Source: Membranipora membranacea (taxonomy: Eukaryota; Bryozoa; Gymnolaemata; Cheilostomatida; Membraniporidae). From it: 64,000 nt of DNA. The translations under genes were made by a program, and so were the position numbers. This document shows positions 1 through 64,000 of this stretch, one piece after another. The stretch covers positions 7,378,001-7,442,000 of the forward strand of contig OU612067.1 in the NCBI GenBank assembly GCA_914767715.1, read 5' to 3'. The notes under the pieces are model-generated. The model was not told the DNA's origin. It saw nothing but the letters and a program-made list of their open reading frames with translations, and searched no databases. The stretch's first letter is position 1; every line of letters begins with the position of its first letter.

Positions 1-125
1 TAACAGCTGTTAAATATAAATTCAATTACCAGCCAATTGACAATTTTTAACGGATAGACAGAGTTGCCTCCCCTCATCATGTCATGTTAGAAAAGTTATA
101 TAGATGGCTCTTAAAATTTGCTCAC

Positions 126-3100
126 CTCTTATTGGTCATCCTGCGTAGACCGAATGCAATGATTATGATTACAATTGCTATCACCACAAGCAATGCAATA
201 ACGACACCGACAATGGCTCCTGTCCCGAGCTTTGGTTTTGTTGAACTGGAGGTTACTGATCCTAGCGAGTTTGTGTTATGAGGTATCGTATTCATCCCTC
301 TGCTTACAGTGCTAGCTGTTGTAGGCTGTGTTGTCACTACCAAATAAATAGCAAGTTAGAGATAACTTCCAACCCATTTACAGGTGCATCTAAAATCATT
401 CATTCACTCATATGTTCAATGCTGGTTTCATGCGTAACCAATAGACTGTTTGTTTGGGAATTTTTGTCACTATGGAATTGACTTTTCTTCTTCTGGTCCC
501 ACCAGTGTCAAATTTGATATAATTGTGCTCTGTGGATCAAATTAATGGACAGCCTTCTAACCTTTCCTAAAAATAGATCCATGTCTTTTGAGTAAAACCG
601 TCATACATAAACACATTATCCATAAACTTGTTTTTATTATTTTGGTCCCGTCCCAAAATCATATATCATGGAAAGCCAGTATCTGCCACCATTTGTTCTT
701 TACCTTCAAATTGTCATCAATAGTTGCATACTCACACGCTTGACATGTTGGGAATGTACGGCTCCATGTTTTGTTCTGCAGGCATGTAGAACTGTCAGAC
801 CCTAGTGGGTCAAGTTGAAAGTCTGAAGAAGTACAAGAAAACTGGACTACTGCTGCTATCATCAGCTCTGGATCGTCTGTTGTTACATTTACATGAGTCT
901 GATTCCAGTCAGCAGGTATCTCACATGTTATTGCTACAGAAGGTCAAATTAGTGAACGTTAACAAAAACGCATTATATGTAATGGCGTAATCACCTTTTT
1001 AACCAAGGCGACGTGCTGTCAGCCAGGGACATGATCATAAGTCATGAGGAGGAATACACAGGGGTGTGATGTTTAGTTGCTTTCGAATAAGAACAACAAA
1101 CTATTGAAAGTCCTGAATGCTGTTACCATAGCCTTAATATGAATAAACCTAGTCAGCACCATATGCAGAGCAATAGCTCAAAGGCACATAATGGCACATA
1201 ATTTTCTTCCCAATGTTCTAAATGTTAAGCTCAATAGTATGATTTCCACTGAGTTGACTTCTCTACCTTTTACTCTACGCAGCATCTCTTAACGATTTTC
1301 TTTCAAGAAATCCTTATTTCATTATTACATGCTACAATAATCATCTAAAACCATTCAATCATATTTTTTGTCTCACCCTTTTTTTTTTCTTTTTAATGGC
1401 ACTTTTGAAAAACATTTTCTCGAAAATGATATAGATGCCAATAAAGTCATAAAAAAAAGGGACAACAAAATTTAATTCTAAAAAAGCACTTGTGTTATCC
1501 TTCATTTACAGTCCACAGCCCAGGTGGTTTGTTGATAACTCAATTTTTACATCACTCACAATAACGTACCTGTGACATATCAACGTACATTATTTAGTCT
1601 ATGGTTTTAACTACATGCTGGAAAATTAAATAGATATCAACGTACGGATGCACATAGTATAACTCCAATCTGTGGTGCAGTCAACAAGCTGCTCTGACAT
1701 TCCGTCCTTTGTCTCATATCCGTCATCACAAGTGAAGTTGTATTGCGCACCTGGTAAATCTGTCTTTGTAGATTTACTGATGGTAGGGGGACAGCTTTGT
1801 TCGTGATTCCAACCTGGAATGAGTGATTACCTTTTAATAGCAAGTGCGGACAACCATTTTAGAACTGTTGCCAATAATTCAGAATTGAAACCTTACAGCA
1901 TGTATGACAAGATGTAGTTAAAACGATCCGTGCATTGGAGGTCGGAGGACAGGACATTAAAAAACAGAGTAGATTACGTAAACACCATTCATAGTTCAAG
2001 AAATGGATGAGGTGTTGAAGGAAACCAGGTTTTAAACAAGTTCTCATTGATTAATAGCATAGGTAAAAAGATCATGTTTAAATTGCTTGATTAATAAGCG
2101 GGAATTTCCGTGAAATATTATATCCATCAGGTGCTAAAGGCATCACAAACGCTGCCAAAACTCAGCGAAAATAGAACCACACCAAGCAGTTGTCTGTTCC
2201 TATAACATTCAGCCTGTGCTCTATCATTATATCAGAAACGGCTTAGAACCTCCCTTAAACTAATGCGTTACTCAGCTAAGAGTCAGCAACTACTTTGAGT
2301 TTTGCACGGCGGCATGCACAAAGCTGATGCTGCGTAACACATTCTTCACTACCCATTTGTGGATTGCTGCGGAAATTTATAGTCCCTTTTACTTACTGTT
2401 GTATGTGAGCAGAAAACCAGAGGATTCTGAAGATAACCAATAGTGCCAAGGGTACTCTCGGGTGACAAATCTGAAGTGCATTTCTCTAAAGGCTGTCATA
2501 TACTTAGTCCACTGATATTCACTCGAAACATGCCAACCGCAAAATAATAACCAGCCGTTTCTCATCCCTGAGATTGTTATATAGTCATCACAACCTCCAT
2601 ATCCCCACCACCATGATCCTGAATGTAGGTCAGCAAATCTGAAGGTTATATTAACTGCTGACGACAGGTTTGTCAATGTCAATGCCTTGTTTATGTCTGC
2701 ATCGTACTTTTCCTCGCCGTTGAAATCTTCATGGCTGACAATATATCCTGATTGAGGCACTGGATCTTCCCAAACTTCACCATCATCATCACCATCATGG
2801 TCTATAACAGCTGCAACTGTATTTGGGAAAAAAAATAGACAAATTATTGTCTTTTGCGATATTCAATCGGCAAAAAAAAAGTTTTAATGGATTATATAAT
2901 ATACAAGCAGTGAAAGTATTTTGGCATTGGAAGTTAAGCAGCATCAATATTTAGGATGACCCGTAAGAGGGAATAAATGTTCATTTCAATTTTGAGGGGG
3001 TTAGGAGTTATGCTCACATTACACAACAGAGAGTAACTCCTGTACCAATGTCAACAATCATACAATGTTGTTTTTGTTCTTGTGTCCAGAATATAAACAT

Positions 3101-5160
3101 GGAGCCTTAGGCTATTGACAAACTCTCACAATGAGACACAATTTTCTCGCTTACCAATAAATTCAACTCTAGCACTAGTGGCTACTCCACCCATCACAAT
3201 ACTTATTCCATCATCCTTTTCCCGAAAGAAATTGGAATACACAGGTTTGTCAACACTCTCAAACTTCACTGAATGTGCTTGTATTGTCAGTTCGCCGTGG
3301 ACAACATATCCTGACAGAAAGAGACCGACCCAAGCATTCTTTGGGATATCCACAATTTTCCGACTATTGCAGCCATTCATGTTTGTGAGTATGATGAACC
3401 CGTGGTCAATAGATCCTTGACTGATATTCACAAGGTTGTCTGTTTGAGCAGAACAATTGAAAACATGTTCTGTCTCTTCTGCATCGCCTACAGTTAGAGG
3501 ATGAAAATGCATAAATCAAATCAAGGATCCTGTCTGCAAACCATTTTATAGGACAGGTTTGTGGAAGAAATTTGATGTGACATTAGAAAACATCCAACTT
3601 CCTCTTAGTTAACGATAGAGGGATTTGTGTTCATACACAGAATTACTGCTAGCCAAAGCAGACTTTGCAGCAGCAGTATGGTATCAAGTACAATGTATAT
3701 AGGCTGACACAAACACTCTGAGTCATCACCATACTTGCCAACCTGTACGCGTAAAGCGTTTATGAACGCTTATTTGATACTAATTGAGTTTTAAACGCAT
3801 TTATGGTTTTTCAAACACCTGTTCATCTAATTAGGTAATCAAAAACGCATCTTTAGTGTTTGCTTCAGTTTACTTGCATAATCTTATCATTGTTGATTGA
3901 TAGTCTAAGCCAACCTTTTTATGAAAAAGGCCACATTTCATGGAGTTTCAACTCGAAGGGCCGCAAAATATCTGTCAAGCCTAAAGTTGGAACAGGAGTA
4001 ACAATTCTGGCAATTCTTTTGGATATACTATAACAGATTTAGGCATATAAACTACAAAATGTTTCAAGAAAAATAAGCTCAAAAGAGTTACTGGTTCATC
4101 CAATCTTCCGATGTTTTGTGGTGTCATGCTTCTCGTGATTTGATTGTATACATGACTATATCCCTGTGTTTCGTGTGTATGGCACAGGGCAGGGTGGGTG
4201 CGGAGGGGTGCTGTAGCGCCCTGCCGCAAGGGGGAAATTTTCGCAAATGCTTGTGAAATAAGAGGCAATTTTTCTGTTCTGAGTTAATTTGAAAATAAAG
4301 CACTGAAAAGTAGTTTGCAACAGCATAGTTATGATATTTTTGTGAATTGCTTTGGAAGCGAAGCTAAAAATGCCTAATACAGAATGGCCACCATACATGA
4401 AAATTGTGATATCAGAGTGCTTTGTATACTTGTATATCTACATAACAAAACAGGAATTAAAATTAATGCGTAAAAACTTTTACAGGCAAAAGGCCGCAAT
4501 TAGGCCGCAAAATATTACCCATTAGGCCGCACTGGCAAAAAGGCCGCAAGTTGCCCACAGCTGGTCTAAACAATGAGTAACTCCTTGGTCTAAAACTCTG
4601 GTCTTGCCTTCAGAAAACAATTGTGTTGATTTTATATGGACATTTTACCCGTTCAAGTCTTAATTCAACTCAAAGTCAACTTACAACTTATATTTAATGA
4701 GAGTAACAAAGTTGCCCACCTCCTTGTTGGGGTGGGATAACTCAGATCTCCTGCCCCAGTGTTTCAAGGGCAACCAGGGATTCAAATAGCCTGTCTTGTC
4801 AAGACAAGCTAGGTTTCAAACAACTTCTCATTGATTATCAGCAGATTGCACCTTACGCATAGGGAAAGGACAAGTATTGAGCGATCTGCAGCAGAACTTT
4901 CCAGTTGCCACTGTCAGTAAGCACAGTGTTTTCAGTTGGTCAGCTTAGCCTTGTCACTCAGCTAGTTTTTTGTTTTGTCCTCAAAACAAAAAATTAGCCA
5001 GGTGACAAGGCTGGGGTCAGCCACCTGTGGGTTTCAAAACTTGCCCTACTCAAACATGAAAAGACCATCATACTCCCATAATGCTTTGCTTACCCTTGTA
5101 GACAGCTACTACTAAGACGATACAGAGAAGAAGAGCAGATCTCCATAGAGACACAGTCAT
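126..5160 (-). CDS. CUB/sushi-domain single-pass membrane protein, 3' end missing
   Basis: Six exons join in phase: 5094-5160, 3155-3487, 2397-2816, 1646-1813, 736-933 and 126-336, giving about 465 residues; the last donor (GTGAGC) points to further exons off the left edge. The product starts with a hydrophobic signal peptide (residues 1-20). A divergent CUB-like region follows (about 24-132), then an acidic Asp/Gly linker and a clearer CUB domain (about 155-272, with GYGGCDDY and FCGW). Two sushi/CCP modules come next (281-328 and 333-393), each with four Cys and one Trp. A Ser/Thr-rich stalk leads to a membrane span (436-458) and a basic cytosolic start. CUB and sushi modules usually bind proteins or glycans outside the cell, so a receptor or complement-like role is inferred. 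The start is the ATG that opens the signal peptide. The exact ortholog is not recognised. Confidence 0.8.
2017..2390. repeat. MITE-like inverted-repeat element, family B, copy in CUB gene intron
   Basis: About 370 bp closely match the copies at 37327-37712 and (left part) 4769-4875. Shared internal blocks include a stretch around ATCCATCAGGT and the run GAGTCAGCAACTACTTTGAG. The terminal GGCAACCAAGG-type repeats are degraded here. The right end runs directly into the splice donor of the second CUB exon (2391-2396). Confidence 0.7.
4769..4875. repeat. Family B MITE-like element, left-end fragment
   Basis: The end sequence (AAGGGCAACCAGGG) and the following block with TTCTCATTGATT and AGCAGATTGCACCTT match the left part of the element at 37327-37712. 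The rest is missing or diverged. It lies in the first intron of the CUB/sushi gene. Confidence 0.55.
4947..5012. repeat. Short hairpin-forming inverted repeat
   Basis: AGCCTTGTCAC and a T-rich arm are followed, after a few bases, by an A-rich arm and GGTGACAAGGCT, so both strands can fold into a long stem with a small loop. It sits about 80 bp inside intron 1 of the CUB/sushi gene. No transposon hallmarks were seen. Confidence 0.6.
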
Positions 5161-6014
5161 GATTTCTGTGGCTTGTTTGTATCACCTTTGCTGAGTTTCT
5201 CTACCTCGCAGCTCAAGTTAAGCGTTGTGAAAGTCTATGACAAACAATCCTGTGCTCTATATGTAAAGCTGTGTCCGATTGTGAATAAAATGAGCTGAGT
5301 AGCAACTTCTCTTTAGCTGACGAGATTAAACAACACTTGAACAACATGTGACTTTTGAACGAGGAAGTGACTATAAGCAATGACTATGAGTATTTATAAT
5401 CTTTGCTATAAGGATATAACTGAAGTTTTTGCGAACTATGAATAAGCATATACTGTGATTATTATAAACTGTAGCCTGTGATTATACAATAATACAATCC
5501 AGTGTTCATGTCCACTCCTCTGATGACTCATTTATACACACAAGGCCTGGCAATTCAATTCAGGTACTCTAACTAAAGCAAAAATGTATTGTACTGGATT
5601 GTGTATACAAGCAGTCTTGTTCAGACATAGGAATAGCCTGTGATGCAAGGAAAACTTCCTGCTTGCGAATGAAACAGATTTCTAGCATATGAAGGGCTAT
5701 GTAAGTTTGTTAGAGATCTTGTATCTCGACTCCTGTTACCTGTTATAAAGTTGTTGTCAATCCAACTAATGGTATAGATAGAGCGTTACGGCAAAACATA
5801 ATATGATCCTTTTTCCATGAAATCTTTAATGGTGAACTACCCAAAATAACTTGATCTTCTGCGGGTTTCAAGGCTGAAGGTGCATTGTGGGACTGTTGTC
5901 AGCTGTCGTAACAGTGACAACTTGAGGGAACATTATTGGTTCTATACTAAGTCTTCATGACCATCTCTACGCTGGTGTAATAATTAGCAGATCAACTTGA
6001 ACTATGTTACAACC
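5161..6014. other. Intergenic, 5' flank of CUB/sushi gene
   Basis: AT-rich DNA between the CUB/sushi start codon and the 3' end of the transporter gene. The promoter of the CUB/sushi gene should lie here. I see no convincing TATA box, coding exon or repeat. Confidence 0.5.
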
Positions 6015-6020
6015 TTTATT
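6015..6020 (-). terminator. Candidate poly(A) signal of the SLC18B1-like gene
   Basis: TTTATT on the plus strand reads AATAAA on the minus strand, about 290 nt past the stop codon at 6306-6308. The motif is common by chance in AT-rich DNA, but its position is reasonable. Confidence 0.4.
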
Positions 6021-6305
6021 TGACCACAAGATAATAAAAAAATAACGAATCTCACAAATATCAATGCTGGCTGCGAAAATTCACCAAATTCTCTAAAGTT
6101 TTTACATTTCATAATTCTATTGCCATGAGCAGCCACAATCTAGTCTTGTTATCGGAAATAGAGGCAATGGCAGCCATTACAAACTTAGCAGAAATGTTCA
6201 AGCTGGAGGAAGCCAATTTACTGCTCTGTAATAGGAGAAGCTCATCTTGATCCATTAAAATTGAGTAAAATAACTTAATTACTGTTGTTCTCCGAGCAGA
6301 AATTC

Positions 6306-9300
6306 TCATTCTATATCTCTCTCACTTTTCTCTGAGTCCATAGCTTTGCTACCATCGTTTGCAGGTGGTTTTAACGGCCTCCTCGATAGTTTCATTCCAA
6401 CGAGATATGACACTATGGTCAAAACCTGCAACAAAATGACAAATTTAAAAAACTAAAGTGGAAGCAGAAGTTGATGACAATGACCGTAATTATGCAATGA
6501 TACCTTCCCTTTTCATCATCAGTTACTCGGAGAAGAGGATGCAGTAAATAACATACCCTTGAATACCCTACAAATCCTATGTTTCAAACATCGATTTTTC
6601 ACTTAAGTTACATTAAAAAAGTTATGTATTATGTATTTTTCTCAATTACATCATATCCTGAAGAGTAACAATTGCTCTTTAACTCACCATAGCCATAAAA
6701 ATGAATCCTAACGTAGAAGTCAGGACGTCATAGTTGAATCGTTCCACCATTATTCCACCAAATATAGGACCAGTGAAAGAACCAAGGCTGACCCCGGCGT
6801 TAACCATTCCAGTCAATATACCATAAGTGTGTATGCTGTTCTTATCATATCCATTTAGGCTGAAAAACATTACAGCTATAGCCTGAGTATACTGTACATA
6901 GAGAGCATCACATGTTACACCATTATCTGAAAATGTGTGCGGTATATGACGAAGAAAAGGCAACATTGGTGTTTGTTGAGCGGAATTTCAAACCCAACAA
7001 CAAAGGTCCCTGATTAAGATATGACCAACCAAGGCCCGATAAAATAGCCTGAGAAACCAACAAAGAAAATTCATGTATGCTCTAAATATTAACAGATTAT
7101 AAGGCATAATTATGTAACTTACGTGGCTAAATTGAGCGAAGCTTGGAATGGTGGTATATAGGCGCCTGTCTGAATCACATTGGATAGCGGCATCAAGACA
7201 GCAGGCAGCAACAAATACCTGCAAATATACAATCTTACAATCATTCGATGCTGCAAGGCTTCGAATTTCCATTCTATCTGCAAAGCACGACAGGCTTGTA
7301 AAGGGATTCTGTTTTAGATCACAACAGCTAAGCTCATCTGGAATTTGGAGTTGTGGTTCCCTTAGAGAAAAGGAGACAAATCAGCAAAAGTTGACATGGG
7401 TCAATGATCCCTTGATACAATGTAATACCACAAAGGCAATGCAAACGTTGTCAAATATCAAAGATCTAGGCATTACAAGTGATATGTGCCAAACTGCTTC
7501 AGGATGTTCCAAGCACTAAAATATCTCAATCAATTCCTGCAATGATGATAAGATGGGAAATAAAGGCTCTATGTGGGGACACGGGTGTTGATGTGTATTG
7601 TTTATTGGAACCATTCAGGTCTGATTCATAATATATGTTCCTGAAAATCAGTTAGATACATCATGTCAGGGCTCAGATGTCTGGTTAAATATGATAGAAC
7701 CCTATAAGAATGATTATATAATCTCATACATTCCCATCATATTTAGTAACATTGCAAATCTTGATTGAAGTGGAAAGTGCACCACACACAGAACACTTGA
7801 ATATAAAAAACTTATCCGACTCACTAAAAAAAGAACTAGACTCGGAGCAACCCAGCTACACAGTGCTGCGTATACAGGGCAATCCGTTTCTCATATAATT
7901 ATAGGACTATTCACTCTTTTATTGACCTGTATGTTCTATGTACCTATTTCTTGGTGACATAGCCCTCGAGATAGATCACAAATCGTAAGCCCTTTGGGGA
8001 CAGAGGAAGAAAGCCAGCTTCCTCCCGGATGCAACATAACATAATTATTATCTCTGATTTATTCTCACCTTTTACCATGAAATATAAAGTTGAGTAGCGG
8101 AGAAGGAGCTAAGAGGAAGAATATTGTCATCTTGCAGCACCATGCAGACAAAATCACACTGTATATGTAACCCTACAATATAAAGTCACCAATTAAGGTA
8201 TGGCTCAGTGTAATAGGCGTCGGATTAAGAATCACAAGGTCCTGGGTTCGAGCCCCACCGGGTGCACTGTTTGTCTCGTACTACCTGACTTGGCTGTCGC
8301 GGGTCATTCACGCTAGCCGACCTGAAATGACTAATTGATAATGATTTGCCGTATTGCCAGGACCTTCCATCATGAAGTGGCAATCATCCAAGAAAATAAT
8401 AAAATGATGAATTCACATCGTCAGTAAAGATGAAGATAACTCATAATAAACACCATTAATAATAATAATAAACTAATCAATAACTGTTCTTCTTACTGTT
8501 TCTTTTTGTTGTTGTTTTCAAACACATGGTCTTATTTGCTTCTTGCATTGATCAGTGTAACCAATGAAGGTTTAGTTCATTGGTGTAACATAAAGTTCAT
8601 AGCCAGATCTCCATTGTCTTTGAGAACATGAGATCAATTCGAAGTAAGATTGTTTCTAAATAAGGTGATCATTTAACTATCATGCATGATGTAATAAAGA
8701 TAGTATATAGTATACCATACTATCAGCATGGAATTTATTGTTTATGTGTTATGTAATATGATATTTATTGTAAATGAATTTTGTGTTTGATTAATCGGAC
8801 TGTAATTTGGAGTTGTTCACTCCTTGGCTCAAATCCCAAATAATAAAATATCCTCCAATTTTCTGTTTTAGAATCTGCGATATGTATGGTTCAAATAGTG
8901 CAAATGCAATGGTAGCAGATCTGGACTTATAATTGCTGATAATTCGGTTATTAGAGAGAGACTTCAAAAACACAACTGAACTGTTGATCAACAATACCTC
9001 AGCGGTAAGTAGAGCTACTATCGTACAATGTGCGCTAGCCTCAACTACTGAGCACTGGTTTAGTTTTGTGTTTGGTGCAATTCTCGGTGGAATTGCTCAA
9101 GGATTTATTTTAAATAATAATAACAAACTATAAATATGGTTATATTCGTCAGGCAATAAATCAATCAATAATTTGACAATATCTTGGCATTTATCATTAG
9201 TCATAAAAATACATAAACATTCAAAATCTTTATAATAAGATCTTACCCTTGGTGCAGATGGCCTTGAATTCTGTGTGATATTCGGTGTGATATCTCTGTG

Positions 9301-12300
9301 TATCTAAACTATCTTAGACTTGGTTCCTCGCTGTGAATAGCGGTGTCTGTATCTCTATGTGTGTCTAACTGTCTTAGACTTGGTTCCTCGCTGTGAATCG
9401 CGGTATTTGTATCTCTGTGTGTCTAACTATCTTAGACTAGGTTCCTCGCTGAAATGCGGTATTTGTAACTCTCTCTGTACGTCAAAGCTCTGTTATAGCT
9501 GAATGTGTCTAAATGATTTTAGACAATTTTTCTCTCTGTGGATCTGCCTCCTTGGGCTGACTGAATCAGATAATTCTCTGATTATATGTATACTCTTACA
9601 TGTCGTGAACCCGCTCCCTGGCGCTGACTGAATCCTTACAAGTGCCCATCAGGCTTTTATAGTGCTGGTTTGCGGTCCTGTTATTGTGCAATGTTTGCAA
9701 TTACAGGCGTAAAGTGTTAACCATGTTATTGATTTTGCCTCAATTCGTCATTAATCTCTATTGATTTGCGTGATTTGTCAGTTTTAATAATCTAGCTGTC
9801 AGAACATGGTTAGTCTGTCCTTTGCTTGACCTTCCCTCATTTTGTTTTGGTTAAGTCAAGTGCACCTGTTTATCCATGGTGTAATCTGTTGGTTTTCCGA
9901 TTTTGCAATCTTTCCAGGTTTGTTTTGAAGATCTTTTGTGACTTCTATTGCTCGTTATTTTCAAATAGCTTACGGCCCGGCCCGTCAAGTGCACTTGTTT
10001 TCCATGTTGTTACACTGCCCAGGTTTCTTGTGCAGATAATTTTAAAATATGTTGTCATGTGCACCTATTTCTGTGGTGCAATCTGTTTGGTTCTCCAATT
10101 GTGTAGTTCTTGTCAGGTTCTCACACGTGCCCGCTGTCTCATGACTTTTGAAATAATGGTTAGCTATGTTTCAATAATAATTTGGTGTATCATTCACTCT
10201 ACTTTGTCCTGTATTACTATTTCCAATCACCATGTAGCTTGCGTCTAGATAAATTCTAATAATGATTACCTATGATGATTAAGCCTTAACCTAAACTACC
10301 GGTCATCCTGCACTGAATGCCTAAGTATGTATCCGTTGGGTCTCAGTTTAAGCTCTTAGCAATAATTGAATTTAAACTAACTTTGCTTTGTTTTGTTTTA
10401 CAGATTATGTGGGTTAATGGTGATTTCCTGTCTTCACAGTACAGTGTGCAAGCTTAATTCTCTAAAGAATACTTTACCACACTACTGCTCGAACTCTATC
10501 TTAAATCTATAAATTTGAAGTCCTTGAGTTTTGTTTAATTTTGTGTCATTTGGCTAAAGGTAATGTTCCGATGTCTGGTGACCTGAGATGAACCCTTGGT
10601 CCGAATTCCTAACCTAATTATCGAAAACAATAACAGACAATAATAGATTAATTTATTTCAGCTTATTGTGTCAATTTGAATTGAATTGAATTTGAATTGT
10701 CAATTGAATTTTGCACTCAAGATCCATCAATCATAATTAGTTGACACAAACTCAGTACAGTTCACTTATTATTATTAATAATGAATAATTTGTGAATAAG
10801 GATACCTCCGATACCATGTTGTGTTAGTGATCGTTGCACATTCGGAAGAAAATATGGCTGCTCCTATACACTAAGGTAATTATAAACATGATGTTCTTTA
10901 TGATGATTGAGTAAGAAAATGTCATCTGACAATACTGACCTTGTCCACTATTTTAGAGACAATCGGACAGAAGAGGATGTAACCAATCGACCAGGATAGA
11001 AACATCAGTCCAACAGACGACAAATCTACATCGAACTGTAATGTAGAAATGAATATAACATAAAATTGCATAATAATAATATAAATCATATATATATTAA
11101 TATTATATAATATAAAATAATATAATATAATGTGATATAATAATAATATATATTAAATAATATGGGGGACAAGTCTGAAGGTACACATCAACTTATTAGT
11201 TGCATGATGCACCATTTTTTATGATTGGGACAAAAATTGACCAAAACTTGGATAAAGGAGATATAGTGTCGTATTTACTATCTAATACCTTTCATAACCT
11301 AAACAGACTATAAAACTGCGTATCAATAGACAAACACAAAATACTAACATGTCATTGGCTAATCCAAAGACCATGCTGTGAAAGCAACCAAATTACCTAG
11401 TATATTCATGAGCAATACCAAAACAATGTTCCATTGGGTCACTCAAAAAATGAAGTTTAGCAAAATTTTTTACTTCTAGATGATAGACAATGTTTCAATT
11501 AGTGGACACAGAAGATCATTTGGAGAAATCCCACTTAGTTTGCGAGATATGACAATTTGTATGAATTCAATAACATCACTATAATGCATGAATAGCCTTT
11601 GTTATTACTGCCTTGAGTCATGAGCAATAATATAAGGACCCTCCTACGTCACAGGGTCATTAACCAGACACATCACTTGGGTTAAATAGAAAGCCATGGG
11701 CAATAACTATCTACTGCCCAATCCTTGGCACAGGGAATTTCTGACGCAACGATCCCTTTAAAGAGAAAACATCAATGGCTGCAGCTTTCTTTAAAAATTC
11801 CCTGGATAATATTCTTTCAGTCATTTGTCTCATTGTGCCAGAATATTTGATCAGTGATTGAATAATAGGGAGGTAGAACTCACATGCGAAACTAGGAAGT
11901 CAGCTATTACTGATCTGTTAGCCTCAGCACCAAATCTCAGCACGGCAAGACTGGAAAACATCAATAGGACTCCTGGTATCCTCAACAGGTTGAAAAAGCT
12001 CTGAGGCTTTTGCTCCTGGGAACTTTTTCTCTCCATTTCTGTGAAATCAATACAAGAGATATTATTCATCAAATGTACTTTACTTATAGGCTTGGACGGT
12101 ACATAACATCAAATGGAACATCTATTGAGTTATGGTATTTTTCAGCCACCCAGGGTAATAGAGAGAGACTGCTTCGTCCTTTTTTGAAGAATTCTCACTT
12201 TTTCGATGCCGACTCTTTAGTGTGTAGTAGGATTGAAAATATCGCTAACAATTTTATCAATTTTGATACTCATATTCTGAATCAGTGCTACTCTTTTGGC

Positions 12301-15300
12301 AGGAAATCATACAGGATGCCAAAAATTGAGACCAAAAGATTTTTATGTAGTTTTATACCTACCAGTATCAAAGTTTTAAATGATACGCCATTACAATCAC
12401 AAAGCCTTTGTAAACAGTTGTAAACTGTCTTTGACGGGTGTACCAATAAACTGCTATCTATCTATCTATCTACATTACATTGTACGCAGGAACAAATAAA
12501 GAAAAAATTGAAAAACAATACTCTGGTTTGATCAGAGACCCTATGCCAGGATGCGAGTGTAATGAATTAACTCTTTTTAATAGAATCAAGATCAATAATT
12601 TTAAAACATCTTCTCGTAAACCTGTAATATCAAAATACCATCCTGAGAAGTGTCGAACTGAGAAGCGCAAGAAGAGTTTCTTTCAGTTTTTCATGTGGCA
12701 TTATAAAGCATGAAATACTTTTTTTCTATAACCAACCTAGTTTTATCATTTCTTTCACTGGAAAATGATATTTTGGTTGTGAAATAAACACATACATACA
12801 TACAATTAACAGACTTCAGACAATGTCCGAGTTGGAGTTTTATTATATTATATTATACAATGCTGCTGTTTGCTTATAAATCTATGTTAGGAGATGCATT
12901 AATTCTGAGTACATTTGAAATTTAAATTGCATGGTGTCCAATTTTTCCTGGCAATCAGATTATCTACAAAACATCGTAGCTGCTTTATTGAGGTTGTTCC
13001 GCTTGACTTTAAGAATCACGATACCACCCCCTCTTTTAATAAAGTTTTGCTATCATACAAACTGGTACACCCTATCCAACCTGCCATAGGCATAAATTAA
13101 GAAGTGCCTTCTCACCTAACGCTGGGATTACCCAAAATAATGAAAAGGAGGCTGCTGTAATGAGTGATCCTAACAACCAACATCCGCTCATCTCTCCTCC
13201 ATACTGTAAAAGAAAGATGAAAGGAAACCATCAGATAAAGACACCAAACTTTTCATTCATATATTTTTGTTATTATCAGGAGCAAATAAAACGCAGGAGG
13301 CAGCCTGCCAACCACTGTGCCACAGACTGATTGTTTACATAAACATATGTTTTACTGACCTGGAACATTAGGATTGAGAAATTACCTTGTACATAAGCGC
13401 TCCGATGGCAGGACCAAAAGAATACCCAGCGCCTATCATCATCTCAACCAAGCCCTGAAAATTAATGGGAGATAAAACAAAATGAAATTCATTAAACTGT
13501 GAAAGTGTTGTAATTATGTTGTGCAGCTAAAGGGTAGGCGAATTCTAACGTAATGTTCTACCGAAGATATGTACAAAGAGTTACATTACATATAATCATA
13601 CCTCGCAAAAAAATATATTGCAGTGGCGTTGATCGTCACTTTTGACTGGTGGAAATGCGTGACGCGCACCCATATTTTTCCCCATATTCCTTGAATTTTA
13701 AGAAAGTAACAATAAATACGTACAATTATTGTATTACTGGTGCAAGATGTCGATTTCATGAGTATGCTTGTACAGGCTACAGTTAACATGGCGGATCCAT
13801 TCCCAGCCAGCAACCTTATCGTCAGACACAGGGTAAAAAACCAAGTCTCAGATAAGTATGCAGCAAACCTGTAAAACACAACCAATTACCATGTTAGAGA
13901 CAAAAATTCATGACATGTATATGCAATCGTACTCAGCTATACCGCAATAATTTATTTGAGTTTCTGCCTGATATATGTTGAGATCCCTCATATACCCTAG
14001 AGGAGAAACATTTTTGCAGAAGGATAAGTTCGCCTTTTTGCATATGCCCAAGATGGCAGAGTTTTATTGTAGTTAAAATTTACTCACCCCCTTTATATTA
14101 TATACTCTCAACAAAGCTAGCCATAATTTGGTGCTAGCTAACATCAAGTCACCCCAAACTAAACTCTGGCTAATATTTACTCATCTAGGTATGTCTAATC
14201 TGTTCAAAAGTTGAAGGTCAAAGAGGAGGTATAATACTAGTTTGGGGACCCTCCCCCAGATTCTTGCTTCCCACTACCCCCCCCCCCCCCCCCACCCAAA
14301 TTACATTAATCATCATAAAACATTAAAAAACAGATGTTTGATTCCGTAGCTGTACCATGTAAGAGTAAGAATATGTCCTTACTCTGTGATATAAGCTTAT
14401 TCGCCTGTCAATAGACGTCTGTTGTCAAGGCGACCACATTATTTACTAGGCGTGCATTCATGCGAATGAAATGGCACTAAAAATTATTTTTAGCCAATAA
14501 TAGAGCTATTAGCTAAGGGGTCCAAAATTAACTCAAGCAGGTTTTATAACGACCAGGTTTTATTGAGTGCCTCTCCTTCAATAAATGCCTATAAATCATT
14601 TATTGATTTATTATCCTGGACTGTATTAACCAGTAAATAAGCTTTAAGCTTATTTGCTGGTTAATACACGGCCAGGATAATAAATCAATAAATGATTTAT
14701 AGGCATTTATTGAAGTGAGGCACTCAATAAAACCTGGTCGTTATAAAACCTGCTTGAGTCTCTAGAAGCTTAATATTCAATCATCTATAGTCTATTTTCT
14801 CTGATGTCGGACACTCACCCAAACGCTAAACAAGACAGGCCAGTGATAAAACAGCCTATGATGCACATCCTCTTCGCTTGTAAAGTTGTGATCTAAAATA
14901 ATAAAATGCACAGAGACAATGAAATTAGATCAATCGTTCGCCAATATCACCTGGTCAGAATGTAAACACATAATCAGTGTTTAGGTACCAAAAAAACTTC
15001 TCGATCAATTCACAGTATTCTGACCTGACGCCACCGTTTTTACTAATGACGCCAGCAGTGAGAGATACCCGTATCAAGGTCAGCGTATAATGATGATGCA
15101 AGTATATTTAGTCACTAAACACCACACAATCTGTGTAAGAATCTACAAAGCTTTGCTCCTCGCGTCTGTCAGTACCAGCGAAGCCTACCTTGTACAAACA
15201 CAGGGATCATTTGGGAATTCACAAATGTAAGAGTTGGGTTGAAACATTCAGGAAGACAATGGTCGTTATTTATTCTTGGGTAAGTAGGTCGCCCTATTAC

Positions 15301-16241
15301 GTGTCAAAGTTGTCCTCCCCTGGGGCTCATGGTTAAATCTACCATGCTGTGTAATATTATATGTATCATTCTTATGTGTTTTTGGAAAAGCATGCTTCTG
15401 TGAGATCACTACTTTTTTTCTTTCAGGTTTAACAACTAGGTAGGACAATTCTAATCAGTCTAAATTTGTGAACGCAAGTCAATCGAAAAGATTAGAGGGT
15501 GAGCTCTACAATATTCTTACTGCAGTGCCCTGATTTGACTGAGAATTCAAAATAAAAGAATATGTTGTGCAACATTCTAACACCAGCCATTGGTAATAGG
15601 GTCTAGGGCAGGCAGGGTGGTGTAGTGGTTAGGATTCGAGCTTCTCAATCTGAGAGTTGCAAGTTCGAATCACTTCCCATGCTGCTGAAGAAGGTGAGCT
15701 CTTCGGACAATAGCCTAGCTTGCCCATCCTTACCTTGTACAAGGGTGCGCTATTTAGATGACTTGGTATTAATTAATTAATGTAAGCATATTCTCATTGG
15801 CCCCGAAGGGGTCACTGAATAGGAATAAAATGTATATTATCATTATCTATTTGACTTGAGGGAGAAATCCTGTGTTCTTACCAATGAGCCGTATATAGGT
15901 GATGTCAAAAATCGCACAAACTCGTATCCGGAGAAGATCACTCCCGTATGGATGGTATTGAGTCCTTTAGTTTTAGCGATCGTCGGGAAAAAAGGTACAA
16001 TTAGAGTATCTATGGAAAGGGCGAGAAACTGTAAACTTAGCAGCACAACTAACATGACCTTCTGTCTGCGGGGGGAAGGTAGTTCTGACTGATATTCCCC
16101 CGGGTCCAACAGCTTTGAATTCTCTGACAGCACCGGCTCATTATTGAGCTTTGAGGCGGCTTCTGGACTTCTTGTTATTCTTTGATCAGCTGGAGTTTCT
16201 TGCTCATCTCTAATATAAGATTCTTCGTCAGAAAGTGTCAT
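6306..16241 (-). CDS. SLC18B1: SLC18B1-like major facilitator transporter, 492 aa
   Basis: Eleven exons close in phase: 15882-16241, 14819-14892, 13724-13868, 13386-13454, 13116-13203, 11884-12038, 10940-11035, 8069-8172, 7123-7218, 6688-6859 and 6306-6425. A polar N-terminal tail of about 60 residues precedes the first membrane span (61-85). The pattern of spans matches the 12-span MFS fold. The order of segments follows vertebrate SLC18B1 (456 aa), including the half-1 stretch with GPAIGAL and the half-2 stretch with GSFTGPIFGG. The family is a vesicular or organelle amine/polyamine exchanger driven by protons, so that role is inferred here. The exon at 6688 must use the acceptor at 6860-6861: an acceptor further upstream (about 6931) would create an immediate stop. 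The start is the ATG at 16239-16241. Introns hold two SINE-like copies, a non-LTR 3' end, a 60-bp tandem repeat and a large palindrome. Confidence 0.85.
8196..8405 (+). repeat. tRNA-derived SINE-like element
   Basis: A 5' head resembles a tRNA promoter: a box-A-like TGGCTCAGTG and a perfect box B, GGGTTCGAGCC. A non-tRNA body follows, then an A-rich tail (AATAATAAAATGATGA). The 5' and 3' acceptor arms do not pair, so this is not a working tRNA gene. It lies in an intron of the transporter gene. Confidence 0.65.
9313..9475. repeat. Tandem repeat, about 60-bp unit, three copies
   Basis: The block CTTAGACTTGGTTCCTCGCT recurs at about 9313, 9373 and 9431, each followed by a similar GAATxGCGGT and TGTATCTCTxTGTGT stretch. 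Copies are about 58-60 bp and moderately diverged. It lies in an intron of the SLC18B1-like gene. Confidence 0.75.
12090..12475 (+). mobile_element. Non-LTR retrotransposon 3' end, truncated copy 1
   Basis: The plus strand encodes a reverse-transcriptase-like C-terminal end with FDTHIL, then MPKIETKR and FIPTSIKVLND, a stop near 12421, AATAAA, and a (CTAT)n tail. This order (end of ORF, short UTR, short tandem repeat) is typical of CR1/L2-type or related non-LTR elements. The block FDTHIL...MPK...R...SFIP..I..LN is shared with the copy at 17938. It lies antisense to the host transporter, just outside exon 11884-12038. The element is 5' truncated and surely inactive. Confidence 0.6.
14531..14759. 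repeat. 229-bp near-perfect palindrome (foldback element)
   Basis: ACTCAAGCAGGTTTTATAAC at the left end is mirrored by its reverse complement at the right end, and the two arms match almost base for base to the centre (around AAGCTTTAAGCTT). There is almost no loop. No clear target duplication was found. It lies in the first intron of the SLC18B1-like gene, about 60 bp from exon 14819-14892. Confidence 0.85.
15612..15830 (+). repeat. tRNA-derived SINE-like element
   Basis: The head GGCAGGGTGGTGTAGTGG is box-A-like and AGTTCGAATC is box-B-like, with spacing close to a tRNA. A body ending in GGCCCCGAAGGGGTCACTG and an AATAAAA tail follows. It lies in intron 1 of the SLC18B1-like gene. It differs in sequence from the copy at 8196; its head is closer to that at 36048. 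Confidence 0.65.
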
Positions 16242-17937
16242 ATTTACGCTCGATTAAACGGTCGATGTCTTGTTCTGATTGTACTTTTACTTCTCAGCTA
16301 CCACATATAAGCTGTAACGGATAATCGAAACTCGGCAGCGACAACAACGGCAGCGGTAGAGGCTGCGTCCGAGATCTGCAAAGAGAGTGTCAAGGCAATT
16401 AATAATCTATATTTATCAGTTTACGTTGGTGATATAACATGAGGGCTGACTTGTTGACCGAACCAATGCGATTAGAAACAATCATTGGGTGAGCCAATCT
16501 TAAGCCAAACTCCATTAAATGATTTTTTATTCAGCGGCACAATAAGCGTAAATGAAACTCTTTCAGCAGCAAACTTGACCATTAAGTACATTGTGGGCAG
16601 AAAGTAACTTTATCAATGGTAAAAATAGAAGAGGGATGTTACACAGCTAGTAATCAAGCCCACAAGCATAGTAATTTAGAGCTGGAATGAAGTTGACGCT
16701 GCCAGTTTAATGAAAACAGCGCCTCGCCCGTTGGAAGTGCCGTAATGGTAGTAAGCCTACACAATAATACATTAATTTTAAGTACCATCTAAGAAATTAA
16801 TTGAATGAAGAACGTGTTAAATATATTCCTGTCAATAGTTATAATCATGGTTTGCCTGATGCCGCCGCTGAGCTGCCAGCGTCGGCCTTAGTAATTTCCT
16901 CTCTGACACTTTACTGTGAGAGAATCCGTAATGATAGACTTCTTCTGCTGCCTGCCTTGTCTATTCAGTGTTTCATTGGATCACCCACCATGCCATCATT
17001 TCTCATTAGCCACATGTCAAATGTGTGATGGTACTTGGGGCTTTTCTTAGTGGTGTCTCGGCGCACGCAATGGGACGTAAAAGCTGTCATTTTTTTCATG
17101 TAATATTGTTGAGGCTCAAGTTGAAGCTACCATGTCAGTTATACAAATTATATGGAGATTTTCCAGAGAAGCATCCCAAGGGAATAAAATGGAAATCAAG
17201 GAAATAACCTATGAGGGTCAAAATAACTGTCTAGGACTGCTAGATCAATGGTTCGATACTCAGAGCAATAATTACTCAAATCTTCTTTTGAATAAAAAAT
17301 GTCCTTATCAGGGGTTTATGTAGAATGACACTTGAGGTACTTAGCTTGTCACGACTCACTGGCCACCTTTTTTGTTTTGAGTAAAAATTGTGTAACCACG
17401 TGGCTAGGAGATTAAGAGCTAGCTTTCTATCATATAAATCAAAAAGCTAGATTGATAACCAGTTGACTGTTGACAAGATGGCAGCTTAGGTTGAGTAGTG
17501 ATTATATCCCGGGACTATATTTCCTGGATGATTGGTTGAGTAATTAAACTATGAATGAAGCAATTATTATTATTTGGGGAATAGAAGTAAATATATATCT
17601 CAGCTCATTTCATAGTTTAATTCAAATACACTCAAGGTTTCCTCGAGAAAGAAATAGAAAAATAGGCACCTTTATAAAGCCTGGCATCAGAGCTCACCAT
17701 TTTGCTAAGTTTTCACACAGATTGTGAAGAAGGGACGTATCATTTCCATGAGCAGCAATTTATGGTCAGCGGTGAGATGCTTTGAGAATTGTGAGGCCAC
17801 TTTTATTTTTACACCCCACTGTTAATGATCAAACGGTTTCCCTCCCTTCTGATGGAATATTCTATACAGACGCTTATTGTCCCCCTCATGTTAATGTATA
17901 ATATAGCATTATGGTTTTATTCATGCACCAAGGGCGA

Positions 17938-18205
17938 AAGGCGAAATTCCTACATTCTAGACATGACGCACCAAGTTAATACCAGGATTAAAAACTCAGC
18001 TCAGAATTTTATTAGTTGTGACACGCATATTTTACACCACATGCCGAAGACCAGATCTGAGAGATCTTTGAACAGTTTTATTCCAGCTGGCATTCAAATT
18101 TTAAACGGTGATTGTTTGAACATCAAACGAGCTTTCTCAACTCTATTGTTGTAACTTGTTTTTGACAGAGTTTACCGTTAAAGTTATCTTATCTTATCTA
18201 ACGCA
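17938..18205 (+). mobile_element. Non-LTR retrotransposon 3' end, truncated copy 2
   Basis: The encoded C-terminal end carries CDTHIL, then MPKTRSER and FIPAGIQILN, aligned with the copy at 12090. A stop near 18152 is followed by GACAGAG and a (TTATC)n tail. The tail unit differs from copy 1, so the two may be separate subfamilies. Severely 5' truncated. Confidence 0.6.
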
Positions 18206-18840
18206 AAATTTTGTTTGATATAATTTACGCTAGCTCTTATCCGAACTTGACCTTCCTCAATATTATATGCCTGATCACTCTCGGAATTCTAACTAGCAGA
18301 ATGTTATGTTTATGTTTTATGTTTATGTTATGGGTATTTCAATGGTGGATTATAAATAAATAAATCTGTAAAAAAATCTGTAACTTAAATAGTGCATTGT
18401 GGGATACTTTCAATTTAAGTAAAGTGAAAACCAGTTTATTGACCCTATGGCCCTTCCTTGAACACATTCCCTATCAGTTGTAAGGCACATCCTGCCATTC
18501 TGACTGAGGTACAAATGCGGCATCGCTGATGACATTCAGTAATCTGTTCTCATACCTTTTCACATTCAATTTTTGGATCGACTACCATCAGCATCAAAGA
18601 GAAGCCAGGCTGACGGTATTATTAAACTAAAGTCACATATGTCAGTAGGATGAGATTTCATAGACAAGTTTCTATCACAGCTTTAAAATGGAGACCGACA
18701 GTTTGGTGTCTATGAGGTTATGAGCAGTATTATCATATCTTTGTGAAACCAATCTTCATTGGTCATCTGAACGAAAAGCAAGTAAGTGTGGTAAGTCATT
18801 TTGTTTTAACACAATTTTAGTCTCATGTGCTTGTCCAACA

Positions 18841-18859
18841 CCCCCCCCCCCCCCCCCCA
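18841..18859. repeat. Poly(C) run
   Basis: A homopolymer of about 18 C. Similar runs occur at 14277-14293 and 31540-31561. Length is likely polymorphic and prone to assembly error. Confidence 0.8.
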
Positions 18860-19937
18860 CCCGTTCCTTCAGGTGCCATACTTGATGTTTGTGCATTCCG
18901 TCAATCATCATTGTACAGGCTGCTGATCTTTTAATGATCTATCCCTTCCCACCCCTTTCCAGCAGCCCCCCCCCCCCCACCCCAACCCAGTTATGTTATT
19001 CAAAACCATAAAAGTCATACTAACCCAGTTTACCCACACCAACAGATATTCATAGAAAAACAAATCACAGCATCTACATACAACTCAGCGTACTATTAAC
19101 AGGGTGACTTACTACCGTCATCCTGAAATATATATATATATATATATGTATATGATGTATAGTACTTACCTTTTTCTTTTGAGGATGATAATTTTAGCCA
19201 CAGAAATTCTGCTCAATCACTCCAGGAGTATTTTTCCACTCTTCTATCGCACCATTATTAAGGTTAGTTCTAGATATTCACCATACAGAGGACCTGTACA
19301 CTGTATAAACTGATGGTGTGTTATATCAAGGTGTACAGTATTGAGAAAAATCACATGAACTAGGATATATGCTCAAAGTTAGCCAATAGGATTCAAGAAC
19401 TAGAGCAGATCAGAGTAGAACACTTAGAAAAACTACACATCAAGTCTATAGTTGTGGCGGATTGCGAATGGAGAATTTACTAAACACTAAGGAGACAGTT
19501 ATATGGGCATTAACCCTGCCGATAAATCCCTAAGGGCAATCCATATGGATAAAAAAGTGATGGCATAAAAACTGCCGACAATCAGCAACAATTCATTTGT
19601 ATCAATAGTATAATATTTGCTTGTTTGTCATTGTCTAGCAATTGGTAATCAATAGTATTACACACCCCTTTGCATTTGCACCTGGCCAATGTTTATTTGA
19701 GTTGACCCTAAACAAGTGGATCTAATGGTAGTAGAATTGTCAATAATTAATACAAGTATTTTTCTATAATTCTATGATTTTCAATGAATTAATTATCTGA
19801 CAGCTGTATGCATGAACAACAAATAACAACTTCATTTAATATTGATCAATCATGTCATTGAGTGGGGAAAGTCAGCATAAAGTCAGCAAAAGTCAGCGAA
19901 AGTCATGAAGCTACTCAACAGAGGCATCATCCATAGC

Positions 19938-20022
19938 CTGGGCAGGCTGCTGGGGGGGGGTTGGGTGGGGAGAGGTGGACACACCCCCACCCACCCATCC
20001 ACCCCCTACAGCCAGCCCAGGT
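19938..20022. repeat. G/C-rich inverted repeat
   Basis: CCTGGGCAGGCTGCTGG and a G-run are followed by a C-run ending in CAGCCAGCCCAGG, so the two halves can pair. G-tracts of this kind can also form quadruplexes. Confidence 0.5.
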
Positions 20023-21405
20023 TACATCATCCAGATGTCAAATACATTAAATGACATTAATTTAGGGAGGTTGATAATGTAATGCCACCGACAGCAGTCT
20101 CGGTAAAGTTTAAGCACTCAGACTACCTCCCCTTGGGCGGGAGGGGGCAAAAGTTTGGGGGGGGGCACAAACTACCTCTCCTCCTGTGTAGCGTTATCTT
20201 CACGGCAACTTGGAGACAGAACCAGCCCAGACATCCAATTACCTGATAGAAACAAACACGCACAGTTATGGAGAAAAAGTGGTTAGCCAGAAGCTTGATG
20301 AATACCTAGACCAACACGTTTCTTTAGAGACAAGCATATGTTACATTATCACAGCGATCAATTTAGACAAAAAATTATTACAACTTTTAACTTTTTACCT
20401 ATTCAGATACGCTCAGCAATGATTAGTTGCATTGCTGCAACTTCATGTACGTTTATAAAAACTCAAGATATGTTAAAACTCAATTTCTCTAATTACCTCT
20501 AGTCAAAAGATAAAACATTGCGTGTTGTTACTTGGTAAATACCTCTTCAATCACCACCCAGTATTGCTACTCATGTGGGACTAAATACGAGCACATTTTT
20601 CGAGCGAAGTCAGCCATTAAACTTTGTTGGCATGGGTGCGGCGTCATACTCCAGTGATATAATAAGACATACTAGAACACTTTTTTATTTCCATAAACTT
20701 GACTCACTAAAAGTTATCAAACAGTTTTTGGATATGTGTGACTTTTGCTCATAAGCAGGATATGATTATGGACTTTATCTTAATGTGTTGTGGAATGGAA
20801 AAACAGCTTTTATTCTACCAGTATAACAATTCTTTTATGATACACTATTTATTATCATGAAACTAAAAACAGGTGTTACTTAGCAACAAGTGTCATATCA
20901 TGTTCATGTATTTACACAATATCTAGCCTAGCCACGCAGCTCAGTGGTGATGTGTTTTTTGCCATAAAAAGTAAAACATTGGTGCCCCGCATGACTTGTC
21001 TGAGCACAATGTCCTCGATGAAACCCAGCAGCCAGCTAAGTCACAATATATGTATTGATTGTATTAGAATAATTATCACATTAACATATCAACTAAGCAT
21101 AAAATCATTAAATAGCTTGTGTCTCTCTGACAATACCGTCGTGTTTTCTAGAGGCACTTTGATTTAAGAACTCAGCCACGTCATTAATATTCTCACAGCC
21201 AGACCACACACCATGTCACTGGATACTCTCATAGCTCATAGACTGGGCTAGCCAATCATAGGTCAGTAGGGGAGAAACACGTAATCGCCTAGAGTTAAAC
21301 TGAATGACTCTAGGACCGAGAGCTGAACGGATTACAGTAACGTGAAAGCGGCTCATAGATTTATAGTGGAGGGAGCTGAGAGGACAAGAAGCTTATAGTA
21401 ACAAT

Positions 21406-24400
21406 ATGGGACTCGGCGGTGTTGTACTTCAGGTTCTCTATCATATAATCCGAGCTCTTTGTCACGGCTTCCAAACTTTCGCTCAACAATTTAACGGTAA
21501 GCTTCTTAATTCACTTCAAGGTCAGATTCTGAATGTCTTTGTTGTTGATCAGGTACGTCGTACTTTTGGAAGTTACATAACTCCCCAACTTGTTAGCAAC
21601 AGCAATCGTATGTTAGACTTACAAAGAAGTAATTTAAAATTTTAAATGATTTAATACATTAAGGATTTTATGAGATCATATTAATCTAATTAACGTTAAA
21701 TTTGTGTGCAAAGGTGTACAACATAAAATATTTGTAAGGGATGCGATTATTGCATCTGCTGTGTAACGCACAAGTCAATTTTTGGAACAATAGCACACGT
21801 TGTTACTCCTTTGCAAGCTGGCAGAATAAACTTTGAAAATTGCAAGTCGTCAGTCCCACATAAAATCTAATGTTAAGCCTCTAAAAAACACAGTTGGTAC
21901 TGTGGGTGAATTAGGCAGGGCACCCAGTATTTAGGGCAAGTAATAGTTTAAGTGCTCAAACGGTGCAAGATGCTGGTAGAGGCATTTCATTATCAACCAC
22001 TTTCTCCCCTCCGTTTAAGTACATACCCATAAAGTGCCACAGTCTCACCACAAAGAAGGGGGCCATAACTTTATGGGTATGTACTTATAAGGAGGGGAGA
22101 AAGCAGTTGATAATGAAATGCCTCTACCAGCATCTTGCACCGTTTGAGCACTTAAACTAGGCAAGTAAGGTTGCACAATGAGGCTTTTATTGACTGAATT
22201 ATTTTTTATTAATAACCTCAGACTGAATGGTGAGTGAAGAATTTTACAATATTTTAATTATTAGTGCTCAATCAAGCAAGTAGTTCATCACAGGAGTAAT
22301 CTGTCTGATAAAGTTAACACCATTGAAAAAATGCTAATTTTTGGATATTATTCTTGAATTGAATTTAGAACTATTGAATTGATATTAGCACCGGTTGGCC
22401 AGTAGAAAAGCAGCATACTATTATAAAATCAGAAGAAATTAGAGTTTTTGGAGTCGTCTCCATTTACCTAGACAGGTGAGACCATCATTTGCACTTAAAT
22501 GCCACTTTTTGCTGTAAAATCTTATGGATTTTAGCTAGTCGTCATTGATCTCCATATTAGTTAAATTCGTATTTGTATCATTGATGTAAGGAAATAAGTG
22601 AGGTTCTGGATAGCTGTGGGGTGTTACTTTGTTCTAAGATGTGTTTAAAGATTTTATAATTAATGTGGAAGCGTGCTTGTAAATGCAAAGTAGCGGTTCG
22701 GTCATAAATCGAGATGTGGTTCGGTTTGCTTTAAATTTGGTATGGTAAACATTTCTCAGGTTAAACAAAAAAGTGTTCCGAAAGCGTTGCCCTTTTCTCT
22801 CTTTACTGAACTGAACAGCTGATTCAGCTCGGTCAGTCGTTGCTTGAGGGTATATCATTGATTAATTAATCAGTAAATACAGGAAGTTTATGGGGGAGGG
22901 GGGATAATTAACAGGCTTTGTTTGGATATAATCATCAGCCGATTCCTAGCCTCATGAATATCTTACTCAGTTAGTACTTGCTTTGGTGTGCTATAAAAAA
23001 TCCAGTAATAATGAGCTAGATCAAGATTGATCCATTTTGTCTGCATTCAGGGCCATTTTCGTCTACTGGTGAGCTGTCGGCCACTCGAAGGGGGCAACTC
23101 CGAATGCAGGAAAATTGAACAATACTTGATCACATCATGAGCACGGTGAGTGTTTCCTTCCCAGCAAGAGCCAGTTCATGTGAGCTATTAAGTAAAACAT
23201 AGACAAGCATAAAAGGGTTTTGTCCTTAAAAGATAATATAAAGGTTTAAATAATTTTCTTATTGTTATACTTGAATTTAAATAAAATGGAATAATTAAGA
23301 AAGGGTACCCAACGTTGTTCTACTCACTGAACCGTCCTTCATAATACCAAACATTTATCGCCCTTCTTGTCCTCAAAGATGATACGGGGGGGCTGGGGTT
23401 CTGCTGGAGGCATGAGTTCAAGAATCCGAATTAATTTTTTTTTTTATGCCAAATTGTACAATTATTTTGACTTTATATTGAGCAGCCATTTTGGTGGAGA
23501 GACCCAATGTTTTGGTACACTGAGCTACCACCTACCACTTGGCTATTTTATAACTGGAATTATACTGAGGCTAACCTTCTCTAGAAATTAGCATGTATAA
23601 ACTTCTTTTTTATAAATTTAATCAGAAAAAATACTAAAAACATGCTCATTCAATGAATTTAATTTAACTTGCCTCAGTAGCCTTATATCAGTAAGGACTA
23701 GATAATGAACAACGTTAATAACAAGAGCACCATGTTGCAGATTCAGTGGCATATTGACTAATAGAATCGCAACGAGAATAGCTCCATGTGAAGTTTTTAG
23801 GGTCTTGGTACAAGGGCAGGGTGACAACTACCCTGTGACAAACATGTGCTCTTATTGTAGGTGTAGCAGCACACAGGCGCCTAATCTTCAACAAAGATGA
23901 CCCTTCTAATGAGTTAACAGCTGAGGTCTGTACTGTGATTGGTCGGCTGCCTTGCAATGGAATCTCAGTAGGACTTGAGGACGACAACCAGTTCATTCTA
24001 TGGCACCAGAAGTTCACCACTGCAGATGACCTGCTGAGACCAGAAGTATCTCTGTACTTTGTCGACGACACCAGAGCTTACTTTGTTGAAACACCCAGTG
24101 ACCTTGACATTCACAACGCAGAAAAACATCCGTTCTTCTACATGACCCAGCAAGACCATTGTACTCATGTAATCATTCTCCCTCTGGAGAAATTTCTTGA
24201 AATATCAACGAAGCTGGGAGCCCCGAAGTGTCAGCTGACTTTCCTGCTTCACTCAGCGAGATGCGGATCGACAGCTGTCACTCAAGCCATACACAGCATT
24301 CCTAACTGGAAGGTGATGTCTGAATCATGCTTCATCCACAAGCACATATACCAAATGGAATATAAACATAAAGTCAACCTAATAGAGTACCTGAAGAGCG

Positions 24401-25487
24401 AGCGATTCTATAATGTCGGTGAAGCGGCTATAAGATACATGTTCAAAGATTGCCCAGAAGGTATGAATGTTTTTTACAAAGCTTTTGGACTTCTCGACTA
24501 TTGCCTGATTCCAATGCTGTCTGAGAGATTTCCGAGTCATAAAATTATCACTATGCACAGAGATGGCCAAGGAACATGCAAATCACACTTCCAGGCATTC
24601 AGGGACACAACCGCCTACGATTTCACTGCCTTTGCACTAAATAACCGTCTGATCTACACCATCTTCCACCCTCTTGTGTCTCGAGTCTTGTTTGTGGTCA
24701 CTAATGGGATGACTTCCGAGTTCACAGATGTTCTGATTAAGACAAAATGCCGAGACATATTTCTCTACCATTTTGTGAGATGGGTCGCCAACAGCATTCA
24801 GTATGTCAACTACTCATACCTAGCACCAAACATCCTATCTGTCATGTTCGAGGAGCTGAAGACAGACAAAACTGCCACCATAACAAAGGTAATAGATTGC
24901 ATACTATATTCAAATCTACAAACAGAAGGGCTAAATTTTGTGAAACTATTATTGGCCTCCTACCTACAATCAGCTTCTTCTTCTCTTCGTCATGACCCTG
25001 CTCGGAACGAACTGTCTTTAGGGATGAAACACTATTTCTTATTCAAGAGGGGGAGGTGATTACTGTGAGACTTTCCTGCTGATATCTGATCAATCACAAA
25101 TTGTCTATTCTTGTTTTATGGAGAGACAACTCTCCAACTCACTTTCGCTCACGAATAAAAGGCTGGTTGTTACTCAGATATGAATTGTTGTATATGTTTT
25201 CTGTTGTCCTCTTTGATTTAGCACTTATGAATTCCACTTGTAATTTATTACAGATATTTGAATATTTAGACATACCGAAAACCCAACTGCCTCTTGCTCA
25301 AGCAGCATTGGAGAGAGACAGCCAGAAGGGTACTTTACTCTCTAGAGCTTATGTTCAGCAGAACCCCACGTGGATACGTGACATGTTCACTGTGAGGGAA
25401 TGTGAGAGTTTGCTCCAGAGATATAACCTGCCGGCATTCGACCAGAAGTTTAGGTTTTGTCCTAATAAGGGCATACTGCTATGTTAG
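21406..25487 (+). CDS. Sulfotransferase-like P-loop protein, 450 aa
   Basis: Three exons close in phase: 21406-21496, 23861-24888 and 25254-25487. Exon 1 encodes 30 residues with a hydrophobic or amphipathic stretch (about 6-25) that could anchor or target the protein. It ends with one extra base, exactly what the acceptor at 23859-23860 needs. The core carries a PAPS-type P-loop, LLHSARCGST (about 159-168), after a beta-strand. A second motif, MHRDGQGTCKS, follows; its Arg264 and Ser272 are eight residues apart, the spacing of the 3'-phosphate-binding Arg/Ser pair in cytosolic sulfotransferases. Transfer of sulfate from PAPS is therefore inferred, with acceptor unknown. The region before the P-loop (about 150 residues) has no domain I recognise, and no known subfamily is assigned. 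A foldback element and a family A MITE lie in intron 1. Confidence 0.75.
21935..22168. mobile_element. Foldback DNA element with 9-bp target duplication (Mutator-like, non-autonomous)
   Basis: The element spans 21944-22159. Arms of about 85-90 bp start TAGTTTAAGTGCTCAAACGG and end in the reverse complement, around a loop of about 40 bp. The flanks are direct repeats GGCAAGTAA at 21935-21943 and 22160-22168. Long terminal inverted repeats plus a 9-bp duplication are typical of Mutator-like transposons. There is no transposase, so it was mobilised in trans. Confidence 0.85.
23017..23131. repeat. Family A MITE-like element
   Basis: Starts TAGATCAAG and ends in a CTTGATC-type sequence, with inverted inner blocks CTGCATTC and GAATGCAG. 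It matches the copies at 30594, 39169 and 53775. It lies in intron 1 of the sulfotransferase-like gene. Confidence 0.7.
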
Positions 25488-26212
25488 TAACTCCTTGTTT
25501 TTAGGAAATGATGAATAATAATATAAATTGCTGTGCATTTTTAGAAAAATAGGTAATTCAGTCTCCGTCGTGGACATATGGGCATATTTTCCAGTGATAT
25601 CAACGGTGTGTTTTAGTCTCTTGTATATTATGCAAATTGTGACAAACTGCTTTTGTGTCCGTTCTATGACAAATCTTTATTTGTTTCCTGTACTACGAGA
25701 AACCATTTTTGTGTCTGTTTTATGACATTATTAACTATGTTCCCGTCATATGAGAAATGAAATCTTATTTAATAGTATTACCCATTAATGTTTTGTATTC
25801 TATTAATTGCCGTTAAAACCAGCCTATCGAGGCAAATTGGGCAACGCGCTGGTATTTAAAAATGCAGTAAAAATCACAAAATATTTAATCAAATCTAAGC
25901 TAGTTAGATTTTGACGGGAGAATTCTTTTACGTCCTGTAAGGAGGCATTTACGTTTAGTTAAAGTCTTTGGAGTAAGCATAATGAACTATCAAATCAGGC
26001 TAGATAACTGAATGGATCTATACAACTTGCATCAGCGTTTAATCATCAATAACAGTCTTTTCTTGAGATAGCCTACACATCCTCAGCTATGGGTGGTAAG
26101 CTAGTAACGGGAGCAGTCCTAGTCAGCCCCGTCTGACACCTTTTTCTTAAATGGAATTCTCTTAGCTTAGTTTGCATGAAATTCCCTTTAATCTTTGTTT
26201 CTACAATGAGGA

Positions 26213-26218
26213 AATAAA
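26213..26218 (+). terminator. Candidate poly(A) signal of the sulfotransferase-like gene
   Basis: AATAAA, the first canonical signal I noticed after the stop codon at 25485-25487. The distance (about 725 nt) makes it only a candidate. Confidence 0.3.
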
Positions 26219-26402
26219 TAACATGGTTTGGCAATTGAAGGCTTGTGCAATCTATCTACAATAGCTACCCAACCCATTTTTTGAGAACTAATGAGGAGTG
26301 ACAATCGAGGAGGCAGGCTTGTTGACACGAGCAATTTCTGAAGAAAAAGTACATCGCGATTGATAACTGATCCCTGTCTAAAATGACAGCTTGAATTATT
26401 TA

Positions 26403-26453
26403 TAGATCAAGTTTGATCAAGTTTGCCTGCATTTTGGAGTTGCTCCCCACTAA
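26403..26453. repeat. Family A MITE-like element, fragment
   Basis: TAGATCAAGTTTGATCAAG, TTGCCTGCATTTT and GTTGCTCCCC match the left half of the family A copies. The right arm is too diverged to define. Confidence 0.5.
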
Positions 26454-26570
26454 GGATAAGCCTTATGAAAAATAGGCCTCGTTACAATTCCAAATAGAGA
26501 CAAACTAGACCAAATATGATCTTGGTTATCTTCCAATATTCCAACCTAACAATATGGTCTTCATCTTACT

Positions 26571-29500
26571 TCATACATATAAGTGATAAAAAGAAATATC
26601 AGAATTATAGATATCATTGTAATCACGGTAACTTTCATTGTATTGATACCGTGCATCAAAAACCACAGACTTTTTAGCAAAACATCGATTGTTTGCTAGC
26701 TCAGGTTCCACTACCACTACCAGCAACCCATATTTTGAGCTTTTAGACTTATGATCCGCAAATGCATTGTCCAAATCACACAGATCACCTGATATATCTT
26801 TGATGGATAGAGAGTGAATTAATTCATCTAGTAGAAGTACCATCACAAGGAATTTGGTGTGACAAACCGTGTTCAATTATATTAATTAGGGGTGGGTACA
26901 TGTTAGGTACTGCTACTAAATTGACTCTAACGATCAGAGATACACATGATAATAGTGTAATCTCGATGTCAGTGTGTGTCTAAATTACATTAAAATCCTA
27001 CAAAGAAAGACCACTCACCTTCCACAACTGCGTCATCTGGTTTTGTGACATCTTCAGATATCTCCTCGACATAACCGTCATTACTTTGGTGATACAGAGG
27101 GGAGTTAACTCCTTTGTTCAGTTTTCTTGGTGTCAAGTTCTCCTCGATATACAAAACATCATACTTGATGGCAGTCTCCTGTCGTTAAAAAACACAGAAT
27201 TAATGTCAGTGAAAAGCTTCGTCATCATGTAGCCAATGAGAGTATTATCTAAATTGTTTAACTCAGATGCCCCTTCCAGTTAATTAAGACAAATGCTCGG
27301 GTATTTTTGAATTGAAACTGCCTCTTGCAGCTAAAAAGGGGGAAAAGATGCCGTACCTTAAACATCACTATGACATCGGTATATTTTCCAATTACAAACA
27401 TCAAGCCAAAAGAATCCTGATCTCTGTGACTGAGGTCGACAGTGGGGCGAGCGACCAATAGAGACGAAAATAGTTGCTCCACAATGCTTACAATAAAATT
27501 AGTAACAATTTTTCTTGTATTACTCCATGCTAAATACAGTTGTGCAGATCCCATGATTCCCCCTCCATTCCTCTACGGTTGCTCATAATCATTAATCTCA
27601 TCGAGTCATCTCATTTCTCAATACAATATCCAATAATTCAATATTCTTGAGTTTATCCAGAGATGAGTTTAATGAGAATCCCAAAAGTGCAGAACTGTTA
27701 GAATGTCGGGCGGCATTCCAAGAACAATAACTGGTAAAATGCAAGACTTGGAGACATCATACAATACTTTACTCACCCATCTCTTACTCTTGTACTTATT
27801 TCTGATGTACAGTTTACGGTGCTGGCTCTCATAGCTCGCCAGTACGTTCTCAATATCGTCAAATCTGATGAGGTCTTCTCGGCATGTCTCCGTCGTTCCA
27901 GACCTCGGGCACATGGAGCCACCTAAAGGGGTGTCTACTACATTTGTGTCTGTAGTGTCCTTCTCTGATATGGCAGAACTATGATTCTGAAGAGAGATTT
28001 GGCTTACATTCTTGGACATATTGGCGGCTAGCTTGGTGATTAGGGATGGGAACTTGCCGGAGTTGTCTTCTTTTGTTCTCATAGTGCTCCCACTACAATA
28101 TTCAGTTGTCCTTTTCACTCAGGGAAATGTATTGAATTATTGATATGCAGTTTGAGAAATTTGTTCATGCACCACAGGGGATTTCAATAAAATTGTGTCT
28201 AGATATTTATCACATTTTCTGTTTCTCAATAATTTCTTGCCCCACATCAATGATTCCTTCATTGACTTGTAAGGAGTGGTCTGACTAAGATATATATTGA
28301 AATAGACTTAGGCAGTGAGTGGGCGAAGTGATGCAGTAAATTACATCATGCAAAACGGTTTGAAGATCTACCCAGCTTTACATGCAAAGTTAATTGTGTA
28401 CAACATGTATGTTGGGAATATCTGGCTTTGGACAAGAAAATGTTGGTGCTCCCAAATCCTCCAATTTATTCATTATCAAATACCACGATCAATACCAATG
28501 GAAACATGTTAAGTTTAAGTGCAGCTGGTTTGTACGGCATCTTGTTTTACCAGTATTTAGATTTTGTGTGGGAAGACTGCATGTTTAAGGTAATCAGAGG
28601 TTTCAAAACACCATTTCTTCCACTGAGCAAAATTAAGCAGCCGTAGCATGAAAAACACATTTAACTAATGATATCCATAAAAATTAAGCTACGTTAGCTA
28701 CAAAAATTGTTGGCTCAAAGTTTTCTGTATGTGGTAAGAGCAAATCAATCAAAAACCTCAATAATCTCCCATAGAGAGCCTATTTTAAAAATAGTACTTT
28801 TTGTCCTAAAACAAACTTCAAAGGTCACTGTTCCCACTGTCAAATATTTGGTATGTTCGAACTGTGAAAATGAATGTAACTTTGAATATATCAATTCCCT
28901 CAAATATATAATAATATATAACCATCCCGATTATTTACAGATGAGACTCACAGTACAGGATATGGATATACTTACAGAGATTTGATCCACAGCATCCCAG
29001 CCTGAGTTTCCCAGGGATATAGAGGTCTCTGATGGTCAGGGGCTATCGCTACCTGCCCATTCTGATCAATATCACCAAGATCAGACACAGGCCGTGTCTT
29101 TAATTGGAATTCTCTTCTCTTGATTTTTGTAGCTGCTGGCGGAGGATTCGCAGGAGGTTTTGGTTCTTTCTTTGCTGAGAGAATAATCCCATCCATCTGT
29201 AGTATGTTTTCTGGGCATATCTCTGCTGCTTTCAGATCAAGTTTCTCCAACTCTTTATGCAAGTGATGGAACCCGCTAAGCTTATAATATCTGCGATAAA
29301 AAAAAGATTTGGAAACAAAAGAGTCTCACACAGAGCGAGGAGTTAGAGAACTAACTCCTTGAACATAGTGTATCAAATTATGACATGAGAAGCATATCCC
29401 TCCTGGCCCTTTGTCTGGATATGTTGCCACTTTTGTGCCAGGCTTGAAAACCCAAATATGTGTTCGGATAACCTTCTGTTTAAAGCTGCTCAAATAAAAT

Positions 29501-29726
29501 TCAATCTGCGAGGCGAAAATATCTGTGCAAAAGAGATATGATAACTTTATTACCTTCTTAAGACAGCAGATTGCCCGCTCCGAATCTCTCGACCAATCAT
29601 AGATGAGTGACTATCTATCAAAGCCTCCTTGAACAAAAGTTTCTTAGCCTCGCATTTACAATTATTCAAAGCAATAGCATAAGTCAAAGTGGGGCTTTTG
29701 ACCGCATACTTAGACTTTGGAGGCAT
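26571..29726 (-). CDS. Unassigned protein, 406 aa, five exons
   Basis: Five exons close in phase with good splice sites: 29554-29726, 28976-29290, 27777-28092, 27019-27178 and 26571-26827. I do not recognise the family. The product is soluble-looking, with no signal peptide or membrane span. The N-terminal 90 residues are basic and helix-like (MPPKSKYAVKSP, then KLSGFHHLHKELEKLDLKAA). A Pro/Ala/Lys linker follows, then RPLYPWETQAGM, a Ser/Thr-rich low-complexity middle, a charged stretch (FDDIENVLASYESQHRKLY) and an acidic C-terminal part. Pro/Lys-rich, low-complexity proteins of this sort are common among cytoskeletal, ciliary or signalling scaffolds, but that is speculation. The start is the only ATG that gives a long in-phase first exon. 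It converges on the sulfotransferase-like gene. Confidence 0.65.
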
Positions 29727-30593
29727 ACTGTCTCACTAAACTGAGTAACGGTGAAAGATTGTGTTGACGACCCAAAGATCGTGTTTTGATCCAAATTTCG
29801 ATAAACTGACTTCTTGTATTGTCAGTGGGTGAGTCAAGGTTACCAGGCAGCAAAGACACAAGGAGCTCATTGCCAACTTAGCCTTACAAAACATAATCAA
29901 CACATATATTTATGGGAAGCTCAACCAATGCACCCAACTTATGTACATAGAACTCAGTCTTGTTTGATCCACGCTCAAGGCTACCAGATAATCCGACATT
30001 TTAACCAAACATCTTTTAATGTTAAATTATAACAAGAGTTTATTTAGCAATTTGCATGTTTGTGTAAGCTATATCAGTTTCATATTCAAAAGTGTGAAAA
30101 TAAACATGTTAGATTAATATATTCATAGAGAGAGGCAAATGAGCAAACCCTTTACTAAAAATATTTTTATTTTCAGGACCTGTGAAGGCTTGAATTTTGT
30201 GCAAACTTTTACTTTACAATACAATGTTCCTTCGTTGTTATTGCTATCCCTTAACAACCTCCCTTATATATCAAATCAGTCATCTCCTCTCCTAGGCTAG
30301 CCGTTCACAGGATAGGAGCTATGAGTTGGAAAGATATGCGAAAAAATAACAGCCAAATATAGATAGCCTTGCCTTTAATTGAGGTCCCAAGTTATTTCAA
30401 CATCATCACAGCTCAACCCGTGACCAACGAACACACATCTGGACAAGCTTGTCAAGACTTGCTAGATAAATAAAAGCTCTTAGCTTTTTCCATACAGTTA
30501 TTTAAAATAACTCTTTGGCTTTTCCACACATCCATATTAGAAATAAGGATGTACCTGATAACAACATAGGGCCTAAATATGTTGGGTGCAGAT

Positions 30594-30697
30594 TAGAACA
30601 AGTTTAATCCAATTGCCTGCGTTCCTGTTGCTCCCTTCCACTGACCAGTGGATCGGGAGCGACTCGGAATGCAGGCAAATGGACCAAACTTGGTCTA
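30594..30697. repeat. Family A MITE-like element, best-preserved copy
   Basis: About 31-bp terminal inverted repeats: the left arm begins TAGAACAAGTTTAATCC and the right arm ends GGACCAAACTTGGTCTA. Each arm has a GCxTTC/GAATGC inner edge, flanking a core with GTTGCTCCC and GGGAGCGAC. The TA at each tip could be a TA target duplication. Confidence 0.75.
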
Positions 30698-31539
30698 GGC
30701 GCAGATGTGTGGAGTTAAGAACGTTATTTTTATAGTTGTTAGGTACAGGGAGTGTATGGTGTGAATGGGTCCTGGCATTACCCTAAAAATAGTGTCATGC
30801 AGAAGCTGCGAAGATTGGTAGATTTCCATATTCCACTTGTAACAAATGCGGTCCCATACCCCATTCCATTAATTGAAAACACTACAAAAGCTAATTCATG
30901 GTCTGGAGTTGTTTGTCCATGTATCAAACAGATCGGCAGTATCTTTTTAATTTTGAAACTATGCACTAAATGTTGGCGTGTATTTAGTATATCAATATCT
31001 GCATATCAATTTCAAATGCCGATCGAATCACTTGGGCATATGAGAACATGTGCAAACGATATCTTTTCATTTTTAAGTCGAATTGAATCGTGTCCATCAG
31101 CTGGGTTTTAAGACAGATTGAGTTTGGGAAAAATTCTAATATACTTTGACCCCAAGCGCCGAAATGAGAGCCTATGAGAGAAGGTAAAAAATATCTACCA
31201 CACTTCCATAGGAGTTAAAACGGAATGAATTGATTACCAGTTATATGCCGCACAGAAAATAATGCAAAGGGTTCAAACATTTCTAAATCATCTCATTCTG
31301 AAAGTAACTCATAATACGGATTCATGTTTTTCATATTTTTACGCAACTTTCACCTCCTACCTACCAACATGTCATATGTTCAATAACAGACTTTTAAAAT
31401 AGTGATGAACAGAAATGTCACATCAAAAATATAAATTGCCGTTATCAGATGATGTAGATGTTAAGGCTGTCTCAGATATAATACTTATTGAGTCCTGAAG
31501 AAAGAGGCAATGGTTTCTCAGAAAGACCTTGGCATGTAT

Positions 31540-31561
31540 CCCCCCCCCCCCCCCCCCCCCC
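31540..31561. repeat. Poly(C) run
   Basis: An uninterrupted run of about 22 C followed by CACCCACCACCC. On the other strand it is a G-run that can form a quadruplex. Confidence 0.85.
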
Positions 31562-31950
31562 ACCCACCACCCAGCTATAATACATAGTGTATGCTGTATT
31601 GGGTAAACTCGCCCTCATCATAAGTCATTATTCTAAGAATTGGACTAAGAATACCATTGGGGTTTATACAAAAGCCCTTGGAATATTATATTTGATTTCA
31701 GAATATTTTTGTGGGATATTCCATGATTGAAGCCAGTTGTTTTGATATCAAATACCTTTGTGATGTTCATAAATAGTATAGTCTAAAAACAGATGGATTA
31801 AGATTAGTCAATGTGGAAATCAGGCCGTTGTCAGATGTACCTATCAATATTCGATGACTTGGATAGTTCACTGTTCACACCATCTAATCGCTATTAATAT
31901 TCATCGATACTAGGGTTTGTTATTGAGTCCCGCCCCTTTTCACAAGCAGA

Positions 31951-31960
31951 GTATATAAAG
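31951..31960 (+). promoter_or_regulatory. TATA box of the secreted-peptide gene
   Basis: GTATATAAAG lies 20 bp downstream of a GC-rich CCCGCCCC motif and about 150 bp before the first ATG. Transcription would start near 31980. A clear TATA box fits a cell-type-specific rather than housekeeping gene. Confidence 0.6.
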
Positions 31961-32101
31961 CTTTGAAAAGAAAATGTCTACACATTGTTATATAGGGAAT
32001 ATAAAGAGAACTATCAAGTGATCAACATTTGATCTGATAAAAAATCTAAGGATAAGACATTACACTATCAATCATAGAACATATCTCATAAAGCAAGAGC
32101 A

Positions 32102-33625
32102 ATGTGTACGTCAGTCGAAAGCGCAACATCGCAGAATACCTCCAACAAATACCATCTTAGAATAATGGATAGTATACGAAGGACATATCATACTAACACG
32201 GGATTTATACTATTTGTTTTATTCACAATTCATCTGACTAGCTACACAAGCTATGCAGCACCCGTTAGAAAATACCAATACCTCAAATTTAGACCCGAGT
32301 CTATAGAGCTCTATCCAATTGACTGCAGGTAGGTTATTTATAACTAATTAATTGAAAATTGCTGACATCTGTGCTTTTATTAGGGGCTACAAATTCGAGG
32401 ATTTCCAACATCAGAAAGGATTAACCCGATTTACCTTCAGCAAAGCATTATACAAAATAAAGCACACCGTGCGTTGCTTTCAAATTTCTAAAACGCTGTG
32501 TAGGTTGAATCGCGGTGGCTCATGCCTACTCACTGAGAGATGATCACGAGAAACAGAAACATTTTATGAACCATATTCCACTAACATGTTATTTAATCAA
32601 CAAACTTTTCTCTGTTTGCAGGCTTATTCCACGAGCAAAGATATGTCGGGGTGTTATGGCAAAAAGATCTATACCAGACCAAGAGGTGGAATATAATACT
32701 CAGCCGCGGCTAGAACATAATATATTGGAAAAGTTATATGGATCAAATAGCGACGTTCTTCCTGCAAAACCAGCTTATATGCCTAGAACAAATAAGGTAA
32801 ATATCAGGTTGCTAATATTAAAAGTGCATTACTTTAAGGGCCTTTAGAATCCAGTGAACTAATCCAGAGGTAGATTTAAAAAAAAGATCTGATTCCCCTG
32901 GCAGTCATGAAACAGAAACAAGTAGGCCTATATGATTGAGAGGGTCCCTTTGAAATTGACATTGAATCAAGGTCGCCGAGTAAACCGATGAGGCCACAAG
33001 CACTGTTAACTTCCTTTCCTAATTTGCAAACGGATCTTTGCCAAGGACCAGTTGATTCGGTAGGTCTGGTGAGCCTGGTTTTTTCAATTATCCTTTAATT
33101 CTAAGAAAGAAAATCGAGGTCTTATTAGTCCCCAGGTATAAAGTCTCTCAGGCAGGCACGATGTACCTATAAGAGTAAAATTGATCCAGCCGCAGGGATA
33201 CATTTCTGTTAGAATTTATTCTTACTACTTAATTGCAGTGATGCTGCGTGGCTTGACACTAAGATTGTAAACGCTTCTAATTTCCTCTTGGAAATACAAA
33301 CTGCAATTGCCACATTATCAGGGAGAAAAGGCCTTTCATTATTGAAACAAAAAATTGATTACATTATTATTATAATATTATTTAAAAATCTGATTGTAAT
33401 CTTCAGTTGGCGGAATTGTAGCGGACACCAGACATATAGTTAATGTGCGTTTTATTTTTCTCATTTCAGGTTTTTGAATCTAGCAATAACGACAACAGTG
33501 CTCAATCACGAAGACACGGAAATTCTAAAATTCAAATTGCAGACTCAAAACTCGCCCACCGAATATTGAAATTAAAATCGACTTTATTGACTGCGAAGCT
33601 GGTGGAGGGGTCTTTGAATTCTTGA
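32102..33625 (+). CDS. Small secreted protein, candidate peptide-hormone precursor
   Basis: Three exons close in phase: 32102-32328, 32622-32796 and 33470-33625, giving 185 aa from the first ATG or 164 aa from the in-frame ATG at 32165. The second ATG places a signal peptide at the N-terminus (hydrophobic core FILFVLFTIHL, cleavage likely near SYA/AP), so it may be the real start. After the signal comes a stretch of about 38 residues ending in a Lys-Arg site (VMAKR/SIP). It contains the only two cysteines of the secreted part, in DCRLIPRAKICRG, a C-x8-C ring. The rest has one other dibasic site (SRRH) and no known domain. A single small disulphide ring next to a dibasic site is typical of neuropeptide precursors, and the ring size equals that of melanin-concentrating hormone. 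Homology is not established. Transcription seems to run from a TATA box at 31951 to a poly(A) signal at 33921. Confidence 0.65.
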
Positions 33626-33920
33626 TGTTCAATTGTTCACCAGATGTAGTACTCGAGTATGAGGCTCCTAGTCTTCTCAATACAGATAATCATCGCAAAA
33701 CTAGTCAACTAAACAATGCAACCGGCCATACCTCAACTCTTTCATCCGATCATTCACAGAATAACATATGAGACAGCATGGATTTCTAACTGACAGCCTA
33801 TGTGACACTTTAATCACTGATTTTAGCTTTGCTGTCAGATCATAGTAATAATATTGTATATAAATAACACAGGTGTTATATATTTATGTGCCCGGATTGA
33901 TCTCACTGAAAATTACTTAT

Positions 33921-33926
33921 AATAAA
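33921..33926 (+). terminator. Poly(A) signal of the secreted-peptide gene
   Basis: AATAAA, followed by AGACGGGTG and a T-rich stretch, lies 295 nt past the stop codon. Spacing and context fit a polyadenylation site. Confidence 0.5.
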
Positions 33927-34141
33927 AGACGGGTGTAGAACATCTATTCTCTTATCAGGATTTCTGCATTTATTTGAATCTCTAACAATTGCTTCTCAGT
34001 CTAAACATTCCCTAAACTTCTAGTCAATCAGATATTAGTTTTACATACGGTATATCGGCCTCAGCCTATGCTGGATATTATATTTAACCCAGGTTTTTGT
34101 ATGACTGTCTGCTATCACATCAACTATGCAATGCAAACAAC

Positions 34142-34193
34142 TTTATTTATTATATTGTACTTATAACTATTTATTTATGACATATTATTTATT
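34142..34193 (-). terminator. Candidate poly(A) signals of GNPTAB
   Basis: TTTATT on the plus strand (AATAAA on minus) occurs at 34142, 34146 and 34188, about 730-780 nt past the GNPTAB stop. If used, the 3' end lies about 220 bp from that of the convergent peptide gene. The DNA is AT-rich, so chance matches are possible. Confidence 0.3.
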
Positions 34194-34440
34194 ATGAAGT
34201 TCAGCCAAATTCTTTTTCAAAATAATAAAAGGAATGTAAACTTGAAAAAAGAAAGAAAAGAGAAAACAACCAAAATACGGCTTCAATCAAAGTAATAAGT
34301 TAGTGGGAAGAATTAGGACAGATTTCTTTATATGAGTCTGTTAGAAAGATTGCATTCTGGGAAAGAATAGTTGTGCTCAGTTGAGCATTGAGCCGACTGA
34401 AACTTGGAGATTCATTTTTATGTACAGTTTTCACACTGTA

Positions 34441-34572
34441 CAGGTACTTGGTGGTGGCAGGCCTGAGTAGGTACTTGGTGGTGGCAGGCCTGAACATGTG
34501 CTTGGTGGTGGCAGGCCTGTACAGTTGCTTGGTGGTGGCAGGCCTGAACAGGTATTTGGTGTTGACAGGCCA
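34441..34572. repeat. Minisatellite, 27-bp unit, five copies
   Basis: CTTGGTGGTGGCAGGCCTG starts at 34447, 34474, 34501 and 34528, with a diverged copy near 34555. It lies 350-480 nt past the GNPTAB stop, so probably in its 3' UTR. The unit is a multiple of three, so both strands stay open across it; that does not indicate coding. Confidence 0.85.
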
Positions 34573-34920
34573 AACTCACAGACAGAAGAGCTGAGTGTAT
34601 GAGGGGGGAAATAATGGTGAAAAGTGAACAAGGTGAAAGTCTCATCAATTACTCATTGTAATAGATGATATTGCATAGAAAACATTATACAGGCTAGTAT
34701 TATGTCCTAACTAGAGATTGAGAGGAATACACAATGATTGCCATTGCAGTAAAAGTTTACCAAAATAGAAACAGCTATTATCAGAGGAAGGACTGGATAT
34801 ATCTAATACCAGTAGGGGAACATACTGGTACGGGCTAAAACCGCCGTAGCCGCTGTGTTACAAACCGTTGTATTATATCGTCTAGGATGACCTTTCTGTG
34901 ACCTTTCTGTGATGTTAGTT

Positions 34921-37900
34921 TCAAACACTTTCCCCAGATGATGAAGGGGTTGGCCTTCTTTTCTTCTCTCGATATGAATTAATCTGTAACAAATTGGCAG
35001 ATGACATGATTAATTATATTATCTTCTCTAAGACAAGGAAAGACAGCAAATTAGAGTGAAACTCAGGAAGTCATCTTACTCAGTGTGAAAGTAGGTTCAA
35101 ACATCTATTCTCTTTTGGTAATAAACTTCTATACAGCACAGATTCTCAGAAGTTTGGCCAGAGTGTTGATTGATAATACCAAACTACTCATTCTGACATA
35201 CACTAAGTTTCTATTGATCAATTTCCCACTTCTAAATTCGTATGGGTGCAATGGGTCGGGGAATTAACCCAAGCATTCCACACCACAGTCATTGATGTTA
35301 TCCATTCATCCACGCCACCGCATCGTCGCAGTACGGTTGCCCAAATCGAATAAAGGATCACAAACGGATGCGTACCAAATTGAACCAACACTATTTCCAT
35401 CATTCGATAGCTACTGAATTCTGTGAAATTGAAGCATGGGACCTTAGTGATAGGGAAGACTAACAGGTGCTACTATGGATACAGTATGATAATAATAATC
35501 GTATCTGATAATTTCCTACCTGATCTTCGAAGTAGCTGTATAAACTGTATAACACTAAGACAACCAGTAATATCTCTATTACTGTCTTCATAATATCTCT
35601 GGTTTTCTTCCTGAAATCAAATAGCCAAAAAGAATTATATTATAAGCAATGCTAATAATATAATACAATAATATAACACAAAAATTTAATATAATACATG
35701 GTTAATTCTTGTGAACCTGTGTGAGGTCATCATCATAATGTTAATGTGAGACAATCTCTACCAGCATAAACATGTTCCGATTTGGCAACTGTTTTTTAAT
35801 CATTATTCGAAAAACAAAAATGTTGACATCACTATGGAATCATCAGTGTCCCTTCATAAAAACCAACCTGCAGAAAAGCGAATATCCTATAGGAGTTTAG
35901 TTTTCGCGCCATTTAGGATTCGCATTTCCCGTTTTTGCCTAAGTAGCGAAATTGTATGATAGCGGAAATTACTTCCTAAGCAATAAACACCACTCAGTTT
36001 CATAAACAATGTACAATTATACAGGAATTCACCTTCCCTACGCATGCAAGGCAGTGTGGTGTAGTGGTCTAAGTGTCTGCCTTGCAATCAGATGGAGGAT
36101 TGTGCCCTGGGGTCGAATCCCAACTTGGACATTTTTTTAAAATTTTCGCTAGTAAGCCTAGTAGAGAAATTTAATGTATCTTAGATTAAACTCACTCACC
36201 ATAGTAGCGAAAATAAACTCTAGCTAATTTAAATTCCTATTGGGTATTACCAAATACATAGGCAAGAAGACGCAGTAAAGGTGCATTTCAATTGCAACAC
36301 TGAGGGCAAAAGGGATAATCACCACCGAAATGATAAAAAAATAGAAATTTTGACGACAAATTGAACTTTGTCACAATCACATCCCAAGTACTCCTAGTGG
36401 GAGAGGGTAGGTAATGTAAGTTCTGGGTTGGTCATGAGAGCCTTTAGGGAAACTTTCATGATAAACTAGCAGTCATCATACATGTGCTAACGCAATCTGA
36501 CCTGGCCTAGGTTGCACCTAACATTCTGTATTTCAGCATGGAGCCAAACAATTTTGTGACCAATGTTAATTTGATCACTGTACCAACACATGAATTTCAT
36601 CACCCACTTTTAGTTAACAACTGAACTGAACTGCAAATACTCGAGAATTACATCACATGTTTTGAGTGGGTAGCTGTGAAATTAGGCAAGACAGAAATGA
36701 TTTTATTTTCATTTGGGATTGATGCAGAGCAGGAGAATCAGGCCATTGCAAAACTCTAGAAATGATGAATTGTTGCTAACAATAAATTATTATATACATG
36801 TATATATGGCAGCCATACTATTTACGAGTGACAATTGTAGGTCTTCAGCCGCCATTACCATTGTCAGGGTGGGGATTTCCAACCTAATTTATCAGATTGA
36901 CTCAATCTTCCCAGGAATTCCAGCTCAACATTTTATATTGAGAAGCCGCTGACGTTGAGAGACATTACTAGAATACATTCTAAGGTTCGTTGATCAGTTA
37001 CCTCATACACCCCTTAAGAGATTAAGCAATTTGCATAATGGAGTGGGGGGGACGGCACTTATCACCGATGATTGTGCACAAATAGTTGTGTGGGGAGGGG
37101 GGAGGGCATGAGTTGCGTACTTACCATTCTCTAAGCTCAGTCATATGCAGAAAGCGATTTCTATAATCCTGAGGCAACTCAAACTGAGAGCGTATAGGAA
37201 ACATACTCTCATAGAAATCAGCTAACAGAGCTTTTATCTGTGAGTGAGAAACAGAATAAACATTTAAGTACAAGTTCATGAGTTGTAAATAACGGTTATG
37301 AAGAATTAAAATTTTACATTCAGAGTTTAAAAGGCAACCAAGGTTTCAAACATGTTCTCATTGATTGATAGCAGATTGCACCTTCTCCATATAGGGAAAT
37401 AGGGAAAAAGACCAAATCTAATTCGGATGATTATTCAGCCAGAGTTATTGGGAAACATTTCATCCATCAGGTACTCAAACTCAGCTTAAATAGAATACCA
37501 CAGAGCAGTTTCCTGTTCCTGTTATTATTTAGCCTGTATTCTATCATCATTTCAGCAATGTCTTGGAACCTCCCCTAAATTGAAGTGCTACCCAGCTGAG
37601 AGTCAGCAACTACTTTGAGTTTTGCGTCGCGTAATTCACAAAGCTGATGCTGCCTAGCACATAGTTTACTACCCATTAATGCATCGCTGCGAAACCTTGG
37701 TTGCCCTTTAAGAACGATGTGTCTGGACCAACCATCACAAATTATGGATCCATTATTGACAGATATGCCTCCACAACAATTTGATCAAACATGTTTGTGC
37801 AAGTCCTGGAAACATTAACATAAAGTCACCCTTATTGTTTATGATTGAGTAAGATGTCCAATAATTAATTATGTATACTTGCCAAATTCAAGCATAATAA

Positions 37901-40900
37901 CGCTGTATATTTGTTGAGAAAGAAAATATTAAACTTTGAATCACATTGAGGGTTGAGACAGTGACGTGGCCTTGAAGGTTACCTGTTACGTAATGTTGAC
38001 ATGCCCTAACAGAGATTGGGCATTGACATGCCCCTATACATGTATATCACTATTAATTAGTATTCATGGTGTGGTAGGATACAACTGAGACCTGAATTTA
38101 ATTATTGAATTAAATTTGAATAAGCTTAATTGTTACTCAAGTTACTGTACATTATATATAGACCTAATGTGTATACACGAACACTAATATCTCCCCAACC
38201 CCCATCTATCTCACATCTCTGTCCCCCACCCAGCTCCCTCTCTCATCCCCTTCAACAAGATAATACATCAATCACGTTACATATAGGGTACATCAAAGAG
38301 TATCGTGGACAATTCCCTGGCAAATTGGACCAAATCCACTGAGGAATAAATTTTACCTAGAAGTGGAGTGAACTTTTTCATTGGTAAAATATGGCAGAAC
38401 TACTGCAGGACAGGCTACAAGACTGTTCCTTTGGTCCTTTATGTAGTCTTTAAATATCATCGCAGGATCCCTCTAGGCCCTATTTAACATCAATTATGTT
38501 TTATTTAGTCTCCATGGCATTGCAGTAACAGCAGGGCTGCCACAGAATTACCATATACAACAGTACAGATATTGATGTACTGTTGTTACATACATTGCCT
38601 GCATTCTTGCGCTCATTATCCTTACATAAATTAACTGATATTAACTGATATATTTACCTGCATAGCTTCGCTGTTACTGAGATCTATATCATCATTCAGG
38701 CACATAAATTTTCTATAAAACATATATAAGATAAAAAATGAGAGCAGCGGTAATCAAATTACATATTTATGTACCAAAGTAAGTAATACAGTAGGTACGT
38801 ACCCTTCAATTTTTCACTTACAGTATCACCAACGGCCAGTGCTAGTCCTTTCTCATTACACACTCCATACATAAAACTGTATTTAGTCTGAGCCCCCACA
38901 CTCTTGCTCCCCTCCCAGCACCACCCCCCTCTGCCGGGGAAACTGTATCATAAGACCCCATTCTTCTCCCCTCAACTCTTCACACCAATGAGATGTAGTT
39001 CATAACTTACTTGGGATGTCGCCTCATATCATCCAGCTGGCCGACAACTGTAGATAAGTTTGTACGAATCATCTTAAAGTTTATATCTTCATCTCCCATA
39101 ATCTCATACCTGTAGGCAAAGAAGAAATCACTGAATCCCTGTAAGGTATCTAATAGTGAGACATAAACTAGATCAAGTTTAATCCAATTGCCTGCATTCC
39201 AGTTGCTCCCCCTCCACTGGGCATGCCGTCATGACCAGTGGAGGGGGCACAGCTCTGAATGATTGGTCTAGATATAAACCCACACGTCTGCCATGGGCGA
39301 CCAGGTGCCACAGAGGACATTCTACCTGAGGGTTGAGTGACCTGTATCTAGTGTTCATACTCGGCCAATATGTGTCTAATTTAAACTGAAAAAACAACAT
39401 TATTATCCTGACCGAGAGAGGTGGCATTTAAATTCCCCCGAGCCTTGAGTTACTTCCTGTAACCGATCGGGACCAGGATTCATAAAATCTTCCTACTTGT
39501 AAAAACACTGAGTGGTTCCAAGGGTAAGATATATAGAAAAAGTGGGATGGGAGATAACAAACACGATACGAACTCGATACGTGACATTTCACTCTCTGAT
39601 ATCATCAAATTGACAAACAAGTGCAGCAAACATTATTGTTTTCGATGGTCATTTCATCCTTCCACGCCAGCTGACCTCAGATAAGGTGGGCTGCTCCATT
39701 GATAAATATGACCAGGTAACCTGAAGGTAGTAATTTAGTAAAGCTATAAGATGTCTCACCAACCTGTATTTAGGCTTAGGTTCCACTTTTTTCTTTATGA
39801 GATCAAGGAGTGGTCCGCAATTTTTCAACAAAGGCAACGTGACCTGAGGCTAAAAATAAGATAAACACAAATATTATTTGGCTATAACCATAACAGGAAT
39901 TTTTTACGATAATGATGACGCATACCAGTATAAAAAACATTGCACATTGCAGTTACTTGTTCACTTATCCAATCAACGTTATATATTTTGGATGACTTTT
40001 TGAGCAAGCATTTCCAGCAAACTCTAATGCTTGTGTGCCGTGATTTGAGTCATTGCTTGGACACACAAACATATTAAATCATAGTGAGGTGATTTTTATC
40101 TTTCCATTCACTTGTATTTTTTCTAGGGCTATCACACTATTAAAATCACCTCTGCTTAGAAACCCGTCCCCCCCTCACAAGGAAACTCTACAGATTTTCA
40201 CATGGATGAAGGAGGAAATTAACCTGAGACTAACAACAACAAAAATGGTTGTGGCCATAGACTTATAGGCTAAAGACTTAGACTTGACACCATTCCAAGG
40301 GTGATGTAAGAGTTATTTTTCATGGTAATTTACAAACTACAGGTGACCGAATGCCCTCATGTTGGTCTATCAAATATGATTATCAGCAATGAGGAAAAGT
40401 TAGGTTGAACTTTAAAAACACACCAGCATACAGCTATAAGGAAATATGCAAATACTACCAGTCTAGTTTTTTTATGATTCTCAACTGGTCATGCAAGCCT
40501 TCTTTCAAAATCTGAATTCCAAATGATACTGCAATCCTCAAATTGTTGTTGACATTCCGGCTAACTCTTTCACTATGATGAATGATAGACTAGACAGGGT
40601 GTCCTATTACAGAAGTATAAAGGGCCTAAATACCCATTACATCACACCAAAATATGAGACCTAAGGAAACATGAGACCTACATCACTAAAGCTTAACAGT
40701 GATTAACTCCTGCTTGAGGAAATTTATTTTGAGTTGTTCATAACAAAACAAGCCTCGCCTATCTTGTTAATATATATATGAATGGATTATTGTCATCAAT
40801 ATACACATCATCATCATCGTAAATGTGTTGTGTGAAGCAAAAACCAAAATTAATAATCAAATTTTCACACTTTCATTTAAAAATAGAAGGTTCGTGTATT

Positions 40901-43900
40901 GTTGATGAATATTCGCTCATGATACTTGTAGCATGTCTGACCCTGGGCCTTGTGTTTTTCAACTTGGTGTTCAAATAATGAATATTCAAGTAACATTACT
41001 TCATATTCTGTAAATCGTTAGTTAGAGTTAGAGACATCCCGGTAGCTGATTCCTAACTGGGGTATTCTTTGACAAACATGCATATTTTGTTACTGTACTT
41101 TCTCATTTGTTTTTATCCGCTTGAAGACAAATAAAATGTATTGTGCCAGAATATTGCTACTTTTCGTATCATTAGCTCACTGCAGTTATATAATTTAAGC
41201 TAATTCAGCCCAAAATGAGCAATACTTTGCAATGATTACGTTCGTTCGGAATGCACAATTTTTTTTGCAAAGCCATGAGGGGTCACGCCTGTAAAGACTA
41301 ACAACAGCTATTAGCGTTATTGGGCTTAAGAATACAAATGGGCCGCAGATATATGCACTGAAAATGTAAAAAAAATACATATTTTTGCGGTAGGGTACTT
41401 CATGATGATGACATGGGCCAAACATATGATGTATAAAGAAGTCCAAAGATCATCACCCTGAGACCTGTTAGAAATATCGTAAACACAGACCATGTATATT
41501 GTGTGTAAACAATCTGAGTGGAAAGCAGTACCCGCTGAGAGGATATGTATACTGATTACCAAAAGGTCATGACTAAGTCTAAGTCTAAGTCTAAGTCTAA
41601 GTCTAAGTCTAAGTCCAAGTCTAAGCCTTAGTCTAAGCCTTAGTACTTTGGCTGAGGTGACAAGAAACTTAGTGACAAAAAAACTTTTTTTAAATTAGTT
41701 TGACTTGGGACAGATAGAGAAAAGGGCTACTCACCATCTTAGCCTCATAATAACGCTCAGGTTGTATCGGTGGTGGACGTATTTCTTGCTCACTCCAAGG
41801 TAAATGTTTAGAACAGTTGATGATGTGGTTTTCCATCGATTGCAGGCTCTGGTGTAAAAAAAACATAAGATAATATATTAAAGCTTCCGGCCTCATTTAC
41901 ATTAATATAGATGCTTTGGGAATACCGGGTACGTACCAGCTATCACCCAGTATGTAAATAAATGTAAATGTTATGTGTAAAATGTAAAATGTAAAATGTA
42001 AATGGCCTTGCTAACAGCTCTGCGCAACAATCGATAGAGCTGTGTACATAGGTGCCGCACCGCAAAGTATGCCAACAGCTTTTTTGTCAAATATGTTATG
42101 TAGTTTTTGTGTCATACTACATTTTTGAATTTTTTCCTTTTATTCATTTAACAACTACTACATTATAAACCCCATAGTTTCTGCGAGGGTTTCAATAAAA
42201 TCTTATCTTAACTTTAGCACACTCAAACCTTTGAAAGGGTCAAACATGCGGTATCGTCTTAGTCGAGTTTGAATGTAAGTTGTATAGAGCCACCACTATG
42301 GAAAATGGCAATTTAGCAATCAGGTCTGGACTGAGCTGTTCATCAGACTTTCAGATGTTGTACATTATGAAGTTTGTGTCAATGGGATAGACACATTAAA
42401 TATGTAAAGATAGAAAAAAAAATCTGCATTGTCTAATTGTATAGTAGTAAAGTTAGACAAAGGCGGTTAAATTTCAGGTCCAACTTCTGATTCATACACA
42501 CATATACCCATAGCATTGTGTGAGGATGTACAACCTGAGACAGCAGGATTTTAAAAGTACTGTGGAAAAGCATAAAATAAGAAAATACTATCTCTAGTCT
42601 AGACGCTATCATAATAAACCATAAGGTGTCGAACCAAGAACTGTTATCTCAACACTCAACAGTTTGTATACGAAGGCGTATTCAATACAGTTGATAGTCG
42701 GGCAGCCATGAAATATAGCAACTCCGCATCTTATCAACAAAACCAGGTATTTCAAATTTAAATTATCTGTCCCTTGGGTAAAATTTAATGCATGATAATT
42801 AAGGCAGCGTGGTTCTAAAAATTGACACTAGGGACAAACTACTGTGATTTGGTCTAAGTTGCAATACATACTCCTGAAGGCCATAAGTATTTATAGCTAC
42901 TATACTTATAATCAATCACTATTATACAGTACTAAAATGTGAGGTCCAGTTTCTGTGCCATTATATTGTAGTTTATAAGTACACGAAGGGTTGAAAGTGT
43001 CCGGGTTTGGGATATATTTGGTCGTGGCTACGGGAAGTCACACTATTTTTAGGCATAGTGGCAGTTCCTTGTTGAGATTTTTGTCAAGAGAAAACATAAC
43101 AATAGTTTGCTCTACTTATGTTTTAGGCAAATATGCACTGCCAGATAATATGCAGATTAACCAGCTCAAATGTGATAAAGTTACAATTATTAAACAAGAT
43201 TAAATGGCTTCACATTGGTAGAGGGAGGGTATGGATATCAGGTACAGAGGGAGGGCATGGATATCAGGCACAGCCTAGTTAATCCTCTTGAGCTGGCAAC
43301 ATGTTTCAATGTCACAGAGATTTTCTTACCGACACTTTGCGTATATTATGAAGTTATTAGTATGCGTTAATTGGTTTGTTCCAGTAGGTACTAACTAAAG
43401 AGGTTTACAGTGTTGTGGATGTAATGACAGGATGTTTTTATACTCCGAATTTATGGATCTTGTGCATTATATGTGCCAGCAATCTTTTCTACAGGCCTCA
43501 TTAACCTGAGGCTAGGCTAGATATACTTGTGGGGTAATGTTGAAAGGTATGGTCTGTTAAGAACATGTATGAATTGGTGGTGCTTAATAGGATTATTTAC
43601 CTGCAAGTCTAAAGGTGAATCAAATATCCTCGTCGCCATCGTTCTCAACTCTCTGTCTGATAAAACTCTAAAAGTAGAACAAAAAACCAACGGCTGACTC
43701 TGTGAAACATTTACTGATTTGCGCATATTATGCTATCATAGTGTTTCTATGGGTGTGCAATGATGAGTAATATGATTCATTATTTGCGTGCCTTGATGTG
43801 AACCGATGGTACATTAAGCCTCTGAGGCTCAACTCAAGAAATGCACAAACCACCACGCAGTTTGGTTGCTGACTGTTAAAATAACATAAAGCTATACACA

Positions 43901-46900
43901 AAGTCAATAAGTCAGCGCGCCTCGCGTTTCAAATTATCATGCTGAGATTCCAGAAGATGATAAAATGCTTAATAAAATTCCATATCTAATCCATCATATA
44001 CCAGTCACGAACAAAAAAACACATCAACTCTACATAACATCATGCATATAGTACATTCAAGTATCACGTAAAACATTTGTGCTAATTTAAAGACAGTAAG
44101 ATAATGCATTGACACCCATAACAAGATGATTTTGAAATATACATACAATGAGTTGTCTATGTCCATTTCATGTATGAAGTCCACAGCTGTGTTGTTCCTT
44201 TTGCTGTCCATAAGAAAGTAGTAATAGGAGAACGCATACTGCATATCGTTACCACTGCGGATACGATGACTTGAAGTTATGTCCCATTGCGTCTTAAATC
44301 TACAATATATCATCATCATGTCAATATAATAATATTTCATATAGCATAATAGGTAAGGCTGAAGGTAAAAATACCTATTTTTCAATATTGTTGAGTCAAT
44401 TAGGAAATGATAGTGATTGTTTGTAAGCAAAGTAATTTTGGAGGGGATGTTTGCAAAACGATGAATCCTTCTCACATAATGAGATTGCTGCAAAAAGATG
44501 AGCTCATACTAAATAAAGACATAAGCTCCATGTCTGAGCCAAATCAGTATTTTAATTAGTTGTATCAAACTCTGAATGATTCTAAAAATAGAATCTAGAA
44601 CAAAATATTGGTTTTCTGCACATATAAAGTTTGACTGCAAACATTAAACGAAGGTTGTATTTTAAACTTTTAGTTATTTTAAAAACTGTCCCATTATAGT
44701 CCACAAATGAGGAGTTTGATTTCATAGCAAATTTGCGATAAGTTTACATAACAATGCGAGGCAGAATCGATTATGTTTCAAACTAAGAATAATAGGTCGG
44801 AAGTCAAAAGCCACCTATACCAACAGTATAAAACAAGACAGTAATTATGACAATTAGCTTGGAGGGAAGGGGGACAATGGCAAAAAGTTGTGTTTTTATA
44901 TTATCATGTGTATGACACTCGGAAAATAAAAGGCATGGGAATCAAGGGACAACTTTTTTATGAATGGAAAATGCTGAAAAGTTTACTTTAATCCAGCTGG
45001 TTCCAAAGCAAATAGTCTTATTGTGCTCAAACTGTCAGGCCCGGCTTCATATAACAAAACAATAGCAACAAATATTGTTATTGGAGATTGAACATTGTCA
45101 AAAAACTACTATCAATTATAATATAGTAGCTAGGGTATAATACCCCCATTGACTGCACTGTTAGGCCTAGATCCATACAAGGTTATGTTTGAGCTGTTTG
45201 ATACTAGAGTTTCCGTTTGTGTTTAAAAAGCGTCTGTTTACATTTTGCTGTATTTCTGCAGCAGCCACATTTATGTAGAGCAAATGTGGCCTTGGGCAGC
45301 AGTAATAGGCTGTAAAATTTTGACCCCTCACATCGTTCTTACTAAGTGTTCGCACTAGGGCCCGTTTTGAAAGTAGAATTTTCTTGACATCATGTAATAT
45401 GTTTGATTGTGAAATGATAAAGTGTTAGAGATTTAACTCTGAGGTGACCTCCGTTTATATATTAGAGAGGTGTGTGAGACATCCACTACTGACCAATCTC
45501 TCCCAAGTGGTCAATTAGCGAGGCGTTTATTGCAACCCCTTGCAGAAATATCACAATAACATCAGTTTCACTCAGATTTTGCAGCCCAAGTTAATTTGAA
45601 ACGATTCTCTCTCTCTCTCTCTCTCTCTCTCTTGACAGCCCTAATTAACGGCCTCATTAAGCGCAGGTGGCTTGTTTGGGGTGGTGACCATTCTTAACTT
45701 ATGAGGTTATCTGGCAGTGCCATGTTGTTCATAGTTACAATGTTTTGTGATGGCAGGCATCTATCATTATCATCGAAAAGGGAATTTAATAGCTTTTCAT
45801 TTTTGACCAAAATATCGAATCCAACATAAACATCGCATTTGATTTGCGGTTCAAGAGAAGTTTCTCTACATCCCCGTCTAATTTTTTAAGGTTTGTGTGC
45901 TTTGTCCAGCACAAGCTCATAACACTTTACTTCATTCTGTGCCATTAGTTTGAATTAAAGGCAATTTTCAATCAGTTCATATTCAAAATCACTAAGAATA
46001 TGACAACTTCAAGAGTTGTATCCCCATCTTACATTGGGCAGATAACTCATAACTTGCCAAATCATTATCAGTAAAACAAGATCTCAACAGTAAATCTCAA
46101 AACTGAACTTTCATCAATTCATCATTGTTGTATCCAAGATTTTTCTGGCAGTTATGGTAATCATTTTTCATTGAAACTCCTCTAATGCTAAAAAATCCCA
46201 AACACAATAACTTATGATGCATTTGATGAAACATCAGGAAATCGAAATCTGCCATTGAACAATAAAGGGTTGTTACAACTAAATATGAGAAAATAGCACC
46301 TTTTTAACTCATCCCTCTAACTGTTATAAGGGCACATGTGAGTGAGTTTGACGGTGAGATAAACATTAATACATGAATAACTTGATGGTGCTAATCCAAA
46401 CTACACTGACTGAGATATGTGATGGTCATTAATGAAATTCTGATGAGATGCATTGGCGATGAAAAGGTCTTCTCTAGAGACTTGAGGTGCGATCACAGCT
46501 AACAGGAGTGATAACAACACTTACAAGTGTCCTAAAGCTGAGATATGTGATGATCATTAATGTATTTAGGATGAGATGCATGAGAGATAACAAGGTCATC
46601 CCCGAATACTCGGAACGAGATCACAGTTATCTGTGCGAGTGACACTTACGTGCTATACAGATCTCTCATAACTCCTCTGTCGATCATATGTGGGATGTGA
46701 CCAGGTACCTTACGTGACTTAACACCAAACATCTTATTGTATAAATCGTTAACATGGTGCAGTGACTGGGCGAAAGTATCCATGAGGTGTCGCCGTGTTC
46801 CAGAGGTTTTCACGGAATATGTCTGTTTTCTCCATTCAGTATCACGCTTCTGTAAAATATACCAAAGCGTGTGTTCCAAGCTAATCAAAGGATTGAGGGA

Positions 46901-49900
46901 GGGAGACTAGGGTGCCTACATTCAACAACATTATGCTCAGGAGCATAGACTAATCATGGCGTTGTGAAGGTGTTTAGTCAGGTTGAGGAAGGAGTCAGCT
47001 TGTATTTGTTTAGATTCAATCCACTCCGAATCCTGCCAACTTAAGCGCTTCATGTTTGGTGAAGCCACAAAAATCCTTCACAATAAGAACTCCACAGTGT
47101 TCTCTGGTATTCTATTCGTGTATGAGGGAAACCAAGCTTTCCATTCAGCATGACTGCGTTACATAAAACCTGGCTTTATTAGCAAAATTTGACCTTTCCT
47201 CATGCTTGTTTCGACTGTTAATTATAATTCCAAGGCTGAGACATGAGGCAGGGTTCCGTTACAAAGCTGTCACCTCAGACAGGTCAATCTGAACGAGGCA
47301 GGGTACCTGAACACACAGACAAGTAACCTAAGTGCTCAGCAGAAGCTGCGGTTGCCTGATACGGTAAGAGGCTTGAATCTCAACACTCCAACATGGCTGA
47401 CTGAAAATTTAACATCCAACAAAATACAGTTCCTCCTTTCATACCTTCACCAACTTCCTGATGTCCTGTGTGTTCTCCCAGGGTAAAAATCCCATCTCTT
47501 GTTCCTGATCCACATACTGCTTGAGCTGCCTTGCTTTGAATGTTTCAGTCTCCTTTACATCACCTCTAACATGATTTAGTTTAGCACCATCTCCTGGCAC
47601 TTGAGGTTGGTTAGCTGGCACGTCAGGATTCATCCCAAAGTTCTGCCTGATACTATAATTTTGAGCAAATTGTTCATTGTCATTGGCAAACTGTATATTG
47701 TTCCCCTCATTACCCAGGATGTTTTGTGCTTTATCTTGTTGCACTATGTTATTGTCTAGCTGCTGCTGATTTGGTTGTTGTTGTTGCTGCTGCACTAACT
47801 GGTCCTGCTGTACCACATTTTGGTTTTGTTGCATAGATTGTTCATGTTGTCGCTCTGCCTGTTGTTGCATTGGTTGTTGTTGCCCAAGTTGTTGCTGGTG
47901 TTCTGTTTGTCGTTGCTCAGGTTTTTCCTGTTGTTTCACTGCCTGTTGTTGCACTATTTGTTGCTGCTCTGCCTTATGTTGCACTGTTTGTTGTTGCCCT
48001 GCCTGTTGTTGCACTGGTTGTTGCTGTATAGTTTGTTGTTGTTGCCCAAGTTGTTGATCTGGCTGATGTTGCTCAGATTGTTCCTGTTGTTTCACCGCCT
48101 GTTGTTGCACTGTTTGTTGTTGCTCTGCCTGTTGTTGCACTGTGTGTTGTTGCCCTGCCTGTTGTTGCACTGGTTGTTGTTGTATGGTTTGTTGTTGTTG
48201 CCCAAGTTGTTGTTGTTGTTCTGCCTGTTGTTGCATTGGCTGTTGCTGCATCGGCTGTTGCTGCACTGGTTGTTGTTGCACTGGCTGTTGTTGCATATGC
48301 TGTTGTTGCCCAAGTTGCTGTTGTTGTTCTGGTTGTTGTTGCACTGGCTGTTGGTGCTCAGGTTGTTCCTGTTGATTCACTGCTTGTTGTTGCATTGGCT
48401 GATTTTGTTCTACCAGTTCCTGCTGCTGCAGTGGCTGATTTTGTTGTTGTTGTCTGACTGGAAGTTCCTGCTGTGCTGTTATTTGTTGCATGATTTGACG
48501 CTGTTCTGGTGCTCGCTGTATGACTGGCTGTTGAGGAGCCTGCTGATCATAGGCAGGTACATTGTGTTCACCTTGATGTTGAGGTAACTCTGGTTGATTT
48601 TGTTGGAATAGCGGTTGTTGAACCACCGGCTGATGATTGTTAATGTTTGGTTCAACATTTTCTGGCTGCATTTGTCCGCCATTTTGTAACACATTTTGCC
48701 CCTTTTGCTGTTGATTTAATTTTGCTAGTTTTATCTTTTGAGGATTAATTCCATGGTTCAAGTCCTGCTTTAAGCCAGACAACAGGAGAGCCATCTTCTT
48801 CTTCAACCCTTTGAGCGTTATCTCACCTGTTAATATATAAAAATTTCTTATATTCCTCATCATTTTCAGGGATTGATGTGCCCTATTCCAAAAAAAAGAA
48901 GAGGGCAACTATTTAGTGAGGATAGGAACATCAAGAACCTCAGCACAAGGCTGCAGTTACTTGCTATTATAGTAATGCCCATACGCGTTTTTATCAAGTA
49001 TGTCACACAGTAAAGTGATTTAAGAAAACCATGAAGTCAAGATTCTGTGACTTTGGAGAATAATCAAAATGGTTCTTAGTTTTTTTTCCTAGGCGACAAA
49101 AGTAGACCACACTTGTGAAAACAATTCTTGCTGTTGGTTATTTAGCACTGCTATAAGTTGTTTGTTTGCTACTTAAAATTGTGCACTTTTTTTTAGACTT
49201 CAGAAGCAACATAGAAAGGATACCGCACATGATGAAAATATTGACATAATGAAATTTAGAATCCTCCAATTCATGGGTTCAAATACAAGAAATTTTTTTC
49301 TTTCTTGTCACTTTTATTTTTGAATTTTATTTCATTAAAGTTATTGTTGAGAATTTGCCACAATCAAATGATGAATGGAGTTGATATTCAAAAAAATTTC
49401 AATCGAGTAATTTAAAATTCAATGGAACTTTTACTCCTGTAGGATACAGTTCTGCTGAGGATTTATATATTCTGTAAATTGTTCAAGTGATGTAAATAAA
49501 AGCCATATTAAGATTAGATTCAGTTGGAGGGTTGCTGGGTTATGCAAGCATCATATATATATTATATATACATTTTTATTGCAACAACCATCATTCGAAG
49601 ATGTTCTCCCTGATGTGCAAAGAAACCAAAACAAAAACCAATCATTCTATATGCATTCTTGATCCGTTGGAACAATAAACATTGCAGAGTATATAAATGA
49701 ATCCCACCCCCACTTGATGAAATAATACTGTTTAAGATGAGAAGCGGGTTATCTTTTAACTGAAAAATTGCTAATAAAACATCAAGAAGACACCCTAGAA
49801 GTCATATAAAATCATTGCAGATGTTGCAACTGGAATTATTATAATGTTCTTTTGGGTTGAAGCTTGATTAATCATCATATTAGGCTTCTCATTTAGAGTC

Positions 49901-52900
49901 TACCAAAATACAAAAGCAATATATAATCAGACGGCTAGTTCTGCAATATTTTTACCATGAAAAGATTCATAGCACTTTTTGGTAAAAATTATATATAGTG
50001 TCAGAAATTCTCCCTTCCTGCTCAGCTATGATGCCAACATGGGTTATTTACTGTATAAGCCCAATAACTTGCCACTTCTATATATTTTCAAGTATTAATT
50101 TTTTCCACATGAATAAATAAATGCATTTTCATTGTCAGGTGACAATGCACTACAGAAGACCTTCGTTGAGAAGGTCAGCCTTTACAGTTCTCTAAAGTAA
50201 ATAGAAGAGGCAGTTTACTGGGCCTGTACAGTACATACCTTACGTTTACATCATAGATGAGCAAAGGGACAACTCTATCCATAATTCTAACCCAGACAAA
50301 CTTTGCATTTTCTCACAGTAATAATTTGTCATAACTACAGCTGTTCTAGCTACCTGACTATTACATGCTTCCGTCCTTTGGTAGTCTTTAAATGGCTATG
50401 TGGTATGTGGGCTGAGCATGTTTCATGATAAACTAAGTTAAATCGGTAGAAAATGCACTCAGACTCCGCACACCCTGTCAGGTAAAATCACGTACTTCCC
50501 TCCTCTCACTCACGTTAATTTTCTCTGTACAGACTAGCACAGTCACTGCCTGACAGGCTATGTTTACAACACACTTAAACAGTAAACATCTAGATCGGAC
50601 TTTTAGCGTGGAATATCTGATCGTTGGAGTCAATTATTTACAATCTAAGATTATCACATTATATCAAAAAGATTCATACATACAATAAACTCCATCTCTA
50701 AAAATAAATTTTTTTTTATGCAAACGATTTGCCTCCGATAAAAACAGCCTCTTCTATCTTATTTTCTTCATCAAATTATTGTAATTTTTAGCTTTTCAAG
50801 TTCAGTAGCTTGGCAGGGTTCAGAAAGTCAATGTTTCCCAACCCCCCCCCTCCTCCACCTGCTTCGCTACCATTAAAGAGAAACACAGACCATTATTAAC
50901 CAATTACGAAAGTAATCAATTCCTTCTATAGGGCTGTCACCTCCCCATCTGCATAGACTGGGGCGGTCACTGCCTGAGAGGCTATGTTTAAACCACTCTT
51001 ACACAAAAAATATTGAGGGTACACCAGGAGCATGTGAATCTATGATCGTAAGAGACATTGTTATCGAAGTACCCTTTGGGTGCCCCCTCATTAAAAAGCT
51101 TGACTTTGGGTCCTTACACCGTATTTATTCTGGAGATCCTCGTGCAACATGAAGTGATTCATGCCCCATCGATTATGGACACATATATATGAGTGTAACA
51201 TTAAGACCATCAACATGTCTATGATTAGGGCGCATGATGTAATAGACCTACCGCTGTCATGCTGTGCTCTGATAATCTCTATTTCTGATCTTACATCTAC
51301 TGGATATGCTGACGCATCGATATTATCAAAGTCTACGGAATCCACATCTATTTCTGTCTCGACAGGTTTAGCTTTCATAGCAGACGGCTCGCTATTGAAA
51401 ATGATGATGAAATTTCATGACAATAGCAACACCATTACAGACAATCTAATGCACTCGTAATGCTTTTAAAATTAAAAATCATGTCAGTCTTACAAGTTCA
51501 GTCTTGAAAATAGACCCCACAGTCTACTAGTAGGTCATGGCTCCGTGTCAAATGGTCATAAACAATATGCTGTGTGGGGGGATAGATATTGAAGTCTGTG
51601 CAAAATACAAGGGGACTGATAACACGAGGGAAGTGAGACATAACTTCAATCTCAAATGCATATGCAGTGTAATCCTCTTAATTCAGACTTTATAATTCAG
51701 AAATCCTGTTCATTTAGACAAAGGACATTGGTCCCGTCAGCTAAATTTCAACACAATTTAGCGCCATATAATTCAAACTCTGCTTAATGAGAACTAAACT
51801 TGGTGGTCTCCCGAGGTTTGAATTAAGTGCACTGTAAGATAAAATTATGTGACTTACAGAAACTGTGGAGGTACATCCTGAAATACAAACTTAGGCTCTT
51901 CAGTGACAGGTGCTGCTGCGACCTTTGAACTCTCGCCTCCAGCATTCTCATTATGATCAATAATAACATTACTGAGTGCTGTGTTACCGGAGTTTGTTGT
52001 TATCAGGAAGGTGTACTGTAAAAGAAAAATAAATTATTACTTTAAATTCCTCCAGTTGTTGGTCGGTTGATGTTGAAAATATCAACATGTTCTATGATAT
52101 ATCCACAATCCCACAGCCAAAAAATTCAAATTTTCCTGATGTTAAAATTTTTTTCTTAAACTTTTCTTAAAATTTTTGTGTTGCCGCTCAAAAATCTTTA
52201 GGCTCAAACAAGTTGGCCAAGGGTCATTTATCCATTATAAAAATATTACTAATCAATTAACTGCATAAAAAACTTCCCATTCTTCTCCAAATACATCGCT
52301 GTGTCACATCTGTATTTGAGTTATTTTGAGGATTTTTTAACCATGAAAAAAAAACTTTCTTCAATGTCAATAGTTTGATGGAGCACTAATTTAACGTTAA
52401 ATGTAATACAAAATAATTTGCATAAAAAACTTATATTCATAAGCACTCACGATTTCTTTAGTGATGCCGTCTCCGAATGTCACATTGACAGAGAATGTAG
52501 TTGTGTTATGATCCTCCACCAGTACCACAGTTAGTACTTTGTATTTATTGCTGACGGCTGCCACTCTAACATCAGGTCTATCCTGATAGGACGCCTCACT
52601 AACCTTCGCTGACGACAATGTACTAAAGTTTAGATACGCCTCATTTATACCTGTGTGTAGAAATGAAACAATAATAAATGATCAGAATATACTCTTTTTT
52701 TTGATACTTTATCGTACACCATGTACAAAAGAAGGGCAATATTCGTAAAATAAAATGATTCAGCTTTTACTCTAGCCGATCCATATAATATAAAAGTGTC
52801 GTTTCAGGCCACCATAGTGCTATCTAAAACTATCGTCCACAAATTTAAGCTGAAGTTCCAATGTCAAATTCTCAACGGGCAACCAAATCCTATTGGGTTT

Positions 52901-55900
52901 TCTATGGAAATGTGATTGGTCCAATGTTTATAACTCGGTTGTTAACTATAATGTTAGTAAATCTATTTCTGAGAAATTTGTATAATTTGTCTTTTGTTTG
53001 ATCGGTAGAGGCTTTTCTTATGTACGGTGTAAACTTGATTAGTGAAAAATATATGTTTGGAGCCAAATCCCAACAGGAGCTTAAGTCTAACAAACCTGTA
53101 GGAATGGCGTACGATTTGATGCCTCTGATCATCTCGATGCTGTACAAGTTGTGAAAGTTAGTGACACCACAGTCTCCTGCATCGAACCCACACACTTTAA
53201 CATTACACGCCTACAATTATAAGAAATCTTATAAGTGCGATCAAGTATCGTATAACATAATATGAATAACATCATGTCACACACTGTCACGAACAACATC
53301 TTAGTGGAATCGGCATGTCAATGGGAGTGTGTTTGAGCTACGTGCGGATCACGGAGCTCAATGAGTAATTGTTGTTGTAAATTTATGACATCAGAAATGA
53401 AATCATGTTTTAAATGCGTAAGTTTGATCGTTCAAATGACATCATTTAGGGTTAGAAGATCGAATTTCTTTATTAGAGACTTATTGTTCTCTTTTTTGGT
53501 TCCTCAGTGATGTAGACGCAAAACAGAGAGTGCACACATATCAAATAAGGCATAATATTTGACCTGCATATAACTTGATTCTGAAAGCAAAGCTTGAATG
53601 ACTAGAGTTAAGAACCAAGGCATTTCTAATTTATAAAAAATTTCATTTTTAAATCCATGTAGACCAAGCCAAAACTAAAGTTAATCAAAGTGCTATGTAT
53701 TAGAAGAGATCAAAGCCCCTAGTATGCATTTTATTCTAGGGTTATACTGTTTTCGGTCTCACTTTTTACCTGACTAGATCAATTTTCATCCCATTTGCTT
53801 GCATTCTAGGTTATTTCGATTCTACAGGTGACCCGGCGTCGGCTCAAAGGGGTCAAATCCAAATGCAAGCAAAATGGATCGTGCTTGATTGACTGTCTGC
53901 CTATAACGCTAAGTGGAGCGATAAAAATGATGTGTATTTTCTCAAGAAAGTTGAACTCAGTTTTGAAGATATGAGGACCCTATCAAAAAGGCTGATACAT
54001 AATTGCATCCGGTATACAAATGACTTCTATGAAAAACCCTCTTTCGGTCAGTAGGTAGGAAGTCCTGCCTGCTTTCTAAGAAATGACATTACAAGAAAGC
54101 TTTTACAAAAGTCCTCATCCACTCTAGTTAGTTAAATGCAATCTCGGTCATGCAACAGGTCAATAAACAACAATCTCGTATCCTTTTATGTGTTTTTTGG
54201 AAAAGACATAATAAAATTCTTAGGTGTGTGGTCTGTCATCAAGTAAACTAATCATCCAATAACTAGCCCCACTTTCCAGCTCTCAGTCTAAATTTAAGTG
54301 TTTTCTGGACATAAAATTAGCCTTAAATCTTCAACGCAGGAGCACCCACCTGATCACAGTATTTATCAGCTATCCAAGCATTTGAGCACCCAGGGGCACA
54401 CATAGCTGCAAGAAATAAATAAAGAAAAGAATAATTTTGTCATCACTAAATGGAAATTGTGAGGACAAACATACAGTTATATCAGAGAAAAATTCAAAAC
54501 GAGCAGCCACCACAATTTCAGGCGTCCTTGATATATCAAATGGTGAAGTATAATAATGCCACTAGCTCTTAGTTGCCGATACTGTATTAACTCTTCTAAC
54601 CTATGATGAGGCAACTCCTATTTAGTAACAAACCGGCCAATTCGCTATCTTGAGTTGCTATAATCAAATTATCAAACACTAAAATCTTCGAAAACCAGCC
54701 AAATTTTCTGCAAAAAGAAAATATCAGATTTGATTTGTAGGAATTTATACCAGAGACAGCAATGGAAACCAGTTACTCCCACGTACAGCATGTAAGACAG
54801 GGAAAATATGTCTCATTGCCGACACTTACTCATATCAGAGTCATATCTGTTATTCCAGTTACTATTCCAGTCATTACCTGCATTAAAGGCAGGTACACCA
54901 CCTGTAATCATAAATATAAACCATTTATGTGTAATACTTGTTATTATTAAATGATATAGATGTCAATAAAGCTATAAAAAAAAATTAGTAATGGAAATTA
55001 ATTCTAGCCAACCATAAATGCACTGATACTAATTTAGGTTGCAAATTTGATTGTGCGATATCAACACAATCTGTGATAATATGACATCAACACCACACTG
55101 CTTGCAGATCGTCTCTCTGCACCGTAGTGTTTGAATTAATCCAAATGTGCGTGAGTTCCCAGTCCTCCAGTTCGGGTCGGGTGACTTATCAGTTTGAGAA
55201 CTCAAGCACGTTTGGATTAATCCAAACGCTACGGTGCAAAGATAACCAACCTGAATTTATTGGTGATCATGCGCAAAGTACATCAACACAGTCTGCAGTG
55301 ATATGAAATCACCATTGTCTGTGCTGATATAACAACGCCATAATTTATGCTGATGTGACATCATCATTATCTGCGATGATATGACATCATCATTATCTGT
55401 GATGATATGACATCACCATTATCTGTGATGATGTGACATCACCATTATCTGTGATGATATGACATCATCATTATCTGTGATGATATGACATCACGCGTGT
55501 GAGAATCCCAGGGTTCTAATTATCCTGAAATTGATGCATCTCAAGTTGAGCCTATATTATCATGGTGACCTAACCAAATCACACTTATGCTCAAAACTTG
55601 ACATATATTATACAGAATAGAAGACATCAGTAAAAAAAACTATTATCCGTCCAATTTTCTTGTGAGGTTTTCATATCTTTGTGATGCTTTACTACAATTT
55701 GAAATGGTGTAGATGTGGGGGAGATAATTCCTGATATTCTGAGTTATACATACCAGCACAATCACCAGCGTCGTACCCACACTCACTGACATTACAGGCC
55801 TTATCACAGTATCCATCTTTGATCCAAGACTGAGGACAACCGGGAGCGCAGTCAGGAATATTCCAAGATAAATATACCTGAGAAAACGAACAATAGATAG

Positions 55901-58900
55901 ATATACCTGACAAAGTCACGTAATGATTAATATACCTGAGATACTTAGTAAATTTTACTTTTGACCTTATGTCAGCAATATTCAACGTTCTCAACCAATG
56001 ACAGCAGTCAAGAGCAGTCGCCAAATTTGAGACATTCGGGAATAAAGTTATATTGGTGTTCACCCTAACAAGTGTAAGTGATTATTTCCATCTAGACGTT
56101 CTATAACCATATTAATTACAATGCGAAGGTGTTAGAGTTGTAGTATCATGGAATATCTTTAACTCTTTAACTCTAATATGAAAAATCTTTTAAATACACA
56201 CTCCGGAGCATGATTTATATTTACACCATAGCTTCCTATCAAAATGAGAAATAGAATGATTTTTGATGCATATTATAGCCTTTCTTTCTAAAAATTAACC
56301 AATTACAAGTATTTTATATAAAGTCAAGCAGTGCGTGTATTCAGTTCTGTTCAGTTTATCTGTATAATAACAGAATTTCAGTAACCAGACCTAAATTTGA
56401 ACCAAACACCTATCCTGAAAATTGTAAATACTGTTTGTAGCCTTGAATACGTGCACATCAGTGAGAGAATCGTGACTGTAAAATTTAGCATCAGTTATTT
56501 ACAACCCTCAGATCCTGATGTTCCTCATCACAGGACTGTTCCGTTGGGATAGGCAACTGTTGGGATAGGCAGCTGTTGGGATAGGCAGCTGTTGGGATAG
56601 GTAGCTGTTGGGATAGGCAGCTTTTATTGCCTACGTGCCAGTGATTCATGTGTACTGGTGGGTTATCCTGTTGGGGGTTGTAAATATCTCATACTATGCC
56701 ACGATTTGTACCGGGGGCATGCTCATTTACCGAAAAGCAAATATGCATAGCAACTGAAAGTATTTATAAGGTTGATACAACATATATATAGTTATTTTAT
56801 TCGTATGTGACTCTACCAATCCGAACAGCATGGTTCATGAGGAACCGCCACTTCCGAGGGCTGAAAACAAGTAATGCTAAATATTGAAGTGACGATTTGT
56901 GACACTGGCGCTCCCATGTTTACTGGTAAGCACATATTTGTGGCAACCAAAAGTATTTATAATTGTTAAACATAGTAACAAAAATAATATCAGCTATATA
57001 TATATATATATATAGTTCAAAGACCACTGACCTTTTGACCTTTGCTGTGGGTAAAGAAGTCATCAGGCCAGACCTGAGCGCCAAACATGACGTCATCGTT
57101 GAGATAGATAAACTTCTCAGAGAGTCCGGGTATTCTGTGTATGTGGCTCTCTATGGCTGGTGAGCTGAACGTCGGCAGGTGACTTTTATTTGTAAATATA
57201 TCCTAGAAAATGAAGAAAGCACATCCTTTTACTTTTTTTTTTACAACACGGAACGATTAACATAAATTGTTAGATAGTAGTCAGATATATAATATAATAT
57301 ATATTTATGCATTGTGATATAGTAGTCAGATATATTATTATAGAGTAGTCAGTTACCACCAATATGCACCAAAGAAAAACAGGACAGTCTCATATTTTCT
57401 GGCATGAGGTGCGTATACTACACTGCTACTGAGAAAACAAGTCGCTATGCGAGTAGAAACCATCGCAGAACCTCTCATTCATGATACGCTCATCAGCGCC
57501 ACTCACAGCTAATATATTAACGAGTTAATAATAGTATATTTCTAATTATTTGTTGGTATTATTATTATTAATTTTATGCTGGCATTATTGTCTCTTAGTT
57601 GAAGTTTAGAAAGAAAAGAAGATCAGTTGTAAGTCACATATAACAGAATGGCAACTTCCTGGGCTTCAAATAACAACTGGGATAGTCAGGCACTCTTGTT
57701 GTTATCCATCTGTGACTCAAAACTCGACAGTCAATAACTTTGACTTATTTCGGTCAGAGTAACTCAAGGCCGCATCCAAGTTTAGCATCCGAATTCAAAG
57801 CAAATCACCACAAGCAACTGACCCTACAGTTTTATAAGATATACATAATAATATTATCTATATAGGAAAATCCCACAAGAACAAAGATGTTAAACCCTTT
57901 ATCTTGTTCAGCAGTGAACAATTTGGCAATAATAGCAAAAATTCCACATCATCATCATGGAATTGAAGTGAATATTATGTTATATTAGTTAGAACATACC
58001 TTCACCGCCACATTCATCGTGTGTTTCACATCATCAACCCTATAACTATGTTTGCAAAAATTTACGAAAGAAAAAAAGTGAAGAAAAATGGCTTTGTCTT
58101 ACCTCGTGAGTGATGACAGTTACTCGGCTATTATCTAAGTTTAGCCAGTGTGGGATTTGACCATTTGTCACTATAAATATCTGCCGTACCCATGGAGCAT
58201 ACTGCTCAAGGGATCTAAGGCTATATCTCAGCTCCTCGTTATCCTCGAACCTACTGGCAGTGAGATCTAACTCACGCCCATCGCTCTACAAATCACAAAC
58301 AGCAGAGAAATCTGATAAAACATGAGTTCCACACAAAGGAACATTCTGTTAGTGCTAGACCTGACATTGATGGGAACGCAATATTTTCAGAGGAAATAAA
58401 TTGTTGACAGAGTTTTATAACCTGTTCAAAAACTTTAGTCAATCAGAGGCTTTCTAGACCACAGTAGTTAAAATCATATCAATGCCAGATTTACATGATG
58501 ATGATTCAGCGCCGCTGCCTTGATAATTATGAATAAAAATCTATAACCAGTAGTTTTGATGACAACACATTTCAGGCCTACAATGTTTCAAACTACCCTG
58601 TAGACACAAAAGGAAGATATATTTGCCCCTTCCGCCACCTTAATTGGCCTGGTGTCAATCGATTGGAAGTAGGCAACTACAAGCTTACATAGTACATCAT
58701 TGCATTGTTAGGGGTTTGGTGGTTGCACCCACAATAAGATGTTACTTACATAGCTGAGATCGTAGACTAAGTTTGCCTGACTGAACTGTAGGTATCTACC
58801 ATCCAGAGTAAAGTTGAAGCCGAAGCCCCTGAGAGTCTGAGCAGAGCGACTCGTGGATGTACGGAACACTCCTACTTTACCCACCATCTCAATCTGATAA

Positions 58901-61900
58901 AATAAAACATCCAGGTTACCCAGCCAGCTCTTCAATATTCAGTGTCCCAAGCCAGCAGATAAACATCAAATGTACACAGATAGCTCATAAATACCAAGTG
59001 AACCAATCTAGCAAGGCATAATTGTTCCCTATTATATGAAGATTCTCATATATATTGCCATTGCACTATTTCACACGTTACATTACTCATATCAAATGCA
59101 TGCTCCAAATCTTACATCACCCGCATAATCCCTTACTTACACCAAAGACATACAAATTACTTACATGATTCACACGTCCTTATACTTACATTATTAACAT
59201 GCTACTTTACTTACATCAAACACACACTTTATTACTTACATCAAACACATGCTCCATGACATGTTTAGGTAGGACCTTAGATACCTCTTCCACAGTGTAC
59301 TCTTTCTTAAACCCTGATACTAATACTACTGTAGGCTGAAGCTTAGAGTTTGGTATCGTAATGTCCGATGTCTGTGATATACAGAGAGAATTGATATATT
59401 ACTACTAAGATACAGCATAACTCTACATACTGTACAGGAAACTTGCCTGCTTTTTGTTCAAGGACAGGTAACTACCAATACCATGTTTATTATATCACCG
59501 AACACAACTATTGAAGGTGATATAATAAACCATATCCACAGCATATAGAGATCGCAGCCATTGTTGCAATTGATGCAATTATATGACCTGTCGCTTCATG
59601 CTATGAATTTCTCATGTCAGCTAATCCGGATGATAGTCAGATTAGAAGATGCTAAAAGGTCATAATAATGCTAGCAAACTATAAACTTCGGGAGTGTAGT
59701 GTACTTTAGCAGTAATTGCCTAAAATAAAGCATCAGCCAATCAGGTTAGTTGTGCCACAATACAATGACAATTACTGTAGTACAGGTAGCAATTATTTGA
59801 ATAACATATATTATGCCATTTACTGTCTTGTATTTCGTGTAATACTCACAAAATAAGCTTGTTTAGCTTGGTAGGTGATACCTTGAGAGATGAAACTGAC
59901 ATTCATAGCTTTCTGAACTGCAAAATAAATAGTTATTTTAAATTCAGAGCGATCTTTCCAGCCCAATATTTCAACAGGAAGCCTTAAAAATCTCTTCACC
60001 TAATAGGAGGTAGACCAATGAGGGAGTTCATTGGGTAGACGTAGACAGATTAGATAGCAGCATCAATCATCAACATGAGGCTTTCTTAAACACAACAATT
60101 ATTGGAATTCACATGTAGGGCATGATATATGATTAAGTAGCAGTAGGCTTGTAGCAGCTACACAAATCAGGTAAACTAGCCTAAATGAAGACTGCAATAT
60201 ACCGCACATTGATCATCGACATCACCGACAGGGCTCCCACAAATAGTCTCCTAGTAATTAATAGACAATATTCTGGCGATATGTCAGAACATACAAATAA
60301 TATTGAGAGGCCATCCCCATAATACCATATCACAGTACTTCTGGTTGTATGAAGCAATGAGGTAGGTAGTATGGCCAATCTGTTTGGGGCCTCTCTAGCC
60401 ATTCCATTCTGAATCAGTAAAAGTGAACTATCATTGCTTATATTCGAGAGCCTTCTGGGTTTATAAAAATCGATTGTCCAAAAGATTCCATTTTGGGATA
60501 AGAGCTGCGCTTACCTTCAAGTTTTTGTGATGCTAATAAAAGCAAGCAATCAAATATGCATATTCAAACAGTCAAATGTGTATCAACAAAAACACAGGGA
60601 GGTCATAAATTCAGTGGGCAGCAAAACTTCTTTCAAATGCCAAACTAACTTGCATGAATGCATGGACAAAATTAGTTAATTGATTTGATCAGGTTGTATG
60701 GTTTTTTGTGCAGAGTTTTTTTCTATCAAAAATTCTCTGGAGTTTACCTATGATGTCAATGTAAAGAAGTCCAGGACATTTTGTAGGTGACGTACTGGGC
60801 AGAAAGATAAAACAAGTTACAGGCCTGGGTATTATTCTTAGCAGGTGCAGTTATACTGTGGAAGGGGAGGTGAGAGGGAGAGTTAGAGGGAGGGGAGGTG
60901 AGAGGGAGAGTTAGGGAGAGGGAGGTGAGAGGGAGAGTTAGGGGGAGGGGAGGTGAGAGGGAGAGTTAGGGGGAGGGGAGGTGAGAGGGAGAGTTAGGGG
61001 GAGGGGAGGTGAGAGGGAGAGTTAGAGGGAGGGGAGGGGAGGTGAGAGGGAGGTGAGAGGGAGAGTTAGGGGGAGGGGAGGGGAGGTGAGAGGGGGACTT
61101 ACCGTCCTGTTTAGTGATGAAGTGGAGCAGAGTAAAGTTAGATCTGAGATCATCTGAGCTTTTACTCTCTATCTTAACTATAGATCTATAGAACTGTGAC
61201 TGAGACTCCAGATAGTCCAGTGTAAAGTGAGCAGGTAAATCATTAGGAAATACGGCAAGTGGCGCTTTTACACAGTTAGCATACTGGCAAGTAGTTGGGC
61301 TACAAATATAAAACTAACATGGTCACATTTGTTGATGAGAGTGCTATCCTGACAACACTCAATTTAAACCATTTTAAAGTTGCCTTAAACCAGATTTGAC
61401 ATCAACTGTCTGAGATAGATTTAGAAGAAGCGACATCATGGCAATCTTTCTCACTATACACGGATATTCCACACTCACTTTTTTCTGTCTTTGGAACTGG
61501 AGCTGCAAATGAGAAATAATATTGATAAATTTCAAAGGAATAACACGTGAAATAATTACCAAATTCAAACAAGCCACCGACAAACATGACAAAAACAGAC
61601 TTGACTAGTCAATCAGTGTAACAAACCAAATGATGGAGTCTACCAAATTTTTTTATTTCGCATTGAAAGAATCTTGCACCAGGTAGAAAAAAACTCAAAC
61701 AAATTCTGTCAAAGGTATAAACAACAACTGTTGGCCCAGCACTTCTCTACATACTTGGTTGTTTTGGTTTGGTCCTCTAGCTCAGCCTTAGCCTTTCTGA
61801 GAGCAGCTAGTAATTCTGGATCTGTACCATTGACCCATGTATATACTACATCTATTGGTACAGGCAGACACAGCCTGTATAATAACATTAATTATATATC

Positions 61901-63383
61901 GATAATGTACAGTTTGTTGATGAGAAAATCAGAACCTGTCTATTGTGTACATAATTATCAGGAGCTGCTCATGGGAAACACTGTAAGATAATTATGAGGA
62001 GCTGCTTGGGGGACACATTTTCTGATTCAAAGTGAGTTTTGGACTTTCATAAACTCATAAATACACCGGTCTCTATGTTCACTCCCACCTTATTCTTTAC
62101 TTAAGGGCAGTACAAATTCAGACAATATAGGGTCGTAAACTGTTTTAAGTATAAGGATACTGGTTGAAATTAATTGCCAGGCACCACTAAGTGCCTAAAA
62201 TTAGGAACCTTATTGGACCTTTGTACAGCGTGTTGGAGGTCACACCTTCCGGTATGTCTATCGCCTGGGGTTGTTGTCGTTATTGGCGTTGCAATTATAA
62301 GTGGAACGGTCATTGATGTGGGTTTAATCATGTTGGCAGTATTGGTGTTGATGATATTAGTGTTAGTGCAATTATTCCTGTTCGCTGTGTCATTAGTGCT
62401 ATTTCTCAGCTAGTGCTAGGACATTGCTTGTCACCACCTGACTAATCGAAGTGGGCGTCTTCACTAAATGACCCCTGGCGAAATAGGTGTCAAATCAAAA
62501 CTCACCTTGTACGATATGACTTTCCAAGAAGATTGTCACTGAACGAGTTGAAGACGACTGCATATTTTTCACTACTCCACTCAACAATGGCCTAAAACAG
62601 AAAACAGCAATCAAGGAAAACAAGTTGTGATGGAAAAAATATTTAACTTGACAGGATACTTCTATAATCTGTTGTTATAAGCAACTTGCTGCAACCCTGA
62701 ACCCTGTTAATGACCATTAAATGATAACTCAGCTTTACGCCTTGCTTTAATAGACGATCCATAGATTGCGGGCTAAATGGAAGTGTTCACCGAACTATAC
62801 CTACATTGCGAAACTACAATATGTACACCTAGTGTCGAGTCTCTGCCTTCTCTGTCTCAAGATAGAGCTCTTTAGTCAACGCAGACAAGCCCTCATTTCA
62901 TACAGACCCGGCAAGAGTTTGATGGATTATTTAAAAATCATTTTACATTGGACTATACTGTTACCGACTCCTTGCATTCACACAGGACTGCTATAGGCTA
63001 CTACAACATGTCCTAACTTGGGAAACACAGTAGAGTAGTCCTATGTATGTTTTTTGTCTGAAATCATGGGTTGGACATTGACTACTAAGAAGTGAGTCTA
63101 CAGTCCAATGTCCAAAACAAGACATCATGATTCAGGGGAAAAGGTCATTCCACATTCTTGTGGGAAGTGAATAACAGATGAATTCACAACAACAGTACAA
63201 GTATCAAATAAATAAATCTATCTTAATTATCTTATGTATATCTTATGTATATATACATACCTCTCCAAAATAGAAAGCTGAGCAGCACAAGAGGACAACC
63301 GATATGAACACGGTTAATATGCCAGTTTTTGACAGGAATGTGTCATAGATCTTCCTTTGTATAAACTTGTGCATTATCCTCAT
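34921..63383 (-). CDS. GNPTAB: GlcNAc-1-phosphotransferase alpha/beta precursor, 1487 aa, 27 exons
   Basis: Adds GlcNAc-1-phosphate to mannose on lysosomal enzymes in the Golgi, the first step of the mannose-6-phosphate tag. Exons: 63261-63383, 62506-62591, 61755-61874, 61479-61502, 61103-61299, 59850-59917, 59240-59371, 58750-58893, 58103-58285, 57032-57202, 55754-55877, 54350-54405, 53096-53210, 52451-52650, 51858-52015, 51252-51391, 47445-48826, 46650-46849, 44147-44299, 43601-43667, 41735-41848, 39764-39849, 39011-39109, 38658-38712, 37125-37237, 35520-35610, 34921-34983. All phases close. N-terminal membrane span 22-40; Stealth CR1 at 76-88 ([15 protein letters not shown]); CR2 310-352; CR3 368-400; LNR repeats 426-456 and 460-490; glutamine-rich spacer 719-1048; cleavage motif RHLM/D at 1161-1165; EF-hand loop 1254-1265; C-terminal membrane span 1444-1463. 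Human GNPTAB has 1256 residues; most of the excess is the glutamine-rich insert. Confidence 0.95.
36048..36130 (+). repeat. tRNA-like SINE head
   Basis: GGCAGTGTGGTGTAGTGG is box-A-like and GGGGTCGAATCCC is close to box B. The 5' end and the CTTGGACA at the 3' end do not pair as an acceptor stem, and a T-run (a Pol III stop) follows. It resembles the head of the element at 15612. It lies in the GNPTAB intron between the last two membrane-proximal exons. Confidence 0.5.
37327..37712. repeat. Family B MITE-like element, full copy
   Basis: About 385 bp with terminal inverted repeats TTAAAAGGCAACCAAGG and CCTTGGTTGCCCTTTAA. No coding capacity. It is the best copy of the family found also at 2017 and 4769. 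The outer TTAA could be a target duplication or part of the repeat. It lies about 90 bp upstream of GNPTAB exon 37125-37237, in the intron. Confidence 0.8.
39169..39270. repeat. Family A MITE-like element
   Basis: The left arm (TAGATCAAGTTTAATCC, TTGCCTGCATTC) is nearly identical to the copy at 30594. The right arm is shortened but ends GATTGGTCTA. The core is a GTTGCTCCCCCTCCACT / AGTGGAGGGGGCA inverted pair. It lies in a GNPTAB intron, about 60 bp from exon 39011-39109. Confidence 0.7.
41572..41644. repeat. Hexanucleotide repeat (TAAGTC)n
   Basis: About ten near-perfect TAAGTC units with a few substitutions near the right end, in a GNPTAB intron about 90 bp from exon 41735-41848. Confidence 0.85.
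45607..45633. repeat. (TC)n microsatellite
   Basis: About 13 uninterrupted TC units in a GNPTAB intron. Confidence 0.85.
46410..46649. repeat. Tandem duplication next to a GNPTAB splice donor
   Basis: CTGAGATATGTGATGxTCATTAATG begins at 46410 and again at 46538. Both copies run through GATGAGATGCAT, an AAGGTC block and GATCACAG, and both end in ACACTTAC. In the second copy ACTTAC is the real donor (GTAAGT) of exon 46650-46849; the first copy carries the same donor sequence within the intron. Confidence 0.75.
47724..48713 (-). repeat. Glutamine-rich repeat region inside GNPTAB
   Basis: Within exon 47445-48826, residues about 719-1048 are built of [15 protein letters not shown] and QQQAV-type units, mostly five residues each. 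A higher-order duplication of about 52 residues (156 bp) is visible: [20 protein letters not shown] occurs twice, its LG pairs at exon-frame positions 52 residues apart. The frame is open throughout and both ends match GNPTAB (GEITLKG before; ARQLKQY and GFLPWE after). So the region is translated sequence, not an intron. Confidence 0.95.
53775..53890. repeat. Family A MITE-like element, diverged copy
   Basis: TAGATCAATTTTCATCCCA and TTGCTTGCATTC on the left pair with AATGCAAGCAAAATGGATC and a CTTGATT end on the right. It lies in the GNPTAB intron between the two exons that make LNR 2. Confidence 0.6.
55119..55239. repeat. Inverted repeat with nested palindrome
   Basis: TGCACCGTAGTGTTTGAATT and its mirrored arm AATCCAAACGCTACGGTGCA enclose a short centre. 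Each arm holds a smaller palindrome, TTTGGATTAATCCAAA on the right. It looks like a small foldback element in a GNPTAB intron. Confidence 0.7.
55296..55494. repeat. 26-bp tandem repeat with TGACATCA core
   Basis: TGACATCA recurs every 26 bp at 55356, 55382, 55408, 55434, 55460 and 55486, with weaker copies at about 55304 and 55330. The unit also has CATTATCTGTGATGATAT. It lies in the GNPTAB intron between the two LNR exons. Confidence 0.85.
56541..56622. repeat. 16-bp minisatellite, five copies
   Basis: GTTGGGATAGGCAGCT recurs at 56543, 56559, 56575, 56591 and 56607 with few changes, in a GNPTAB intron. Confidence 0.85.
56995..57014. repeat. (TA)n microsatellite
   Basis: About ten TA units, 12 bp inside the intron that follows GNPTAB exon 57032-57202. 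Confidence 0.8.
60858..61096. repeat. Purine-only minisatellite beside a GNPTAB splice donor
   Basis: About 240 bp of nearly pure A/G on the plus strand. The unit is about 28 bp (GAGAGTTAGGGGGAGGGGAG plus GTGAGAGG), with AGTTAG at 60881, 60909, 60936, 60964, 60992, 61020 and 61064. It ends within a few bases of the donor (61097-61102) of exon 61103-61299. In the transcript it is a C/U tract. Confidence 0.9.
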
Positions 63384-64000
63384 GTCCAGTTGTATTTTTA
63401 TTTATTGAAAACCATCAATATTCATAGAAAAACAGTCCAACTGAATGAAATAAATCTTTGAAAAAAAAGTGATTGGGTTGGAACTTTTATAGACTGTAAC
63501 TCCTAAATGATGCACTCCAGATTTAACGAGCCCATTGTAAATACCCTCTTACTGTAAGAAATTATTTACACAGGTTTGAAGCTATACTTTATATAAATGG
63601 ATTTAGTCAGATCGCTACAAACTAAAATTGTGTTGTTTCAGGTTTCATTGGTCAGATTGTAAATGTGTGAGGGGACAACCTCCAGTAGATGAAAGAATCA
63701 TACGCAGCATGGACAATGCAAAAAAAGGTTGCCAATAAGTCCTCAAATGTTTGTAGTCAACTCGAAGGAAGCAGGATTTATTTCACAGAAAGTAATCCAT
63801 CGATACAGACCTTATTCAATATCTGATTCACACCTTGCTGATTTAGGCAGAAATATACTTGATAACAAAGCCTGCAACGCAGTTCACCTGACCTTGTATT
63901 TTGTCTTCGTGTATTTGAGTATCTTGTATGGCTTGATTAACATCTTTCTTTATTTTCGTTACATGCTCGTAAATTTTAAATAGTCTAACTGTTGATTTCA
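63384..64000. other. GNPTAB 5' flank
   Basis: The 5' UTR and promoter should lie here. A TATATAAAG on the minus strand at 63587-63595 is present but unproven. No other exon was seen, and the short plus-strand frame at 63729-63983 has no support. Confidence 0.4.

What the first reader, a model, noticed from the sequence alone, without database searches (positions are those of the whole stretch)
47445..48826. GNPTAB with about 330 residues of glutamine-rich repeat in its spacer
Seen: a single 1382-bp in-frame exon with GNPTAB-matching sequence at both ends and Q-rich 5-mers between, including a roughly 52-residue duplicated block. Known: in vertebrates this spacer is short and not Q-rich, and it lies just before the site-1 protease cleavage. 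Inference: the repeat expanded in this lineage and may act as a long flexible tether or affect processing or oligomerisation of a lysosome-targeting enzyme. I know of no polyQ-type tract described in this family.
Basis: partly seen in the sequence, partly recalled or inferred. Interest (0 to 1): 0.78.

Follow-up and report, generated by a model that had tools for sequence, protein, structure and literature searches.

The report
Glutamine-rich spacer in bryozoan GNPTAB
In a bryozoan, an intact gene for the Golgi enzyme that addresses proteins to lysosomes carries a long glutamine-rich stretch in a loosely constrained part of the protein; similar stretches have arisen more than once in other animals at the same spot, so it is most likely a tolerated repeat expansion with little effect on the enzyme.

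Summary
Exon 17 of an intact, single-copy, 27-exon GNPTAB gene on the minus strand runs exactly 47445..48826. It carries most of a 485-residue spacer (35% Q), with a 345-residue Q-dense core (155 Q) of 5-residue repeats and an adjacent 52-residue tandem duplication. The window is bryozoan, probably Membranipora membranacea. Watersipora, the only named bryozoan relative found, has a 195-residue, 9% Q spacer, so the expansion probably arose inside Bryozoa. It is not unique. Of 273 GNPTAB proteins measured, 10 have a stretch with at least 12 Q in 60, in this spacer region and not elsewhere; Aplysia, Owenia and the acorn worm Glandiceps are among them. On a tree of 47 selected proteins, built without the spacer, the Q-dense label needs 8 changes. 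The PWE-to-cleavage segment keeps its normal length (36 residues), and both RxLx motifs are present. The best-supported reading is a tolerated repeat expansion of a probably disordered loop between the substrate-recognition modules and the site-1-protease site. A selected function is not shown. My searches of the held papers listed no description of such tracts.

The parts
34921..63374 (-). whole GNPTAB gene, 27 exons, 1484 aa, from ATG to stop
   Evidence: exon chain with AG/GT sites at the internal junctions, fitting phases and no internal stop; 17 of 17 matches of P0001 in the own genome fall here. First and last exons were chosen by eye
47445..48826 (-). exon 17 (1382 bp) carrying the Q-rich spacer up to shortly after GFLPWE
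   Evidence: no GTRAGN donor and no acceptor with a pyrimidine tract inside
47709..48743 (-). Q-dense core, 345 residues, 155 Q (110 CAA, 45 CAG)
48225..48353 (-). most regular pentad stretch (QQQ + P/other + M/V/other)
48051..48206 (-). first copy of the 52-residue block
47895..48050 (-). second, adjacent copy of the 52-residue block
   Evidence: TRF period 156
48705..48826 (-). exon-17 part of the DMAP_binding-like segment (it starts in exon 16, 51252..51312)
   Evidence: PF06464 19.0 bits, E 0.0026, below the cut-off of 27
47520..47531 (-). RQLK, upstream RxLx motif (possible second S1P site)
   Evidence: RxLx within 60 aa ahead of PWE in 260 of 272 proteins, 33% in shuffles
47475..47492 (-). 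GFLPWE, start of the conserved fixed-length segment before the S1P site
46781..46792 (-). RHLM, main site-1-protease motif, followed by DTF, in exon 18
   Evidence: and the RxLx tally

Best explanation
This is the ordinary single-copy GNPTAB gene of a bryozoan. The hypervariable stretch between its DMAP-like recognition segment and the conserved PWE segment before the S1P site has grown by tandem duplication of CAA/CAG-rich 15-base units and of a 156-base block. Shown: an intact open gene, a long Q-rich spacer absent from the nearest bryozoan, Q-dense spacers in other lineages, and fixed length downstream. Inferred: the stretch is a disordered loop whose length and composition are only loosely constrained, so polar Q-rich repeats are tolerated. 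The loop would hold the Notch/DMAP recognition modules more loosely to the catalytic core. S1P would still cut downstream, and the tract would stay in the alpha chain (as a free tail if the upstream RQLK is also cut).
For: Intact 27-exon gene, single copy. Watersipora, its 100/100 sister on the tree, has 195 aa and 9% Q. The PWE-to-S1P distance is 31-43 in 272 of 273 proteins, 36 here, while the whole spacer ranges 91-485 in the 204 of 216 measured. Stretches with at least 12 Q in 60: 10 of 273 proteins inside the spacer region, 0 outside. The label needs 8 changes on a tree of 47 selected proteins built without the spacer. Other lineages carry different repeats here: Liolophura a PVQDGKES-type unit, Owenia LLQNNQEPLQQNQQ. 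AlphaFold2 mean pLDDT is 49.9. In the human structure the N1-S3 sequence is drawn as missing, and a construct that lacks N1-to-S1P and S1 is hyperactive (PMC11418123, passages).
Against: The frame is kept open although 6.4% of single-base changes in the core would make a stop. Third-position differences are in excess in the duplication (6 of 8, p = 0.02). So the residues seem to be under some selection beyond pure tolerance. Q is the polar residue that most often becomes dense here (7 of 273 at 15 or more per 60, against K 2, P 2, N 1, E 1), which could mean that Q itself is favoured. One AlphaFold2 helix inside the tract reaches pLDDT about 84, against full disorder.
Confidence: 0.68

Rival explanations
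1. The Q-rich tract is functional: as a long, sticky or extended loop it changes hydrolase capture, auto-inhibition or clustering of the enzyme in the Golgi.
For: Frame kept open and third-position excess; Q-dense spacers recur in bryozoan, annelid, mollusc and hemichordate proteins; in human PTase the N1-to-S1P region holds recognition modules and an auto-inhibitory motif (PMC11418123).
Against: Absent in the sister Watersipora and in most proteins measured (263 of 273 have no stretch with 12 Q in 60). No functional data. Repeat slippage alone can give recurrence.
Confidence: 0.2
2. The repeat is wholly or partly removed by splicing, so the protein is ordinary.
For: The exon is far longer than the other 26 (1382 bp against 24-200 bp); no transcript was available here.
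Against: No donor- or acceptor-like site inside by my simple rules; frame open through the 345-codon core; third-position excess. P0016, with a Q-rich spacer, comes from a 4286-base contig for 1286 aa, that is, with little room for introns, as a transcript would be (inferred).
Confidence: 0.07
3. The tract length is an assembly artefact in a repeat.
For: Tandem 156-bp units are a place where assemblies can err.
Against: If the genome is M. membranacea it was sequenced with HiFi long reads (PMC10290214, passages), which span 1.4 kb. Copies differ (17 of 156 bases).
Confidence: 0.04

Closest known systems
GNPTAB of Watersipora subatra (P0001)
   Same: Orthologue; 64% identity over the N-terminal part and 72% over the C-terminal part; same RQL motif, GFLPWE and S1P site
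   Different: Spacer 195 aa, 9% Q, longest Q run 1
GNPTAB of Owenia fusiformis (P0161)
   Same: Q/N-rich tandem repeat at the same place, 428-aa spacer, 24% Q
   Different: 14-residue LLQNNQEPLQQNQQ unit, not pentads; annelid; the gene model lacks the N-terminus
GNPTAB of Aplysia californica (P0021)
   Same: Q-rich stretch at the same place, up to 37 Q per 60 residues against 38 here
   Different: Shorter (322-aa spacer, 20.5% Q), irregular with longer Q runs, mollusc
GNPTAB of Glandiceps talaboti (P0221)
   Same: Long Q-enriched spacer (388 aa, 13% Q)
   Different: Irregular, mixed with K/E/D; hemichordate; Ptychodera has 6% Q
Human GNPTAB (PDB 7S05, 7S06; variant S1S3 9BGG)
   Same: Same domain order; N1-S3 sequence drawn as missing in the structure; S1P at Lys928/Asp929 (PMC11418123, passages); GRKLQ ahead of GFLPWE as in the window's RQLK (alignment)
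   Different: No Q-rich tract in the aligned chain

Membership tests
GNPTAB (GlcNAc-1-phosphotransferase alpha/beta) | Stealth CR1, CR2 and CR3 | tested here: met
   47.9, 163.3 and 63.9 bits, all above cut-off; the regulatory domain PF18440 reaches 25.4 bits, just below its cut-off of 26.4
GNPTAB (GlcNAc-1-phosphotransferase alpha/beta) | Stealth CR4 | tested here: met
   P0001 residues 1104-1163 match exon 25 at 60%; in P0001 CR4 is 1099-1155. Not scanned by Pfam in the window protein itself
GNPTAB (GlcNAc-1-phosphotransferase alpha/beta) | two Notch (LNR) repeats | tested here: inconclusive
   first 34.8 bits; the second was cut at an exon end in the scan (10.7 bits, below cut-off), but the joined protein holds a second LNR-like cysteine-rich stretch (read by eye)
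GNPTAB (GlcNAc-1-phosphotransferase alpha/beta) | DMAP_binding segment | tested here: inconclusive
   19.0 bits, cut-off 27; not listed when scanned in an 843-aa block. P0021 and P0122 do not show it either
GNPTAB (GlcNAc-1-phosphotransferase alpha/beta) | S1P motif RxLx before DTF/DSL | tested here: met
   RHLM|DTF; the motif stands ahead of the site in 197 of the 205 proteins tallied for it
GNPTAB (GlcNAc-1-phosphotransferase alpha/beta) | enzyme activity on lysosomal hydrolases | not testable with these tools
   needs expression; MPR, gamma-subunit and NAGPA genes could not be searched (tool busy)
polyQ (homopolymer CAG) tract | long uninterrupted Q run | tested here: not met
   longest run 6 Q; CAA 110, CAG 45 in the core
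disordered Q-rich low-complexity linker | low complexity, no stable fold, no cysteine, few aromatics | tested here: inconclusive
   0 C and 2 aromatics in 345; 272 of 460 residues below pLDDT 50 but one helix near 84, from only 14 sequences

The most novel reading that the evidence does not exclude
Bilaterian GNPTABs repeatedly evolve a glutamine-rich loop at one fixed place, between the recognition modules and the S1P segment, because Q-rich loops tune reach or auto-inhibition of the enzyme; the bryozoan here is the extreme case and a natural experiment on loop length.
Probability: 0.15. Interest if true: 0.6.

Novelty: new variant of a known kind. Interest (0 to 1): 0.33.

Why it matters
It shows that the region that carries substrate recognition and auto-inhibition in the human enzyme has a sub-segment whose length ranges from about 90 to nearly 500 residues among the animals measured, while the last 36 or so residues before the protease site hardly vary in length. 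This separates the free part from the constrained part and names natural variants (the bryozoan here, Owenia, Aplysia) for testing what the loop does. As a repeat expansion it is a known kind of event, and no disease link or new mechanism is shown.

Tried and rejected
Rejected: homopolymer polyQ (longest run 6). Cryptic intron (no inner splice-like sites by a simple scan). A known RNA family in the exon (0 matches at gathering score in 46600..49200). Paralogue or pseudogene (single copy, intact). A single old origin of Q-rich spacers (8 label changes for 10 labelled of 47 rows, 8 forced by starred branches. Gains and losses cannot be told apart, and 86 of 500 shuffles were as low, so the label is not clearly clustered). 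Misleading rows: P0121 (Bulinus) scored high, probably because its gene model repeats part of the C-terminal half. P0071's 401-aa 'spacer' is a false left anchor in the Notch region; it was left in those medians.

Led nowhere: counterparts of the M6P pathway (PF00878, PF13015, PF09992) and a count of similar Q-rich tracts in the own genome did not complete. Three papers (PMC4498157, PMC3690890, PMC4825028) are not held. The 2015 report of an alternative S1P site was seen only as a title in a reference list; its exact site is recalled and not used as evidence. Paper searches with GNPTAB + polyglutamine (8 papers), GNPTAB + glutamine-rich (3) and GlcNAc-1-phosphotransferase + mollusc (3) gave, by their listings, nothing on this tract.

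Full report
Observation. The exon lies on the minus strand, 48826 to 47445. I rebuilt the gene around it: 27 exons from 63374 to 34921, every internal junction AG/GT, phases consistent, 1484 aa without an internal stop. Stealth CR1, CR2, CR3 and the first Notch repeat pass Pfam cut-offs. The P0001 search of the own genome lists 17 exon-sized matches, all in this gene, so it looks single copy. Exon 17 encodes 460 complete codons with 167 Q. The dense core is 345 residues with 155 Q, 27 P and 24 V, no cysteine, 2 aromatic residues and no N-glycosylation sequon; the only sequon in the exon is NYS, after the core.

More than chance. In the core the coding frame has no stop in 345 codons, while the two other minus frames have 12 each; the three plus frames have 7, 18 and 6, with one open stretch of 262 codons. 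Because 155 codons are CAA or CAG, 6.4% of single-base changes would create a stop. In simulation (kappa 2, 400 runs per value), 5% random change leaves the frame open in 1.5% of runs and 1% change in 44%. In the best 44-codon part of the duplication, 6 of 8 differences are at third positions (p = 0.02); lags 5 and 10 give p = 0.027 and 0.019, and lags 36 and 32 are not significant (0.21, 0.088); these comparisons overlap. This argues, modestly, that the tract is translated and that its residues are kept by selection. No donor- or acceptor-like site was found inside.

Source. The best relative in the two searches with window protein is the bryozoan Watersipora subatra (taxonomy); the third search used an alignment of other species. 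The own genome has 339,339,785 bases in 18 contigs, and the window is contig C3, 7378001-7442000. The published Membranipora membranacea assembly has 339,374,674 bp in 21 scaffolds (PMC10290214, abstract and passages). I infer that species from size and kinship; it was not shown by a name.

Comparison. Of 216 proteins (215 fetched plus the window), 204 could be measured from the DMAP-like start to the S1P site. The 203 others have a median of 191 aa (91-428) and a median of 6% Q (maximum 24%); the window has 485 aa and 35%. Twelve had no anchor, among them Aplysia and Liolophura, which were read later (322 aa, 20.5% Q; 291 aa, 10% Q). Vertebrate-type rows alone: 225 of 228 measured, median 202 aa, 10-90% 159-217, Q at most 10%. 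In 273 of 276 proteins I looked for the 60-residue stretch richest in Q. Ten have at least 12 Q inside the 260 aa ahead of the S1P site (490 for the window), and none has that many outside. The ten are the window (38), Aplysia (37), Owenia (28), unnamed P0016 (20), Glandiceps (18), Pecten (18), Bradybaena (16), hake (13), Ylistrum (12) and unnamed P0017 (12). As a control, other residues at 15 or more per 60 inside the region: L 38 proteins, G 3, K 2, P 2, N 1, E 1, Q 7; outside, G 206, L 13, S 3, E 1, R 1, Q 0. So Q is not the only residue that can become dense, but it is the most frequent polar one in the spacer. The sample is the best-scoring lists only (120 listed of 1340, 696 and 1505 hits), so rates should not be read as rates over all animals.

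Independent origins. A tree of 47 proteins that I selected, built without the spacer (860 of 991 columns), joins the window and Watersipora with 100/100 support; unnamed P0002 (127 aa, 1.6% Q) stands next, also 100/100. The Q-dense label (10 rows) needs 8 changes, 8 of them forced by starred branches; the shuffled mean is 9.2 and 86 of 500 shuffles were as low. Units differ: pentads here, a 14-mer in Owenia, irregular in Aplysia and Glandiceps, and non-Q repeats in Liolophura. Watersipora against the window places this expansion inside Bryozoa, unless Watersipora lost it.

Anatomy and mechanism. Order: Notch repeats, DMAP-like segment (19 bits, below cut-off; Watersipora 29.3), Q-rich tract, 59 residues with 10% Q, RQLK, GFLPWE, RHLM|DTF. 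The PWE-to-S1P distance is 31-43 in 272 of 273 proteins, median 36, window 36. RxLx within 60 aa ahead of PWE occurs in 260 of 272 proteins against 33% in shuffled letters; in the window and Watersipora it sits at the same 16-residue distance. In the human enzyme the N1-S3 stretch is drawn as missing in the structure. [quoted passage not shown] Notch and DMAP are credited with hydrolase recognition (PMC11418123: passages; Discussion in full). From this I infer a loop anchored at both ends on the catalytic core, in which the tract adds slack. Shown: position, an open and probably coding exon, recurrence, fixed downstream length. Inferred: disorder (pLDDT 49.9, only 14 sequences; one helix at about 84), tolerance and slack.

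Verdict. A real and extreme case of a recurrent, probably tolerated expansion in a known enzyme. Paper searches listed nothing that describes Q-rich tracts in GNPTAB; this rests on listings and covers only the held open-licence library.

Noticed in passing
window 47520..47531 and other animals' GNPTAB: A second RxLx motif just ahead of GFLPWE is present in 260 of 272 proteins (33% in shuffles), which fits a conserved additional S1P-type site.
   Followed up: partly
P0004 (Liolophura sinensis), residues in the spacer: The chiton spacer holds tandem KDPVQDGKESRLG-type units, a repeat expansion at the same place but not Q-rich.
   Followed up: no
window 23839..25056 (+): Single open frame of 406 aa with weak sulfotransferase matches (Sulfotransfer_3 26.1 bits, cut-off 27).
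   Followed up: no
window 6679..16253 (-): Probable exons of a Major Facilitator transporter gene: two pieces with MFS_1 matches below cut-off (20.5 and 15.7 bits, cut-off 33.4).
   Followed up: no
window 659..943 (-): Sushi repeat (31.1 bits, above cut-off), part of another gene near the window's start.
   Followed up: no
window 60863..61094: G-rich minisatellite (28-base unit, 6.7 copies) in the intron right behind GNPTAB exon 5.
   Followed up: no
P0121 (Bulinus truncatus): Gene model in which part of the C-terminal half stands twice, also at the N-terminus; probably a mis-joined model.
   Followed up: no
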